Positions 1-61,794 of a DNA stretch of 61,794 nt are shown in pieces. This DNA comes from Burkholderiaceae bacterium (GTDB lineage: Bacteria; Pseudomonadota; Gammaproteobacteria; Burkholderiales; Burkholderiaceae_C). Each line of letters opens with the position of its first letter. The stretch's first letter is position 1. The stretch spans positions 1-61,794 of the forward strand of contig JANJVG010000061.1 in the NCBI GenBank assembly GCA_024710165.1, in the 5' to 3' direction. Position numbers and translations under genes: made by a program. Below the pieces are notes generated by a model. The model had not been told where the DNA came from. It saw only the letters and a program-made list of their open reading frames with translations, and ran no database searches.

Positions 1-1878
1 ATCGAGCTGCCCCTGGCCTGGGAGTTCGCCCCCGAGGACGAATTCGGCTTCGCCGACCTGGCGCGCGACTACTTTTCTGCCAGCGCCACGCTGGCCGAGC
101 AGGCCGGCGCTCTGTTCGCCCTGTACGAAGCGCCGCACTACTTCCGCCGCGCCGGCAAGGGCCGCTTCAAAAAGGCCCCGGCCGAGATCCTGCAGCAGGC
201 GTTGGCCGCCATCGAGAAGAAGAAGGCGGTGATGCAGCAGATCGCCGACTGGGCCGAGCAACTGGGCCGGGGCGAGTGCCCGCAGCCCATCCGCGACCAG
301 CTCTACAAGATCCTGTTCCGCCCCGACAAGAACGCGCCCGAATACAAGGCCGTGGTCGAGGCCAGCCGCGCCACGCACACCGCGCCTTTGGCCCTGCTGC
401 AAAAGGCCGGCGCCATCGATTCGAGCTACCAGTTCCACTGGAAGCGCTTCCTGTTCGACAATTTCCCCAAGGGCACGGGCTTCCCCGCCGTCACCGCGCC
501 GCAACCGCCCGAAGATCTGCCCCTGGCCGCCGTACAGGCCTACTCTATCGACGACTCGCAGACCACCGAAATCGACGACGCGCTCTCCGTGCAGGGCCTG
601 GGCACAGGCACCGTGGTGCTGGGCATCCACATTGCCGCGCCAGGCCTGGCCATCCAGCCCGGCAGCGAGCTGGACAAGCTGGGCCGCAACCGCCTGTCCA
701 CCGTCTACATGCCGGGCTACAAGATCACCATGCTGCCCGACGCCGTGGTGCAGATCTACACGCTGGATGAAGGCCGGGCCAACCCGGCGGTTTCGCTGTA
801 TGCGACCATCGACGAAGCCACGCTGGAGATCACCGCCACCGAAACGCGCCTGGAGCGCGTGCCCGTGGTGGCAAACCTGCGCCACGACCAGCTCGACCAC
901 ATCGTGACCGAGGCCTGGCTGCAAGACCCATCAATTCAGCACGAAAACACACCCCAGCCATTGCTGGACAAGCGCGAGCAGCTATCTTTTTTGTACCGCC
1001 TGGCGCTCAAACTGAAGGCCGGGCGCGAACTGGTGCGCGGCAAGCCCGAAACCTTCAACCGCCCCGACTACACCTTCCGGCTGCACGGCAACGACGGCGC
1101 CGAGCCGCAGGGCACGGAAACCGTCACCATCGGCACGCGCAAGCGCGGTGCGCCGCTGGATCTCATCGTGGCCGAAGCCGCCATCGTGGCCAACAGCACC
1201 TGGGGCAGCATGCTGGCCGAGCACGGCGTGCCCGGCCTCTACCGCAGCCAGGCCAGCCTGGCGCCCGGCGTGAAGGTGCGCATGGGCACCAAGGCGCTGC
1301 CGCACGCGGGCATCGGCGTGAAAAGCTACGCCTGGGCCACCTCGCCGCTGCGCCGCTACACCGACCTGGTGAACCAGTGGCAGATCATCGCCTGCGCGCG
1401 CCATGGCAAAACCGCTGCGCTGGCTGCACCCTTCAAGCCCAAGGACGCCGACCTGTTCTCCATCCTCAGCAGTTTCGACGCCGCTTACAGTGCCTACAAC
1501 GGCTACCAAGCCGGCATGGAGCGCTTCTGGACGCTCAAGTATGTAGAGCAGAACGGCATCACCGAACTCACGGCGACCGTGTTCAAGGAAGGCCCGGGCG
1601 GAAGTTTTCTGGTGCGCGCGGACGATCTGCCACTGGTCTTCCCCGTTCTCGGCGCGCAGAACCTGCCGCGCGGCGCGCGCATCCGCGTGCGGCTGGGCGA
1701 GGTCGATGAGATCACCCTCGACGTGCACGGCACACTGATCGAACGCCTGGACGACCCGCAGGACAGCAGCGACGACGGCCCGGTTCAGGAGGACGAAGAC
1801 GACGAAGCCGTGGCAGGCCCGATCGCCATTGCCGTCGATGTGAACGAGGCCGACAGCGCCGAAAATCCGACCCCGTGA
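1..1878 (+). CDS. RNB-domain ribonuclease (RNase II/R family), 5' end missing
   Basis: A 3'-to-5' exoribonuclease that degrades single-stranded RNA in the cytoplasm. The reading frame is open from base 1, so the start lies outside the window; 625 codons are visible. The RNB catalytic signature, with its cluster of metal-binding aspartates (D-D-S-x-T-x-E-I-D-D-A), lies at about bases 545-590, and the family motif R-R-Y-x-D-L lies near 1351-1370. A beta-rich C-terminal part (about 1560-1740) resembles an S1/OB fold, followed by an acidic tail. RNase II of E. coli is 644 residues, so little is missing. Bases 954-992 are a copy of repeat C read in frame, just before the conserved helix encoded near 993-1040. 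Whether it is closer to RNase II or RNase R cannot be told without a search. Confidence 0.9.
   Translation: MELPLAWEFAPEDEFGFADLARDYFSASATLAEQAGALFALYEAPHYFRRAGKGRFKKAPAEILQQALAAIEKKKAVMQQIADWAEQLGRGECPQPIRDQLYKILFRPDKNAPEYKAVVEASRATHTAPLALLQKAGAIDSSYQFHWKRFLFDNFPKGTGFPAVTAPQPPEDLPLAAVQAYSIDDSQTTEIDDALSVQGLGTGTVVLGIHIAAPGLAIQPGSELDKLGRNRLSTVYMPGYKITMLPDAVVQIYTLDEGRANPAVSLYATIDEATLEITATETRLERVPVVANLRHDQLDHIVTEAWLQDPSIQHENTPQPLLDKREQLSFLYRLALKLKAGRELVRGKPETFNRPDYTFRLHGNDGAEPQGTETVTIGTRKRGAPLDLIVAEAAIVANSTWGSMLAEHGVPGLYRSQASLAPGVKVRMGTKALPHAGIGVKSYAWATSPLRRYTDLVNQWQIIACARHGKTAALAAPFKPKDADLFSILSSFDAAYSAYNGYQAGMERFWTLKYVEQNGITELTATVFKEGPGGSFLVRADDLPLVFPVLGAQNLPRGARIRVRLGEVDEITLDVHGTLIERLDDPQDSSDDGPVQEDEDDEAVAGPIAIAVDVNEADSAENPTP
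954..992 (-). repeat. Repeat C copy 1, inside the ribonuclease gene
   Basis: By eye, bases 954-985 match the reverse complement of the intergenic copy at 40335-40389 at 28 of 32 positions. The tract then runs into T-rich sequence, as other copies do. It is translated in frame as part of the ribonuclease. Confidence 0.75.
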
Positions 1879-1882
1879 CGAT

Positions 1883-1956
1883 GGCCCCCACGCTCCCTCA
1901 CTTCGTGTGCTCGCTGCCCCCCCGAGGGGGCCGCGTTTCATCTTGGGGCGGCCCTG
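1883..1956 (+). repeat. Repeat A (Comamonadaceae-type intergenic repeat), copy 1
   Basis: A GC-rich element that starts GGCCCCCACG, has a CCCCCCGAGGGGGC palindrome in the middle and ends CTTGGGGCGGCCC. It closely resembles 6297-6390. It lies directly after the ribonuclease stop codon and could form a strong hairpin in the transcript. Confidence 0.7.
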
Positions 1957-1964
1957 AAATCAAG

Positions 1965-2087
1965 TCCCCCCTGTGTCGCTGCGCTCCTTCCCCCCGCTCT
2001 CGGAGCGCTACGCGCTGCGGGCAGGGGGACGCCCCCCAGCGCGGCGGGGCGGCCCTTGCGCGGGGGCCGCTGGTCTGGGCCGCGCCC
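1965..2087 (+). repeat. Repeat B (GC-rich intergenic repeat), copy 1
   Basis: A roughly 120 bp element: CCCCCTGTG start, a CTTCCCCCCGCTCTC tract, CGCTACGCGCTGCGGG, GCGCGGCGGGGCGGCC, and CTGGGCCGCGCC at the end. Similar blocks lie at 7217-7337 and, inverted, at 35251-35373 and 49431-49536. Together with repeat A it fills the whole gap before the TonB-like gene. Confidence 0.75.
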
Positions 2088-2138
2088 GTTTCAAGCAATG
2101 CAAACGGCGCGTAGCACATAGCGCGTTCAATACTTGCA

Positions 2139-2993
2139 ATGAAAAACCTTTTCACCCGCTTCAGCACGCTGCAGCTCACGCTGGGCGTGTCGCTGGTGTT
2201 GCATGCGGTGGTGCTGTCGGTGCGGTTTGTCGATCCCGAGGGCTTCAACCGCGTGTTTCAGGACACGCCGCTCGAAGTCGTTCTGGTCAACGCCAAGTCG
2301 TCCGAAGCACCCGAGAAGGCACAGGCCATCGCCCAGTTCAATCTGGCCGGTGGTGGTGATACCGACAAGGGCCGCGCCACCAGCCCGCTGCCCTATTCGG
2401 CCCTGACCAGCGTGGGCGACGACTTCGAGGAAGCGCAGCGCAAGATGGACGCGCTGCAAGAGCAGCAAACCCAGCTGCTGGCCCAGCTGCGCAAGGAAAT
2501 CGCCGCCCTGCCCCCCACCGAGGCGCCCAAGCCCAGCCAGTCTGCAGACCAGACCGCGCAGGAAGAGCGCCGCCGCCAGCTGGTCAAGCTGCTGGCCGAG
2601 ATCGAAAAGCGCATCAACGACGAAAACGCCCGACCTAAAAAACGCTACATCAGCCCGGCCACACGCGAAGAGGCCTACGCCATCTATTACGACCAGCTGC
2701 GCCGCAAGGTGGAAGACAAAGGCACCGTCAACTTCCCCGAATACGGCGGACAAAAGCTCTACGGCGAGCTGACCATGATCGTCACCGTGAACCACAACGG
2801 CCGCGTGGTCGCCACCGAAATCGTGCAGGGCTCGGGCAACCACCGGCTCGACCGGCAGGCCGAAGCCATTGCCATGGCCTCGGGGCCGTTTGGCCCGTTC
2901 AGCGCCGAAATGCGCAAAAAAGCCGACCAGATCGCCGTCGTCTCCCGCTTCAAGTTCACGCGCGACCAGACCCTGGAGACCAGCACCCGGTAA
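2139..2993 (+). CDS. TonB-family protein with C-terminal TonB domain
   Basis: A 284-residue inner-membrane protein related to the energy transducer TonB or to TolA-like proteins. One membrane segment lies near residues 13-32, after a short basic N-terminus. A Gln/Glu-rich stretch at about 95-150 looks like a coiled coil that would span the periplasm. Residues about 185-278 form the TonB C-terminal fold (Y-G-E-L-T-M-I-V-T-V-N-H-N-G-R-V). No ExbB or ExbD gene is adjacent, so a role in a classical Ton complex is not shown. Similar stand-alone TonB-domain proteins are common in Burkholderiales next to aroE. The start is the ATG followed by the basic residues and the membrane segment. Repeats A and B fill the upstream gap. 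Confidence 0.82.
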   Translation: MKNLFTRFSTLQLTLGVSLVLHAVVLSVRFVDPEGFNRVFQDTPLEVVLVNAKSSEAPEKAQAIAQFNLAGGGDTDKGRATSPLPYSALTSVGDDFEEAQRKMDALQEQQTQLLAQLRKEIAALPPTEAPKPSQSADQTAQEERRRQLVKLLAEIEKRINDENARPKKRYISPATREEAYAIYYDQLRRKVEDKGTVNFPEYGGQKLYGELTMIVTVNHNGRVVATEIVQGSGNHRLDRQAEAIAMASGPFGPFSAEMRKKADQIAVVSRFKFTRDQTLETSTR

Positions 2994-3070
2994 GCCCGCA
3001 CCCCCACTGCGGCCCCGCCAGCCGGGCGCAAGCCTCCCCGCTGGCCCGCAACGCACGCCCCCATCTGTTC

Positions 3071-3925
3071 ATGACCTCTTGCCCCCCCTCCCCCGACCTG
3101 TACTGCGTGATGGGCAACCCCGTGGAGCACAGCCGCTCCCCGTGGATCCACGCCCGCTTTGCCGAACTCACCAGCCAGCGCCTGGTGTACGAGCGCCGTC
3201 TGGTGCCGCTGGACGGCTTTGCCCAGGCGCTGCGCGACTTCGCCGCAGGGGGCGGGCGCGGCTGCAACATCACCGTGCCCTTCAAGCTCGAAGCCGCGCA
3301 GGCCGCCACGGTGCGCAGCGAGCGCGTGCAGCTGGCCGGCGCGGCCAACACCCTGAGCTTCATCGACGGTGCCATCCACGCCGACAACACCGACGGCCTG
3401 GGACTGGTGGCCGACATCGAACAGGGTGCCGGTTTCGCCCTGGCCGGGCGTGACGTGCTGCTGGTGGGTGCGGGCGGCGCCGCCGCCGGGGCCCTGGGCC
3501 CGTTGCTGGCCGCCGGGCCGCGCCGCGTGGTGGTGGCCAACCGCACGCTGGAGCGCGCGCAGGCGCTGGTGCAATCGCATGCCGCGCTTGCAGTGCTACG
3601 AAAAACAGAGCTACTAGCGCATGCTCCACAAGGACTTGAGCATGATTTCGACCTCATCATCAACGCCACGGCCAGCAGCCTGGCCGGCGCCGGGGTGCCC
3701 GTGCCCGCACGTGTGCTGCGCCCCGGCAGCCTGGCCTACGACATGATGTACGGCACCGCCGCCGAAGGCTTCCTCGGCTGGGCGCGCCAGCACGGTGCAA
3801 CACCGCGCGACGGCCTGGGCATGCTGGTGGAACAGGCGGCAGAGGCCTTCCACCTCTGGCGTGGCGTGCGCCCACCCAGCGCCCAGGTGCTGGCCGAGCT
3901 GCGCGCGCTGATGGCCGCGCACTGA
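3071..3925 (+). CDS. aroE: Shikimate dehydrogenase
   Basis: Reduces 3-dehydroshikimate to shikimate with NADPH, in aromatic amino acid synthesis in the cytoplasm. The 284 residues match the usual family size. The N-terminal substrate domain has G-N-P-V-x-H-S-R-S-P (15-24), N-I-T-V-P-F-K with the catalytic lysine K72, and N-T-D-G with D108. The nucleotide fold starts at G-A-G-G-A-A-A, followed by N-R-T for NADPH binding. Bases 3601-3643, between the N-R-T motif and the D-F-D-L-I-I-N-A-T motif, are a copy of repeat C translated in frame as a variable linker. mtgA follows after 19 bases, so the two are probably co-transcribed. Confidence 0.95.
   Translation: MTSCPPSPDLYCVMGNPVEHSRSPWIHARFAELTSQRLVYERRLVPLDGFAQALRDFAAGGGRGCNITVPFKLEAAQAATVRSERVQLAGAANTLSFIDGAIHADNTDGLGLVADIEQGAGFALAGRDVLLVGAGGAAAGALGPLLAAGPRRVVVANRTLERAQALVQSHAALAVLRKTELLAHAPQGLEHDFDLIINATASSLAGAGVPVPARVLRPGSLAYDMMYGTAAEGFLGWARQHGATPRDGLGMLVEQAAEAFHLWRGVRPPSAQVLAELRALMAAH
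3601..3643 (+). repeat. Repeat C copy 2, inside aroE
   Basis: The tract AGAGCTACTAGCGC, a short loop, then AAGGACTTGAGC matches the intergenic copy at 59478-59533 (ATAGCTGCTAGCGC ... AAGGGCTTGAGG). It is read in frame, giving roughly K-T-E-L-L-A-H-A-P-Q-G-L-E-H. Confidence 0.6.
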
Positions 3926-3944
3926 TTCCGCGCATTTCCCGCCC

Positions 3945-4679
3945 ATGAAAGCCCTGCTGCGCTGGATCGGCCTCGTCGCGTTCGCGGCGTTGGCGCTGGA
4001 GCTGTTCTTCGTGCTGCGCATCGCCGCCATGGCGGTGGTCAACCCCGAATCCACCACCTTCCAGCGCTCCGAGGCCTGGGCGCAGCTCGCCAGCGATGAT
4101 CAGCTGCGCTGGCGCCAGCAGTGGGTGCCCTACGCACACATCAGCAGCCACCTCAAGCGCGCCGTGATCGCCTCGGAGGACGACGGCTTCGTCAACCACG
4201 AGGGCGTGGACTGGAACGCCATCGAAAAAGCCTGGGAGCGCAACGCTAAGGCCGAGGAGCAGATCGCCAAGGCCCAGGCCCGCGCCCCCGACAAGCCGGT
4301 GCGTGCCCCCAAGATCCGCGGCGGCTCCACCATCACCCAGCAACTGGCCAAGAACCTGCTGCTCTCGGGCGAGCGCACCCTCGTGCGCAAGGGGCAGGAG
4401 TTCGTGCTCGCGCTTGCACTGGAGCAGTTCCTGACCAAGGAGCGCATCCTGGAGATTTACCTCAACAACGTGGAATGGGGCCAGGGCGTCTTCGGTGCCG
4501 AGGCCGCCGCGCGGCACTACTTCCGCAAAAGCGCCGCCCAACTGGCCCCGCACGAGGCCGCCCGCCTGGCCGTCATGCTGCCCGCGCCCAAGCGCTTCGA
4601 GAAAACGCCCCAGTCGGCCTACCTGTCGGGCCGCACGCGCACCATCCTGGCCCGCATGCGGGCCGCAGAGCTGCCGTAA
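3945..4679 (+). CDS. mtgA: Monofunctional biosynthetic peptidoglycan transglycosylase
   Basis: Polymerises lipid II into glycan strands at the periplasmic face of the inner membrane. It is 244 residues with a single N-terminal membrane anchor (about 8-30). The glycosyltransferase-51 motifs are present in order: E-D-D-G-F-V-N-H-E-G with the catalytic glutamate E78, G-G-S-T-I-T-Q-Q (126-133), the R-K-x-x-E box (148-152), K-E-R-I-L-E-I-Y-L-N (165-174), and G-x-x-A-A-A-R-x-Y-F-x-K near 184-195. There is no transpeptidase domain, as expected for MtgA. It follows aroE closely, an arrangement common in betaproteobacteria. Confidence 0.95.
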   Translation: MKALLRWIGLVAFAALALELFFVLRIAAMAVVNPESTTFQRSEAWAQLASDDQLRWRQQWVPYAHISSHLKRAVIASEDDGFVNHEGVDWNAIEKAWERNAKAEEQIAKAQARAPDKPVRAPKIRGGSTITQQLAKNLLLSGERTLVRKGQEFVLALALEQFLTKERILEIYLNNVEWGQGVFGAEAAARHYFRKSAAQLAPHEAARLAVMLPAPKRFEKTPQSAYLSGRTRTILARMRAAELP

Positions 4680-4736
4680 GCTCCCCCTTTTGCAGCCGCC
4701 TGCACCGGGCCACTGGTTTACGCATCAAAATGGCAC

Positions 4737-4782
4737 ATAGCCGATATACAGCAAGCGCAAGCAGCTATTAAATTTATAGCTT
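4737..4782 (-). repeat. Repeat C copy 3, abutting the ruvC start
   Basis: An AAGCGCAAGCAGCTATTAA core followed by an A/T-rich end, with a decayed left arm. The element ends one base before the ruvC ATG, so it makes up the ruvC leader. No clear Shine-Dalgarno sequence remains there. Confidence 0.7.
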
Positions 4783-5331
4783 ATGAGAATCCTTGGTATC
4801 GACCCCGGCCTGCAAACCACCGGCTTTGGCGTGCTCGACGCGCAGGGCCACCAGCTGCGCTACGTGGCCAGCGGCACCATCCGCACGACCCAACTGGCGC
4901 TGGGCGATCTGCCAGGGCGCCTGAAGGTGCTGTTTGACGGCATTGGTGAGGTGGCCGCGCGCTACCAGCCCGATGTCGCCACGGTGGAGATTGTTTTCGT
5001 CAACGTCAACCCGCAGTCCACGCTGCTGCTGGGCCAGGCACGCGGCGCCTGCATTACGGCCCTGGTGGCGCGCGACCTTCCCGTGGCCGAATACACCGCG
5101 CTGCAGATGAAAAAGGCCGTGGTCGGCCACGGCCGGGCCGCCAAAAGCCAGGTGCAGGAGATGGTGCGCCGCCTGCTCGACCTGCCCGGCCTGCCCGGCC
5201 CGGACGCGGCGGACGCCCTGGGCCTGGCCATCACGCACGCGCACGCCGGTGCCGCCATGGCCCGCCTGGGCGAAGTCGCCACCCTGCAGCGGCGCCAGCA
5301 TGCGATGTACAAGGGGGGGAGGAGTTATTGA
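4783..5331 (+). CDS. ruvC: Crossover junction endodeoxyribonuclease RuvC
   Basis: Resolves Holliday junctions with RuvAB during recombinational repair. It has 182 residues against 173 in E. coli. The catalytic acidic residues are visible: D7 in G-I-D-P-G, E69 in V-E-I, and D141 and D144 in [21 protein letters not shown] (77-88) is also typical. The start ATG directly follows repeat C copy 3. ruvA and ruvB are not in the window. The 3' end is four bases from the end of the convergent gspC gene. Confidence 0.96.
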
Positions 5332-5335
5332 GGCC

Positions 5336-5776
5336 CTACTTGCGCTGCGGCATCTCCAGCGTCAGCGCCGCCGGGCCATCCATGGAGGCCCCCAGGCGGG
5401 CCTGGCGGGGCCCCAGCGATTGCAGTACCAGGCCACCGTCGAGGGCGGCACCCACGCGGTAGGGGCGCGGGGGCTTGCCGTCTACGGCAATCAGTGCCGC
5501 GCCGCCGCCGCTCTCGCGGCCTGCCAGCACCCCCACCAGGGTAAACCGGCTGGACGCCGGCGCAACCACCGGCGCCTGGGTTCGCACCGCGCCCAGCAGG
5601 CGGGCCAGGGCCTGTGCATCGGGGACAGGAGGGGTGGGCGCCACGGTGGGCACGGCAGGCCCGGCGCCGGGGCCCGACAGGCGCAACCCCCAATAGGCAA
5701 CGCTGGCGGCGGCCAGGGCCCAGATCGCCAGGGTGGTGAGGCGCACGCCCCAGATGCTGTGTGAGTTTGTCACCAT
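5336..5776 (-). CDS. gspC: Type II secretion inner-membrane protein GspC (called 'protein N' in some annotations)
   Basis: A bitopic protein that links the inner-membrane platform to the secretin GspD. It is 146 residues, with a short cytoplasmic N-terminus, a membrane segment near residues 11-29, a Pro/Ala-rich linker and a small HR-like beta domain (F-T-L-V-G-V-L-A-G ... Y-R-V-G). It has no PDZ domain, so it is a short form. It is transcribed away from gspG, unlike the usual gspC-first operon. I chose the ATG followed by V-T-N-S-H-S. An in-frame ATG 18 bases upstream (5794) is possible, but the bases between include GATAAT, which looks like a promoter -10 box. Confidence 0.75.
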   Translation of the reverse strand: MVTNSHSIWGVRLTTLAIWALAAASVAYWGLRLSGPGAGPAVPTVAPTPPVPDAQALARLLGAVRTQAPVVAPASSRFTLVGVLAGRESGGGAALIAVDGKPPRPYRVGAALDGGLVLQSLGPRQARLGASMDGPAALTLEMPQRK

Positions 5777-5829
5777 CGCACGATTATCATTCACGCGAAG
5801 CGCGGGATGCCCCCGACGTTGCCAACCGA

Positions 5830-6291
5830 ATGCCTGTCACCATGACCCATCCCCTGTTCCTCGCCCGCGCCACGCGCCGACACCTTGCCAAGGGCTTCAC
5901 CCTCATCGAACTGATGGTGGTGCTGGTCATCATTGGCGTGCTGGCCGCGCTGATCGTGCCCAATGTGCTGGACCGCGCCGATGATGCACGCACCACCGCA
6001 GCGCGCACCGATGTCACCAACCTCATGCAGGCACTCAAGCTCTACCGGCTGGACAACCAGCGCTTCCCCACGTCCGAGCAAGGCCTGCAGGCACTGATTG
6101 CCAAGCCCACCTCCGGCCCGCAGCCGCTGAACTGGAAACCCTACCTGGAAAAGTTGCCCAACGACCCCTGGGGCCGCCCCTACCAGTACCTCAGCCCCGG
6201 CGTGAAGGGCGAGATCGATGTGATGTCGTTTGGTGCCGATGGCCAGTCGGGCGGCGAAGGCAAGGACGCCGACATCGGCAGTTGGCAGTGA
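5830..6291 (+). CDS. gspG: Type II secretion major pseudopilin GspG
   Basis: The main subunit of the periplasmic pseudopilus that pushes substrates through the secretin. The prepilin signal is clear: basic leader, then K-G before F-T-L-I-E-L, with glutamate at mature position 5 and a 20-residue hydrophobic helix. The globular part carries family features such as L-D-N-Q-R-F-P-T-S-E-Q-G-L-Q-A-L and N-D-P-W-G-R-P-Y-Q-Y. The ATG at 5830 gives 153 residues. A second ATG at 5842 gives 149 and is equally plausible, because neither has a strong ribosome site. It is the first gene of the plus-strand gsp run and is separated from gspH by repeat A. Confidence 0.92.
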   Translation: MPVTMTHPLFLARATRRHLAKGFTLIELMVVLVIIGVLAALIVPNVLDRADDARTTAARTDVTNLMQALKLYRLDNQRFPTSEQGLQALIAKPTSGPQPLNWKPYLEKLPNDPWGRPYQYLSPGVKGEIDVMSFGADGQSGGEGKDADIGSWQ

Positions 6292-6296
6292 GAAGT

Positions 6297-6390
6297 GGCC
6301 CCCACGTTCGCTCACTGCGTGTGCTCTCTGCCCCCCAAGGGAGCCCTCGCGCCTTGGGGCGGCCCGGCGGCGCTCGTGGGCGCGCCCGCG
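6297..6390 (+). repeat. Repeat A, copy 2, between gspG and gspH
   Basis: The same GGCCCCCACG start, central C-run/G-run palindrome and CTTGGGGCGGCCC end as 1883-1956, with an extra GC-rich tail. It interrupts the otherwise tight secretion operon and could form a hairpin that reduces read-through into gspH. Confidence 0.7.
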
Positions 6391-6400
6391 TGACAGTGCT

Positions 6401-6838
6401 GTGAAAACCAGCGCCCTGCCCCGGGTTCGTGGCTTCACCCTGCTGGAGTTGTTGGTGGTCGTCGCCATCATGGCGCTGGCCACTGCGGGCGTGGGGCTGG
6501 CACTGCGCGACGGCGGGCAGACGCAGCTCGAACGGGAGGCCCAGCGCCTGGCAGCGCTGCTGGAGGCGGGCCGCGCCCAGTCGCGCGCCAGCGGCCTGCC
6601 CGTGCGCTGGCAGGCGGTGCCGGGGGGGTTTCGTTTTGACGGGCTGCCAGCGGGCCAGCTCCCGGACCGCTGGCTGGACCCAGGCACCCTGGTGCGCGGC
6701 CCCTCCACCCTGCAGCTGGGCCCCGAACCGCTGATAGGACCGCAGCAGGTGCTGCTGGCCCATGCAGACCACCCGGAGCGCGCCCTGCGCGTGACCACCG
6801 ACGGGCTGCGCCCCTTCGCCGTGGAGGCCTCGCCATGA
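6401..6838 (+). CDS. gspH: Type II secretion minor pseudopilin GspH
   Basis: A minor pseudopilin thought to sit near the pseudopilus tip. The 145 residues start with V-K-T-S-A-L-P-R-V-R-G before the cleaved F-T-L-L-E-L helix. The remainder (A-Q-R-L-A-A-L-L-E-A-G-R-A-Q-S-R-A-S-G) is typical of the GspH/FimT family. The GTG at 6401 is chosen because it lies just before the leader; everything upstream in the frame is repeat A. There is no good ribosome site, so translation may depend on coupling. The stop overlaps the gspI start by four bases (ATGA). Confidence 0.85.
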   Translation: MKTSALPRVRGFTLLELLVVVAIMALATAGVGLALRDGGQTQLEREAQRLAALLEAGRAQSRASGLPVRWQAVPGGFRFDGLPAGQLPDRWLDPGTLVRGPSTLQLGPEPLIGPQQVLLAHADHPERALRVTTDGLRPFAVEASP

Positions 6839-7209
6839 ACTGCCCCCCGCTGCGCGCAGTCCAGGGCGGCTTCACACTGGTGGAAGTGCTGGTGGCGCTG
6901 GGCATCGTGGCCATTGCGCTCATGGCCGGGCTGCAGGCCACCAGCGCGCTCACCCAGAACGCACAGCGCCAGTCCGACGTGCTGCTGGCCCACCTGTGCG
7001 CCGAAAACGAGCTGGTCAAAACCCGCCTGTCGCGCCAGATGCCTGCCATTGGCGACAGCACCCAGCCGTGCGAACAGGCCGGGCGCCGGTTTGAGGTGAG
7101 CATCATCGTGCGCCCCACGCCCAACCCCAGCTTCCGGCGCGTGGACGCGCAGGTGCTCGATGGCACCGCGCCGGTGCTGCGGCTGTCCACCATCGTCGGG
7201 CGGCGCTGA
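6835..7209 (+). CDS. gspI: Type II secretion minor pseudopilin GspI
   Basis: A 124-residue minor pseudopilin that, with GspJ and GspK, caps the pseudopilus. It has the leader ending in G-G before F-T-L-V-E-V-L-V-A-L, and the family pattern N-E-L-V-K-T-R-L, matching the usual A-E-N-x-L region. It overlaps gspH by four bases, which implies translational coupling. Repeat B lies between its stop and gspJ. Confidence 0.9.
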   Translation: MNCPPLRAVQGGFTLVEVLVALGIVAIALMAGLQATSALTQNAQRQSDVLLAHLCAENELVKTRLSRQMPAIGDSTQPCEQAGRRFEVSIIVRPTPNPSFRRVDAQVLDGTAPVLRLSTIVGRR

Positions 7210-7216
7210 AGTGAAA

Positions 7217-7337
7217 CACCCCCCTGCGGCCCTGCGGGCCTTCCCCCCGCTCTCGCAACGCTACGCGCTGCGGGCAAGGGCAAGCTCCCTGCGCGGCGGG
7301 GCGGCCCTTGCGCGGGAGCCCTGGCCTGGGCCGCGCC
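7217..7337 (+). repeat. Repeat B, copy 2, between gspI and gspJ
   Basis: The same order of blocks as 1965-2087 (CCCCCCTGCGG, CTTCCCCCCGCTCTCGC, CGCTACGCGCTGCGGG, GCGGCGGGGCGGCCCTTGCG, CTGGGCCGCGCC). It is the second repeat lodged in the secretion operon. Confidence 0.75.
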
Positions 7338-7383
7338 AATTTCATGCGTTGCGAGTGTTCCCTGCGCGGACTGGACAGCCGAT

Positions 7384-8046
7384 ATGTTGAAAGCGCGCGG
7401 ATTCACGCTCATCGAGCTGATGCTGGCCATTGCCGTGATGGGGCTGATGGCTGTGCTGAGCTGGCGCGGGCTGGACGGGATGGTGCGCGCGCAGGAGCAG
7501 ACGCGCCAACGCGCCGACCAGTTGCTGGTGCTGCAGGCGGCCCTGGGGCAATGGGGTGCCGACCTGGACGCGCTGCTGCCGCTGCCCCACACCACCCCCA
7601 TCGACTGGGATGGCCTGGTGCTGCGCATGACGCGCCGGGGCCAGGGAAATGGCGACGAGGGCGCGCTGGTCGTGGCCTGGGCGCGCCGCAACGTGGGGGG
7701 GCAGGACCAGTGGCTGCGCTGGCAATCCCCGGCGCTGCGCACGCGCGCACAGTGGCAGCAGGCCTGGCAGCAGGCAGCTTTGTGGGCGCGCAACCCCGGC
7801 GATGCCGAGCGACGCGCCGAAGTCGCGCTGCTGCCGCTGGCCAGCTGGAACATCTACTTTTACCGCGACAACGCCTGGAGCAACCCCATGTCCAGCAGCG
7901 GGCCGCCCCCGGGCGATGCGGCCGCCACCGGCGTGCTGCTTCCCGATGGCGTGCGGCTACAGCTCGAACTGCCCCCGGGCCAGGCCCTGGCGGGACCATT
8001 GACGCGCGACTGGGTCAACCCGCTCAAGGGCGGAGGCAAGACATGA
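7384..8046 (+). CDS. gspJ: Type II secretion minor pseudopilin GspJ
   Basis: A minor pseudopilin of 220 residues. The short leader M-L-K-A-R-G precedes F-T-L-I-E-L-M-L-A-I and a hydrophobic helix, followed by the family pattern S-W-R-G-L-D-G-M-V-R-A-Q-E-Q. N-I-Y-F-Y-R-D-N-A-W-S-N-P in the C-terminal half matches the GspJ F-Y/W-S-N-P region. The stop overlaps the gspK start by four bases. Confidence 0.9.
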   Translation: MLKARGFTLIELMLAIAVMGLMAVLSWRGLDGMVRAQEQTRQRADQLLVLQAALGQWGADLDALLPLPHTTPIDWDGLVLRMTRRGQGNGDEGALVVAWARRNVGGQDQWLRWQSPALRTRAQWQQAWQQAALWARNPGDAERRAEVALLPLASWNIYFYRDNAWSNPMSSSGPPPGDAAATGVLLPDGVRLQLELPPGQALAGPLTRDWVNPLKGGGKT

Positions 8047-9017
8047 AACCGCTTGCACCGGCATGCCAGCGCGGCGCAGCCTTGCTGGCAGCCATGCTCA
8101 CCGTGACGCTGGTGGCCACCTTCGCCGCCGCCGCCATGTGGCAGCAGTGGCGCGCCATCGAGGTGGAGACCGCCGAGCGCGCGCGCATCCAGTCGGCCTG
8201 GATCCTGTCGGGCGCGCTCGACTGGTCGCGCCTGATCCTGATCGAGGATGCGCGCGCCGGGGGCGCCGACCATCTCTCCGAGCCCTGGGCCGTACCGCTC
8301 GAAGAAGCCCGCCTGTCCACCTTTCTGGCCGCCGACCGCAACGTGGCCCAGCAGGAAGATGCCAGCACCGACATGCAGGAGGCCTTTCTGTCGGGCCGGA
8401 TCATCGACCTGCAGTCGCGGCTGAACCTGGCCAACCTGGTCAACGCAAGCACTGTGGTCGAAACCGCGCAGGCGCAGTTTGCGCGGCTGTTTTCGCAACT
8501 GGGACTGCCGCCCCGGGAGCTGGAATTGCTGGTGCAGGGGCTGCGCCATGCACAGGAGCCAGCCCACAGCAGCGCTGCCGACAATGCCGCCACACCGCTG
8601 CTGCCCCGCACGCCGGAGCAGCTCACCTGGCTGGGGCTGCAGCCCGGCACGGTGGCGGTGCTGGCGCCGCATGTTGCCCTGCTGCCCGAGCGCAAGCCGG
8701 TCAATCTCAACACGGCCGGGGTCGAGGTGCTGCTGGCCGCCATCGAGGGGCTGGACATGGCCGGCGCCAACAAGCTCGTGGGCGTGCGGCAGCAGCAGGC
8801 CTTGCGCTCGCTCGACGATGCACAAAAGCTGCTCGGCCCCCAGGTGCAGCTGAGCGCCGACCTGCACGATGTGCGCTCCAGCTACTTTGAAGTCCAGGGC
8901 CAGCTGCGCCTGGGCACCATGGCGGTGCACGAGCGCTCGATGGTGCGCCGCCAGGGCGTGGAAGCCTTCACCCTCTGGCGCGACCGGGGGGCCGTCCAGC
9001 CGGTGGGAATGCCCTGA
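8043..9017 (+). CDS. gspK: Type II secretion minor pseudopilin GspK
   Basis: The large tip pseudopilin, 324 residues. The leader carries Q-R-G followed by A-A-L-L-A-A-M-L-T-V. As is usual for GspK it lacks the glutamate at mature position 5. The family motif G-R-I-I-D-L-Q-S-R-L-N-L-A-N-L lies near residue 115-130. V-N-L-N-T-A near 220 marks a helix-hairpin-helix-like region. The ATG overlaps the gspJ stop, which fixes the start. Confidence 0.9.
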   Translation: MKPLAPACQRGAALLAAMLTVTLVATFAAAAMWQQWRAIEVETAERARIQSAWILSGALDWSRLILIEDARAGGADHLSEPWAVPLEEARLSTFLAADRNVAQQEDASTDMQEAFLSGRIIDLQSRLNLANLVNASTVVETAQAQFARLFSQLGLPPRELELLVQGLRHAQEPAHSSAADNAATPLLPRTPEQLTWLGLQPGTVAVLAPHVALLPERKPVNLNTAGVEVLLAAIEGLDMAGANKLVGVRQQQALRSLDDAQKLLGPQVQLSADLHDVRSSYFEVQGQLRLGTMAVHERSMVRRQGVEAFTLWRDRGAVQPVGMP

Positions 9018-9064
9018 CCCGGACTGCCATAGTCGCCCCCTACAATGGCCCGCGAAAATCGCCC

Positions 9065-10291
9065 ATGAGCACCCTGATCCTTACCCTGCCCCTGGCGCGC
9101 TCCGGCCCTGCCACCGAATACCCGTACACGCTGAGCCCTGACGGCCACCAAGCCACGCGCCATGCCAGCGCCAGCGCTGCGCTGCTGCCTGCCATGGGCC
9201 GAGCGGCCAGCGAGCGGGTGGCCGTGGTGCCCGCCCGCGCGCTGTCCTGGCAACGCGTGAACCTGCCGCCGGGCATCAGCCTGCAAAGCCCGCGGCTGCG
9301 CGCCGTGCTGGAGGGGCTGCTGGAAGAGCGCCTGCTCGACGACCCGGCACAACTGCACTTTGCCCTGCAGCCGGGCGCCCGGCCCGGCACCCCGGCCTGG
9401 GTGGCCATTTGCGACCGTGCCTGGCTGCGCGAATCGCTGCAGGCACTGGAGGCCGCCGGCCACCCGCCCGCCCGGGTGGTTCCCGAATTCGCCCCGGAAA
9501 GCAGCCCCCGCGAACTGCACGCCCTGGGCACGCCGGAAGAGGCGCACCTGGTCATCACTGGCCCCGGGCAGGGCGTGACCGTGCTACCCCTCCTGTCGGG
9601 CGCGGCGCTGGCGCTGGCCGGCCCGCAGGACGGCGCCGAGGGCCCGCCCCCGCTGCTGGCCGAACCCGCAGTGGCAGCGCTGGCCGAAAAGCTGCTGGGC
9701 CGTGCAGCACAGCTGCGCACCGACAGCGAACGCGCACTGCAGGCGGCCCGCAGCGACTGGGATCTGGCGCAATTCGACCTGGCCAGCTCCAGCCGCACGC
9801 GCACCCTGCGCAAATTTTTCAGCCTGGCCAGCGCCTTGCTGCGCGCACCGCAGTGGCGCGCCGCACGCTGGGGCACCGTGGTGCTGGCCCTGGCGCACCT
9901 GGCCGGCTTGAACGCCTGGGCCTGGCAAGAACGACAGGCCCTGGCCGCCAAGCAGGCAGGGGTGCGCCAAGCGCTCCAGCAGAGTTTCCCGCAGGTCAAG
10001 GTGGTGGTCGATGCCCCCGTGCAGATGGAGCGCGAGGTAGCCCAGCTGCGCCTGGCGGCAGGCACCATGGCCGCCCGCGACCTCGAACCCCTGCTGGCCG
10101 CTGCCGCCCAGGCGCTGCCGCCCGACCGCCAGCCCACGGCCATCGACTTCAGCGCGGGCGAGCTGCGCCTGCGCGGCATCCCTCTCGCCACCGAAGAAGA
10201 AGCCGCCAGCCGCAGCACCGCACAAGCCCATGGCTACCGCCTGGACACCGATGGCGACAGCCTGCTGCTGCGCGCCGCCCCCCCACAATGA
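9065..10291 (+). CDS. gspL: Type II secretion assembly-platform protein GspL
   Basis: An inner-membrane protein that recruits the ATPase GspE. It is 408 residues. The N-terminal 240 or so form the cytoplasmic actin-like domain (L-L-P-A-M-G, W-Q-R-V-N-L-P, L-E-G-L-L-E-E-R-L-L-D). A membrane segment lies near 270-290 (W-G-T-V-V-L-A-L-A-H-L-A-G-L-N) and is followed by a periplasmic ferredoxin-like domain. Its stop overlaps the gspM start (ATGA), so the two are translationally coupled, in line with their known partnership. Confidence 0.88.
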   Translation: MSTLILTLPLARSGPATEYPYTLSPDGHQATRHASASAALLPAMGRAASERVAVVPARALSWQRVNLPPGISLQSPRLRAVLEGLLEERLLDDPAQLHFALQPGARPGTPAWVAICDRAWLRESLQALEAAGHPPARVVPEFAPESSPRELHALGTPEEAHLVITGPGQGVTVLPLLSGAALALAGPQDGAEGPPPLLAEPAVAALAEKLLGRAAQLRTDSERALQAARSDWDLAQFDLASSSRTRTLRKFFSLASALLRAPQWRAARWGTVVLALAHLAGLNAWAWQERQALAAKQAGVRQALQQSFPQVKVVVDAPVQMEREVAQLRLAAGTMAARDLEPLLAAAAQALPPDRQPTAIDFSAGELRLRGIPLATEEEAASRSTAQAHGYRLDTDGDSLLLRAAPPQ

Positions 10292-10848
10292 GCCCCCGCA
10301 TGCCCCGCACCGATTCCCCACTGTCTGCCCTGGGCGAGCGCTGGCAAGCCCTGGCCCCGCGTGAACAGCACCTGCTGCTGGCCGCTGGCGCACTCGTGCT
10401 GCTGGCCCTGCTGTGGTGGCTGGCGCTGGCGCCAGCGCTGCACACGCTGCGCCATGCCGGGCCGCGCCATACCGCTCTGGACGCCCAGCTTCAGCACATG
10501 CAGCAGCTGCAGGCCGAGGCCCTGCAACTGCAGGCCCAGCCACGCATCCGCCCCGACGAAGCCCAGCGCGCACTGCAAACCTCGGTGCTTGAAACCCTGG
10601 GCGCCAGCGCCCGCCTCGCACTGAACGCAGACCGCGCCACCCTCACCCTGCAGGGCACCCCGGCCGACGCTCTGGCCACCTGGCTGGCCCAGGCGCGAAG
10701 CAATGCCCGGGCCATCCCCCAAGAGGCGCACCTCACCCGCAGCACCCGCAGCGAGGCGCGCGGCACCGCAGCGGCGCCCGCCCGTGCCACCGACAGCGCC
10801 GCCGTGCGCTGGGACGGCACCATCGTGCTGGCCCTGCCACCGCGCTGA
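10288..10848 (+). CDS. gspM: Type II secretion assembly-platform protein GspM
   Basis: A 186-residue bitopic protein that pairs with GspL. The N-terminal cytoplasmic stretch (W-Q-A-L-A-P-R-E-Q-H-L-L-L-A) leads into a membrane segment near residues 31-48, with a periplasmic ferredoxin-like domain after it. R-E-Q just before the membrane helix is characteristic of the family. The start is fixed by the overlap with the gspL stop codon. Confidence 0.86.
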   Translation: MSPRMPRTDSPLSALGERWQALAPREQHLLLAAGALVLLALLWWLALAPALHTLRHAGPRHTALDAQLQHMQQLQAEALQLQAQPRIRPDEAQRALQTSVLETLGASARLALNADRATLTLQGTPADALATWLAQARSNARAIPQEAHLTRSTRSEARGTAAAPARATDSAAVRWDGTIVLALPPR

Positions 10849-10870
10849 TCCACCACGCCCGCGTTTCCCC

Positions 10871-11692
10871 GTGAAAAGTCGCCGCCCCACCCCGCCCTCG
10901 CGTTCGCACAACGCCGCCCGCGTGGCGCGCGCGCCCTGGGGCTGGGCCTTTGCGGGCCTGCTGACAGGCACGCTGGTGGCCCTGACGGCCTTTGCCCCCG
11001 CACGCTGGCTGGCGGCCGCTGTGGCCGGCGCCACCGGCGCGCGCCTGGTGCTGGACGACCCGCGTGGCACGGTCTGGACCGGCTCAGCCCGCCTGGTGCT
11101 CACGGGCGGCTCGGCCAGCCAGGACCGCAGCGCACTGCCCGGCCGCGTACAGTGGCAGTTGCGTCCGGCCTGGGGCGGGCTGCGGGCCCAGTTGTCCGCC
11201 ACCTGCTGCACCCCGGCGCCGATGGTGCTGCACGCGCAGCCCCGCTGGAACAGCGCCCGCATTGCCGTGACCGATGGCCAGAGCCAGTGGCCCGCCGCCG
11301 TGCTGGCCGGGCTGGGAACGCCCTGGAACACGCTGCAGCCCCAGGGCCAGCTGGCCTTGCAGACCCGGGACCTGCAGGTCGAATGGGCCGCCGGCCGCCT
11401 GGTGCTGGCCGGGCAGGTCCAGCTCGATGCCCTGGCCATGTCCTCGCGCTTGTCCACCCTGCGGCCCATGGGCAGCTACCGGCTCACGCTGCAGGGCGGT
11501 GCCGCGCCCTCGCTGGCGCTGCAGACCCTGCAGGGCGACCTGCAGCTCTCGGGCAGCGGCCAATGGGTGGGCCAGCGCCTGCGCTTCACGGGCGAGGCCA
11601 GCGCCGCGCCCGAGCGCGAGGGCGCGCTGTCGAACCTGCTCAACATCATCGGGCGGCGCAATGGCGCACGCTCGCTCATTTCGCTGGGTTAA
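10871..11692 (+). CDS. gspN: Type II secretion protein GspN
   Basis: An accessory component found in a subset of type II systems; its exact role is unsettled. It is 273 residues with a basic N-terminus, one membrane segment (W-G-W-A-F-A-G-L-L-T-G-T-L-V, about 23-42) and a beta-rich periplasmic domain. W-T-G-S-A-R-L-V-L and the C-terminal L-L-N-I-I-G-R-R-x-G-x-x-S are family hallmarks. GTG is taken as the start because it follows the gspM stop by 22 bases and gives a sensible N-terminus. gspD follows closely. Confidence 0.82.
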   Translation: MKSRRPTPPSRSHNAARVARAPWGWAFAGLLTGTLVALTAFAPARWLAAAVAGATGARLVLDDPRGTVWTGSARLVLTGGSASQDRSALPGRVQWQLRPAWGGLRAQLSATCCTPAPMVLHAQPRWNSARIAVTDGQSQWPAAVLAGLGTPWNTLQPQGQLALQTRDLQVEWAAGRLVLAGQVQLDALAMSSRLSTLRPMGSYRLTLQGGAAPSLALQTLQGDLQLSGSGQWVGQRLRFTGEASAAPEREGALSNLLNIIGRRNGARSLISLG

Positions 11693-11705
11693 CCCTGGAA
11701 ACCGT

Positions 11706-13919
11706 ATGACCTCCCTGACCAAGCACCGCCTGCATTTTGCTATTACAACAATAGCTGCAGGCGCTTTGCTGGCAAGCGCCAGCGGCCTTATTCATGCACA
11801 AACCGCCATCGACACCGGCACCGCCAGCGTGCGCCCGGGCGAGCCGGTCACGCTGAACTTTGCCAATGCCGACATCGAGGCCGTCGCGCGCACCATGGCC
11901 ACCATCACCGGGCGCAACGTGGTGGTGGACCCGCGCGTCAAGGGCCAGCTCAACCTGGTGACCGAACGCGCCGTGACACCCGCCGCCGCCTTCCAGCAGT
12001 TTCTGGCAGCGCTGCGGCTGCAAGGCTTCACGGTGGTCGAGGCCGCAGGCCTGTACAAGGTGGTGCCCGAGGCCGATGCCAAACTGCAGGGCGGCAGCGT
12101 GAGCGTGGCCCAGGCGGGCAGCAGCGGGCCGGCGGGCGGGCAGATCGTCACGCAGATCTTCAAGCTCAACTACGAAAGCGCCAGCAACCTGGTGCCGGTG
12201 CTGCGCCCGCTGATCAGCCCCAACAACACCATCAACGCCAACCCGGGCACGAATGCGCTGGTCATCACTGACTACGCCGACAACCTGCAGCGCCTGGGCA
12301 AGATCATTGCCGCCATGGACGTGTCCAACGCCAGCGACGTCGAAATCATCCCGCTGCGCCATGCCCTTGCCACCGATCTGGCCCCGCTGGTGGCGCGGCT
12401 GATCGATGCAGGGGGCAACGGCCTGCCCGGTGCCACCGGGGCAGCCACGGCAGGCCCAGCCGACTCCTCGGTCAAGACCACGCTGCTGGCCGAACCGCGC
12501 AGCAATGCCCTCGTCCTGCGCGCTGCCAACCCGGCACGCCTGGCCCAGGCACGCGCCCTGGTGGCCAAGCTCGACCAGCCCGCCGCCCCGGGCAGCAGCG
12601 CCGCCAGCGGCAATATCCATGTGGTGTACCTGAAAAACGCCGACGCCACCAAGCTGGCCACCACGCTGCGCGCCGCCATGGCCGCCAGCGGTGCGGGCCC
12701 GGCGGCGGGCAGCGCCAGTGCCGGTGCCCCCTCCACCAGCACGGCACCGCAGTCCGGCACCGGGCTGGGTGGCACCAGCAGCAGTGGCGGGCTGGGCGCC
12801 TCCGGCACTGGCAGCTTGGGCAGCGCCAGCAGCAACCAGCCCTCCACGGGCGGGCAGATCCAGGCCGACCCGACGACCAACTCGCTCATCATCAGCGCGC
12901 CCGAGCCGCAGTACCGCCAGTTGCGCGCCGTGATCGACAAGCTCGACGGGCGCCGCGCGCAGGTGCTGGTCGAGAGCCTGATCGTCGAAGTCAACGCCAA
13001 CAAGCTGGCCGAGTTCGGCATCCAGTGGCAGGGGGTGATGGGCAAGCAGGGCGATGGCGCCATCGGCGTGATCGGCACCAACTCGGGCACCTCGGGGGCC
13101 AATATCCTGGGCATCACGGCGGCGCTGGCCTCGGGTAACGCCGGCACCCTCGGCACGGCCGTGGGCACCCTGGGCGGCGGCCTCAACTTCGCGCTGGCGC
13201 CCCGCGTGGGCGGGCAGTACTACCTGGGCGCGCTGGCCAACTTTTTGCAGAACAGCGGCGACGCCAACGTACTCTCCACCCCCAACCTGATGACGCTGGA
13301 CAACGAAGAGGCCAAGATCGTCATCGGCAACAACGTGCCCTTTGTCACCGGATCGTATGCCAACACCGGCGGCAACACCGGCGCGGTGAACCCCTTCACC
13401 ACCGTCGAGCGCAAGGACGTGGGCCTGATGCTGCGTGTGCGCCCGCAGATCAACGAGAACGGCACCGTCAAGCTCGCGATCTACCAGGAGGTCTCAAAAA
13501 TCGACGACGCCACCCTCAAGAACGTGAATGGCCCCACCACCAGCAAACGCTCCATCGAGTCCAACGTGCTGGTCGAGGACGGCAGCATCATCGTGCTGGG
13601 CGGCCTGCTGGAAGACAGCTACTCGCAGGGCGAGGACAAAGTCCCCTTCATGGGAGACATTCCCGTCGTGGGCAACCTGTTCCGCAGCGAAAGCCGCTCG
13701 CGCAAGAAGACCAACCTGATGGTTTTTCTGCGCCCCGTGGTGGTGCGTGACGCCAATGCCAGCGACGCGCTGATGATGGACCGCTACGAAACCATCCGCG
13801 CCTTGCAGCAGGCCGTGCAGCCCAGCCCCAGCAGCGTGATGGGTTCGGTCTCGGGCGCGCCGATTCTGCCTTCTCTGCGGGTCACACCCGCCACACCGCA
13901 AAAACAACCGGCCCAGTGA
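11706..13919 (+). CDS. gspD: Type II secretion secretin GspD
   Basis: The outer-membrane secretin channel through which folded exoproteins leave the cell. It is 737 residues: signal peptide about 1-31, N0 domain ([17 protein letters not shown]), N1 to N3 domains, then the secretin core with V-P-F-V-T-G and the C-terminal [14 protein letters not shown] Ser/Gly-rich linker of about 55 residues lies inside the N3 region (near 330-385). The hydrophobic core of the signal peptide (residues about 10-28) is encoded by a copy of repeat C. No GspS pilotin or S-domain helix is obvious. The stop lies within the first codons of gspE. Confidence 0.95.
11735..11790 (+). repeat. Repeat C copy 4, encoding the GspD signal-peptide core
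   Basis: A full-length copy: TTTTGCTATTA, spacer, ATAGCTGCAGGCGCTTTGC, then AAGCGCCAGCGGCC. It is read in frame as [16 protein letters not shown], the hydrophobic segment of the secretin signal peptide. Confidence 0.85.
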
Positions 13920-13921
13920 CG

Positions 13922-15310
13922 ATGCGCCACCCCCTGCCCTACGCCTTCGCCCGCACCGCCCAGCTGCTGCTGGAGGACGACGGCCAGCAGCTTGTGCTCT
14001 GGCACGGGCCCACCCCCGACACCGCGCTGCTCAGCGAGGTGCTGCGCAAGCACGCCGTGCGCGAGCTGCAACCACTCGACGCCCACACCCTGGCCGAGCG
14101 CATCAGTGCGGCCTATGCGCAGGGCGAATCGAGCGCCGCCACGGTGGTGAGCGAGGTCGAAGAAGGTGCCGACCTCTCGCGCATGATGCAGGAGCTGCCC
14201 GCCGTCGAAGATTTGTTGGAGGCCGCGGACGACGCACCCATCATCCGCATGCTCAACGCCCTGCTCACACAGGCCGCGCGCGACGGCGCGAGCGACATCC
14301 ACATCGAGCCCTACGAGCGCCACAGCAGCGTGCGCTTTCGCGTCGACGGCACGTTGCGCGAGGTGGTGCAGCCCAACCGCGCACTGCACGCCGCGCTGAT
14401 CTCGCGCCTGAAGATCATGGCCGAGCTGGACATTTCCGAAAAACGCCTGCCGCAGGACGGCCGCATCAGCCTGCGCCTGGGCACCCGCGCGATTGACGTG
14501 CGCGTCTCCACCCTGCCCAGCGCCCACGGCGAGCGCGCCGTGCTGCGCCTGCTGGACAAGAGCGAAAGCAAGCTGAGCCTGGAGGCCGTGGGCATGCAGG
14601 GCGAGACGCTGCGCCGCTTCACCGGCCTGATCGCCCAGCCGCACGGCATCGTGCTCGTCACCGGCCCCACGGGCTCGGGCAAAACGACCACGCTGTACGC
14701 CGCGCTCTCGCGCCTGGACGCCACGCGCAACAACATCATGACGGTGGAAGACCCCATCGAGTACGAGCTGCCGGGCGTGGGCCAGACGCAGGTCAACAGC
14801 AAGATCGACCTGACATTTGCCAAGGCCCTGCGCGCCATCCTGCGCCAGGACCCGGACATCATCATGATCGGCGAGATCCGCGACTTCGAGACCGCGCAGA
14901 TCGCCATCCAGGCCTCGCTCACCGGCCACCTGGTGCTGGCCACGCTGCACACCAACGACGCCGCCAGCGCCGTCACGCGCCTGACGGACATGGGCGTGGA
15001 GCCGTTCCTGCTGAGTTCGTCCCTGCTGGGCGTGCTGGCGCAGCGCCTGGTGCGCAAGGTGTGCACGCACTGCGGGGGCAAGGGGTGCGAGGCCTGCGGC
15101 CAGACCGGCTACTCCGGGCGCACCGGGGTGTTTGAGCTGCTGGTGACCAACGATGCCATCCGCGCGCAGATCCACAACCAGGCGTCCGAGGCGGACATCC
15201 GCGCCGCTGCGCTGGCGGATGGCATGACGCTGATGCGCGACGATGGCGAGCGGTTGATTGCTGCGGGCATCACGAGCCGTGAGGAAGTGTTGCGGGTGAC
15301 ACGGGACTGA
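13922..15310 (+). CDS. gspE: Type II secretion ATPase GspE
   Basis: A hexameric cytoplasmic ATPase that powers pseudopilus assembly. It is 462 residues from the ATG; an overlapping GTG six bases upstream (13916) is an alternative. Walker [11 protein letters not shown] lies near residue 248, followed by the Asp box (T-V-E-D-P-I-E-Y), Walker B ([10 protein letters not shown]) and the His box (A-T-L-H-T-N-D). The cysteine module is compact: C-T-H-C, four residues, C-E-A-C. In the classical enzymes the two pairs are separated by roughly 30 residues. No gspF follows: the next element is a repeat and then a transporter gene. Confidence 0.95.
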
Positions 15311-15326
15311 TATTTTTGGTGTTTTT

Positions 15327-15374
15327 GCGCTCTTGCGCTTGTGATACAAGCGCAAGTAGCTATGTTTTTGATAG
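15327..15374 (-). repeat. Repeat C copy 5, downstream of gspE
   Basis: GCGCTTG, short loop, CAAGCGC, then AAGTAGCTATGTTTTTGATAG. This is the usual palindrome plus the AGCTAT flank. The rest of the 260-base gap up to the SulP gene shows no gene or other recognisable element. Confidence 0.75.
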
Positions 15375-15570
15375 TTAATTCTGCCTTTTTTTTAGGGCGG
15401 GTGCCGGAATATGCCCCCGGGGGAGGCAGCCGCTTGTCGTGTCGCGCCAAGAAAAATGTGCCCCTGCCACGGCGAGACCCGGCCCCCGCCCCCCACAAAA
15501 AACTTGTCAGAAGCACAAAAGCCCGGCCCACTACACTGCCCGCACACCTCCCACACCTCCTGCGCCTGCC

Positions 15571-17277
15571 ATGTCGCTCTCCACCAGCTTCCGCCCCCGC
15601 ATCGTCGAAGCCCTGCGCGGCTACCACCGGGGCCGGGCCATGGCCGATGTGGGGGCGGGGCTTACCGTGGGCATCGTCGCACTGCCGCTGGCCATGGCGT
15701 TTGCGATTGCCAGCGGGCTCAAGCCCGAGGCGGGCTTGTGGACGGCCATCATCGGCGGCTTTCTGGTGGCGCTCCTGGGCGGCACCAACGTACAGATCGG
15801 CGGGCCGGCCGGGGCCTTCATCGTCATCGTCTATGGCATCGTCGAGCGCTACGGGGTGGCCAACCTGCTGATCTCCACGGCCTGCGCGGGCGTGCTGCTG
15901 TTCCTGCTCGGGCTGTTCCGGCTGGGCAACCTGGTGCGCTTTGTGCCCGTCAGCATCGTGATTGGCTTCACCAACGGCATTGCGGTGCTGATCGCGCTGT
16001 CGCAGGTGAAAGACTGGCTGGGCCTGGATATCGCCAAGATGCCGGGCAACTTCTTCTCGCAGGTGCAGGTGCTGGGCCAGCACATCGGTAACGTCAACCT
16101 GCATGCACTGGGGCTGGGCGTGCTGTGCCTGGGTGGCCTGTTCCTGTGGCCGCGCCTGTTCCTGCGCGGCTCGCCCGTGCTGCGCATCGCCGAGGGCCAC
16201 ACCGTGCGTTCATTTGCACGCGTGCCGGCGCCCGTGGTGGCGCTGGTATCGCTCACACTGCTGGCCTCCCTGCTGAACTTCCCGGTGGAGACCATCGGCT
16301 CGCGCTTTGGCAGCATTCCGCAGCAGGTGCCACCGTTCGCACTGCCCGAGTTCTCCTGGGAAAGCGTGCGCCTGCTTGTCACGCCCACGCTCACCATCGC
16401 GCTGCTGGGGGCCATCGAATCGTTGTTGTGCGCACGCGTGGCCGACCAGCTCGCCACCGACCCCCATGTGCGCAAGCACGACCCCAACCAGGAGCTGATG
16501 GCCCAGGGGGTGGCCAACTTCGTGGTGCCTTTCTTCGGCGGCATGCCGGTCACGGGAACCATTGCACGCACCGTGACCAACCTGCGCGCGGGGGCCACCA
16601 CGCCGGTCGCCGGCATGGTGCATGCGGCGGCGCTGGCGCTCATCGTGCTGGTGGCGGCGCCCCTGGCACTGCACATTCCGCTGTCGGTGCTGGCAGGCAT
16701 CCTGCTGTATGTGGCCTGGAACATGGGTGAATGGCACGAGTTCCTGCGACTGCGGCACTTCAGCAACCACTACCGGCTGCTGATGCTGGGCACCTTCTTC
16801 CTGACCGTGGTGTTTGATTTGACCGTGGCCGTCGAGGTGGGGCTGGTGCTGGCCTGCGTGCTGTTTGTGCGGCGCATGAGCGCGCTGTTTCGCACCGACC
16901 CGATTCCCCCCGAAGCGCCGCTGCAAGGCGCCGCAGCCCCGCGCCTGGCCTGGCGCCTGCACGGTGCGCTGTTCTTCGGCGCCGCCGCCAAGCTCGACCC
17001 CCTGGTGCAGGCCATCGAGGCCGCGCCCCCCGGGGTCAACGTGACGCTGGACCTGCGCGATCTGTTTGCACTCGACACCACGGGCCTTGAAGGGCTCGAG
17101 CAGATCCTCAAGGCCACAAACCAGCGCAGCGGGGTGCTGTGTCTGTCGAACGTGCAGGAGCAGCCGCGCTCGCTGATGGAGCGCTCGGGCTTTAGCGAGC
17201 GCCTGGCGGCGCAGGCCGCAGGCGCTGCTGCCAGTCCCCCGGCGCACAACCCGTCCAGCGCCGAAACGCCCGGTTGA
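15571..17277 (+). CDS. SulP-family anion transporter with STAS domain
   Basis: An inner-membrane transporter of the SLC26/SulP family. Substrates are commonly sulfate, bicarbonate or C4-dicarboxylates, and the sequence does not say which. It is 568 residues with ten or more hydrophobic segments between about 25 and 430. The N-terminal family motif G-x-T-V-G-I-V-A-L-P-L-A-M-A-F and N-V-Q-I-G-G-P-A-G-A-F are present. The cytoplasmic STAS domain covers about residues 450-545 and has L-D-T-T-G where many STAS proteins have D-S-S/T-G. The start ATG is the first before the amphipathic N-terminus. The last 86 bases overlap the convergent AraC-type gene. Confidence 0.9.
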   Translation: MSLSTSFRPRIVEALRGYHRGRAMADVGAGLTVGIVALPLAMAFAIASGLKPEAGLWTAIIGGFLVALLGGTNVQIGGPAGAFIVIVYGIVERYGVANLLISTACAGVLLFLLGLFRLGNLVRFVPVSIVIGFTNGIAVLIALSQVKDWLGLDIAKMPGNFFSQVQVLGQHIGNVNLHALGLGVLCLGGLFLWPRLFLRGSPVLRIAEGHTVRSFARVPAPVVALVSLTLLASLLNFPVETIGSRFGSIPQQVPPFALPEFSWESVRLLVTPTLTIALLGAIESLLCARVADQLATDPHVRKHDPNQELMAQGVANFVVPFFGGMPVTGTIARTVTNLRAGATTPVAGMVHAAALALIVLVAAPLALHIPLSVLAGILLYVAWNMGEWHEFLRLRHFSNHYRLLMLGTFFLTVVFDLTVAVEVGLVLACVLFVRRMSALFRTDPIPPEAPLQGAAAPRLAWRLHGALFFGAAAKLDPLVQAIEAAPPGVNVTLDLRDLFALDTTGLEGLEQILKATNQRSGVLCLSNVQEQPRSLMERSGFSERLAAQAAGAAASPPAHNPSSAETPG

Positions 17278-18220
17278 AGGCGCTGGCCTCCGAAAACCCC
17301 AGCCGCCGCGCGATGCGTGCAAACGGCTCGCCGCCATCGGCCACCGCTGCACAGGCCAGCGTGCGGCGCGCGTCATCCACCAGTTCAGCATAGTGCGTGC
17401 CCTCATCGCGCAGGCGGCGGGCAAACGTGCGCTCACCCAGCCCGAAATGCCGTGCGGCCTCGGCCCGCCCGGGCACGCTGCCGTCGAGCGTGCCCACCAG
17501 CCATTGCTCCACCTGGCGCCGCAGGGGCAGCGGCTGTGACAGCGCCGACAGCAAAGCCGAGGCGCGGGTGCGGTGCAGGCTGGCGAGCTCGGCGTCGGCC
17601 TGCGGCAGCGGTGCGTCGAGCACGGCGTTGTCCAGCAGCAGGCCGTTGAAGGCCTGCTCGAACTGCACCCCGGTGGCCAGCGCCTCGGTATAGGCGGCCA
17701 GCGGCCCGATCTGACCGTGGCTGAACTGCGCACGCGCAGGCCGCAGCGCGCGGCCCGTCACCCAGCGGCTGAAGCTCACGGTAGCGGCCAGCACGGCCTC
17801 GACCTGGTGCGGGCTGAACGCCAGGCTGCCCTGCTGCGGGTGGTACACCACCCAGCTCTGGCGCTCGCCCGCAAGAATCTGGAAACGCCCGCCGTCGCTG
17901 ATGAGCCGCTGGTACTGCTGCAGCACCCCCAGCCCGGCGCGCAGCGTGGCCGACGACAGCAGGATGTAGCTCACCACATTGAAACTGCCCGGCCCTACCG
18001 TGCGCCCCGCGTTCAGGCCGAAGGACGGGTCTGCCGTGAGCTCGGCCGCCGCACGCCACAGGCGCGTGATGTCGTCGATGGGCCAGCGCGGCCCCTCCAG
18101 GCAGCCGGGCGGCAGGCCTGCCCGGGCCAGCAGCAGATCGCGCGCCAGGCCCTGGCGCTCGGCAGCGGCCACCACGGTGTTCACCCAGCTCATGGCCACA
18201 CTGGGCTCTGAGGTCAGCAT
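17192..18220 (-). CDS. AraC-family transcriptional regulator (arabinose-binding-domain type)
   Basis: A 342-residue regulator. Residues about 20-205 match the N-terminal domain of the ArgR/OruR-like AraC subgroup (D-D-I-T-R-L-W-R-A-A, D-P-S-F-G-L). The C-terminal 95 residues hold two helix-turn-helix units (A-A-R-H-F-G-L-G-E-R-T-F-A-R-R-L and I-A-R-R-L-G-F-S-E-A-S-A-F-N-R-A-F-R-R-W-T-G). It is divergent from the dehydrogenase/ThDP-enzyme pair, with 105 bases between starts, so it is probably their regulator. Its 3' end runs 86 bases into the end of the SulP gene. Confidence 0.88.
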   Translation of the reverse strand: MLTSEPSVAMSWVNTVVAAAERQGLARDLLLARAGLPPGCLEGPRWPIDDITRLWRAAAELTADPSFGLNAGRTVGPGSFNVVSYILLSSATLRAGLGVLQQYQRLISDGGRFQILAGERQSWVVYHPQQGSLAFSPHQVEAVLAATVSFSRWVTGRALRPARAQFSHGQIGPLAAYTEALATGVQFEQAFNGLLLDNAVLDAPLPQADAELASLHRTRASALLSALSQPLPLRRQVEQWLVGTLDGSVPGRAEAARHFGLGERTFARRLRDEGTHYAELVDDARRTLACAAVADGGEPFARIARRLGFSEASAFNRAFRRWTGCAPGDWQQRLRPAPPGAR

Positions 18221-18325
18221 GCGTGGGCTCCAAAGTCAAGGTGGTGCGGATCATAAGACGCTATCGTCTGACGCACTCAAAACCCTACAGAGAACCGCAC
18301 AGGTTCCACCACCAGGAGACAAACC

Positions 18326-19936
18326 ATGGCAGCACAGCACCATGATGTGGTGATCGTTGGCGGCGGCCTGGCCGGCATCGTCGCGGCGCTCGAATGCCTG
18401 CGCGCGGGCCACAGTGTCGCGCTGGTGGACCGCGACACGCCCGAGCGCCTGGGCGGCCTGGCCCTGTGGGCCTTTGGCGGCATGGCCCTGGTGGGCACGC
18501 CGCTGCAGGCGCGCATGAAAATTCCCGACACGCCCGAACGCGCCCTGCGCGACTGGCTGCGCTTTGGCGAGATAGACCCCGACGACACCTACCCCCAGCA
18601 ATGGGCGCACTACTACGTCGAACACTCACGCGCCCAGGTGTACGACTGGCTCATTGGGGAAGGTGTGAAGTTCATGCCCGCCGTGAACTGGGTGGAGCGC
18701 GGCATGCAGGGCGACGGCAACAGCGTGCCGCGCTACCACATCGTGTGGGGCACCTCGCGCGAACTCACGCGGCGCATGGTGGCGCAGATGCGCGCTGCCG
18801 ACAGCGGCGGCCGCCTGACGCTGCTGCACGGCCACCGCGTATCCCAGCTCGACCATGCGGGCGGGCGCATTGCGGGTGCCGTGGCCGTCAACGAAGCCAC
18901 GGGCACCGAAGTGCGCCTGCAAGCCCCGGTGGTGATTCTCGCCATGGGCGGCATCAACGGCAGCCACGCCGAGACCCGGCGCAACTGGCCCAGGCACCGC
19001 CCCCTGCCCGCCACGATGCTCAACGGCGCACACCCTTTTGCCGACGGCGCAATGCACCACCACGCCGCCGATCGCTGGGGCGCGCAGATCACCCACGCGG
19101 GCGAGATGTGGAACTACGCCGCAGGCTTCCCGCACCCCTTCCCGCACTTCGAGGGGCATGGCCTCTCGACCATTCCGTGCAAGTCGGCGCTGTGGCTCAA
19201 CCACCGGGGCGAGCGCATCGGCCCCGAGCCGCTGGTCACCGGCTTTGACACCCACTGGCTCTGCCAGCGCGTGGCTGCGCAGGAGAAGCACTGGACCTGG
19301 CACCTGCTCAACTGGCGCATCGCGGCCAAGGAATTTGCCATCTCGGGCGCAGAGCACAACCAGCGCATCCGCGACATGCAGTTTCCCCTGTTCCTCAAGG
19401 AAACGCTGCTGGGCAACCACCGGCTGGACAAGCAACTGGCCGCCGAGAGCCGCCACTTCCTGGTGGACGACACCTTGGCCGGGCTGGCAGCGAAGATGAA
19501 CGCGCTGACCTGTTCGCACGACATCCAGCCTGAAGTGCTGCAGGCCACGGCCGATGCCTTTGACGCCAACTTCGCCAACGGCGCGAAGCTGCACAACGAC
19601 GACCAGATCCGCCGCATCCTGCACGCACGCCAGTGGGGGCCGGACAAGCTGCGCACCTGCCCACCCGCGCCGCTGCAAATGAAGGGCGCGGGCCCGTTCA
19701 TCGCCATCCAGATGCAGCTCATCACGCGCAAAAGCCTGGGCGGGCTGCGCACCGACCTGCACAGCCGCGTGCTCGATGGCGCAGACCAGCCCATCAGCGG
19801 CCTGTACTGCGTGGGCGAGGCAGCGGGCTTTGGCGGCGGTGGCGCCAGTGGAAAACGCTCGCTGGAAGGCACCTTTTTGCCCGGCTGCATCCTCACGGCG
19901 CGTGCGGCGGCACGGCATATTGCTGCCGGAAAATAA
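18326..19936 (+). CDS. FAD-dependent oxidoreductase (fumarate reductase / ketosteroid dehydrogenase-like)
   Basis: A 536-residue flavoprotein. The N-terminal dinucleotide-binding motif is V-I-V-G-G-G-L-A-G-I-V-A-A-L-E, and a C-terminal FAD segment reads G-L-Y-C-V-G-E-A-A-G-F-G-G-G-G. It belongs to the FAD-binding-2 family with fumarate reductase flavoproteins and 3-ketosteroid dehydrogenases. The actual substrate is unknown. A clear ribosome site (AGGAGA) lies seven bases before the ATG. It is followed by a ThDP-dependent enzyme on the same strand, with a repeat C copy between them, and preceded by a divergent AraC-type regulator. This suggests an inducible catabolic module. Confidence 0.82.
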   Translation: MAAQHHDVVIVGGGLAGIVAALECLRAGHSVALVDRDTPERLGGLALWAFGGMALVGTPLQARMKIPDTPERALRDWLRFGEIDPDDTYPQQWAHYYVEHSRAQVYDWLIGEGVKFMPAVNWVERGMQGDGNSVPRYHIVWGTSRELTRRMVAQMRAADSGGRLTLLHGHRVSQLDHAGGRIAGAVAVNEATGTEVRLQAPVVILAMGGINGSHAETRRNWPRHRPLPATMLNGAHPFADGAMHHHAADRWGAQITHAGEMWNYAAGFPHPFPHFEGHGLSTIPCKSALWLNHRGERIGPEPLVTGFDTHWLCQRVAAQEKHWTWHLLNWRIAAKEFAISGAEHNQRIRDMQFPLFLKETLLGNHRLDKQLAAESRHFLVDDTLAGLAAKMNALTCSHDIQPEVLQATADAFDANFANGAKLHNDDQIRRILHARQWGPDKLRTCPPAPLQMKGAGPFIAIQMQLITRKSLGGLRTDLHSRVLDGADQPISGLYCVGEAAGFGGGGASGKRSLEGTFLPGCILTARAAARHIAAGK

Positions 19937-19949
19937 ACATCAAATCAGA

Positions 19950-19995
19950 CTCTAGCGCTTATCCATCAAGCGCAAATAGCTATATAAAAGAGAGC
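19950..19995 (-). repeat. Repeat C copy 6, forming the leader of the ThDP-enzyme gene
   Basis: TCTAGCGCTTATCC, then AAGCGCAAATAGCTATATAAAAGAG. The A/T-rich end of the element runs into the purine-rich AAGAGAG that can serve as the ribosome site for the ATG at 19999. Confidence 0.75.
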
Positions 19996-19998
19996 ATT

Positions 19999-21654
19999 AT
20001 GAACGGCGCACAAGCCCTGATGAAAACCCTGGTCGATGCCGGCATCGAGGTCTGCTTCACCAACCCCGGCACGAGCGAGATGCACTTTGTGGCCGCGCTC
20101 GACAGCGAGCCGAAGATGCGCGCCGTGCTGGCCCTGTTCGAGGGTGTGGCCACGGGCGCGGCGGATGGTTATGCCCGCATGGCCGACAAGCCCGCCGCCA
20201 CGCTGCTGCACCTGGGCTGCGGCCTGGGCAATGGCCTGGCCAACCTGCACAACGCGCGCAAGGGCAAGGTGCCTGTGGTCAACATCGTGGGCGACCATGC
20301 CACCACCCACACGCAGTACGACGCGCAACTGCAAAGCGACATCGAAACCGTGGCGCGCAACGTGTCGCCGGGCTTCGTGCGCACCTCGCAGAGCACTGCG
20401 GCGCTGTGCCAGGACGCGACGGATGCCATCACCGCCGCACGCGGCCTGCCGGGCCAGGTGGCCACGCTGATCCTGCCCGCCGACGTATCGTGGGGCGAAG
20501 GCGGCGTGCCCTGCCCCCCGCCCCCCGCCCCCATGCCCCCAGCGGCTGACGACGCCACGGTGGAGCGCATCGCCCAGGCCGTGCGCTCAGGCAAAAAGAC
20601 CGCACTGCTGCTGGGCGGGCAAGCCCTGCGCGAGCCCAGCCTGCTGGCCGCTGCACGCATTGCTGCGCACTGCGGCGTGCAGCTGCTGGCCGAAGTCTTC
20701 CCCACCCGCATGGAGCGCGGCGCGGGCCTGCCCAGCGTGGAGCGCATTGCCTACCTCGCGGAAATGGCGGGCGTGCAGCTCGCCCCCATAGAGCACCTGA
20801 TCCTGGTGGACGCCAAGGCGCCCGTGTCCTTCTTTGCCTACCCCGGCAAAAAGAGCTACCTCGTGCCCGACACCTGCACCGTGCACCCGCTCTGCGCCCC
20901 CACCCAGGATGCGCGCGCCAGCCTGGACAAGCTGGTGCAGGCCCTGGGCGCGGCGCAGGCCCAGCCCGCGCTGCAGGCCCCGCAGCGCCCCGGCCGCCCG
21001 CGCGGTGCGCTCACCGCCCCCAAGGTGTGCAAGGCCGTGGGCCACCTGCTGCCCGAGAACGCCATCCTCATCGACGAGGCCATCACCTCCGGCCTCATGC
21101 TCAATGTGATGACCGCTGGCGGCCCGCGCCACGATCTCATCACCCTCACGGGCGGCGCCATCGGCCAGGGCCTACCCAACGCCGTGGGCGCAGCCATTGC
21201 CTGCCCGCAGCGCCCGGTGATTGCGCTGATTGGCGACGGCACGGCCATGTACGCCATCCAGGCGCTGTGGACCATGGCGCGCGAGGGGCTCAACGTGACC
21301 GCCATCATCTTCAACAACGCGTCGTACTCGGTGCTGAACGTGGAGCTGGAACGTGTGGGCGCCGAAGATGCTGGCCCCAAGGCCAAGTCACAGCTCGACC
21401 TGAAGGGCCCGGTGCTGCACTTCGCCCAGCTCGCCCAGGGCATGGGCGTGCATGCCGTGCGCACCGATGCAGCAGAGGGCTTTTGCAAGGCGCTGGAATA
21501 CGCGCTGGCCCATCCTGGGCCCCACCTCATCGAGGCCGTGGTGCCCGAGTCGCTCTCCGGCGCCAAGCGCAAGGTGCTGCCCTGGCTGCTGCGCTCGCTG
21601 CCGAGCTTGCCGCCAGCGGTGGCTCGGGCGCTGAAACGGAAGATTGCGCCTTGA
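19999..21654 (+). CDS. Acetolactate synthase large-subunit-like ThDP enzyme
   Basis: A 551-residue thiamine-diphosphate enzyme of the acetolactate synthase/benzoylformate decarboxylase superfamily. The ThDP-activating glutamate (E48 in A-L-F-E-G-V-A-T-G-A-A-D-G-Y-A) is present, and the cofactor motif G-D-G-T-A-M-Y ... N-N-A-S-Y starts near residue 412. No small regulatory subunit gene is adjacent, and the partner gene is an FAD dehydrogenase, so a catabolic role is more likely than branched-chain amino acid synthesis. It could act on 2-oxo acids or acyl-CoA substrates; the sequence alone does not decide. Confidence 0.82.
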   Translation: MNGAQALMKTLVDAGIEVCFTNPGTSEMHFVAALDSEPKMRAVLALFEGVATGAADGYARMADKPAATLLHLGCGLGNGLANLHNARKGKVPVVNIVGDHATTHTQYDAQLQSDIETVARNVSPGFVRTSQSTAALCQDATDAITAARGLPGQVATLILPADVSWGEGGVPCPPPPAPMPPAADDATVERIAQAVRSGKKTALLLGGQALREPSLLAAARIAAHCGVQLLAEVFPTRMERGAGLPSVERIAYLAEMAGVQLAPIEHLILVDAKAPVSFFAYPGKKSYLVPDTCTVHPLCAPTQDARASLDKLVQALGAAQAQPALQAPQRPGRPRGALTAPKVCKAVGHLLPENAILIDEAITSGLMLNVMTAGGPRHDLITLTGGAIGQGLPNAVGAAIACPQRPVIALIGDGTAMYAIQALWTMAREGLNVTAIIFNNASYSVLNVELERVGAEDAGPKAKSQLDLKGPVLHFAQLAQGMGVHAVRTDAAEGFCKALEYALAHPGPHLIEAVVPESLSGAKRKVLPWLLRSLPSLPPAVARALKRKIAP

Positions 21655-21655
21655 T

Positions 21656-21695
21656 GGCTATTCAGGCTTTGGCGCTTACCCATTAACCGCCAAAC
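21656..21695 (+). repeat. Decayed repeat C remnant (copy 7)
   Basis: Just after the stop codon, GGCTATTCAGGC ... GGCGCTTACCCATTAACCGCC keeps the spacing and some core bases of repeat C but little of its palindrome. This is the weakest of the listed copies. Confidence 0.35.
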
Positions 21696-21711
21696 CCCGA
21701 AAACAAAACCC

Positions 21712-22215
21712 TCACCGCCCCCCACCCGCATTCTCCGGCGCCGTCATGTCCGGCCCCGACTGGGTGCGCAGCACGCGCAAACTGCTGTCGGTCACCACGG
21801 TGAACAGCATCGCCGTGTTCGGGCCGTCGAGGTAGCGCCAGTCGTGGTGGGTCTCCTGCTTCAGGTCAAACGGCGTGACCTTGGCGGGCTTGCCCAGCAA
21901 GCGGCGCACCTCGGCCATGTCCATGCCGCTCTGGATGCGCGCAAAATTCGCGGGCGTGAGCACCTGGCGCACCGCCACCAGGCGGCCATCGGCACCGATG
22001 TCGATCATGTAGTTGGTCTGGCCGGCGGGCTGGCGGTTGTATTCAAAGGTGCGCAGGCCGTCAGCGTCCCACACGTTGTCGGGCACGCCAAAGCGGTCGC
22101 GCACATCCACCTCGGTGGAACGGCCCGGCTCCAGTTCGCTGATGCGCTGGGGGTCGCAGCCGGCCAGCACAGCCAGCGCCACGGCGGCGGCAAAAAGGCT
22201 TCTGAGTAGAGTCAT
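21712..22215 (-). CDS. BamE/SmpA/OmlA-like outer-membrane lipoprotein
   Basis: A 167-residue lipoprotein. The signal peptide ends in the lipobox L-A-G-C (C20). Two BamE/SmpA-like repeats follow (P-G-R-S-T-E-V-D-V-R-D-R-F-G-V-P and I-Q-S-G-M-D-M-A-E-V-R-R-L-L-G-K-P), each the start of a fold that packs helices on a beta sheet. It probably acts in or near the outer-membrane assembly machine, though it may be a paralogue of the true BamE. The start ATG is chosen because a GGGGA ribosome site precedes it. It is divergent from the DUF3460 gene, with 46 bases between starts. Confidence 0.82.
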   Translation of the reverse strand: MTLLRSLFAAAVALAVLAGCDPQRISELEPGRSTEVDVRDRFGVPDNVWDADGLRTFEYNRQPAGQTNYMIDIGADGRLVAVRQVLTPANFARIQSGMDMAEVRRLLGKPAKVTPFDLKQETHHDWRYLDGPNTAMLFTVVTDSSLRVLRTQSGPDMTAPENAGGGR

Positions 22216-22261
22216 GACGGTCCCCGGTAAAATCCAGCGCCACAGCTTAGCCCAAACCACC

Positions 22262-22474
22262 ATGTCCATCTTCGCCCGCCCCCACTACACCTCCGACGCC
22301 ACACAGTTCATCAACCAGCTCAAAAAAGACCGTCCCGAGCTGGACGCCCAGCAACAGGCCGGCCGCGCGCTGCTGTGGGACAAACAGGTGGACCGGGGCC
22401 TGTGGCAACAGTTCAAGGCCGCACGCGTGGCGCAAAAGCCTTATGCCTACCAGACGGAACCGGACAACCGTTAA
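22262..22474 (+). CDS. DUF3460 family protein
   Basis: A 70-residue cytoplasmic protein of unknown function found mainly in Burkholderiales. It begins M-S-I-F-A-R-P-H-Y-x-S-D-A-T-x-F-I, and the family pattern D-K-Q-V-D-R-x-L-W-Q-Q-F-K-A-A-R-V-A-Q-K-P-Y-A-Y-Q is clear. Its usual place is directly upstream of scpA, as here. No catalytic motif is visible. Confidence 0.88.
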   Translation: MSIFARPHYTSDATQFINQLKKDRPELDAQQQAGRALLWDKQVDRGLWQQFKAARVAQKPYAYQTEPDNR

Positions 22475-22476
22475 GA

Positions 22477-22533
22477 GCCAAAAAGGCCTCCAGCGCTTGT
22501 CCAGAAAGCGCTGAAAGCTATTATTTTGAAAGC
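22477..22533 (-). repeat. Repeat C copy 8, between DUF3460 and scpA
   Basis: A full-length copy: GCCAAAAAGGCCTCC, AGCGCTTGTCC, AAGCGCTGAAAGCTATTA. It fills the gap and ends five bases before the scpA ATG. Confidence 0.8.
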
Positions 22534-22537
22534 AGCA

Positions 22538-23404
22538 ATGGGTCACCCCACCGCCGTCGAGGCCACTGACCTGCCTTCGGTCCTGGGCCCGGCGGCGCTG
22601 GGCGGTATGCCCGAGGTGGTGGACCAGGTCGCGCTGGCGCGCCTGTACGGCGAGCCGCTGTTTGCGCTGCCCACCGACCTGTACATCCCGCCCGACGCGC
22701 TGGAGGTGTTTCTGGAGGCCTTCGAGGGGCCGCTGGATCTGCTGCTCTACCTGATCCGCAAGCAGAACTTCAACATCCTCGACATTCCGATGGCCGGGCT
22801 CACGCGCCAGTACCTGGCCTACGTGGACGAAATCCGCAGCCGCAACCTGGAGCTGGCGGCCGAATATCTGCTGATGGCGGCCATGCTCATCGAGATCAAG
22901 TCGCGCATGCTGCTGCCGCCCAAGAAGCAGGCCGGCGCCGACGAGGCCGAAGACCCGCGCGCCGAGCTGGTGCGCCGCCTGCTCGAATACGAACAGATGA
23001 AGCTTGCAGCCCAGCAGCTGGGCCAACTGCCGCAGTACGGGCGCGACTTTCTCAAGGCGCAGGTCCATATCGAGCAAAGCCTGCAGCCCCGCTTTCCCGA
23101 CGTGCATGTGCAGGACCTGCAGGAGGCCTGGCGCGACATCCTCAAGCGCGCCAAGCTCGTACAGCACCACAAGATCACGCGCGAGGAACTCTCGGTACGC
23201 GAAACCATGGGCCAGGTGCTCAAGGCGCTGAAGGGGCAGCGGTTTGTGGAGTTCGAGGAGCTGTTCAATCCCGAACAAGGCTCGACCGTGCTCGTGCTCA
23301 CCTTCATCGCGCTGCTGGAGCTGGCCAAAGAAACGCTGATCGAGATCACCCAGGCCGAAGCCTACGCACCGATCTACGTCCGGCTGGCCTACGTACCGAC
23401 ATGA
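22538..23404 (+). CDS. scpA: Segregation and condensation protein A
   Basis: The kleisin subunit of the SMC-ScpAB condensin complex, in chromosome segregation. It is 288 residues from the ATG at 22538; a TTG 12 bases upstream is in frame. The N-terminal SMC-binding part contains F-E-G-P-L-D-L-L-L-Y-L-I-R-K-Q and I-L-D-I-P-M. The C-terminal winged helix ends with L-T-F-I-A-L-L-E-L-A-K-E ... Q-A-E-A-Y-A-P-I-Y. scpB and smc are not in the window. The stop codon lies at the left edge of a palindromic element. Confidence 0.93.
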   Translation: MGHPTAVEATDLPSVLGPAALGGMPEVVDQVALARLYGEPLFALPTDLYIPPDALEVFLEAFEGPLDLLLYLIRKQNFNILDIPMAGLTRQYLAYVDEIRSRNLELAAEYLLMAAMLIEIKSRMLLPPKKQAGADEAEDPRAELVRRLLEYEQMKLAAQQLGQLPQYGRDFLKAQVHIEQSLQPRFPDVHVQDLQEAWRDILKRAKLVQHHKITREELSVRETMGQVLKALKGQRFVEFEELFNPEQGSTVLVLTFIALLELAKETLIEITQAEAYAPIYVRLAYVPT

Positions 23405-23504
23405 TTCCATTTCTAAATCACCCGTGTCGTTGTTGCTTCGCCTTGTCGTGCTACAGCACTGTCTGCGGCTTCGCGCCTAGAAACGAATGATTTGGAAAAG
23501 GAAT
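23404..23504. repeat. About 100 bp palindromic element after scpA
   Basis: Bases 23404-23420 (ATTCCATTTCTAAATCA) are the inverted counterpart of 23488-23504 (TGATTTGGAAAAGGAAT), matching at 15 of 17 positions. TCGTT and AACGA extend the stem inward. It could be a small mobile element remnant or a transcript-end structure. It lies between scpA and nadB. Confidence 0.5.
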
Positions 23505-23509
23505 GACAC

Positions 23510-23615
23510 ACCCTGAGCGGCTGTGCCGCTTCCCCCTCTCTCGCTGCGCGCTGAGGGAGCGCCTCCGGAGGCCTGGCCAAGCCAGTGCCACGGCGGCGCG
23601 GGCTTTCAACAGCGC
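23510..23615 (+). repeat. GC-rich intergenic repeat-like block before nadB
   Basis: CTTCCCCCTCTCTCGCTGCGCGC ... GGCGGCGCGGGC resembles repeat B in composition and in the C-run/CTCTCGC block but diverges elsewhere. It may be a related or decayed family member. Confidence 0.35.
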
Positions 23616-23642
23616 CCGTTTCCAATGCAACGAATCACCGCC

Positions 23643-25223
23643 ATGGCATCCCACGACTTCGACGTTCTCATCGTAGGCAGCGGCCTCGCCGGCCTGTCCA
23701 CCGCCCTGCACCTGGCGCCCACGCACCGCGTGGCCGTCATCACCAAGCGCGAGCTGCAGGACGGCTCCAGCGGCTGGGCCCAGGGCGGCATTGCCGCCGT
23801 GCTGGCCGACGACGACAGCTTTGCCGCCCACATCCAGGACACCCTGGTGGCCGGTGTCGGCCTGTGCGATCTGGCCGCCACGCGCTTTGTGGTGGAAAAC
23901 GCGCCCGAATCCATCGGCTGGCTGCGCAGCCTGGGCGTGCCATTCACGCTGGAGGGCGACGACCTGCACCTCACACGCGAAGGCGGCCACAGCGCACGCC
24001 GCATCGCCCATGTGACCGACGCCACCGGCGCCGCCGTGCAAAAAACGCTGATGGAGGTGGTGCGCAGCACGCCCGGCATCACCGTGTTCGAGCACCACAC
24101 CCTGGTGGACCTGATCACCAGCCGCAAGCTGGGCCTGGCGGGCCAGCGCTGCCTGGGCCTGTACGCGCTCGACGCGGCCAGCGACGAGGTGGTGACCTTC
24201 CGCGCGCCGCAGACCATCCTGGCCACGGGCGGCGCGGGCAAGGTGTACCTCTACACCACCAACCCCGACACCGCCACGGGCGACGGCATTGCAGCCGCCT
24301 GGCGCGCGGGCTGCCGCGTGGGCAACATGGAGTTCGTGCAGTTCCACCCCACGGGGCTGTACCACCCGCATGCCAAGTCGTTCCTCATCAGCGAGGCGGT
24401 GCGCGGCGAAGGCGGCAAGCTGCTGCTGCCTGACGGCACGCGCTTCATGCCCCAGCACGACGAGCGCGCCGAACTGGCCCCGCGCGACGTGGTGGCCCGT
24501 GCCATCGACTTCGAGATGAAAAAGCACGGCCTGGACTGCGTGCACCTGGACATTTCGCACCAGAGCCCGGAATTCCTGCAGGAGCACTTTCCCAACATCC
24601 TGGCGCACTGCGCCGGGCTGGGCATCGACATCACCAAGGAGCCCATCCCCGTGGTGCCCACGGCGCATTTCACCTGCGGTGGCGTGCTCACCGACCTGGC
24701 GGGCCGCACCGACCTGCCCGGCCTCTATGCCGTGGGCGAGGTGGCCTGCACCGGCCTGCACGGCGCCAACCGCCTGGCCAGCAACTCGCTGCTTGAATGC
24801 ATGGTGTTCGCCCGTGCGGCCGCGCAGGCCATCGCGGCGGCGCCGCGCGTGCAGATTCCGGCGCTGCCGCGCTGGGACGACAGCCGCGTGCAGGACGCCG
24901 ACGAATCCGTGGTCATCTCGCACAACTGGGACGAACTGCGCCGCTTCATGTGGGACTACGTGGGCATTGTGCGCACCAACAAGCGCCTGGAGCGCGCGGC
25001 GCACCGCATCGCGCTGCTGCAGGGCGAAATCCACGAGTTCTATTCGCACTTTCACATCACGCGCGACCTGCTGGAGCTGCGCAACCTCGTGCAGGTGGCC
25101 GACCTCATCGTGCGCTCGGCGCAAATGCGCCGTGAGAGCCGCGGCCTGCATTTCAGCCGCGACTACCCAGACCTGGCCGCACCTGCCGCGCCCACCATCC
25201 TCGTGCCCCCCGTCACCCATTGA
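23643..25223 (+). CDS. nadB: L-aspartate oxidase
   Basis: Oxidises aspartate to iminoaspartate, the first step of NAD synthesis, and passes it to NadA. It is 526 residues against 540 in E. coli. The FAD motif V-G-S-G-L-A-G-L-S is at the N-terminus. [21 protein letters not shown], and [13 protein letters not shown] are characteristic. An alternative ATG lies 18 bases upstream (23625); the chosen one gives the usual N-terminus. panD follows after 11 bases, so aspartate is directed to NAD and to beta-alanine from one transcript. Confidence 0.96.
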
Positions 25224-25234
25224 AAAGCACCGCC

Positions 25235-25615
25235 ATGTACCGTACCCTGCTCAAGTCCAAGATCCACCGCGTGGCCGCCACGCACTGTGAACTGCACTAC
25301 GAAGGCTCCTGTGCCATCGACGAAGACCTGCTCGACGCCGCCAACATCTGCGAGAACGAACAGATCCACATCTGGAACATCAACAACGGCGAACGCTTCA
25401 TCACCTATGCCATCAAGGGCCAGCGTGGCAGCGGCATGATCTCGGTGAACGGCTCGGCCGCACGCCGCGCCAGCGTGGGCGACCTACTCATCATTGCGGC
25501 TTTCGCCCAGGTGCCCGAGGCCGATGTCGCCACGCACCGCCCGCAGCTCGTGTTTGTGAACGAGCACAACCGCCAAACCGCGCTGCGCGACCACATCCCC
25601 ACACAGAAGGACTGA
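25235..25615 (+). CDS. panD: Aspartate 1-decarboxylase (proenzyme)
   Basis: Decarboxylates aspartate to beta-alanine for pantothenate. It is 126 residues, the normal length. The self-cleavage site G24-S25 (E-G-S) generates the pyruvoyl group, and K9 and Y58 of the active site are present. It follows nadB closely, placing the two aspartate-consuming enzymes together. The partners panB and panC are about 11 kb downstream. Confidence 0.97.
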
Positions 25616-25616
25616 C

Positions 25617-25976
25617 ATGCCCCATCTCACCGTCGAATATTCCCGCAATCTGGCCGGCTTCCCCGAAGCCCAGGTGCTGACCGAACTGAACCAGACCATC
25701 ACCGCCAGCCCTGAAATTGCCGACGAGGCCGACCTCAAGAGCCGTTGCGTGGTGCTGGACAGCTACGCTGTGGGCACCGCCCCGGCACAGCGTGCCTTTG
25801 TGCATGCGCAGTTGCGCCTGCTTGCGGGCCGCACGCCCGAGGCCAAGCAGGATTTCTCCGAACGCATTGCCGTTGTACTGCGCCGCCTCACACCCCGCCC
25901 CACCGGGATGCTGGTGCAGCTGAGCGTCGAGATCGTGGACATGGACCGTCCGTCCTACATCAAAGAGCGGCTGTAG
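25617..25976 (+). CDS. 5-carboxymethyl-2-hydroxymuconate isomerase-like tautomerase
   Basis: A 119-residue protein of the CHMI branch of the tautomerase superfamily. The catalytic proline follows the initiator methionine (M-P-H-L-T-V-E-Y-S). V-Q-L-S-V-E-I-V-D-M-D in the C-terminal part is typical. In homoprotocatechuate degradation CHMI isomerises the ring-cleavage product, but no other gene of that pathway is in the window. Its physiological substrate here is therefore uncertain. It starts one base after the panD stop, and its end overlaps the convergent cyclase gene by 17 bases. Confidence 0.82.
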   Translation: MPHLTVEYSRNLAGFPEAQVLTELNQTITASPEIADEADLKSRCVVLDSYAVGTAPAQRAFVHAQLRLLAGRTPEAKQDFSERIAVVLRRLTPRPTGMLVQLSVEIVDMDRPSYIKERL

Positions 25977-28900
25977 TCCTGTGCGCCGGCGCTGGCGCAT
26001 CGGCCACCACCACGCGGTTGCGGCCGCTGGTCTTGGCCTGGTAGAGCGCGGCATCGGCCCGTGCCAGGCTCTCCTCTGAGGTGTCCGCCAGCGCAGCAAT
26101 CCCGGCGCTGAGCGTGATGGTGATGACGCGGCCTTCGCCCGAGTCGATCCGGCTGTCCTCCAGCGCCAGGCGCAGCCGTTCGGCAATGGCCGCGGCCTCG
26201 TCGGCTCGGGTGCGCGGCAGCAGCACCGCGAATTCTTCCCCGCCCAGACGCCCCGCCAGATCGCCCTGGCGCAAGGCCTTGCCGCCCAGCATCTGCGCCA
26301 GATGCACCAGCACCTTGTCGCCTGCGGCATGGCCATAGGTGTCGTTGACGCGCTTGAAATGGTCCAGATCGAGCATGATCACCATGCCCGGAGCACCCCC
26401 CTGCGCCACCTGCTCCAACTCGCTTTCCAGCCGCGCCATGAAGGCCCGCCGGTTGGCCAGCCCGGTCAGCGCATCGGTGGTGGCCAGGTGCTGCAGGGTC
26501 TGCTCGTGCCGCCGCCGCTCGGTGATGTCGCGCACGATCCACAGCCAGCCCATGTCTTCGCCCGCATGGCGCAGGGTGATCCGTTCCAACTTGAAACTGC
26601 GGCCATCGTGCAGATCGAGCACGCTGGCGCCCTCCGGCGCCGCCCGCCAGTGGCTCAGCAGCTCCGGCGTCATCTGCTGGTGCAAAAATTCGGCCTCCCG
26701 TCCGACCAGAGCCGATGCGGGCATGCGCAGCGCCAGCAGCTCACACAGCTCTTCGTTGGCCACCACCACGGAACCGCCAGGGCTCTGCACCAGCACACCC
26801 CCGGGCACGTGCTGGATCACCTCCAGAAGGTGCGTGCGCGCTGCGGCCAGCGCTTCTTCAGAGCGGCGCCGCTCGGTGATGTCCACCAGGGTCCAGATGA
26901 GGTCGCCCTCGGGCTGCTCGGGATCGAGCAAGGTCCCGCGGATGGAAAACCAGCGCAGCTCGCCGCCAGCGGTGCGCAGCAGGTACTCCATCGAAGCCTC
27001 GCCGGTCGAGCGCACCTGTGCGCTGCACCGGGCGGCTTCGCTCCACACCGCATCGTCCCAGTCGAGCAGCGCCAGACTGCGCCCGGCCAGCGGCACGCCG
27101 TCGGGGGCAAAAGTGTCCGCCGCGCGCTGGTTGACCAGCTGGATGGTCCGGTCCGGGCTGGTGACGACCAGAATGGCGCCGGCATTGTCGAGCAGGGCTC
27201 GCCGCAATTTCGTATCGGCCACGCGCTGCCCGATATCGGTGAGGGTGCCGATCACCCACACCCCGTCGCTGCGGACCGTGGGCGAAACCTGCCCGCGCAT
27301 CTCGACCCAGCGCCACTCGCCGCTGGCACACCGCAGGCGCAGCTCCACATCAAAGGGTTCGCCCAGTTCCACCTGGCGCTGCAGCGTGCCCAGCACGCCC
27401 TGGCGGTCTGTGGGATGCAGGTGCTCGCACCATGCATCAAAGTCGATCCGCTCAAGGCCCTGCGGACAGCCCAGAATTTCGTGGCAGCGTTCGTCAAATT
27501 CCATGCCCCCGGTGGCGGTGTCCCACTCCCACAGGCCATCGCGCACCGCGGCCGTGGTCAGGCGCAAGCGCTCTTCGCTGCGGCGCAGGGCATCGTAGGC
27601 AGCATATTGCTCGGTGACATCGTAGATGTAGCCATGCCACAAGGTGCTGCCGTCGGGTTCACGTTCGGGGTTGGCGTGGCCCGCCAGCCAGTGGACCTGA
27701 CCGTCGGCAGGATGAACCACGCGGTATTCCTCCCTCCACGGGGTGAGTTCGCGGGCCGAGGCCTGGATGCTGTCATTCACACGCTGCAGGTCATCGGGGT
27801 GGATGCGCTCGAGCGCTGGCAGGGCATCGCGCATCACCTGCGCGGGGCTCAGGCCGTACACGTCCTTGATACCCGGGCTGGCATACGGAAAGCAGCTCCC
27901 CCCGTCGGCCTGCAGTCGGTACTGGTACACCGTGCCGGGCACCTGCGCCACCAGCTTGGCCAGGCGCTCCTGCATTTGCGCCTGCAGTGCCTCGCTCTCG
28001 CGCCGGGCCGTGACGTCGGCGAAGGTGCCGAAAATGCGCGTGGCAACACCACCCGGGTCGCGCTGGGTGACCTTGCCGCGCACATCCAGCCAGCACCAGT
28101 GCCCTGCCTGGTGGCGCAGACGCAGCACGCGCTCGAAGCTGTCGATGCGGCCATCGCGGATCTGGTCGAGGGTGCTCTGCATGTCGGCCCACTCGTCCGG
28201 GTGCAGCAGGCGCTGCAGGCCCCGGGTATCGGGCACCAGGTTGTCCAGGGGCCGGCCCAGGATTTCCGACAGGCGCTGGTCCACCCGGAAGCGGTCGCCC
28301 GCCCGGCTCCAGTCCCACACACCCAGCGCACCGCCCTCCAGTGCCAGGGTGTAGCGCTGGCGGTTTTCCTGCAGCAGGCTACGGTCTTGCTGCACGCGCG
28401 CAAACAGCCGGGCAATCCAGAGCAGCGACAGCACGATGATCACACTGCCAGCGCCATTGCGCCACAGGCTGTCGCGGATGGCGCTGCGCGTGGCGGCCAG
28501 GGCCTGGTCACGGTCCAGGCCAACGGCAACAATCAGCGGATACTGGGCCAGCCGCGTCCAGCCGTGGTAGCGCTCGACGCCATCGATGGGGCTGGTCACC
28601 TGGAATTGGCCCTGCCGCTCCTGTGATGCCCGGAGAAACGCCCGATCCGGGGGCACCGACTGCTCCAGCACCCTGTCGAGCAGGTGCGAACGCGCCAGAT
28701 AGCTGCCATCGTTGCGCACCAGTATCGCAACATCGCTGCCAACGCCAAACATCTCGCGGAAACCGCTGGCAAGGTAGTCCGGGGAAATCGAGAGCAAAAC
28801 CACGCCAGCGAACTGCCCCTGGCGCATGACGGGATAGGTGAACTGGATGCCCCACTTCCCCGACACCCGGCCCACCACCGGCCGGCTGATGAACAGCTGC

Positions 28901-29358
28901 GGCGGCCCGCCCTGCGTGTGCACGCGAAAATGCTCCCGATCGGCCAGCGACACCGTGCGTGCATCCGGAGCGGCGCGCCCCGCCCGGCTGGTGTATGCGA
29001 CGATGCCGTCGGCATCGGCCACTGCCACCTGCAGGATGCTGCCGCTGGCGAAGGTCTGCAGCGCCGTGCGCACCGCCAGCGGGAAAGCCCGCCCAGGGTC
29101 TTCTTCGTAGGTGGTGGCCAGGCTGCGCGCCAGGTACTCCAGCCCCGAGACCAGGGTGCCGACATGCGTTGCCATGTGGCCCGATATCTGGACCGCCCGC
29201 TGACGGGCCTGTGCTTGGGCATCCTGCAACTGGACCGACTGCTGATGCAGCAGATGTGCCCAGTACAGGCCACAGGCCAGCACCACCAGCAGCACACCGG
29301 CCAGGTAGCCGGCCCGGCCCTGGCGGGGAGGGAGTGGCGAGGCAAAAAGGCTTTTCAT
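25960..29358 (-). CDS. Membrane diguanylate cyclase with Cache-like and five PAS domains
   Basis: A 1132-residue sensor that would make cyclic di-GMP. Membrane segments lie near 17-35 and 305-325 and enclose a periplasmic Cache-like sensor domain (S-L-A-D-R-E-H-F-R-V-H, F-I-S-R-P-V-V-G-R-V-S-G-K-W). Five PAS/PAC units follow between about 335 and 955, each ending in a D-I/V-T-E/A-R-R-like sequence. The C-terminal GGDEF domain has G-G-E-E-F at 1039-1043, an active variant. The inhibitory site R-Q-G-D is five residues before it, so product inhibition is likely. There is no EAL domain. The upstream neighbour on this strand is separated by a region holding an inverted-repeat element. Confidence 0.92.
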   Translation of the reverse strand: MKSLFASPLPPRQGRAGYLAGVLLVVLACGLYWAHLLHQQSVQLQDAQAQARQRAVQISGHMATHVGTLVSGLEYLARSLATTYEEDPGRAFPLAVRTALQTFASGSILQVAVADADGIVAYTSRAGRAAPDARTVSLADREHFRVHTQGGPPQLFISRPVVGRVSGKWGIQFTYPVMRQGQFAGVVLLSISPDYLASGFREMFGVGSDVAILVRNDGSYLARSHLLDRVLEQSVPPDRAFLRASQERQGQFQVTSPIDGVERYHGWTRLAQYPLIVAVGLDRDQALAATRSAIRDSLWRNGAGSVIIVLSLLWIARLFARVQQDRSLLQENRQRYTLALEGGALGVWDWSRAGDRFRVDQRLSEILGRPLDNLVPDTRGLQRLLHPDEWADMQSTLDQIRDGRIDSFERVLRLRHQAGHWCWLDVRGKVTQRDPGGVATRIFGTFADVTARRESEALQAQMQERLAKLVAQVPGTVYQYRLQADGGSCFPYASPGIKDVYGLSPAQVMRDALPALERIHPDDLQRVNDSIQASARELTPWREEYRVVHPADGQVHWLAGHANPEREPDGSTLWHGYIYDVTEQYAAYDALRRSEERLRLTTAAVRDGLWEWDTATGGMEFDERCHEILGCPQGLERIDFDAWCEHLHPTDRQGVLGTLQRQVELGEPFDVELRLRCASGEWRWVEMRGQVSPTVRSDGVWVIGTLTDIGQRVADTKLRRALLDNAGAILVVTSPDRTIQLVNQRAADTFAPDGVPLAGRSLALLDWDDAVWSEAARCSAQVRSTGEASMEYLLRTAGGELRWFSIRGTLLDPEQPEGDLIWTLVDITERRRSEEALAAARTHLLEVIQHVPGGVLVQSPGGSVVVANEELCELLALRMPASALVGREAEFLHQQMTPELLSHWRAAPEGASVLDLHDGRSFKLERITLRHAGEDMGWLWIVRDITERRRHEQTLQHLATTDALTGLANRRAFMARLESELEQVAQGGAPGMVIMLDLDHFKRVNDTYGHAAGDKVLVHLAQMLGGKALRQGDLAGRLGGEEFAVLLPRTRADEAAAIAERLRLALEDSRIDSGEGRVITITLSAGIAALADTSEESLARADAALYQAKTSGRNRVVVADAPAPAHRTTAAL

Positions 29359-29558
29359 GGAAGTCGGCGCTGCACTGCCACGCGCGCCGGTTGCAGTGCG
29401 GATAACTGCAGCGTGCGCCCACCCACAGGGCGAGCGCCATCGACGCGATCAACAATCGGTTTCATGCGGCCTTTCAAAGCAAAGGGAACGATCCACAGCC
29501 GTTTCCGGGCTCAAAAACGTCTGCAGCGCCCGAACACCCGCCACCCATCACGCCTTCC

Positions 29559-29744
29559 AGGAGCCTGTCGGACTTGGAGCGCCGAAAGCGAACATCGGCC
29601 CCAGCGAGGACCGTTTTTGCCGGCTTTGAAGACCCATAGCCCGGCAATGGGGCAAAAAGACGGTGTTCTCGAAGAGCGGCGAAACCAACAATGGACCGCT
29701 GCGGTCGATTTGCAGCCGGCGATTTGCAGGTCCGACAGGCTCCT
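29559..29744. mobile_element. MITE-like element with 17 bp terminal inverted repeats
   Basis: The left end AGGAGCCTGTCGGACTT (29559-29575) and the right end AGGTCCGACAGGCTCCT (29728-29744) are inverted copies with one mismatch. The 186 bp between them has no reading frame with coding character but contains weaker internal inverted repeats (CCGTTTTTGCC against GGCAAAAAGACGG). No target-site duplication is obvious. The flanking intergenic sequence (29359-29558 and 29745-29813) shows nothing recognisable except a GGGCCTGGCAGGCCC palindrome at about 29777-29791. Confidence 0.55.
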
Positions 29745-29813
29745 CGGCCGATTGTCCCATTTTGCGGGCCTGGCAGGCCCTGCAGCGCGCAGGGGCTTTG
29801 CGGCCCGGCGGCT

Positions 29814-31430
29814 TCATCCCGCGCGGCCCGCGGCAGGAGCGAGCAGGCCCAGGTACTGGCGCAGCTTTTCGTTCTGGGGGTTGATGTCGCGCACCCGCTC
29901 GAGCAGTTCGGTCACCTCGGTCATCAGGGTGTCGCTCTTGCCCTGCGCCCGCATCTGGCCAATCAGCAGGCCACACAGGTTCATCATGACCACCTCGTTG
30001 CCCGGCAGGTTGTGCAGGGCGGTGCGCAGCAGGCGTGCGCCTTCGGCAAAGTTGCCCTGCTTGGCCAGCAGGACGCCCTGGTTGTTGATCTGGATGACCT
30101 CCTCGCGCGACTCCCGGATGAGGGAGCGACCCTCGGCGCCCATTTGCACCTGGTCAAAGAGCGCCTCCACCCGGTTCGACAGCCCGGTGTCTTCATGGTG
30201 GTTTTTCACCAGATCCCGCATCAGGCCGAACGCCTGCTCTTTGCGGCCCTGTGCCAGCATGGCCTGCGCCACTTCAAGCGCGGCATCGGGTGCCAGCTTG
30301 CCGGGCTGGCTGGCCATCAATTGTTCGGCCTGTGCCATGGCGGCCTGCGACAGGTCGTTCTGCCCGGTCTTCTGGTACACGGTGCTCTCCAGGGCAGCGG
30401 CCTGGATGACCATGTCGATGCGGTCCTTGAACACCCCCTTGGTGCGCGCCAGCACCTTGAGCGCCTCATCGGAGTCGTCGTTTTCCGACAACACCTTGGC
30501 CAGTTCCACGTAGGCGCCGGGGTTCTTGTTGGACGAAAACTCGCTGATCCGGATGGTTTTCTCGAAGGCCGCCCGGGCCACACCCAGGTCGCCATTCTTG
30601 TGCGCCGTTTCACCCAGCACCTTCTGACGGGAGGCGGAATTGGGCGAGAGCTTCACGGCGTCCTGCAGCACCTGCTGCGCGCGAACCCGCTCACCCAGCG
30701 CTTCCAGGGTTTTGGCCAGCCAGTCGGAGGCCTCGACGAACATGCGGTTCTCGTCCAGCACCTGCGCAAAGCAGTCTCGGGCCTTTTCGTGGTGTCCCTG
30801 GCTGAAGTACACCTTGCCCAGCCCGGTGCGGGCCCAGGGCACGCTGCGCACGGCCAGCACCGATTCGAACAGGGCACGGGCCGCATCGTGGTTGCCCTGC
30901 TTCAGATGCAAATCGGCCTTGATGCGCAAAAGCTCCTGGGGTTTGGAGGCATCGGCCTGAAGCAATTGGTCGCAGCGGGCGATGGCGGTGGCGTAGTCGC
31001 GCGCCCGGATGGCCTCCTCGACGCCGCGCAAGGACTGCTTCTTGACAATCAGGCGCTCCAGGCGCCCCTGCAGCATGTTCTGGTTGATGGGCTTGAGCAG
31101 GTACTCGTCGGGCTTGACCTCGGCGGCTCCCATCACCATTTCGGCGGTTTTCTCGGCCGTGACCATCACCCAGATGGTCGAGACGCCGATGTAGTCGTGC
31201 AGGCGTGCTTCGTCCAGCACCTGCTGGCCGTTGAGCCCGGGGCCCAGGTTGTAGTCGCAGATGACGATGTCATAGCGGCTGCCATGCAGGGTGCGCAGGG
31301 CATCCTTGCCATTGGCGGCCGTGTCCACACGCGTCACGCCCATGGCCCGGACGATGTCGCGCAAGATGGTGCGCATGCCCTGAAAATCGTCAACGACCAG
31401 TACCCTGGCCTGTGTCAGTGATGCCGACAT
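29814..31430 (-). CDS. Response regulator with TPR output region
   Basis: A 538-residue protein: an N-terminal receiver domain (D14, D15, phospho-acceptor D59, T91, K113 in L-K-P) followed by roughly 400 residues of helical tetratricopeptide-type repeats. It has no DNA-binding domain, so its output is probably protein-protein contact. The paired kinase gene ends 21 bases upstream. Proteins of this layout occur widely in beta- and gammaproteobacteria with undefined roles. Confidence 0.85.
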   Translation of the reverse strand: MSASLTQARVLVVDDFQGMRTILRDIVRAMGVTRVDTAANGKDALRTLHGSRYDIVICDYNLGPGLNGQQVLDEARLHDYIGVSTIWVMVTAEKTAEMVMGAAEVKPDEYLLKPINQNMLQGRLERLIVKKQSLRGVEEAIRARDYATAIARCDQLLQADASKPQELLRIKADLHLKQGNHDAARALFESVLAVRSVPWARTGLGKVYFSQGHHEKARDCFAQVLDENRMFVEASDWLAKTLEALGERVRAQQVLQDAVKLSPNSASRQKVLGETAHKNGDLGVARAAFEKTIRISEFSSNKNPGAYVELAKVLSENDDSDEALKVLARTKGVFKDRIDMVIQAAALESTVYQKTGQNDLSQAAMAQAEQLMASQPGKLAPDAALEVAQAMLAQGRKEQAFGLMRDLVKNHHEDTGLSNRVEALFDQVQMGAEGRSLIRESREEVIQINNQGVLLAKQGNFAEGARLLRTALHNLPGNEVVMMNLCGLLIGQMRAQGKSDTLMTEVTELLERVRDINPQNEKLRQYLGLLAPAAGRAG

Positions 31431-31451
31431 GAATGGTGCTCCTCGTGGCGT

Positions 31452-32144
31452 TCAGGGCAGCCGGACCACAAAACAGCCGCCCCCCAGGGTGCCGCCGTTC
31501 TCGATAATGAGCAGCCCCCGGCGGTCGCCATTTTTGTGCATGTGTGCCACCTGCGACGAAAAATAAAAGCCCAGGCCGGTGCTGCCGGTCAGAAAACTCA
31601 CCCCCTTGGACATCGCCGCAGATTCGTCGCGCAGCATGAAAGGCGGGTAGCCCTGGCCGTTGTCCTCGACACGCAGCTCCAGCCAGCCGTCCTTGACCCG
31701 GGCCGCCACCCGGATCTGGTCACGGGTGTACTGGTAGGCGTTGTTCAGGGCATTGAGCAGCACCCCGGCCACCAGATCACGGTCGATGTAGCCCCGGCAA
31801 TCGTCAGGGCAGTCGGTCGTGACGGTGATGTTCTTGAAATCCATGATCGAGCGGTTCTGGAGCAGCACATCTTCGATCAGCTCGGCCACCGAACATTCAG
31901 CAATATCGACGGGGTAGATGGCCTTGTCCAGCTTGTACAGGCTGAGCAACTGGATCAGGTTGGAGTTCATCCGGTTGGCCTGGTAGATGACGCCGCCCAG
32001 GTCCTCATAGGCCTGCAGGTCGCCGACCTTCTTGCACTGGTCCGAGATTTTTTCCAGCTCGCTGATCTGCACGTTCAACGAGTTTTTCATGTCATGAATG
32101 GACGAGGCAATCAAGTCCGTGAAGCTGATGTCTTCCTGCGCCAT
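31452..32144 (-). CDS. Small cytoplasmic sensor histidine kinase
   Basis: A 230-residue kinase with no membrane segment and no recognisable sensor domain. The phospho-acceptor box S-S-I-H-D-M-K-N-S-L (H17) is near the N-terminus. The ATPase domain shows N-A-L-N-N-A-Y-Q-Y-T (N box), V-E-D-N-G-Q-G (G1) and G-S-T-G-L-G-F-Y (G2). The start is chosen for its GGGGGAAAGC ribosome site. It sits 34 bases after pabB and 21 bases before the TPR response regulator, its likely partner. Confidence 0.85.
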   Translation of the reverse strand: MAQEDISFTDLIASSIHDMKNSLNVQISELEKISDQCKKVGDLQAYEDLGGVIYQANRMNSNLIQLLSLYKLDKAIYPVDIAECSVAELIEDVLLQNRSIMDFKNITVTTDCPDDCRGYIDRDLVAGVLLNALNNAYQYTRDQIRVAARVKDGWLELRVEDNGQGYPPFMLRDESAAMSKGVSFLTGSTGLGFYFSSQVAHMHKNGDRRGLLIIENGGTLGGGCFVVRLP

Positions 32145-32178
32145 GCTTTCCCCCAACCTTGATACAAACTGTAAACAA

Positions 32179-34005
32179 CTATCTTGCCATGCCGACGCCC
32201 ACGCGGGCTTGATCCAGGGCGATTGCATCGATCTCAGCCGCCAGCCAGCCGCGCAGGCTGTTGATGAAGGCCCAGCCCTGCACGCGCGGCACATCGCTCA
32301 GGCGCACCACGGCTTCCTGCACGCGCCCCTCGCGCAGCGCCACGGCGCGGCCCACGCCGGGCAGCAGGCCGCAGGCCAGCGGCGGCGTGACCCAGCGGCC
32401 GTCCAGCAGCATGGCGATGTTGCCAAAGCTGCCTTCGGTGATCTCGCCCTCCTCATTCCACAGCACGGTATCGAACACCCCCGGCCCGGTCGGCGCGAAG
32501 GCCGCATAGTGCGCACGGCGCGTGGTTTTGTGGCGCACGAATTCGCCGTGCGCCTCCCGCAGCGGTCGGTCGGCCAGCCGCAGCCGCACGGGCTCGGGCG
32601 TGGGCTGCAGTGCAAAGGCTTCCGCACGCGGCATACCAGCCGGATCGAGCAGCAGGCGCACACGCCAGGCGCCCTGCGGGTGCCGGGCGGCAAGGGCCTG
32701 CAGGCACTGGTGAACAGCATCACCGGCCCAGGGGTGGTTGAAATGCGCCGCCGCCTGCTGCATGCGCGCAAGGTGCTCATCCAGATAGCGGAACTGGCCG
32801 CTTTGGAGCCGCAGGGTTTCCAGAAGGTCGAACGGCGTGCTGGCTCGCTCCACAAAGGCGCGCTTGTGGCGCCACTCATTCCACTCGGCGTCGGCTGTGG
32901 CATCTGCGGTGATGCCGCTGCCGATGCCGCACGAAGCCTGTGCCCCGCGCAGCACCACGGTGCGGATGGGTACGTTGAAGGTGGCGCGGATGCCGCCCGC
33001 GCCATCGGGCCGAACCACGCCGACTGCGCCGCAATAAAAACCCCGCGGGCCGCCCTCGAGCGCGCAAATGGCCTGCATGGCGCGCGCCTTGGGCGCGCCG
33101 GTGACCGAGCCGCAAGGGAACAGCGCGGCAAACACATCGACGAGCCGGGTGCCGGGCCGGGTGCTCGCCTGCACGTCCGACGTCATCTGCCACACGGCGG
33201 GCAGCGGCTCGGTGTGGAACAACCGGGGCACCTGCACGCTGTGCGGCGCGGCAATGCGCGAGAGGTCGTTGCGCAGCAGGTCCACGATCATCACGTTCTC
33301 GGCGCGCTCTTTGGGCGACTGGCGCAGCCCCTCGGCCTGCGCGGCATCCTGCGCAGCCGTGGTACCGCGCGGCGCCGTGCCTTTCATGGGCCGGGTGAGG
33401 ATGTCGCCACTGCCATCGGGTGCGGCGCGCCAGTCGAAGAACAGCTCGGGCGAGACCGACAGCACCTGCTCGCCGCCCATGTCGATGCAGGCCGCATAGC
33501 CGCCCGGCTGGGCGCGCTGCAGCGCGCCGAACAGCGCCGGCACCGCCTGCGGGCCGCCGCCCTGCAGCGTGGCTTGCAGCGGTGCGGTGTAGTTGACCTG
33601 GTAGTACGCGCCGCTGGCAATGTCCTGGTGGATGGTCTCCAGGGCGGCATCAAAGGCGGCTCGCTCGGGGAGCGTATGCCACTGCAGCGCAGGGGCATCA
33701 GCGGGCGGGGGCGACCCTGGCCAGGGCCAGGGCCGGGGCGCGTCGTGCACGGCGAACCAGGCCAGCGGCCCGTCCGCCGGGTACGTCTGCAGGGCCGTAT
33801 CAAAGGCCGAGGCGGCTTCGTAACGCAGCCCGCCCACGCACCAGGCACCCTGCTGCGCAGCCGCCTGCACGGCCTCCAGCACGGCGCGCACCTCGCCCGG
33901 CGCATGGGCCACCAACACCTGACGCGGCGCCCCGAAGGCCCCGCGCAGACGCGGCCCCGCAGCGTCCTGCGGATCGGTGAAATCAATCAGTGATTTATAT
34001 GCCAA
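32179..34005 (-). CDS. pabB: Aminodeoxychorismate synthase component I fused to aminodeoxychorismate lyase
   Basis: Makes p-aminobenzoate for folate. It is a 608-residue fusion. Residues about 1-365 are the chorismate-binding component I (S-G-A-Y-Y-Q-V-N-Y-T, M-K-G-T-A-P-R-G, R-N-D-L-S-R-I, G-S-V-T-G-A-P-K-x-x-A-M, G-x-Y-C-G-A-V-G). Residues about 385-600 are a class IV aminotransferase-fold lyase (PabC) with N-E-E-G-E-I-T-E-G-S and P-L-A-C-G-L-L-P-G-V. It starts with TTG; a GGAGG ribosome site five bases before it is supplied by a copy of repeat C. Partner PabA is not in the window. Confidence 0.93.
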   Translation of the reverse strand: MAYKSLIDFTDPQDAAGPRLRGAFGAPRQVLVAHAPGEVRAVLEAVQAAAQQGAWCVGGLRYEAASAFDTALQTYPADGPLAWFAVHDAPRPWPWPGSPPPADAPALQWHTLPERAAFDAALETIHQDIASGAYYQVNYTAPLQATLQGGGPQAVPALFGALQRAQPGGYAACIDMGGEQVLSVSPELFFDWRAAPDGSGDILTRPMKGTAPRGTTAAQDAAQAEGLRQSPKERAENVMIVDLLRNDLSRIAAPHSVQVPRLFHTEPLPAVWQMTSDVQASTRPGTRLVDVFAALFPCGSVTGAPKARAMQAICALEGGPRGFYCGAVGVVRPDGAGGIRATFNVPIRTVVLRGAQASCGIGSGITADATADAEWNEWRHKRAFVERASTPFDLLETLRLQSGQFRYLDEHLARMQQAAAHFNHPWAGDAVHQCLQALAARHPQGAWRVRLLLDPAGMPRAEAFALQPTPEPVRLRLADRPLREAHGEFVRHKTTRRAHYAAFAPTGPGVFDTVLWNEEGEITEGSFGNIAMLLDGRWVTPPLACGLLPGVGRAVALREGRVQEAVVRLSDVPRVQGWAFINSLRGWLAAEIDAIALDQARVGVGMAR

Positions 34006-34006
34006 A

Positions 34007-34055
34007 TTGGCCTCCAGCGCTTGAATTATAAGCGCTGTTAGCTATCAAAAACGAA
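34007..34055 (-). repeat. Repeat C copy 9, supplying the pabB ribosome site
   Basis: TTGGCCTCCAGCGCTTG, loop, AAGCGCTGTTAGCTATCAAAA. On the minus strand its end reads AGCGCTGGAGGCCAA, and the GGAGG is correctly placed for the TTG start of pabB. Confidence 0.8.
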
Positions 34056-34081
34056 GCAAATCTATGCTGGAACCTGTGGTT

Positions 34082-35200
34082 TCAGGCGGCGCCGATGTTC
34101 GGCACCAGTGCGGCGGTGGGCTGGCCGTTTTTCAGTGCAGCGGTGAAGGCGAGCATGCGGTCAATCGGCAGGCGCGCGCGCGGGATGATCTGCGCGTCCA
34201 CGTCGATGGCGTTGCTGCCCGTCTCCAGCACCTGCGCCACACCGGCCAGGCCGTTCATCGCCATCCAGGGACAGTGAGCGCAGCTTTTGCAGGTGGCGCT
34301 GTTGCCTGCCGTGGGGGCTTCAATGAAGACCTTGCCGGGGTTGAGCGTGCGCAGCTTGTGCATCATGCCGTTGTCGGTGGCGACGATGAACTCCTGGGCG
34401 TCCATCGTCTGCGCGGCCTTGAGGATGGCGGACGTCGAGCCCACAGCGTCGGCCAGGGCAATCACGTCGGCCGGGCTTTCGGGGTGCACCAGCACCTTGG
34501 CGTTCGGATGGTCCTTCTTCAACGATTCCAGCTCAAAGGCCTTGAATTCGTCGTGCACGATGCAGGCACCGTTCCAGAACACCATGTCGGCACCGGTTTC
34601 GCGGCGGATGTAGTCGCCCAAGTGGCGGTCGGGCGCCCACAAGATCTTGTGGCCCTGGTCCTTGAGCGCGCGCACGATGTCGAGCGCGCAGCTCGACGTG
34701 ACCAGCCAGTCGGCGCGGGCTTTGACGGCGGCGCTGGTGTTGGCGTAGACCACCACGGTGCGGTCGGGGTGCGCATCGCAGAACGCGCTGAATTCGTCGA
34801 TGGGGCAGCCCAAGTCGAGCGAGCAGGTGGCGTCGAGATCGGGCATGAGGATGGTTTTTTCCGGCGACAGGATCTTGGCCGTCTCGCCCATGAAGCGCAC
34901 GCCGCTCACCACCAGCGTTTGCGCTGCATGGTCGCGGCCGAAGCGCGCCATCTCCAGCGAATCGCTGACGATGCCGCCGGTTTCCTCGGCCAGGTCCTGC
35001 AGGTCCGGGTGCACGTAGTAGTGCGACACCATCACCGCGTTCTTTTCCTTGAGCAGGCGGCGGATCTTGTCTTTCAACGCCGCGCGTTCGTCCTTTGAGA
35101 GCTCGGGGGGCACACGCGCCCAGGCGTGCTTGGTCGCGCACACCCCGCCGCCTTCGGGCTGTTCGTAATCGACTTCCTTGAGGGTGATCGTGGTACTCAT
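34082..35200 (-). CDS. nadA: Quinolinate synthase
   Basis: Condenses iminoaspartate (from NadB) with dihydroxyacetone phosphate to quinolinate, using a [4Fe-4S] cluster. It is 372 residues, like the E. coli-type enzymes. Cluster cysteines are in [10 protein letters not shown] and [22 protein letters not shown] and F-M-G-E-T-A-K-I-L are family motifs. The ATG is the one followed by S-T-T-I-T-L-K; the sequence upstream is repeat B. nadC precedes it on the same strand. Confidence 0.96.
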
Positions 35201-35250
35201 TTCAGTTATCCATTTCCGCGTGTGTAGCACCCGCGATGTATGAAACAGCA

Positions 35251-35373
35251 GCGGCCCGGGCCAGGGCTCCCGCGCAAGGGCCGCCAGCATTCCCATGTAC
35301 GGGCGCTGGGAGCGTCCCCCTTCCCGCGCATCGCGCGAGAGAAGGGGGAAGGCGCGCAGCGCCACAGGGGGTT
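35251..35373 (-). repeat. Repeat B, copy 3, between nadC and nadA
   Basis: An inverted copy: GCGGCCCGGGCCAGGG, GCGCAAGGGCCGCC, then GAGAGAAGGGGGAAGGCGCGCAGCGCCACAGGGGG. It fills the gap between nadC and nadA, which are otherwise adjacent genes of one pathway. Confidence 0.7.
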
Positions 35374-35375
35374 GG

Positions 35376-36242
35376 TCACTCTAATTCCTGGAGGCGCATC
35401 GAGAAGTCGGTGGCCTTGACGTCCTTGGTCAGCGTGCCAATGGAGATGCGGTCCACGCCGGTTTCTGCAAGGGCGCGCAGGCCCTCCAGCGTCACGCCTC
35501 CCGAGATTTCGAGGATGGCGCGACCCGCATTGATCCGCACGGCCTCGCGCAGCATGGGCAGGGGCATGTTGTCCAGCAGCACCATTCTTGCGCCCGCGTC
35601 CAGCGCCTCGCGCAATTGCTCCAGCGTTTCCACCTCGATCTCGATGAACTGCGCGCGCGCGGCCACTTGCTGCGCGGCCTGCAGCACGGCACTGACGCCG
35701 CCCGCAGCGGCAATGTGGTTTTCCTTGATGAGCACGGCGTCGTGCAGGCCGATGCGGTGGTTGGTGCCGCCGCCCACGCGCACGGCGTATTTCTGCGCCA
35801 GACGCAGGCCGGGAATGGTCTTGCGTGTGTCCACGATGTGGGCACGGGTGCCGCGCACGGCCTCCACGTAGGTGGCGGTCTTGGTCGCCACGGCAGACAG
35901 CAGTTGCAGGAAGTTGAGCGCAGTGCGCTCGGCGCTCAGCAGCGCGCGGGCGTCGCCCTCCGCCTCCAGCACCACCTGGTCAGGAGCGCTGCGCTGGCCC
36001 TCGGCCACATGCCAGGTGATGCGCACGGTGGAGTCCAGCGCGCGCAGCGCGGCTTCGGCCCAGGGGGCGCCGCAGATGACGGCGGCTTCGCGCGCCAGCA
36101 CGCGGGCGCGGGCGCGGCGCCCGGCGGGCACCAGGGCGGCGGTCAGGTCGCCGCTGCCTACGTCTTCCTGCAGCGCGCGGGCCACATCCAGCAGCACCTG
36201 GGTGTGCAGGGAAAGGTCGGGGGTTGGAGCAAATGGGGTCAT
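35376..36242 (-). CDS. nadC: Nicotinate-nucleotide pyrophosphorylase (carboxylating)
   Basis: Converts quinolinate and PRPP to nicotinate mononucleotide. It is 288 residues, a normal length. Conserved patterns include [42 protein letters not shown] and E-I-S-G-G-V-T. It is divergent from panB, with 73 bases between starts. Downstream on the same strand come nadA and pabB. Confidence 0.96.
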
Positions 36243-36315
36243 GGGGCGCAAGCATAGCGGCTCCGGTGTTGTGTACTAGACTCCCGGCTCCCATGGACTT
36301 TGAGAAGATGGCCCC

Positions 36316-38086
<1,771 letters not shown>

Positions 38087-38112
38087 AAGACTGGGTCAAC
38101 GAAGCTGCCGCC

Positions 38113-38718
38113 ATGGACATCCTCCTTCTGGGCATCCTGATTGCCATCGGCATCTTCATGCTGAATGCGAAACAGCAGCGCCAGCGCATCGTGCTGCTGG
38201 CCAGCCATCTGGGGCACTACCAGATCGAGAAGCTCATGGAGAACCTCACCGAAGGCTACCTGCGCGCCCTGGGCGAGAACGACCCCGAGCGGCGCGAGCA
38301 GGTCTGGAGCCTGCTGCGCACGACCGAGCTGCAGCTGAGCGAGCAGTTCACCCGCTTCGCCGCCGAATTCGCCCGTGTGGACCCGGCCCAGGCCCGCGTC
38401 AGCACGCTGGCATTGGCCCTGCCTTTTGCCGACCAGTGGCTGCCCGGCGCCACCTTCGACATGCGCCAGGCCCTGCAGGTCCACGCCCAGGGCATCGAGC
38501 GCGCCGTGCGCAACGAGGCAGGCCGCTCGCTGCGCGACAAGGCCTTCACCCTGTCAGCCGAGCTGTTCCTGATGCAGCACACCTGCCACTGGTTCTGCAA
38601 GTCCAAGACCATCGCCTCGGCCCGACTGCTGGCGCGGCACCAGACCTCGCACGAGCAGGTGCTGGACGCCGTCGCCCCCGAGACCCGCAGCGCCTACCTC
38701 GCCCTGCTGCGCGGGTAG
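38113..38718 (+). CDS. Conserved hypothetical membrane-anchored protein
   Basis: I do not recognise this 201-residue protein. It begins with a strongly hydrophobic segment ([17 protein letters not shown]) and continues as a soluble, helix-rich and mostly charged region with a short Cys-containing patch (H-T-C-H-W-F-C-K-S) near residue 157-165. It is probably tethered to the inner membrane by its N-terminus with most of the chain cytoplasmic. It lies 26 bases after panC and 7 before rluE, so it may share the pan transcript. Codon use looks like that of its neighbours. Confidence 0.75.
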
Positions 38719-38725
38719 GCGGCCC

Positions 38726-39334
38726 ATGGCGCCACCGCCCCGCCGTCCCGCGGCACGCCGTACGCCCAAGGCGCCGCCGGCTGTGCCGCGCCTGCTGCTG
38801 CTGAACAAGCCGTTTGAGGTGCTGACCCAGTTCAGCCCCGACAGCGAAGGCCGCGCCACGCTCAAAGACTTTGTGGATGTGCCCGGCGTCTACCCGGCCG
38901 GGCGCCTGGACCGCGACAGCGAGGGCCTGCTGCTGCTGACCAACGACGGCGCCCTGCAGACGCGCATTGCCGACCCGCGCCACAAGCTGGCCAAGACCTA
39001 CTGGGTGCAGGTGGAAGGCACGCCCACCGAAGAGCAGCTGAGCCAGCTGCGCGAGGGCGTGCAACTCAAGGACGGCCCCACCCTGCCCGCGCAGGCGCGA
39101 ATGCTGGAAGCGCCCGCGCTGTGGGAGCGTCACCCCCCGGTGCGCTTTCGGCAAAGCATCCCCACGGCCTGGCTGGAGCTGATCATCCGCGAAGGCCGCA
39201 ACCGCCAGGTGCGCCGCATGACGGCCGCCGTGGGCCTGCCCACGCTGCGCCTGGTGCGCGTGCGGATCGGCCCCTGGAGTCTGGAAGGGCTGGAGCCGGG
39301 ACAGTGGCGGGAAGTGTCGGCCGCGCTGGCTTGA
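38726..39334 (+). CDS. rluE: 23S rRNA pseudouridine synthase of the RluE/RsuA group
   Basis: Isomerises a uridine in 23S rRNA (U2457 for E. coli RluE). It is 202 residues. L-L-N-K-P-F-x-V-L-x-Q-F and the catalytic motif [12 protein letters not shown] (D62) are present, as is the C-terminal [11 protein letters not shown]. There is no S4 domain, which fits RluE. The N-terminus is basic and Pro-rich. Its stop is one base from the stop of the convergent gpsA. Confidence 0.9.
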
Positions 39335-39335
39335 G

Positions 39336-40346
39336 TCAGGCGCCTTCGCCCTTGGGTTCACGCTCCATCAGCGCGGCCACGGCCTCGTCGGGCCGCAGAC
39401 GGCCATCCAGCAGCGCCACCACGCCCTCGCTGATAGGCATTTCCACGCCCAGGTGACGGGCGCGCTGCACTACGGTGCGGGCGCAGTAAACACCCTCGGC
39501 CACATGGCCGAGCGAAGCCACGGCCTGCGCCAGCGTCCGACCCTGCGCCAGCAGCAGGCCCACACGTCGGTTGCGCGAGAGGTCGCCGGTGGCGGTGAGC
39601 ACCAGGTCGCCCAGGCCCGACAGGCCCATGAAGGTGTCCCCACGCGCGCCCAGGGCCAGGCCCAGGCGGGTGATCTCGGCCAGGCCGCGTGTGATGAGGG
39701 CGGCGCGGGCGTTCAGGCCCAGTTGCAGGCCGTCGCACAGCCCCGTGGCGATGGCCAGCACGTTCTTGACGGCACCGCCCACCTCCACGCCCACGATGTC
39801 GTCGTTGGCATAAACGCGCAGGCTGGGGCCATGGAAGCCGCGCACCAAGGCTTCGCGCACGCTGGCGTGCTCGCTGGCTGCCACCAGCGCCGTGGGTTGA
39901 GCACGGGCCACCTCCAGCGCAAAGCTCGGGCCGCTGAGCACGCCCGCTATCAAATCAGGAGCTACCTGCGCACGCACCTCGTGCGCCAGCAGGCCAAAAG
40001 ATTCAGAATTTTCTGTGGCCGCCTCGAAACCCTTGCACAGCCAGGCCACCGGCGCGCTGCAGCCGCGCAGCTGCACCAGCATGCCGCGCAGGCCTGCCAT
40101 GGGCGTGGCCACGATGACCAGATCGGCGGCGTCCGCCAGCGCTGCCACATCGCCACCGGCCACGGTCAGGGAGGGCGGCAGGCCGATGCCCGGCAGGTAG
40201 CGCAGGTTGCTGCGCAGCGCCTGCATCTCGGCCACCTGTGGGGCATCGCGCGCCCACAGGGTGACGGCATGGCCCGCCGGGTGCGCGGCCGCACTGATGG
40301 CCATAGCCGTACCCCAGGCACCGGCGCCAAGTACTACTATTTTCAT
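39336..40346 (-). CDS. gpsA: Glycerol-3-phosphate dehydrogenase [NAD(P)+]
   Basis: Reduces dihydroxyacetone phosphate to glycerol-3-phosphate for phospholipid synthesis. It is 336 residues. The cofactor motif is [18 protein letters not shown] and [13 protein letters not shown] (catalytic lysine) are present. The start codon and first codons (ATGAAAATAG) belong to the end of repeat C copy 11. A second copy of the repeat (39946-40000) is read in frame just before G-V-L-S-G-P-S-F. It is the last gene of the rhodanese-grxC-secB-gpsA run. Confidence 0.95.
39946..40000 (+). repeat. Repeat C copy 10, inside gpsA
   Basis: GCTATCAAATC, AGGAGCTACCTGCGC, loop, GTGCGCCAGCAGGCCAAAAG keeps the order, spacing and both outer flanks of repeat C. 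It is translated on the minus strand as [18 protein letters not shown]. Confidence 0.65.
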
Positions 40347-40389
40347 AGCTGCTCGCGCTTAACCAGCAAGCGCTGGAGGCCAAAAAGGC
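40335..40389 (+). repeat. Repeat C copy 11, between secB and gpsA
   Basis: TACTATTTTCATAGCTGCTCGCGCTTAACC, AAGCGCTGGAGGCCAAAAAGGC (given here in two parts). On the minus strand its AGCTATGAAAATAG end contains the gpsA initiation codon. It fills nearly the whole 49-base gap. Confidence 0.85.
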
Positions 40390-40395
40390 TAAAAA

Positions 40396-40854
40396 TTACT
40401 GCGGCAGTTGCGACGAAGGTGCGTCAGCGGCCTGGGCCTGCTGCTGCTCGTACATGGCCTGGAAGTTGATCTCTGCCAGGTGCACGGGCGGGAAGCCGGC
40501 ACGGTTGATGACATCGGCCACGTTGCCGCGCAGGTAGGGGTAAATGATCTGGGGGCAGGCGATGCCGACGATGGCGCCCATCTGGTCTTCAGGGACGTTG
40601 CGGATCTCGAAAATGCCGGCCTGCTTGGCTTCGACCAGGAACACCGTCTTGTCCTTGATGCGGGTGTGCACCGTGGCAGTGACGCAAATCTCGAAGATGC
40701 CTTCAGCGGCCGGCGCGGCTTCCACGCCGATCTGGATGTCCACACTGGGCTGTTCGGCTTCGAGCAGGATGGCAGGCGAGTTGGGCTGTTCGAGCGACAA
40801 GTCCTTGAGGTAGACGCGCTGGATCTGGAACACGGGATTTTCTTGGTCGGCCAT
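40396..40854 (-). CDS. secB: Protein-export chaperone SecB
   Basis: A tetrameric cytoplasmic chaperone that delivers unfolded precursors to SecA. It is 152 residues. [19 protein letters not shown] and C-P[20 protein letters not shown] are hallmark sequences. The ATG followed by A-D-Q-E-N-P is preferred over an upstream start. It lies between grxC and gpsA, the usual order in betaproteobacteria. Confidence 0.97.
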
Positions 40855-40938
40855 GAATGACAAGTCTCTCTGCGAATGGATTTTCGGCAAAACAAAACCC
40901 GCCAGGGAGCGTTTCCCGCAGCGGGCGCATGGGCTGGA

Positions 40939-41199
40939 TTATGCAGCGCCCAGCAAGGGGGTGAGTCCACCCCGGGCGTCCAGGGCCATCAGATCATCAC
41001 AGCCGCCCACGTGCGTCGCGCCAATGAAAATCTGCGGCACGGTACGACGGCCGGTGGTTTCCATCATGTGCTGGCGGGCCACGGGGTCGGTGTCGATACG
41101 GATTTCCTCGATCTGCTCCACACCACGGGATTTGAGCAGCTGCTTGGCGCGGGTGCAGTAGGGGCAGACTGCGGTGGTGTACATCTTGACGGCTTGCAT
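40939..41199 (-). CDS. grxC: Glutaredoxin 3
   Basis: A glutathione-dependent thiol oxidoreductase of 86 residues. The active site is C12-P-Y-C15, with the cis-proline in T-V-P-Q-I-F-I (TVP) and the glutathione-binding G-G-C-D-D-L. The ATG gives M-Q-A-V-K-M-Y-T-T. It lies between the rhodanese gene and secB. Confidence 0.96.
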   Translation of the reverse strand: MQAVKMYTTAVCPYCTRAKQLLKSRGVEQIEEIRIDTDPVARQHMMETTGRRTVPQIFIGATHVGGCDDLMALDARGGLTPLLGAA

Positions 41200-41230
41200 G
41201 GGCTTCCTTGGTTTGCTGTGGGGATGTCGT

Positions 41231-41638
41231 TCAGGACTTCTCGACCGGCAGGCCGGCTTCCTTCCAGGACCGCAGGCCACCGGCCAGCACCTGGGCCTTT
41301 TCGTAGCCCAGCTTGCGCGCGATGACGGCGGCACGAGCCGCGCGCCCGCCACTGGCACACACCATGACCACAGGTACGGCCTTGTTTTTCACTACCGAGG
41401 GCAGGCGCGCCTCCAGCTGGTCGAGCGGCACATTCTTGGCGCCCCCGGCATGACCGGCGGCAAACTCATCGGCCCCGCACACGTCGATCAGCACGGCTTT
41501 TTCGCGGTTGATCAGCAAGACCGCATTGGCCGCCGTCAGCCCACCAAAACTGGCGCCCCGCAACGCGGGCACCAGCAGCATGGAGCCCGAGGCGAGCGCG
41601 AGAACGAACAAATACCAGTTGTCGACGAAGAATTTCAC
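41231..41638 (-). CDS. Rhodanese-like protein with N-terminal membrane segment
   Basis: A 135-residue protein: one membrane helix near residues 8-26, then a rhodanese domain with the catalytic cysteine C94 in V-C-A-S-G-G-R-A-A-R-A-A. It probably carries or transfers persulfide sulfur at the membrane; which side is not certain. GTG at 41636-41638 is chosen because AAGGAATAAC precedes it and because homologues start with x-F-F-x-D-N-W. It is the first gene of the rhodanese-grxC-secB-gpsA unit. A large structured element lies 60 bases upstream. Confidence 0.88.
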   Translation of the reverse strand: MKFFVDNWYLFVLALASGSMLLVPALRGASFGGLTAANAVLLINREKAVLIDVCGADEFAAGHAGGAKNVPLDQLEARLPSVVKNKAVPVVMVCASGGRAARAAVIARKLGYEKAQVLAGGLRSWKEAGLPVEKS

Positions 41639-41698
41639 GTTATTCCTTGGGTTGGCAAACACCGCGATTTTAGAATGATGGGTTTTGACCTGCTGCTG

Positions 41699-41963
41699 GT
41701 GTAGTGTTTCATTCTGATTGGTGCTTTCAGAGCCCCGAAAAAGCTGCACAGCTAGACGCAGCGCGCAGGCAATGGCCATAGCCCTTGCCAAGCGCTGCAA
41801 CGACGCTGTGCAGCTTTTTCGGGGCTCCCTTCGGGCCAGTGGCCAAGGGGCCATCTGCGTTGTTGCAGTGGCTTGACGTAACCGGTTATGTCTGCGCCCC
41901 TGCGCCTAGCAGCTGACCCCTTGGCCACTGGCTGAAAGTACCAATCAGAGTGAAACACTACAC
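41699..41963. mobile_element. 265 bp element with 32 bp inverted ends and two internal hairpins
   Basis: The ends 41699-41730 and 41932-41963 are inverted repeats matching at 30 of 32 positions. Inside are two further perfect inverted repeats in tandem: 41731-41752 with 41805-41826 (22 bp) and 41835-41850 with 41917-41932 (16 bp). Folded, it would be a three-way junction. It carries no plausible gene. It lies between the divergent rhodanese and gpmA genes and ends nine bases before the gpmA start, just before its AAGGAA ribosome site. It may be a MITE, a structured leader, or both. Confidence 0.7.
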
Positions 41964-41972
41964 AAGGAAACC

Positions 41973-42716
41973 ATGCACAAACTCGTTCTGATCCGCCACG
42001 GCGAATCCACCTGGAACCTGGAAAACCGCTTTACCGGCTGGACCGATGTGGACCTCACCCCCACCGGCGTCTCCCAGGCCATGTCGGCCGGCAAGCTGCT
42101 CAAGGCCGAGGGTTACGAGTTCGACCTGTGCTACACCAGCGTGCTCAAGCGCGCCATCCACACCCTGTGGTATGCCCTGGACGAAATGGACCGCACCTGG
42201 TTGCCGGTGCAAAAGAGCTGGCGCCTGAACGAGCGCCACTACGGCGCCCTGCAAGGCCTGAACAAGGGCGAAACGGCCCAGAAGTACGGCGACGAGCAGG
42301 TGCTGGTGTGGCGCCGCAGTTACGACACCCCGCCCCCCGCCCTCGAAGCAGGCGACCCGCGCTGCGAGCGCAGCGACCGCCGCTACGCGGGCCTGGACGC
42401 CGCCCAGGTGCCGCTGACCGAGTGCCTGAAGGACACCGTGGCGCGCGTGCTGCCCTTCTGGAACGACACCATGGCCCCGGCCATCCGCTCGGGCCAGCGC
42501 ATCCTGGTGGCGGCGCACGGCAACTCGATCCGGGCGCTGGTGAAGTACCTCGACAACATCTCCGACGGCGACATCGTCGGCCTGAACATTCCCAACGGCA
42601 TTCCGCTGGTATATGAGCTGGACGCCGACCTCAAGCCCATCCGCCACTACTATCTGGGGGATGCGGAAGCGGCAGCCAAGGCGGCTGCAGCAGTAGCGTC
42701 GCAGGGCAAGGCGTAA
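41973..42716 (+). CDS. gpmA: 2,3-bisphosphoglycerate-dependent phosphoglycerate mutase
   Basis: Interconverts 3- and 2-phosphoglycerate in glycolysis and gluconeogenesis. It is 247 residues, the standard length for dPGM. The phospho-histidine motif L-I-R-H-G-E-S (H9) is present, as are [18 protein letters not shown], and [11 protein letters not shown] with the second active-site histidine. AAGGAA directly before the ATG is the ribosome site. The ctpA gene follows. Confidence 0.97.
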
Positions 42717-42851
42717 AGCTGCGGTAAAGAAACCCTCCAGCCGGCCCGGCAAGACCCCGGCGAGCACCTGTGCGGGAACCCGAGCGGCTCAGGCCCTTCT
42801 AAGAACGTGAACCCATCTCGGGTGTACATTGAATCGGTTAAAGGTAATCGT

Positions 42852-44291
42852 ATGGGCCAGAAACTGAAAATTGCAGGGTGGGTATCCGTGGGCGCACTTG
42901 CCGGGGTCTTGACCACGGTATCGCTGCAGACCGTGGCGCGTGGCGCCATGACGCCCTTGCCGCTGGAGGAAATCCAGCAGCTCTCGGCCGTCTTCGGCCT
43001 GGTCAAGACCGACTATGTGGAGCCGGTGGACGACAAGAAGCTGATCACCGACGCCATCTCGGGCATGGTCTCCAGCCTGGACCCGCACTCGCAGTATTTC
43101 GACAAGAAGTCGTTCGCCGAATTCCGCGAAGGCACCTCGGGTAAATTCGTCGGCGTGGGTATTGAAATCACGCAGGAAGACGGCCTCATCAAGGTCGTCT
43201 CGCCCATCGAGGGTTCGCCCGCGTTCCGCGCCGGGCTCAAGACCAACGACCTCATCACCAAAATCGACGACACCGCCGTCAAGGGCCTGAGCCTGGGCGA
43301 TGCCGTCAAGCGCATGCGCGGCGACCCCAATACCAAAGTCACGCTCACCATCTTCCGCAAGGACGAGAGCCGCACCTTCCCGGTGACCATCACGCGCGAG
43401 GAAATCAAGACCCAGTCGGTCAAGGGCAAGATGATCGAGCCGGGCTACGGCTGGATCCGCCTCTCGCAGTTCCAGGAACGTACGGTCGAAGACTTCGTGC
43501 GCAAGGCCGAGGAGCTGTACAAGCAAGACCCCCAGCTCAAGGGCCTGGTGCTAGATTTGCGCAACGACCCGGGTGGCCTGCTCGATGCCGCCGTGGCCAT
43601 CTCCGCCGCCTTCCTTCCGCCCGACGTGACCGTGGTTTCCACCAACGGCCAGCTGGCCGAAAGCAAGGCCACGTTCAAGGCCTCGCCCGACTTCTACGCC
43701 CGCCGGGGCAGTGGCGACCCGCTCAAGCGGCTGCCCGCCGCCCTCAAGAGCGTGCCGCTGGTGGTGTTGGTGAACGAAGGCTCGGCCTCGGCCAGCGAGA
43801 TCGTGGCCGGCGCACTGCAGGACCACAAGCGCGCCACCATCATGGGCAGCCAGACCTTCGGCAAGGGCTCGGTGCAGACCGTGCGCCCCCTCGGCCCCGA
43901 CACCGGCATCAAGCTGACTACGGCGCGCTACTACACGCCCAGCGGCAAATCGATCCAGGCGCGGGGCATCGTTCCGGATGTGATGCTGGACGAAACCGCC
44001 GAGGGCAGCCCCTTTGCCGCCCTGCGGATGCGCGAAGCCGACCTCGAAAAGCACCTGGGCAATGGCCAGAGCGAGGAAAAGAAAGACCCTGCACGCGAGC
44101 AGGCCCGCGAGGAAGCCCGCAAGCGCCTGGAAGAAGAAGCCAAGAAGCCCGTGGCCGACCGCAAGCTGCCCGAGTTCGGCACCGACAAGGACTTCCAGCT
44201 CGCCCAGGCGCTGAACCACCTGCGCGGCAAGCCCGTGCTGGTCAGCAAGACCCAGACCGAGCGCAAGGAAGAGAAGAAAGAAACGCCGTAA
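42852..44291 (+). CDS. ctpA: Carboxy-terminal processing peptidase (S41)
   Basis: A periplasmic serine protease that trims exported or membrane proteins. It is 479 residues. An N-terminal signal or anchor (about 5-30) is followed by a PDZ domain (about 98-180) and the S41 catalytic domain. The catalytic serine is S311 in G-S-A-S-A-S-E-I and the lysine is K338 in T-F-G-K-G-S-V-Q. The C-terminal 60 residues are highly charged (Glu/Lys/Arg-rich). ATG at 42852 is favoured over an in-frame GTG 45 bases upstream. A terminator follows. Confidence 0.95.
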   Translation: MGQKLKIAGWVSVGALAGVLTTVSLQTVARGAMTPLPLEEIQQLSAVFGLVKTDYVEPVDDKKLITDAISGMVSSLDPHSQYFDKKSFAEFREGTSGKFVGVGIEITQEDGLIKVVSPIEGSPAFRAGLKTNDLITKIDDTAVKGLSLGDAVKRMRGDPNTKVTLTIFRKDESRTFPVTITREEIKTQSVKGKMIEPGYGWIRLSQFQERTVEDFVRKAEELYKQDPQLKGLVLDLRNDPGGLLDAAVAISAAFLPPDVTVVSTNGQLAESKATFKASPDFYARRGSGDPLKRLPAALKSVPLVVLVNEGSASASEIVAGALQDHKRATIMGSQTFGKGSVQTVRPLGPDTGIKLTTARYYTPSGKSIQARGIVPDVMLDETAEGSPFAALRMREADLEKHLGNGQSEEKKDPAREQAREEARKRLEEEAKKPVADRKLPEFGTDKDFQLAQALNHLRGKPVLVSKTQTERKEEKKETP

Positions 44292-44314
44292 GCTGCGGCC
44301 TTCCTCCCGCCCAC

Positions 44315-44343
44315 AAGGGCCGGTTGCATACCGGCCCTTTTTT
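44315..44343 (+). terminator. Rho-independent terminator after ctpA
   Basis: The stem AAGGGCCGG / CCGGCCCTT with a seven-base loop (TTGCATA) is followed by a run of T. It ends transcription after ctpA and separates it from moeB. Confidence 0.88.
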
Positions 44344-44354
44344 CTGCCCACACC

Positions 44355-45113
44355 ATGACCGACGACCAGCTCCTGCGCTATTCCCGCCACATTCTGCTCG
44401 ATGAAGTGGGCATCGAAGGGCAGGAGCGCATCCTGGCCGCGCACGCGCTCATCATTGGCGCAGGCGGGCTCGGTTCGCCCGCTGCCCTGTACCTGGGATC
44501 GGCCGGCGTGGGGCACCTCACGCTGGTGGACCATGACGTGGTCGACCTGACCAACCTGCAGCGCCAGATCGCCCACACCCAGGACCGCGTGGGCCAGCCC
44601 AAGGTGGCATCGGCCGCCCAGGCGGTGCGCGCCATCAACCCCGAGGCACAGCTCACCTGTGTCCAGGAACGCGCCGACGCGGCCCTGCTCGACACACTGG
44701 TGCCCCGCGCCAGCGTGGTACTCGACTGCAGCGACAACTACACCACACGCCAGGCGGTGAACGCCGCCTGCGTGCGCCACCGCACGCCGCTGGTGGCGGG
44801 TGCGGTGATCCGCTTCGATGCGCAGATCACCGTGGTCGACCCGCGCGATGCCACGGCCCCCTGCTATGCCTGCCTGTTCGACCCGCAGGCCCGGTTCGAG
44901 GAAGTGGCCTGCTCGACCATGGGCGTTCTCGCGCCGCTGGTGGGTGTGGTGGGGGCGCTGCAGGCCGCCGAGGCACTCAAATTGGTGGCGGGCGTGGGGC
45001 AGTCACTGGCCGGGCGCCTGCTCATGCTGGATGGGCGCAGCATGGAATGGAGCAGCCTGCGCACTGCGCGCAACCCGGCCTGCACGGTGTGCGGGCAGGC
45101 GCACGGACACTAG
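44355..45113 (+). CDS. moeB: Molybdopterin-synthase adenylyltransferase MoeB (HesA/MoeB/ThiF family)
   Basis: Adenylates the C-terminus of a ubiquitin-like sulfur carrier, MoaD or possibly ThiS. It is 252 residues. The nucleotide motif G-A-G-G-L-G-S-P is near residue 34; D-x-V-D-L-T-N-L-Q-R-Q, D-C-S-D-N-Y-T-T-R and two zinc C-x-x-C pairs (C-Y-A-C and C-T-V-C) are present. ThiF and MoeB are hard to separate by sequence alone. It begins shortly after the ctpA terminator. Its stop codon is followed within four bases by a palindrome upstream of the next gene. Confidence 0.9.
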   Translation: MTDDQLLRYSRHILLDEVGIEGQERILAAHALIIGAGGLGSPAALYLGSAGVGHLTLVDHDVVDLTNLQRQIAHTQDRVGQPKVASAAQAVRAINPEAQLTCVQERADAALLDTLVPRASVVLDCSDNYTTRQAVNAACVRHRTPLVAGAVIRFDAQITVVDPRDATAPCYACLFDPQARFEEVACSTMGVLAPLVGVVGALQAAEALKLVAGVGQSLAGRLLMLDGRSMEWSSLRTARNPACTVCGQAHGH

Positions 45114-45117
45114 GCGG

Positions 45118-45133
45118 GTAGGAATCGGCCTAC
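45118..45133. promoter_or_regulatory. GTAGG-N6-CCTAC palindrome, site 1
   Basis: GTAGG, six bases, CCTAC, followed by GGCCGGTGCCTGC. The same palindrome with the same spacing and a very similar tail occurs at 47741-47756. It lies 90 bases before the receiver gene at 45224; TACAGT at 45179-45184 could be the -10 box. It may be an operator for the LuxR-type regulator encoded at 45597-46229. Confidence 0.5.
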
Positions 45134-45223
45134 GGCCGGTGCCTGCAGCCGCTGGCACAATTCCAGGCGCGACGCTCGTACAGTGGCACCACGGTCTGTG
45201 CGGGCCGTGGAACGGACCCGATC

Positions 45224-45619
45224 GTGAAACTCAAGACCTACATCGTTGAAGACAACGCCACCATCCGCGAAAACCTCATCGGTACGCTGGAGGAGCTTGC
45301 CTTCATCGAAGCCGTGGGCGTGGCCGACACAGAAGAACAGGGCAGGCAGTGGCTGACCACCCACCCGGCACAGTGGGACCTGGCCATCATCGATCTGTTT
45401 TTGCGCCAGGGCAGCGGGCTGGGAATCCTTGCCGCCTGCCAGAATCGCCTGCCCCACCAGCGCCTGGTGGTGCTCAGCAACTACGCCACCCCTGACGTGC
45501 GCATGCGCTGCGCGCAGCTGGGTGTGGATGCCGTATTCGACAAATCCAATGAAATCGATGCGCTGATCGACTACTGCATTGACCAGGCCAGGCTTGTCAG
45601 TCGATCAGGCGGTTCTTGA
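45224..45619 (+). CDS. Single-domain response regulator (receiver only)
   Basis: A 131-residue CheY-like protein: E9-D10 acidic pocket, phospho-acceptor D57 (I-I-D-L-F-L), a serine in V-L-S-N-Y and K107 in F-D-K. It has no output domain. It begins with GTG and is convergent with the LuxR-type regulator gene, overlapping it by 23 bases. It may act as a phosphate sink or partner for the kinase encoded at 46359. Confidence 0.85.
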   Translation: MKLKTYIVEDNATIRENLIGTLEELAFIEAVGVADTEEQGRQWLTTHPAQWDLAIIDLFLRQGSGLGILAACQNRLPHQRLVVLSNYATPDVRMRCAQLGVDAVFDKSNEIDALIDYCIDQARLVSRSGGS

Positions 45620-46229
45620 GGGCGTAGTAGGTCAGGTCGCTGTTGGACGACAGCCCCATCTTCTCCATCAGCCGCGTGCGGTAGGTGCTCACGGTCTTGA
45701 CGCTCAGCGACAGCGCGTTGGCAATGTCGCCCGCCGTCTCGCCCCGCGCGAGTTTCAGGAACACCTGGAACTCACGCTCGGAGAGCTGCTCGTGCACGGG
45801 CGCGTCGTCCTTGCGGTGGAGCTGCTGCGCCAGCAGCTCGGCCACGCCCGGCGTCACATAGCGCCGGCCCAGGGCGATGGTGCGAATGGCCTCCACGATT
45901 TCGGCCGGTTCGCATTCCTTGTTGAGGTAACCGCTGGCCCCCTGGCGGATCATGCTGATGGCATAGTGCGTTTCCGGGTAGCCGCTGAGGATGAGGATCC
46001 CCATCTGGGGCGCCTTGGCGCGCAGCATGGCCAGTGCGTCCAGCCCGCTTTGCCCGGGCATGGCCAGGTCCATCACCAGCACGTGCACCTCTGCATTGCG
46101 GATCAGATCGATGGCCTCGCGCCCGTTGGCTGCTTCGCCCACCACGCGCAGGTCCACGTGCTCGGACAAAAACTGGCGCAGGCCTGCACGCACAATGGCG
46201 TGGTCATCGACGATACCGATATTGATCAT
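45597..46229 (-). CDS. LuxR/NarL-type response regulator
   Basis: A 210-residue DNA-binding response regulator: receiver domain with D8, D9 and phospho-acceptor D54 (V-M-D-L-A-M-P-G), then a C-terminal LuxR helix-turn-helix (L-S-E-R-E-F-Q-V-F-L ... I-A-N-A-L-S-L-S-V-K-T-V-S-T-Y). It is divergent from the histidine kinase gene, with 129 bases between starts. The pair is therefore a probable two-component system. Its 3' end overlaps the receiver-only gene. Confidence 0.92.
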   Translation of the reverse strand: MINIGIVDDHAIVRAGLRQFLSEHVDLRVVGEAANGREAIDLIRNAEVHVLVMDLAMPGQSGLDALAMLRAKAPQMGILILSGYPETHYAISMIRQGASGYLNKECEPAEIVEAIRTIALGRRYVTPGVAELLAQQLHRKDDAPVHEQLSEREFQVFLKLARGETAGDIANALSLSVKTVSTYRTRLMEKMGLSSNSDLTYYALKNRLID

Positions 46230-46358
46230 TCAGATACTCTCCCGGCACAAGCCATCGATTGCGCCTGCATGGGTGTTGTTGCGGCAGATCACCCGGGCAG
46301 AGCCGGGCGTCTTCATTATCACGATTTGCGCCTTCCGCACTGACTCTGGAGAATTTTC

Positions 46359-47744
46359 ATGCGCTGGACTTCCTTACGCCAAATGGCCATCAGCCTGCCC
46401 CTGGCCGTGCTGGCAGCGCTCACGCTGGTTTCCATCAACGAGGCAGGCTACCACCGTTCGCATGCGGCACTGGAGGAACTCAACGATTCGCAAAAGGCGC
46501 GTGCCTCGGTCAACCGGCTGCTGCAAAGCATGCTGGACGCAGAAACCGGGCTGCGCGGCTACCTGCTCACAGGTGACGAGCGCTACCTGGAGCCGTACGA
46601 AAGCGCCAACGCCACCATCCACGCCCACCTGGAGGAGTTGCGCGGCCAGTTTGCCGGATCGTCCCAAGACCTGCACGACTACCTGCAGCTGTCGCAGCAG
46701 GTCACCCGCAAGCTCTCGGAACTGGACCTGAGCCTGAGCCTGCGGCGCAAGGGACAGGAAGATGCCTGGAAATTCGTCCTCAGCACCGATGTAGGCAAGC
46801 AGAACATGGATGCCATTCGCCAGCACGCCCGGGCACTGGTCGACCGCAACACCGACCGGGTGACCAGCAGCCAGGTGGCCATCACCCGGTCGCTCTGGCT
46901 CTCGCGTCTGGGCATCGCCCTGGTGACGGCGATCGGCCTGCTGGCCTTTCACCTCTACCTTCGCCAGACGCGCGCGCTGCAGCAGGCCACCGAGCGCGAG
47001 CAGGCCGTGCTCGAGACAGAACGCGCACGGCTCGAAGACCTGGTGCGCGAGCGCACAGCCACGCTCAACGACCTGGCCAACCACCTGCAGCAGGTGCGCG
47101 AAGACGAGCGCGGCCATCTGGCACGCGAGCTGCATGACGAGCTCGGTGCGCTGCTCACGGCAGCCAAGCTCGACGTGGCACGCCTCAAATCCCGGCTGGC
47201 CGACCAGGGCCCGGAAGTGCTCGAGCGCCTGCGGCACCTGAGCGAATCCCTCAACGGCGTGATTGCGCTCAAGCGACGCATCATCGAAGACCTGCGCCCC
47301 TCCTCGCTGTCGAACCTGGGACTGACAGCATCGCTCGAAATTCTGACGCGCGAGTTCGCACAGGGGGCCGACATCGATGTGCAAACCAGCCTGGAAGCCG
47401 TCTCGCTGCCCGAGGCCACCCAGCTGACGGTCTACCGCATGGTGCAGGAATCGCTCACCAACATCGGCAAGTACGCGCAAGCACACCAGGTGCTGGTGAC
47501 GGTGCACCAATACCCCCGGCATGTGGCGGTGCAGATACGGGATGACGGCCAGGGCTTCGACCCCGCACGCATCGGGCGCAGCCGGCATGGCCTGCTGGGC
47601 ATGCGCCAGCGCGTCGAAGCCGTGGGCGGCCGGCTGACCATCACCTCGCGCCCCGGGGAGGGCACCCTGGTCGCCGCCATCCTGCCGTGCGAAGCACCGG
47701 CCCCCGGTGCTGCCACCGACAGCCCTGCACCGCCGCCGCAGTAG
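46359..47744 (+). CDS. Sensor histidine kinase with CHASE3 domain (NarX/DegS type)
   Basis: A 461-residue membrane kinase. Two membrane segments (about 9-27 and 185-203) enclose a CHASE3-like periplasmic domain with the typical L-L-Q-S-M-L-D-A-E-T-G-L-R-G-Y-L-L-T-G. A coiled region follows, then the HisKA_3 box E-D-E-R-G-H-L-A-R-E-L-H-D-E-L-G (H259) and an ATPase domain (D-D-G-Q-G-F-D, G-L-L-G-M-R-Q-R). HisKA_3 kinases pair with LuxR-type regulators, and one is encoded divergently upstream. The stop codon lies within the second GTAGG-N6-CCTAC site. Confidence 0.93.
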   Translation: MRWTSLRQMAISLPLAVLAALTLVSINEAGYHRSHAALEELNDSQKARASVNRLLQSMLDAETGLRGYLLTGDERYLEPYESANATIHAHLEELRGQFAGSSQDLHDYLQLSQQVTRKLSELDLSLSLRRKGQEDAWKFVLSTDVGKQNMDAIRQHARALVDRNTDRVTSSQVAITRSLWLSRLGIALVTAIGLLAFHLYLRQTRALQQATEREQAVLETERARLEDLVRERTATLNDLANHLQQVREDERGHLARELHDELGALLTAAKLDVARLKSRLADQGPEVLERLRHLSESLNGVIALKRRIIEDLRPSSLSNLGLTASLEILTREFAQGADIDVQTSLEAVSLPEATQLTVYRMVQESLTNIGKYAQAHQVLVTVHQYPRHVAVQIRDDGQGFDPARIGRSRHGLLGMRQRVEAVGGRLTITSRPGEGTLVAAILPCEAPAPGAATDSPAPPPQ

Positions 47745-47756
47745 GCAGCTTCCTAC
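47741..47756. promoter_or_regulatory. GTAGG-N6-CCTAC palindrome, site 2
   Basis: Same palindrome and spacing as 45118-45133, followed by GCCGGTACCTGC. It overlaps the kinase stop codon and lies 128 bases before the BON lipoprotein gene. TACAGT at 47825-47830 resembles the putative -10 box of the first site. Confidence 0.5.
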
Positions 47757-47884
47757 GCCGGTACCTGCGCTGCGCTGACAACCCGATGCCCTGTGCACCT
47801 GCATCCGCCACGGCCAGACCGCTCTACAGTGCAGGCACGTGCACAGCGATCGTGCCCGTGGACCCCACCATCCAGGAGAACCCC

Positions 47885-48199
47885 ATGTCCTACGTACGCT
47901 CCATTGCCTTTGCCCTGCTGGCAGGCGCCACCATCGTTACCACCGGCTGTTCGGTGGTCCGTGAACAGCAAACCGTGGGCGCGTATGTCGACGACGCCAC
48001 CATCACCACCGCCGTGAAGGCGAAGATGGCCGAGGACAAGACCGTCTCGGCCACCGCCATCAGCGTGGAAACGCTCAACGGCACCGTGCAGTTGTCGGGC
48101 TTTGCCAAATCGGCGCAGGAACGCGACCGCGCTGAAACCATTGCCCGCACCACGCGCCATGTGAAATCGGTGCGCAACAGCATCGTGGTGCGCCCGTAG
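47885..48199 (+). CDS. BON-domain lipoprotein
   Basis: A 104-residue exported lipoprotein: signal peptide with lipobox T-T-G-C (C22), then a single BON domain (D-D-A-T-I-T-T-A-V-K-A-K-M ... V-E-T-L-N-G-T-V-Q-L-S-G-F ... A-x-x-V-x-x-V-R-N-S-I-V-V-R). BON lipoproteins such as OsmY and DolP act in envelope stress or membrane maintenance. AGGAGAA precedes the ATG by a good distance. Its upstream region carries the palindrome shared with the receiver gene, so it is a candidate target of the neighbouring two-component system. Confidence 0.9.
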   Translation: MSYVRSIAFALLAGATIVTTGCSVVREQQTVGAYVDDATITTAVKAKMAEDKTVSATAISVETLNGTVQLSGFAKSAQERDRAETIARTTRHVKSVRNSIVVRP

Positions 48200-48277
48200 G
48201 GCTTGCCTGCGACGCTGCAGCCGCCGGCCTCGCCGTGCCGCCGCGCGGCAGAGCTCGGCAACAGGTAAGCTCCGGGC

Positions 48278-49363
48278 ATGCGGGTTTACAACTGCGACCA
48301 TTGCGGCCACCTGGTGTTTTTTGACAGCGTGCAGTGCATGCATTGCGGCAGCGCGCTGGCCTTCTTGCCCGACCGGCTCACCCTGGGGGCAATGGCGCCC
48401 GCCCCCGAGGCGGGCCTTGGCCTGTGGCGATGGCTGGGCCGCGAGGCTTGCAGCGCACTCTACCGCCCGTGCTACAACCACTGCACCTGGGGAGCCTGCA
48501 ATTTCGCCGTGCCCGCGGCCAGCCCGCACCTGCTGTGCGTGGCCTGCCGCCAGACGCAGCGGCTGCCCGATCTCTCCGACCCGTCCAACCGCCTGCGCTG
48601 GTCGCGCATCGAGGGCGCCAAGCGACAGCTGTTCTACACCCTGGCACGGCTGGGCCTGCAGCCCACGGACGAGCTTGCACCGGCCCCTGCCGGACCAGCC
48701 TACGCCTTTCTGGCTGACCTGCCCGGCGCCCCCGCCATCCTCACCGGCCACCACAGCGGCACCATCACGCTCAACGTGGCCGAGGCCGACGACGACGAAC
48801 GCGCCCGCCGACGCGTGGCCCTGCACGAGCCCTACCGCACCCTGATCGGCCACCTGCGCCACGAATCCGGCCATTTTTACTGGGACCGGCTGGTGCGCGA
48901 CACCGAACGACTGGAGCCTTTTCGCGCCCTGTTTGGCGACGAGCGGCAGGACTACATCGCTGCGCTGCAGGCGCACTACGCCGCCCCCGCCCGCACCGAC
49001 TGGAGCGCGCAGCACGTCAGCGCCTACGCCGCTGCGCACCCCTGGGAAGACTGGGCCGAAACCTGGGCGCACTACCTGCACATGGTGGATTTGCTCGAAA
49101 CCGCCGCCGCCTACGCCACGGGCCTGAGCGTACCCGGCACCGGCACCCCGCCACCCGCGCGCGAGCATGTGGCCGACCCGTTCGGCGACCCCGCACCGGG
49201 CTTTGACACCATGGTGCGCCAGTGGGTGCCGCTGACCCTGCTGCTCAACAGCCTGAACCGCAGCCTGGGCCAGCAGGACGCCTACCCGTTCGCCCTGTCA
49301 CCCGGTGCGCTGCGCAAACTGCGCTTTGTGCATGACACCGTGGCGCAGGCTGCCACCGGCTAG
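48278..49363 (+). CDS. Putative zinc-binding metallopeptidase with N-terminal zinc ribbon
   Basis: A 361-residue protein with no signal peptide. The N-terminus holds a rubredoxin-like zinc ribbon (C6, C9, C20, C23); further C-x-x-C-like cysteines occur at about 66-91. The metallopeptidase signature H-E-S-G-H is at residues 195-199, with W-E-D-W-A-E-T-W-A-H-Y-L-H further on as the likely third-ligand region. This matches the family annotated 'putative zinc-binding peptidase'. No substrate is known. The start ATG begins M-R-V-Y-N-C-D-H-C-G. Confidence 0.85.
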   Translation: MRVYNCDHCGHLVFFDSVQCMHCGSALAFLPDRLTLGAMAPAPEAGLGLWRWLGREACSALYRPCYNHCTWGACNFAVPAASPHLLCVACRQTQRLPDLSDPSNRLRWSRIEGAKRQLFYTLARLGLQPTDELAPAPAGPAYAFLADLPGAPAILTGHHSGTITLNVAEADDDERARRRVALHEPYRTLIGHLRHESGHFYWDRLVRDTERLEPFRALFGDERQDYIAALQAHYAAPARTDWSAQHVSAYAAAHPWEDWAETWAHYLHMVDLLETAAAYATGLSVPGTGTPPPAREHVADPFGDPAPGFDTMVRQWVPLTLLLNSLNRSLGQQDAYPFALSPGALRKLRFVHDTVAQAATG

Positions 49364-49430
49364 CATTCTTGTGCATCCTTCCATGGCGTGGGCACCACCA
49401 ACGGCGCATCAAGCCCGCGCGACCCATGCC

Positions 49431-49536
49431 AGCGCCCCCCGCGCAAGGGCCGCCCCGCCGCGCTGGGGGCGTCCCCCGTCCCGACGCGCGCAGCGAGTCG
49501 AGAGAAGGGGGGAAGGCGCGCAGCGCCACAGGGGGA
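49431..49536 (-). repeat. Repeat B, copy 4, between the zinc peptidase and coaD
   Basis: An inverted copy: GCGCAAGGGCCGCCCCGCCGC, CGCTGGGGGCGTCCCCC, GAGAGAAGGGGGGAAGGCGC (parts), ending CGCAGCGCCACAGGGGG next to the coaD stop. Confidence 0.7.
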
Positions 49537-49545
49537 TGTTGCCGG

Positions 49546-50034
49546 TCAGCGCCCCAGCTTGCGAATCAGCCGCTCGTGCACCACGGGCGAGACGAACTGC
49601 GCCACATCGCCGCCCAGCGTGGCAATCTCGCGCACCAGCGTGCTGCTGATGGACTGGTAACGGCTGTCCGGCGTGAGGAAGACCGATTCCACCTGCGGCA
49701 TCAGGGCGCGGTTCATGCCTGCAAGCTGGAATTCGTAATCAAAATCGGTGCCCGAGCGCAGGCCGCGCACCATGGCCGTGCCACCGCGCGCGGCCGTGAA
49801 GGCCGTTACCAGGCCCTCAAAAGGTTCCACGCTCACCTGCGGGCAGTCGCGCAGCGCCTCGCGGGCCATGTCCATGCGCTCGTCCAGGGTGAAGAGGGTT
49901 TTCTTGTGGTGCGCAATGGCGACGGCCACGATCACCCGCTCGAACAGGTGCGCCGAGCGGCGCACCAGGTCTTCATGGCCCAGGGTGATCGGGTCAAAGG
50001 TGCCGGGGTACACGGCGAGCACGTTCTGGGGCAT
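49546..50034 (-). CDS. coaD: Phosphopantetheine adenylyltransferase
   Basis: The penultimate step of coenzyme A synthesis: ATP plus 4'-phosphopantetheine to dephospho-CoA. It is 162 residues. The nucleotidyltransferase motif Y-P-G-T-F-D-P-I-T-L-G-H (H20) is present, with V-R-G-L-R-S-G-T-D-F-D-Y-E and the C-terminal S-S-T-L-V-R-E-I-A. It lies downstream of rsmD, a usual arrangement; repeat C copy 12 separates them. Confidence 0.97.
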   Translation of the reverse strand: MPQNVLAVYPGTFDPITLGHEDLVRRSAHLFERVIVAVAIAHHKKTLFTLDERMDMAREALRDCPQVSVEPFEGLVTAFTAARGGTAMVRGLRSGTDFDYEFQLAGMNRALMPQVESVFLTPDSRYQSISSTLVREIATLGGDVAQFVSPVVHERLIRKLGR

Positions 50035-50060
50035 GGGGGTCCTGTGAAGCAGAAAAAAGA

Positions 50061-50120
50061 AATCAAAATGGGCTCAAGCCCTTATCTGAAAAGCGCTGGT
50101 AGCTATTTTAATAAGAGCAT
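50061..50120 (+). repeat. Repeat C copy 12, between rsmD and coaD
   Basis: GGGCTCAAGCCCTTATC, AAAAGCGCTGGTAGCTATTTTAATAAG (two parts). The AGCTAT and A/T-rich flank are conserved; the left arm is altered. Confidence 0.75.
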
Positions 50121-50121
50121 T

Positions 50122-50784
50122 TCAACCGGCGGGCCGCAGCAAATGCGCATGCACCATGCCGGCACGCAGATGGCGGTGCGGCGCCAGGCCCAGTGCGGAA
50201 AGGGCCTCGGCGCTCCACTGCTGCGGCGCCTCCAGGTACACAAAGCCCTGGGGCGCCAGCGCACGCGCGGCGGCCTGCAGGGCGGGCACGAACAGGGTGC
50301 TGTCAAACGGCGGGTCGATAAAAATCAGGTCAAGGCTGGCCGGCACGCACTGCTGCAGCGCCGCCAGTCCATCGCCCCGCCGAAGCTGCACAGTGCTGGC
50401 CTGCAGGCGTTGGCACCACTGGCCCAGCCGGGCCACCAGACCCGCGTCCTGCTCCACCAGCTGCACGCGGGCCGCACCGCGCGATGCGGCCTCCAGGCCC
50501 AGCGCGCCAGTGCCGGCAAAGGCGTCCAGGCAGCGCCAGCCGCTCAGGTCCTGGCCCAGCCAGTTGAACAGGGTTTCGCGCACGCGGTCGGGCGTGGGGC
50601 GCAGGCCGGGCAGCTGCGGCACGCTCAATCGCGTGCGCTTCCATTGCCCGCCGATGATGCGCACCTCGCCCGCGCCCTGCGGCACCGGCGGCTTGCGGGG
50701 TGTTTTGGGGGCCGCCACAGGCGCGGCCGCCGGGGGTTGGCGCAGGGCGGCCTGGGCCTGTGCGGGTGTCAGGCGCCGGCTCAT
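50122..50784 (-). CDS. rsmD: 16S rRNA (guanine966-N2)-methyltransferase
   Basis: Methylates G966 of 16S rRNA with S-adenosylmethionine. It is 220 residues. I-I-G-G-Q-W-K-R-T-R, R-P-T-P-D-R-V-R-E-T-L-F-N-W-L, the SAM motif D-A-F-A-G-T-G-A-L-G-L-E-A and the catalytic F-I-D-P-P-F-D are present. The N-terminal 38 residues are an Ala/Pro/Gln-rich extension compared with E. coli. The ATG overlaps the stop of the upstream M16 gene by four bases. Confidence 0.95.
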   Translation of the reverse strand: MSRRLTPAQAQAALRQPPAAAPVAAPKTPRKPPVPQGAGEVRIIGGQWKRTRLSVPQLPGLRPTPDRVRETLFNWLGQDLSGWRCLDAFAGTGALGLEAASRGAARVQLVEQDAGLVARLGQWCQRLQASTVQLRRGDGLAALQQCVPASLDLIFIDPPFDSTLFVPALQAAARALAPQGFVYLEAPQQWSAEALSALGLAPHRHLRAGMVHAHLLRPAG

Positions 50785-52127
50785 GGCTGCGCCCCCAGCA
50801 CCACGGTCACCATGCGTTCGGGCTGGAGTTTGCGCGCCATGGCGGCGCGGATGTCGGCGACGCTGAGGGCTTCGACGCGCTGCGTCCAGCCTTCCAGGTA
50901 GTCCAGCGGCAAGCCGTTGGTGGCGATATTCACCACATTGCCCAGCCACTTGCGGTTGCTGTCGATGCGCAGGGCAAAGCCGCCCACCAGGTTGTCCTTG
51001 GCGGCGCGCAGTTCTTCTTCGGTCGGCCCTTCGGCCACAAAGCGCGCCACCACCTCGCGCGCCACCTGCACGGCCTGCGCGGCCTGGTCGGGCCGGGTCT
51101 GCAGGCCGATGGTGAAAGCCCCCGCGTGCAGCCCGGGGGCAAAGCCGCTGTACACGCTGTAGCTCAGGCCGCGCTTTTCGCGCACCTCTTCCGTCAGCCG
51201 CGAAACAAAACCGCCCCCGCCCAGGATGTGGTTGCCCACCAGCAGCGCCAGAAAGTCCGGGTCGCTGCGCTGGAAGCCGGGCTGGCCGATGAGCACATGC
51301 GACTGGGCCGAGGCAAAAGCGATGTCTTTGTGCACCGGGGCGGCCAGGGGCTGCACCTCAGGCACGGCGGGCAGCGGCTCGCAGCGGCTGGACGCCGGCA
51401 GGCGCGAGAGCAAGGCTGCCACCAGCAGGCGGGCCTGCGCGCGTTCGACCGCACCCACAATGTGCACGCGCGCGCGGCAGGCATCCAGGTGCCGGGCGTG
51501 GAACTGCTGCAGGTCGGACACCTGGATGCGTGCCAGGGTCGCTTCGGTGGCGCGCTGCCCGTAGGGATGGGTGCCATACACCGCTGCGGCAAAGGCCTTG
51601 CCCGCCACCGTGCCCGGGCGCGTGTCGGCCTCGCGAATCGAGGCGCTCCAGCGTGCGCGGTCGCGCTCCCACACGTCCGGCGGCCAGGCGGGCTCGGCCA
51701 TCTGGCGCGCGGCCAGGTGCACGGCCTTGTCGAGCAGGTCGGGCTCGGTGAGCGAACGCAGCGAGAAGCTCAGGGCGTCGCTGCCGGCGCTGGCCTCGAA
51801 CTGCGCACCCAGGTCGGCCCAGACTTCACCCAGGGCGTTTTCATCGAGCGCGGGCGAGCCGCGCCCGGCGCGTACCCCTTTGGCGACCATGCTGGCCACC
51901 GCACGGGCCAGCCCGGCCTGCGCGGCCGGGTCGCGGCGGCTGCCGGCATCGAAGTCGATCTGGATGTCCACCATCGGAATGGCCGGACTCTCCACCAGCC
52001 AGACGCGCGCACCGCTGGGCTCCTGCCAGTGCTGGATGGGCAGCAAGGCCCAGGCATTTTGAACACAAAAAACCACTCCAGCGCTTACCAATAAAGCGTG
52101 AGTAGCTATTTTTTTAATAGCATTCAT
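50781..52127 (-). CDS. M16-family peptidase homologue, non-catalytic type
   Basis: An exported 448-residue M16 protein. The zinc motif H-x-x-E-H is absent (G-L-A-R-A-V-A-S-M-V at the usual place). The late motif R-E-K-R-G-L-S-Y-S-V-Y-S is retained, typical of the partner subunit in paired M16 peptidases. The signal peptide (about 1-27, cleavage after N-A-W-A) is encoded almost entirely by repeat C copy 13. It follows the catalytic M16 gene by 23 bases and overlaps rsmD, so all three are probably one transcript. Confidence 0.9.
   Translation of the reverse strand: MNAIKKIATHALLVSAGVVFCVQNAWALLPIQHWQEPSGARVWLVESPAIPMVDIQIDFDAGSRRDPAAQAGLARAVASMVAKGVRAGRGSPALDENALGEVWADLGAQFEASAGSDALSFSLRSLTEPDLLDKAVHLAARQMAEPAWPPDVWERDRARWSASIREADTRPGTVAGKAFAAAVYGTHPYGQRATEATLARIQVSDLQQFHARHLDACRARVHIVGAVERAQARLLVAALLSRLPASSRCEPLPAVPEVQPLAAPVHKDIAFASAQSHVLIGQPGFQRSDPDFLALLVGNHILGGGGFVSRLTEEVREKRGLSYSVYSGFAPGLHAGAFTIGLQTRPDQAAQAVQVAREVVARFVAEGPTEEELRAAKDNLVGGFALRIDSNRKWLGNVVNIATNGLPLDYLEGWTQRVEALSVADIRAAMARKLQPERMVTVVLGAQP
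52067..52124 (-). repeat. Repeat C copy 13, encoding an M16 signal peptide
   Basis: A full-length copy. Read on the minus strand from codon 2 of the M16 gene it gives N-A-I-K-K-I-A-T-H-A-L-L-V-S-A-G-V-V-F-C, in the same reading frame as the copy in gspD. Confidence 0.85.
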
Positions 52128-52150
52128 GGGATTGTCCCGGTGGTGTGGCA

Positions 52151-53623
52151 TCAATGACGGGAACCCGTGGCGGCCGAGGCGGCCGGCGCGCGCGCAGCGC
52201 CCGCGGCCAGCGGCTGCGGCAGCAAGGTGGCCACGGTGAGCTGGTCGTCGCCAAAATAGCGCTGCGCCACTGCCTGCACCTGCTGGGGTGTCACGGTGCG
52301 CAGCTGGGCAAGAATGCGGTCTTCGGCATCCAGCGGAAACCCCTGCACCCAGGAGCTTCCCAGCTCGCTGGCCTGGCTGTGCAGGGCGTCACGCCCATAC
52401 ACCTTGCTGGCCATCCACTGCGTCTTCACGCGCTCGAGCTCTGCAGGCTTGACGCCCTCGCGGGCGATGCGGGCCAGCTCGGCGCGCAGGGCGTCTTCCA
52501 CCTGTTGTGCGGTCTTGCCCTGCGCCGGCACGCCGGTCAGCACAAACTGCGCCGGGCCGCGCCCGATCACCGAGGCGCCACTATCGGCGCTGTCGGCCAC
52601 GCGCTGCGGCCCCTGGGTGAGCGCACGCTCCAGGCGAGCGCCGTCGTAGCCGCTGAGCACGGCCGACAGCACCACCAGCGCCAAGGCATCGCGGTCGTCG
52701 GGCGTGATGGCATCCGCCGATTTCAGGCCCGGCACCCGGAAGGCCAGCGCCACAAAGGCCTGCTCGGCCGGGGCCTTGACGGCGATGCGTCGCAGACCGC
52801 GCTGCGGCGGTTCCGTGCGCGGCTTGCGCTCGGGCAGAGCCCGCGCCGGGATGCTGCCGTAGTACTTTTCGGCCAGCGCGCGCACCTGCGGCACATCGAC
52901 ATCGCCCGCCACCACCACGGCGGCATTGGCCGGCACGTACCACTGGCGGTAAAACTGGCGCACGTCCTCGGGCGTCATGGCGTCCAGGTCGCTCATCCAG
53001 CCGACGATGGGGCGGCGGTAGGGCGAGGCCGTGAAGGCGGCAGCGCTGAGCTGTTCCCACAGCAGGGCGCGCGGCTGGTCTTCGGTGCGCAGGCGGCGCT
53101 CTTCCTTGACCACCTCGATCTCCTTGCGGAACTCGGCGTCGGGCCACTGGTTGTGGGCAAAGCGGTCGGATTCCAGGCGCATCACGTCTTCGAGCCGGTG
53201 CGCCGGAATCTGCTGGTAGTAGCCCGTGTAGTCACGGCTGGTGAAGGCGTTTTCCTGCCCTCCGAGCGCAGCGACGCGGCGCGAAAAATCGCCCGGGGGC
53301 ACGCTTTTGCTGCCTTTGAACATCATGTGCTCCAGCACATGGGCCACGCCCGAGGTGCCGTCGACCTCGTCCATGGCGCCCACGCGCAGCCAGACCATGT
53401 GCACCGCCGTGGGGGCACGCCGGTCGGGCCGCACGATCAACTGCATGCCGTTGGACAGCACAAATTGCTGCACCCCGGCTGGTGACACCGGCGCCGGCGA
53501 GGCGGCAGCCGGGGCCGCAGAAGACCCCTTTACAGGGGGTTGGGCAGTGCGGGCAGGCTGCGCTGAAGCAGCACCCGCGACAAGGCAGGCCAGCAGGCCC
53601 AGGAGGTGAAGTGCGCGTTTCAT
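52151..53623 (-). CDS. M16-family zinc peptidase, catalytic type
   Basis: An exported 490-residue zinc protease. The signal peptide (about 1-21, ending A-S-A) precedes an Ala/Pro-rich stretch. The inverted zinc motif is intact: G-V-A-H-V-L-E-H-M-M-F-K-G-S, with the downstream glutamate in the E-V-V-K-E-E-R-R region. It pairs with the following non-catalytic M16 gene, as in many proteobacteria. The start M-K-R-A-L-H-L-L gives a standard signal. It is divergent from ftsY, with 28 bases between starts; this gene order is conserved in betaproteobacteria. Confidence 0.93.
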   Translation of the reverse strand: MKRALHLLGLLACLVAGAASAQPARTAQPPVKGSSAAPAAASPAPVSPAGVQQFVLSNGMQLIVRPDRRAPTAVHMVWLRVGAMDEVDGTSGVAHVLEHMMFKGSKSVPPGDFSRRVAALGGQENAFTSRDYTGYYQQIPAHRLEDVMRLESDRFAHNQWPDAEFRKEIEVVKEERRLRTEDQPRALLWEQLSAAAFTASPYRRPIVGWMSDLDAMTPEDVRQFYRQWYVPANAAVVVAGDVDVPQVRALAEKYYGSIPARALPERKPRTEPPQRGLRRIAVKAPAEQAFVALAFRVPGLKSADAITPDDRDALALVVLSAVLSGYDGARLERALTQGPQRVADSADSGASVIGRGPAQFVLTGVPAQGKTAQQVEDALRAELARIAREGVKPAELERVKTQWMASKVYGRDALHSQASELGSSWVQGFPLDAEDRILAQLRTVTPQQVQAVAQRYFGDDQLTVATLLPQPLAAGAARAPAASAATGSRH

Positions 53624-53651
53624 AGAATGCACTGATTCTACGAACCCGCCA

Positions 53652-55109
53652 ATGTTCAGTTTTTTCAAGAAAAAGCCCCCTCCACCGCCACCGGGCGTGG
53701 CGCCTGCCCCCGACGTCGCACCCGCGCCTGCAGCGCCCGTGACTCCACAGGAGCCGCCCGCTCCGCCTGCGTGGACCTCGCCCGCCCAGACGTCCGAGAC
53801 GCCGGCATCGGCCTCCGCCCCGACGGAAAGCGCCCCGGCCAGCCCGCCGGCTGACGAGCCAACGCCAACGCCAACGCCAACGCCAACGCCAACGCCAACG
53901 CCAGCCCCAGCCTCAGCACCGGTGGCCTCGCCGGCCCCGCCGCCGGCTCCGGCTGCCAGCGGCGCCTTTGGCTGGCTGCGCAATCCGTTCGGCCCGAAGG
54001 CGCCGAGCGCACCCGCACCCGTACCCGGCGCTGCGCCCCTGCCCACCGCATCGCAGGAACCCGCCCCCACCCCGACGACAGCCCCCGCCGCACCCATCGC
54101 CCCGGCCCCACCACCGCCTGCAGCGCCGGCAGCAACGCCTGTGCCCCTCGCACCAGCGGAGGTGGCCGTCCAGGCGCCTGCCCCCGCCATGGCCGACGCA
54201 CCCGTCCCCGAGCGCAAGGGCTGGCTGGACCGCCTCAAGTCCGGGCTGCGCAAAACCGGCAGCAGCATCGCCACGGTGTTCACCGGCACACGCATCGACG
54301 ACGCGCTGTACGAAGAGCTGGAAGAAGCCCTGCTCATGGCCGACACCGGCGTCAAGGCCACGCAATGGCTGCTCGACGACCTCAAGCGCCGCGTGAAGGA
54401 CACCAAGACCACCGACCCCGCCGCCGTCAAGGGCCTGCTGGCCGACGCGCTGGCCGAGCTGCTGCGCCCGCTCGAAAAAGCCCTGGTGATCGGCGAGCAC
54501 ACCCCCACCGTCATCATGGTGGCCGGCGTGAATGGCGCGGGCAAGACCACGTCGATCGGCAAGCTCACCAAGCACCTGGCCATGGAAGGTGCCAGCGTGC
54601 TGCTGGCCGCCGCCGACACCTTCCGCGCCGCCGCGCGCGAACAGCTCGGTGTCTGGGCCGACCGCAACACGGTCGAGATCGTCAGCCAGGAAGGCGGCGA
54701 CCCCGCCGCCGTGAGTTTTGACGCCGTGACCGCCGGCAAGGCGCGCGGCAAGGATGTGGTGCTGGTCGACACGGCCGGGCGCCTGCCCACGCAGCTGCAC
54801 CTGATGCAGGAGCTGCAAAAGATCCGCCGCGTGGTCACCAAGGCCGACGCCACGGCCCCGCACGAGGTGCTGCTGGTGATCGACGGCAACACCGGCCAGA
54901 ACGCGCTGGCCCAGGTGCGGGCGTTTGACGACGCGCTGCAGCTCACCGGCCTGGTCGTCACCAAACTGGACGGCACGGCCAAAGGCGGCGTGCTGGCCGC
55001 CATCGCGCAGGAGCGGCCGATTCCGGTGTATTTCATCGGCGTGGGCGAAAAGCTCGAAGACCTGGAGACCTTCAACGCGCGCGAGTTCGCCCAGGCGCTG
55101 CTGGGCTGA
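53652..55109 (+). CDS. ftsY: Signal recognition particle receptor FtsY
   Basis: The SRP receptor GTPase that targets nascent membrane proteins to the translocon. It is 485 residues. The N-terminal 180 or so are a Pro/Ala/Thr-rich low-complexity region in place of the acidic A domain of E. coli. The NG domain follows: G-V-N-G-A-G-K-T-T-S (G1, near 291), D-T-F-R-A-A-A-R-E-Q-L, D-T-A-G-R-L-P-T-Q and T-K-L-D-G-T-A-K-G-G. A run of seven CCAACG units encodes P-T repeats in the N-terminal part. M-F-S-F-F-K-K-K-P at the start would be a membrane-contacting amphipathic segment. Confidence 0.96.
   Translation: MFSFFKKKPPPPPPGVAPAPDVAPAPAAPVTPQEPPAPPAWTSPAQTSETPASASAPTESAPASPPADEPTPTPTPTPTPTPTPAPASAPVASPAPPPAPAASGAFGWLRNPFGPKAPSAPAPVPGAAPLPTASQEPAPTPTTAPAAPIAPAPPPPAAPAATPVPLAPAEVAVQAPAPAMADAPVPERKGWLDRLKSGLRKTGSSIATVFTGTRIDDALYEELEEALLMADTGVKATQWLLDDLKRRVKDTKTTDPAAVKGLLADALAELLRPLEKALVIGEHTPTVIMVAGVNGAGKTTSIGKLTKHLAMEGASVLLAAADTFRAAAREQLGVWADRNTVEIVSQEGGDPAAVSFDAVTAGKARGKDVVLVDTAGRLPTQLHLMQELQKIRRVVTKADATAPHEVLLVIDGNTGQNALAQVRAFDDALQLTGLVVTKLDGTAKGGVLAAIAQERPIPVYFIGVGEKLEDLETFNAREFAQALLG
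53859..53900 (+). repeat. Hexanucleotide tandem repeat (seven CCAACG units) in ftsY
   Basis: Seven perfect CCAACG units encode a Pro-Thr dipeptide array. Changes in unit number keep the frame, so length variation between strains is likely. Confidence 0.9.
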
Positions 55110-55174
55110 TACGCCCTCATTTACGGCGGGCAGCAATTGCAGGATGATGGTGCTCTTTCCTCCCGGGATGCACC

Positions 55175-57838
55175 GTGTTCATTGAACTGGCCAAAAATGC
55201 CTCGCTGTTGCTGGCCCTGTGCTTCGTCCACGGGACCAGCATCCGCCTGTGGCGCAAACGGCCGCTGATCAGCCAGGTGTCATCGGGGCTGGTGTTTGGC
55301 GGTATCTGCGTCGTCGGCATGCTCAGCCCGGTGGTGATGGCGCCCGGCGTCATCTTTGACGCCCGCTCGGTGGTGCTGGGCATGGCAGGCCTGTTTGGCG
55401 GGCCGGTGGTGGCCGGCATCTCCGCCGCCATCGCCGCGGGCTGGCGCGTGCACATCGGCGGTACAGGCACCGGCGTCGGTGTCATGGTGATCCTGCTGTG
55501 CGCCCTGATGGGCCTGGCCTACCGGAAGGCGCGCACTCAGGGCCTGCTCGATGTCCGGCCCTGGACGCTGCTGGTCTTCGGTCTGTTGCTGCACATTGCA
55601 GTGTTCGGGCTGTTCCAGCTGCTGCCTTCGGCTCTGACGCAGCGCATCAACGAGGTCCTGACCCTGCCGTTCCTGCTGGTCTTCATGCTGGCCACGGTCG
55701 CCTTGGGCCTGTTGCTGCGCGATGTGGAAGAGCGCATGGCCACCGATCAGGCGCTGGCCGACAGTGCCGCCCGCCTGCAGGCCATCACCGACGCCATCCC
55801 CGATGTGCTGCTGGTGATGGATGACCAGGGGCGCTATGTGGAGGTGCTGTCGTCCAGCGACAAACCCCTGCTGGCCCCGGCGCACACTTTGCTGGGCAAG
55901 ACACTGCACGAGGTGATGCCCCGACCGCAGGCCGACCGTTTCCTGGACCTCATCCGCCTGACGCTTCAGCACGGTGACACGCGCAGCTTCGAGTACGAAA
56001 TGGCAACGCTTTCGGGCGTGCGCCATTTTGAGGGCCGCGCCCGCCCGCTGGGCGTGCGTGTGCAAGGCCATGCCGCCGTGGTCTTTCTTGCCCGGGACAT
56101 CACCCAGCGCATCCAGGCCGAGGATGCCCTGCGTGAATCCGAGCTGCGCTTTCGCTCGCTGCTGCGCGACATCCCCGCCATCTCGGTGCAGGGCTACGGG
56201 GCCGATGGCACCACCACCTACTGGAACAAGGCATCCGAAACGCTCTACGGCTACACCGAGCAGGAGGCCCTGGGCCGGAACCTGCTGGATCTGATCATTC
56301 CCACCGAAATGCGTGAACCGGTGCGCAAGGACATCACGGCCATGTTCGCCACGGGCCAGCCCATTCCGGCGGGCGAGCTGCGCCTGCGGCGTAAAGACGG
56401 CTCGCTGGTGGATGTGTTTTCCAGCCACACACGCATCGATGTGCCAGGGCAGGCCCCCGAGATGTTCTGTATCGATATCGACATCTCCGCCCGCAAGGCC
56501 GCAGAGAAGGAGGCCCGCTATCTGGCCTTCTATGACGCCCTCACCGGCCTGCCCAACCGGCGTCTGCTGGCTGACCGCCTGCAGCAGGTGATGGCCAGCA
56601 GCGCCCGCACGGGGCACCACGCAGCCGTGCTGTTTGTGGACATCGACAACTTCAAAACCCTGAACGACACCCGGGGCCACGAAATGGGCGACCGGCTGCT
56701 GGTGGAAATCGGCCAGCGCCTGCGCGCCAGCCTGCGCGAGCAGGATACCGTGGCCCGTCTGGGCGGCGACGAGTTCGTGCTGGTGCTGCAAAACCTCAGC
56801 GAGGAAGCCACCGAGGCAGCGGCGCAGGTGCGCACGATTGGCGAACTGATTCTGGCGCAGGTGCGCCTGCCCTGCCATCTTTCAGGCCAGGAGCACCATT
56901 TCACGGCCAGCATCGGCGCCACCCTGTTGCGCCAGGCGCAGCCTTCGGTGGACGAAGTGCTCAAACAGGCCGACCTGGCCATGTACCGCGCCAAGAACGC
57001 CGGGCGCAACACCCTGCGCTTTTTCGACCCCGACATGCAGGAAGCCATCAACCAGCGTGCGCGGCTGGAGGCCGAGCTGCACGACGGCCTGCGCCTGAAG
57101 CAATTCCTGCTGTTCTACCAGCCCCAGGTGGACTACACCGGCCACGTGACCGGGGCCGAGGTGCTGCTGCGCTGGCAGCACCCCGACCAGGGACTGGTCT
57201 CGCCCGCAGTGTTCATCCCCCCGGCCGAGGAAACCGGGCTCATCCTGCCGCTAGGCCAATGGGCGCTGGAAACAGCCCTGCTCCAGCAGGCGCGCTGGCG
57301 CGCCGACCCCCGGCTGTCACACCTGACGCTGGCCATCAACGTCAGCGCGCGCCAGTTCCACCAGAGCGACTTCGTAGCGCAGGTGCTCGAACTGCTGGAA
57401 CGCACCGGCGCCGACCCCGCCCGCATCAAGCTGGAGCTGACCGAAAGCCTGCTGCTGGAGGATGTGGACAGGGTCATCGCCACCATGCGGGCCCTCAAGG
57501 CACACGGCGTGGGCTTCTCGCTCGATGACTTCGGCACCGGCTACTCCAGCCTGAGCTACCTCAAGCGCCTGCCGCTGGACCAGATCAAGATCGACCAGGG
57601 TTTCGTGCGCGACGTGATGCTCGACCCCCGGGACGCCGCCATCGCCCACACCATCATCGCGCTGGCCCACATGCTGGGCCTGGCCGTGATTGCCGAAGGG
57701 GTGGAGACCACCGCCCACCACCAGTTTCTGCTGGAGCACGGCTGCCGCGCCTTCCAGGGCTATCTGTTTGGCCGACCGGAACCACTGACCGCCTTCGAGC
57801 AGCGGGTGCTGCAGGCAGGCAGCCCCCCGCGCACCTGA
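55175..57838 (+). CDS. Membrane GGDEF-EAL protein with 5TM sensor and two PAS domains
   Basis: An 887-residue cyclic di-GMP protein. The N-terminal 190 residues hold five or six membrane segments resembling the 5TM-LYT sensor (G-G-x-x-G-L, P-G-V-I-F-D-A-R, G-P-V-V-A-G-I-S-A-A-I). Two PAS units lie at about 205-320 and 325-445. The GGDEF domain has G-G-D-E-F at 530-534 with an inhibitory R-E-Q-D five residues before. The EAL domain has E-V-L (662-664) plus L-E-L-T-E-S, D-D-F-G-T-G-Y-S-S, K-I-D-Q and A-E-G-V-E-T, so phosphodiesterase residues appear complete. Either activity may dominate. Confidence 0.93.
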   Translation: MFIELAKNASLLLALCFVHGTSIRLWRKRPLISQVSSGLVFGGICVVGMLSPVVMAPGVIFDARSVVLGMAGLFGGPVVAGISAAIAAGWRVHIGGTGTGVGVMVILLCALMGLAYRKARTQGLLDVRPWTLLVFGLLLHIAVFGLFQLLPSALTQRINEVLTLPFLLVFMLATVALGLLLRDVEERMATDQALADSAARLQAITDAIPDVLLVMDDQGRYVEVLSSSDKPLLAPAHTLLGKTLHEVMPRPQADRFLDLIRLTLQHGDTRSFEYEMATLSGVRHFEGRARPLGVRVQGHAAVVFLARDITQRIQAEDALRESELRFRSLLRDIPAISVQGYGADGTTTYWNKASETLYGYTEQEALGRNLLDLIIPTEMREPVRKDITAMFATGQPIPAGELRLRRKDGSLVDVFSSHTRIDVPGQAPEMFCIDIDISARKAAEKEARYLAFYDALTGLPNRRLLADRLQQVMASSARTGHHAAVLFVDIDNFKTLNDTRGHEMGDRLLVEIGQRLRASLREQDTVARLGGDEFVLVLQNLSEEATEAAAQVRTIGELILAQVRLPCHLSGQEHHFTASIGATLLRQAQPSVDEVLKQADLAMYRAKNAGRNTLRFFDPDMQEAINQRARLEAELHDGLRLKQFLLFYQPQVDYTGHVTGAEVLLRWQHPDQGLVSPAVFIPPAEETGLILPLGQWALETALLQQARWRADPRLSHLTLAINVSARQFHQSDFVAQVLELLERTGADPARIKLELTESLLLEDVDRVIATMRALKAHGVGFSLDDFGTGYSSLSYLKRLPLDQIKIDQGFVRDVMLDPRDAAIAHTIIALAHMLGLAVIAEGVETTAHHQFLLEHGCRAFQGYLFGRPEPLTAFEQRVLQAGSPPRT

Positions 57839-57900
57839 ACGGCTCAAGTTTCCAACCCTTCGGGCCGATATCCCAAGCTGGATGCCTTGGAGGGTTGCCC

Positions 57901-58971
57901 ATGAAGATTGCCTCGTCCACCCTGCACCAGCAGGCCCAGCACAGCGCCAGCCGGGTGCAATTGCGCTCGGAACGGCTGGATCTCTGGGTCGGCACCCGCA
58001 CCCCGGCGGCCCCACCCACCGCCCCCGGGCCTGCCGCATCGCTGCAGATTTCGGGTGCTGCCCGGCGGGCAGCCGACCTCGCACCGCCCCCCGTGGAAAC
58101 CGACAGCGCAGCGCCGTCTGCCGCCGGCGACGCGCACCTGACGCCCCACCTCATGATGGTCCGCGATTTGATCGAACGCCTGACCGGCATCGCTGCCCAG
58201 GTCGCGCCCCTGCCCGAAACCGCCGGCGCGCCCACCGCTCTGCCCGGGCCCACGCGCGCCCCTTCGGCAGAAGCAACAGCCCCACCTGCACGCGCTGCCG
58301 GGTGGGGGCTCGTCTACGAGACCCATGAAGTGCGCGAAGAAGCCGAACACACCCGGTTCAGCGCCAACGGCGTTGTGCACACCCGCGACGGGCAGGAAAT
58401 CCGCTTTTCGCTGCAACTGGACATGCAGCGCTACCACCGCGAGGAATCGTGGAGCAGCCTGCGCCTGGGCGATGCCGCCGTGCCCGTGGACCCGCTGGTC
58501 ATCAACTTCGACGGCACGGCCGCACAGTTGCAGGACCTGCGCTTTGCCTTTGACCTCAACGCCGACGGACAGACCGAGGACGTGCCGCTGCTGTCAGGCG
58601 CCCGTGGCTACCTGGCGCTGGACCGCAACCAGAACCAGCGCATCGACCACGGGCTCGAACTGTTCGGCCCGGCCAGTGGTAACGGCTTTGCCGAGCTGGC
58701 CGCGCACGATGGCGATGGCAACGGCTGGATTGACGAGGACGATGCCGTTTTCGACCAGTTGCGCGTATGGGTTCCTTCCGCTGACGGCGCTGGCAACCTG
58801 CGCAGCCTGCAGGACACCGGCGTGAGAGCCATCCACCTGGGCGCGGTGGACACCCCCTTTGCCCTGCGCAGCACCGACAACAGCACACTGGGCGCCATCC
58901 GGGCCACCAGCGCCTACCTGCACGATAACGGCACGGCGGGCACCGTGCAGCAGATCGACCTGGCAGTCTGA
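57901..58971 (+). CDS. Hypothetical protein with EF-hand-like calcium loops
   Basis: A 356-residue protein with a good ribosome site (GGAGGG) before its ATG. I see no signal peptide or membrane helix. The first 140 residues are low-complexity Ala/Pro-rich. The C-terminal half has three Asp-rich loops resembling EF-hand or dockerin-type sites (D-L-N-A-D-G-Q-T-E-D, D-R-N-Q-N-Q-R-I-D-H-G-L-E-L-F-G, D-G-D-G-N-G-W-I-D-E-D-D). The pattern D-x-N-x-N-x-R-I-D-x-G-x-E-L-F-G is known from many exported or surface proteins, so non-classical export is possible. Function unknown. Confidence 0.78.
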   Translation: MKIASSTLHQQAQHSASRVQLRSERLDLWVGTRTPAAPPTAPGPAASLQISGAARRAADLAPPPVETDSAAPSAAGDAHLTPHLMMVRDLIERLTGIAAQVAPLPETAGAPTALPGPTRAPSAEATAPPARAAGWGLVYETHEVREEAEHTRFSANGVVHTRDGQEIRFSLQLDMQRYHREESWSSLRLGDAAVPVDPLVINFDGTAAQLQDLRFAFDLNADGQTEDVPLLSGARGYLALDRNQNQRIDHGLELFGPASGNGFAELAAHDGDGNGWIDEDDAVFDQLRVWVPSADGAGNLRSLQDTGVRAIHLGAVDTPFALRSTDNSTLGAIRATSAYLHDNGTAGTVQQIDLAV

Positions 58972-59060
58972 GTGGCAGCACGCGGCGTGGGGCGCCTCAG
59001 AGGCTGAGAGTTTTTCGGCCGTGCCCCAAAGGCGCGCATGGATAAAAGACTCTCGGACTC

Positions 59061-59423
59061 TCAACCGCGGGCCGGCCCGCCGGCCACCTCCTGCCGCACC
59101 CAGTCGGCGTAATCCTGCGTGGCCTGCAGCGGCTGCACCACCAGCTGCGGCAGCTGGTAAGGATGCTGCGCACGCAGCCAGGCCAGCAGCGCCGCGACAG
59201 ACGCAGGCACCGTCTTGCACAGCACGCGCCATTCGGCCTCTTCGTGCAGAGTGCCCTGCCAGCGGTAATGCGAGGCAATGGCCTCGACCTGCACGCACGC
59301 TGCCAGGCGCTGCTGCAGCACGGCCTGCGCCAGGCGCCGGGCGTCGTCGGGTGTGGCCACCGTGGTGGTGACGGCGCACAGGGCACCATCCACAAGGGCA
59401 TCGGAAAGTAAAGGGCTGGACAT
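59061..59423 (-). CDS. cutA: Divalent-cation tolerance protein CutA
   Basis: A 120-residue trimeric ferredoxin-like protein linked to copper tolerance. V-T-T-T-V-A-T-P-D-D-A-R-R-L-A-Q-A-V-L-Q-Q-R-L-A-A-C-V-Q-V (shown as motif), S-H-Y-R-W-Q-G and E-E-A-E-W are family features. The ATG followed by S-S-P-L-L is chosen; one more codon group lies upstream in frame. The 89 bases between it and the convergent EF-hand-like gene contain only weak inverted repeats. Confidence 0.92.
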   Translation of the reverse strand: MSSPLLSDALVDGALCAVTTTVATPDDARRLAQAVLQQRLAACVQVEAIASHYRWQGTLHEEAEWRVLCKTVPASVAALLAWLRAQHPYQLPQLVVQPLQATQDYADWVRQEVAGGPARG

Positions 59424-59477
59424 GGCTTCGGGCTCCACAGCAGGTCACGCGCCGGTGGCGCATAAGAACACCAGAAC

Positions 59478-59533
59478 GCTATTATTACTATAGCTGCTAG
59501 CGCTTATAAATCAAGGGCTTGAGGCACTTTTAT
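59478..59533 (+). repeat. Repeat C copy 14, upstream of cutA
   Basis: GCTATTATTACTATAGC, TGCTAGCGCTTATAAATC, AAGGGCTTGAGGCAC (parts). This is a nearly full-length copy in the 232-base gap between the cutA and hydrolase starts; the rest of the gap (59534-59655) is GC-rich with nothing recognised. Confidence 0.8.
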
Positions 59534-59655
59534 CATATTTTCTTGCAGAAACCGCCCGGTACCGCCTTGGGGGCGCAAACCGCCGGCGGCGCAACGGGTT
59601 CGGCCACAATGCCCTCCATGCCACCTCACACCCCGCCCACAGGGCACCACCCTGC

Positions 59656-60537
59656 ATGAATACCTGGGCCGCACTGTTGGTTCCCCCAGCTGCCTGGGGC
59701 CTGGGCTGGCTGGGCCTGCGCTGGTTGCGGCGCGAACTGGCACCGCCCCGGCTTGAACATCCCGATGCAGCCGCCCCGCTGGCCGACCTGCAATGGGTTT
59801 CGGTGCCCACCGCCCACGGCAAACACCTGGCCGCGCAGTGGTTGCCCGGCGCCGCCGGGCGCGGGGTGGTGATCCTGCAGCACGGCTGGGGCGGCAACGG
59901 CAGCCAGTTGCGGCCTGCGGCGCTGGCCTTGCACCGCCGAGGCTGGTCGGTGCTGCTGCCCGATGCACGCAACCACGGCCGCAGCGACCCCGACGGGCAC
60001 AGCTCACTGCCCCGGTTTGCCGAAGACCTGCACGCCTGCCTAAGCTGGCTGCCAGGCCCGCACAGCGCACCCGCGCAACCGGTGGTCCTGATGGGGCATT
60101 CGCTGGGCGCTGCCGCCGCGTTGCTGGCCGGCTCGCAGCGCAGCGACGTGGCGGCCATCGTCAGCGTCTCGGCCTTTGCGCACCCCGAGCAGGTGATGCG
60201 CCGCTGGCTGGCCGAATACCGCATTCCGTTCTGGCCGCTGGGCTGGCTGGTCAACCGTTACATCGAACGGGTGATTGGCCAGCGGTTTGACGACATCGCC
60301 CCTGTATCGCGCATCGGTCACATTCAGGCCCCGGTGCTGCTGGTTCACGGCCAGGACGATACGGTGGTTCCGCTGGAATGCGCTCGGCGCCTGCAGGCCG
60401 GCGCCCCGCACGCCAGCCTGCTGGTGCGGGCGGGGCGGCACGATGGTTTTGATCAGGAAGAGGTGCTGTACGCCCAGGTGAGCGACTGGCTGGACCAGCA
60501 TGTTCCACCGGGCACTTCATCCGCCCGGGCAGCATGA
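59656..60537 (+). CDS. Alpha/beta hydrolase
   Basis: A 293-residue hydrolase of unknown substrate. A short hydrophobic N-terminus (about 5-23) may anchor it to the membrane. The fold motifs are L-Q-H-G-W-G-G-N-G, the nucleophile elbow G-H-S-L-G (S149), the acid in H-G-Q-D-D-T-V-V-P and the histidine in G-R-H-D-G-F. It resembles the BAAT/acyl-CoA thioester hydrolase-like and DUF1749-type esterases. The gene lies between cutA (divergent) and rpoH. Confidence 0.82.
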   Translation: MNTWAALLVPPAAWGLGWLGLRWLRRELAPPRLEHPDAAAPLADLQWVSVPTAHGKHLAAQWLPGAAGRGVVILQHGWGGNGSQLRPAALALHRRGWSVLLPDARNHGRSDPDGHSSLPRFAEDLHACLSWLPGPHSAPAQPVVLMGHSLGAAAALLAGSQRSDVAAIVSVSAFAHPEQVMRRWLAEYRIPFWPLGWLVNRYIERVIGQRFDDIAPVSRIGHIQAPVLLVHGQDDTVVPLECARRLQAGAPHASLLVRAGRHDGFDQEEVLYAQVSDWLDQHVPPGTSSARAA

Positions 60538-60601
60538 AGGCACCGTGGCAATGGGGCCTGGACGGAAACCCGCCGACCCTTGGGGACGGGGAACTTCGGC
60601 C

Positions 60602-60628
60602 TTAGCAGTCTCTCCAAGAGAGTGCTAA
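60602..60628. promoter_or_regulatory. CIRCE operator (HrcA site) upstream of rpoH
   Basis: TTAGCAGTC, nine bases, GAGTGCTAA. This is the CIRCE consensus (TTAGCACTC-N9-GAGTGCTAA) with one mismatch in the left arm. It ends 31 bases before the rpoH start. TTAGCA and TAACAT, about 18 bases apart, may be the -35 and -10 boxes, in which case the operator overlaps the promoter. Confidence 0.85.
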
Positions 60629-60659
60629 CATTGAGTCTCAAGAGGAAAGGACTCCTGGA

Positions 60660-61595
60660 ATGACACTTCAATCTGGATCCGCAACGACCGCTTTGGCTCC
60701 GGCCAACCCGTGGGCGCTGGTGCCCCCGCTGGGCAACCTGGACGCCTACATCTCGGCCGTCAACCGCCTGCCTCTGCTCACCCCTGAAGAAGAGCAGGCT
60801 GCGGCGCGTGCCTTGCGGAGCCACAACGATCTGGACGCCGCAGGGCGCCTGGTGATGTCGCACCTGCGGCTCGTTGTTTCCATCTCGCGCCAGTACCTGG
60901 GCTACGGCCTGCCCCATGGCGACCTGATCCAGGAAGGCAACGTGGGCCTGATGAAAGCCGTCAAGCGCTTCGACCCCGATCAGGGCGTGCGCCTGGTGAG
61001 CTATGCCATGCACTGGATCAAGGCCGAGATCCACGAATACATCCTGAAGAACTGGCGCATGGTCAAGGTGGCCACCACCAAGGCCCAGCGCAAGCTGTTT
61101 TTCAACCTGCGCTCGATGAAACAGGGTTTCAAGACCGATGCCGAAGCCAATGACACGCACCGCAACACGCTGACCGACCAGGAGATCGACCGTATGGCCG
61201 AGCAGCTGAACGTCAAGCGCGAAGAAGTCATGGAAATGGAAACGCGCATGTCGGGCGGCGATGTGCTGCTGGACCCGGCCCCGTCCGATGACGGCGAACA
61301 GGCCTTCGGCCCCATCGCCTACCTGTCCGATGCCGCGCACGAACCCACGGCCATGATCGAATCGCGCCAGCGCGATGTGCTGGCCAGCGACGGCATCGCC
61401 ACGGCCCTGTCCAGCCTGGACGAGCGCAGTCGCCGCATCGTGGAAGAGCGCTGGCTCAAGGTGAACGACGATGGCTCGGGGGGAATGACGCTGCACGAGC
61501 TGGCGGCCGTGTACGGCGTGAGCGCCGAGCGCATCCGCCAGATCGAGGTGGCGGCCATGAAAAAGATGAAGAAGTCGCTGGCCGAATACGCCTGA
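60660..61595 (+). CDS. rpoH: RNA polymerase sigma-32 factor
   Basis: The heat-shock sigma factor. It is 311 residues. Region 2 contains the core-binding G-D-L-I-Q-E-G-N-V-G-L-M-K-A-V and W-I-K-A-E-I-H-E-Y-I; the RpoH box Q-R-K-L-F-F-N-L-R starts at about residue 143; region 4 ends with A-E-R-I-R-Q-I-E-V-A-A-M-K-K-M. AGGAAAGGA provides the ribosome site. A CIRCE operator lies in the promoter region, so HrcA repression is expected. A terminator follows. Confidence 0.97.
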   Translation: MTLQSGSATTALAPANPWALVPPLGNLDAYISAVNRLPLLTPEEEQAAARALRSHNDLDAAGRLVMSHLRLVVSISRQYLGYGLPHGDLIQEGNVGLMKAVKRFDPDQGVRLVSYAMHWIKAEIHEYILKNWRMVKVATTKAQRKLFFNLRSMKQGFKTDAEANDTHRNTLTDQEIDRMAEQLNVKREEVMEMETRMSGGDVLLDPAPSDDGEQAFGPIAYLSDAAHEPTAMIESRQRDVLASDGIATALSSLDERSRRIVEERWLKVNDDGSGGMTLHELAAVYGVSAERIRQIEVAAMKKMKKSLAEYA

Positions 61596-61645
61596 GGCTT
61601 TCGACGCGGCGCCGCGCCCACCGCACGGCGCTGGCGATAATGAGC

Positions 61646-61680
61646 AGCGCGCAGCCTGGGGGTTGCGCGCTTTTTCTTTT
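61646..61680 (+). terminator. Rho-independent terminator after rpoH
   Basis: Stem AGCGCGCA / TGCGCGCT with a ten-base loop, followed by TTTTTCTTTT. Confidence 0.85.
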
Positions 61681-61710
61681 GCGGTGCCGCCTTTCCTGCG
61701 GCGGCACCGC
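61681..61710. repeat. Inverted repeat between rpoH and the next gene
   Basis: GCGGTGCCGC and GCGGCACCGC form a perfect 10 bp stem with a ten-base loop. It is not followed by T residues, so it is not an obvious terminator. It lies 18 bases before the next start codon and could affect its translation. Confidence 0.5.
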
Positions 61711-61728
61711 CCGCTCCAAGGAGACTCC

Positions 61729-61794
61729 ATGCCCACACGCCCGCTTCGCCGCGCCACGCTCGTTCTCGCCCTCGCCACTCTCTGCGGCAGCGTC
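61729..61794 (+). CDS. Start of an exported protein, cut by the window end
   Basis: Only 22 codons are visible: M-P-T-R-P-L-R-R-A-T-L-V-L-A-L-A-T-L-C-G-S-V. A basic start followed by a hydrophobic stretch is a signal peptide; A-T-L-C-G could be a lipobox. AAGGAGA lies a good distance before the ATG. The protein cannot be identified. Confidence 0.7.
   Translation, partial: MPTRPLRRATLVLALATLCGSV

Follow-up and report, generated by a model that had tools for sequence, protein, structure and literature searches.

REP/RAYT systems comprise short palindromic extragenic repeats present in high copy number. Repeats that are read in frame inside proteins are described for the Rickettsia palindromic elements and for YPAL, as insertions or fusions; in Yersinia, one YPAL copy makes up a portion of a predicted signal peptide (PMC2229807). 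The DUS and USS of Neisseriaceae and Pasteurellaceae occur in hundreds of copies or more, in and between genes, often with inverted pairs at gene ends, and with orientation and position biases in genes; point changes in existing sequence, not insertion, have been suggested as their origin (PMC1939737, PMC2346458). Two further sequences were reported as potential novel motifs of no known function (PMC5217627). GCTTAT(N)5AAGCG has 114 copies in Acidovorax ebreus, and of the 107 that are intergenic, 44 lie between convergent, 4 between divergent, and 59 between co-oriented genes. For Polaromonas naphthalenivorans the motif is ATAGCT(N)22CAAAAG, with 101 of its 125 copies intergenic.

The motif analysed here is closest in kind to DUS and USS, for which evolution in place and a settling at permissive sites within genes have likewise been suggested (PMC1939737, PMC2346458). 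Like them, it is overrepresented, reaches hundreds of copies, and has coding copies that appear to arise by substitution in place. It differs in its length (~60–70 bp versus a core of ~10 bp), in being more degenerate, and in its strong preference for spacers; it has no short dominant core of the kind found in Neisseria or Haemophilus. With REP/RAYT repeats it shares being short, palindromic, extragenic, and of high copy number, but it shows little covariation and no link to the presence of Y1_Tnp genes, and in the relative that we surveyed (G004) none of its copies adjoins the Y1_Tnp gene. It resembles the Rickettsia elements and YPAL in being read in frame inside proteins, but leaves protein length unchanged. 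The A. ebreus motif fits the reverse strand of our consensus exactly, and the P. naphthalenivorans motif fits its layout with two differences; both are very probably the same element. The motif itself was thus partly known before (PMC5217627). In-place origin, signal peptides, and coding frames are absent from the motif section of that paper, and in the open-licence listings that we searched we found no report of a location of this motif in signal peptides or of its in-place origin.

The window, the whole stretch of 61,794 nt that was analysed, is part of a 3.8 Mb draft genome in 225 contigs. Among the named gspD loci that we fetched, those of Acidovorax sp. 210-6, Comamonas granuli, and Simplicispira metamorpha were closest to its gspD. 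Motif copies lie both between and within genes (Table 1). The initial annotation had assigned one copy to residues about 10–28 of GspD and another (52067–52124) to residues 2–21 of an M16 peptidase, both in the same frame of the element. We confirmed both copies and delimited them with the refined profile, by which the gspD copy is slightly longer than first assigned (residues 9–32); ATA GCT stands in frame in each, and the M16 copy encodes residues 1–24 of MNAIKKIATHALLVSAGVVFCVQNAWA. Our home-made gene caller places the M16 start too late (52076), the true start being 52127 on the minus strand.

Table 1 Motif copies, genes carrying them, and a second repeat in the window.
Feature	Position	Strand	Remarks
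Weak motif copy in called gene 202-1878	954..995	-	Frame -2, E=5.7e-6
Second GC-rich repeat	1966-2036, 2020-2096, 7219-7316, 35215-35285, 49406-49553	both	80-85% alike
Weak motif copy in aroE (shikimate dehydrogenase)	3583..3649	+	Frame +1, E=3.3e-6; Pfam
Partial motif copy, largely ahead of called gene 4783-5331	4746..4782	-	E=2.8e-5
gspD, type II secretion secretin	11706..13919	+	Pfam Secretin E=4.8e-52, GspD N0 E=1.8e-26
Motif copy in gspD	11730..11801	+	Signal peptide residues 9-32, frame +0
Motif copy past called gene 13922-15310	15306..15381	-	E=5.9e-9
Intergenic motif copy	19925..20009	-	Profile search
Intergenic motif copy	22472..22545	-	Profile search
Intergenic motif copy	34004..34064	-	Profile search
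Motif copy over first codons of called gene 39336-40346 (-)	40322..40402	+	Profile search
Motif copy, spacer of called genes 49546-50034 / 50122-50784	50065..50124	-	Profile search
M16-family peptidase gene	50781..52127	-	Peptidase_M16_C E=1.3e-34 (Pfam)
Motif copy in M16 peptidase gene	52057..52136	-	Residues 1-24, frame +0
Intergenic motif copy	59471..59531	+	Profile search

We built a profile from six further copies in the window, excluding the two coding ones; it recovered the M16 copy at E=2e-10 and the gspD copy at E=9.2e-8. Its members lie between genes or at gene edges, some overlapping called edges by a few bases and the copy at 40322–40402 by ~25. The core ATAGCT-N4-GCGCTT-N7-AAGCGC, with up to three mismatches, matched 15 times in the window, where palindromic sites may be counted twice, whereas 100 shuffles gave 0.09 matches on average; it is exact in gspD and has one mismatch in M16. 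The genome to which the window belongs holds at least 150 matches: all 150 that were scored reached E<0.002, and the copy number is probably larger, because these were just 150 of 1414 first-look candidates. Matches were 60, 62, or 64 nt long in 18 of the 150 and 63 nt in the rest.

We surveyed 2.0 of the 3.97 Mb of G004, a close relative with a complete genome. Together with the window (2.06 Mb in all), this yielded 268 copies at E<=1e-4, 256 of them in G004. At E<=1e-6, G004 held 224 copies, of which 59 overlap genes by at least 20 nt and 165 lie outside genes; these 165, like the refined profile, include the M16 and SCO1 copies, whose genes were called with late starts. The 224 aligned copies contain no internal gap, and the 72 bits of information are spread over ~65 positions. 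The motif is ~60–70 bp long with nearly fixed internal spacing. Copies are ~60% identical to one another, and a search for bursts of near-identical copies among the 224 returned only two near-identical pairs. The 30 most similar pairs had a mean identity of 0.846 versus 0.791 in column shuffles, with four pairs above the shuffled maximum, and the standard deviation of identity (.067 versus.058) showed a modest excess of likeness; the copies are therefore not wholly independent. Of the 22 10-mers listed as most overrepresented in G004, the majority belong to the motif, with an excess of up to 68-fold, versus 6-fold for the top 10-mer in 400 kb of the motif-free G002. A short dominant core (~9–12 bp) was absent, the commonest motif 10-mer listed occurring 47 times in 2 Mb on both strands. 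Nor did motif-free genomes show a dialect of their own, as far as small samples can tell: neither the 400 kb of G002 nor stretches of 66–111 kb from other genera contained a strongly overrepresented long word.

The likeness of the gspD and M16 copies to the repeat sits at the DNA level. We recoded each protein synonymously 3000 times with the codon usage of the window and scored the results with a position matrix from 163 G004 copies outside genes, from which the G004 M16 and SCO1 copies were left out. The window gene starts scored 52.3 bits (gspD) and 61.1 bits (M16). Recoded gspD averaged -27.5 bits with a top score of 8.5, recoded M16 averaged -21.0 with a top of 20.1, and none of the 3000 recodings reached the observed score in either case. 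Together with the profile matches, this refutes the suspicion that the coding copies resemble the intergenic ones no better than chance would allow. The SCO1, LolA, DsbD, and SIMPL copies of G004 gave z values of 4.8 to 8.7, again with 0 of 3000 recodings each. We also compared codons among 21 motif-bearing GspD and 23 motif-bearing M16 orthologues, leaving out rows without an ATG start. Where residues agreed in a pair, the same codon was used in 2270 of 2741 cases in the GspD motif region (0.83, versus 0.70 in the rest) and in 3171 of 3667 in that of M16 (0.86 versus 0.64). Equal-sized windows elsewhere never reached this agreement (0/132 for GspD, 0/74 for M16). Residue identity, by comparison, was lower in the motif region (0.65 for GspD and 0.66 for M16 versus 0.76 elsewhere). 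As codon agreement is higher there although residues vary more, the constraint is largely in the DNA.

Convergence, in which an Ala/Leu-rich signal peptide would resemble the repeat by chance, could appeal to motif-free relatives that have signal peptides of similar sequence. It is scarcely credible given the outcome of recoding in all six proteins and given a codon conservation that, in the motif regions of gspD and M16, exceeds that elsewhere in these genes. The initial annotation had considered that orthologues outside the repeat-bearing lineage might encode the same N-termini with unrelated codons. This is borne out by half: the motif-free G002, G005, and G008 have similar signal peptides, and in gspD these are written with different codons, 102 of 424 same-residue codons agreeing between motif-bearing and motif-free sequences (0.24; rest 0.54). 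The picture for M16 is less clear (230 of 364, or 0.63; rest 0.53), and its motif-free orthologues retain part of the codons in the motif region.

Protein lengths point to an origin in place. Up to AWA, the M16 signal sequence measures 27 residues in the window and in the motif-free G002 and G005; up to AQ, that of GspD measures 32 in the window and in the motif-free G005, and 33 in G002 and G008. Since the signal peptides of the orthologues are equally long and stand in the same place, nothing of the size of the element was inserted. The motif-carrying stretch of TruB is 45 aa long in 29 of 30 fetched orthologues and 41 in G032. The motif was found there at E<=1e-3 in 20 of the 30 and more weakly in two (G021, G028), while eight, from genomes without the family, gave no match up to E=10. 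For CobS and a CobC-like phosphatase from loci of Acidovorax and Comamonas, most alignments between orthologues with and without the motif are gap-free; where they are not, among the motif-free rows listed (14 at most for each query), the gaps measure 1 to 3 residues. Matches to SCO1 span 200 aa in G002, G005, and G008, the same as the query stretch, and matches to LolA in the motif-free G002 and G005 are 3–4 residues longer than the query, both judged from coordinates only. In-place origin is thus read from alignment in five proteins and from coordinates only in two more. Of nine copies examined against orthologues, the one in aroE found no orthologue to compare, and that of L175 was rejected as an antisense artefact over gspD. 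A gain in length over empty sites was looked for in GspD, M16, TruB, CobS, and the CobC-like protein, and none was found. An insertion of 70 nt would add ~23 residues, and lengths are unchanged; the coding copies tested therefore appear to have arisen by substitution. By these comparisons, in-gene copies look like in-place point changes and not an inserted element.

Spacers gave a different picture. Those with the motif were longer by a median of 77 nt over 276 comparisons, a figure inflated by late-called gspD starts, which count the signal peptide as spacer. Where both sides carried the motif, the difference was 0.5 nt (98 comparisons), and by spacer length the comparison gave +40 nt over 10 motif pairs versus -3.5 over 62 pairs without it. 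Several motif-free spacers were shorter by roughly one element length and others were equal; in two spacers we saw both decayed copies in place and shorter, element-free versions. As motif spacers are often longer, intergenic copies may be insertions.

Signal peptides are a preferred site of the motif. Read in frame +0, it spells A-I-x-x-I-A-x-x-A-L-L-x-S-A, a run of small hydrophobic residues, and it occurs in this frame in four further exported proteins of G004, namely (by Pfam names) a SCO1 lipoprotein, LolA, DsbD, and SIMPL, the SIMPL copy (E=1.5e-4) lying just outside the 1e-4 cut of the survey. Copy B 184863 (E=2.7e-3) is signal-peptide-like too, but we judged it too weak to include. Copies centred in codons 3–35 were found in 5 of 284 signal-peptide-like G004 genes versus 3 of 1341 others (Fisher p=0.006), with the former defined by a crude home-made rule and genes called by simple scripts. 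The five (GspD, M16, SCO1, LolA, DsbD) all carry it in frame +0, and the three others, which by eye we take to be LigA-like, ProA-like, and PhhB-like, all in frame -1. The 46 further in-gene, in-frame rows, two of them in the window, were distributed over frames -1 (19), +0 (14), +1 (7), and others (6). Ten N-terminal rows in frame +0 comprised the window gspD and M16, five G004 signal peptides, and three that we judged false for weak starts or lack of export-like sequence (A 15866, A 190756, A 1173090); 15 other N-terminal rows and 13 start-less rows were not counted as signal peptides.

We then examined the motif across 60 genomes (the window's own and 59 relatives), with a ceiling of 89 scored candidates for each genome and with filters by which weak matches are missed. 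Matches at E<=1e-4 occurred in 28 of the 60. Within this limit of 89 candidates, no match was found in three genomes of the same genus (G002, G005, G008), in the family genera G026 and G030–G033, or in any of 24 genomes from other families. The gspD signal peptide carried the motif in 24 of 30 rows; of the six other rows, five come from genomes with no match and one from G034, which has seven genome-wide. For M16 it was present in 24 of 29 scored rows (weakly, at 18 bits, in G028) and absent from G002, G005, G026, G031, and G034; the M16 of G008 was dropped for want of a start, and starts are unsure for gspD in G034 and G024 and for M16 in G026 and G034. A profile from the window copies alone divided the gspD and M16 rows in the same way. 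The motif in gspD and M16 is linked, nearly all-or-none, with genome-wide presence. In the comparison of orthologues with and without the repeat that the initial annotation had proposed, the gspD and M16 motifs occurred only where the genome holds the repeat family, and recurrence across the family, which it had thought possible, is borne out by these counts and by the further exported proteins of G004.

In a gspD tree of 79 rows, 29 of them motif-bearing at >=30 bits, the state changes at least eight times on supported branches. The Giesbergeria-like L163 and L194 fall inside a bearing group and the Acidovorax L168 and L173 beside one, positions that suggest losses. Intermediate gspD scores (L177 24.5, L158 10.3, L218 8.3, L174 4.2; random G004 windows average -60.8) look like motifs in decay or growth. 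Independent pairs comparing the gspD motif with flank copies, with L155 and L191 (no start) left out, gave no significant association (median p 0.625), the flanks of at most 20 kb being a poor measure of genome content. As separate observations, 74 IMG/VR stretches (L333–L406) hold the exact motif core and may represent prophages flanked by host DNA, or else phage genes bearing the motif, and in G028, a single contig, the matches to comEC (1836740–1837544) and gspD (4028558–4030797) are split, by gene decay or sequencing errors.

What would place such a sequence inside conserved genes? The initial annotation saw in these export signals a mobile or selfish repeat that had been recruited ready-made. 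This did not survive the comparison with motif-free orthologues, whose signal peptides are equally long, and donation of an export signal is further contradicted by the same in-place pattern in TruB, CobS, and the CobC-like phosphatase, which have no such signal. Recruitment by insertion was accordingly rejected for the coding copies tested. A REP- or MITE-like element inserted at the 5' ends of genes draws on the AT-rich, palindromic copies that lie mostly outside genes (165/224), the tendency of motif spacers to be longer, the excess likeness of some copy pairs, the precedent of YPAL (PMC2229807), and the Y1_Tnp genes present in the own genome. Yet these genes occur in 46 of 60 genomes, including the motif-free G002, G005, and G008, the Y1_Tnp gene of G004 has no motif copy closer than 3 kb, and neither the gap-free G004 copies nor the unchanged lengths of the five aligned proteins suit insertion. 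Mobilisation by RAYT was rejected, as Y1_Tnp presence does not follow the motif, and we regard the mobile-repeat explanation as a whole as very improbable. Improbable, too, is that the motif works as a hairpin in RNA or in single-stranded DNA (a terminator, processing site, or transposase target), with coding copies as by-products. The inverted repeat AGCGCTT/AAGCGCT and the enrichment in convergent spacers (51/142, versus 9/207 in divergent and 115/697 in tandem ones) speak for it. Pairing across the 165 copies outside genes exceeded shuffles by 2–5 points at six of ten stem pairs (lowest p 0.056; mutual information p 0.04), but no pair stood clearly above shuffles, conserved blocks lie outside the stem as well, in-gene copies occur in both orientations, and Rfam 15 covariance models gave 0 matches in the window at the gathering score.

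Our preferred reading, which we consider probable, is that a ~60–70 bp DNA motif is, within genes, written by point changes wherever these are tolerated, signal peptides included. Such changes would rewrite existing gene sequence into the motif where the protein permits. The frame +0 peptide is of the kind that makes up the hydrophobic core of signal peptides, so that those of GspD, M16, SCO1, LolA, DsbD, and SIMPL could be overwritten without losing their role, and they are predicted still to export their proteins; cytosolic proteins would carry the motif mostly in frames other than +0. The likeliest driver, which we put forward tentatively, would be biased uptake or recombination of motif-bearing DNA, in the manner of an uptake signal. 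The presence of ComEC (51/60 genomes) and DprA (59/60) does not track the motif; comEC of G004 (by Pfam Competence) itself holds a copy (G004:C1:606999-607069, frame +0, E=7e-10). Next after uptake, and nearly as likely, comes a chromosome-organising or recombination protein that binds the motif, its sites being kept by selection and tolerated in genes. It would suit the long, gap-free motif, the irregular spread of copies (mean spacing 9.0 kb, cv 0.96), and the absence of the motif from single lineages, as after loss of one binder. Against it, strand polarity is inconsistent across four blocks (39+/26-, 34+/34-, 16+/34-, and 23+/18-, one of them skewed). Returning to biased uptake or recombination, a fuller picture is possible, if short of an even chance: a long recognition sequence kept in this way would mark many Comamonadaceae and would have rewritten core proteins, a secretion export signal among them, while lineages that lose the recogniser would lose the motif throughout the genome, their proteins still functioning with ordinary codons.

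On the reading of point changes in place, a DNA-level pressure would shape conserved proteins where they stand, with signal peptides as the preferred landing site, and repeats read in frame should not be taken for insertions. Close relatives with many copies and others in which none was found offer a natural experiment. Should the motif be an uptake signal, it would be, to our knowledge, the first long one in Burkholderiales, and DNA exchange within the family would become directly testable. In the Comamonadaceae, natural transformation is reported for Verminephrobacter eiseniae (PMC4212676).

Further features of these genomes drew our attention. A Y1_Tnp-family gene with an open frame of ~250 codons (G004:C1:2199726-2200052) recurs in relatives with or without the motif. 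The window contains a second, GC-rich dispersed repeat, CCCCCCTG...GGGCAGGGGGACGCCCCC, of ~70–77 nt, whose copies are 80–85% alike and lie in both orientations (Table 1). An inverted repeat of 35 nt, 91% complementary (41696–41730 and 41932–41966, 201 nt apart), might mark the ends of a small mobile unit. At 5893–7439, four neighbouring genes each have a stretch starting GGCTTCACCCT or a near variant, presumably as in type II secretion pseudopilins.
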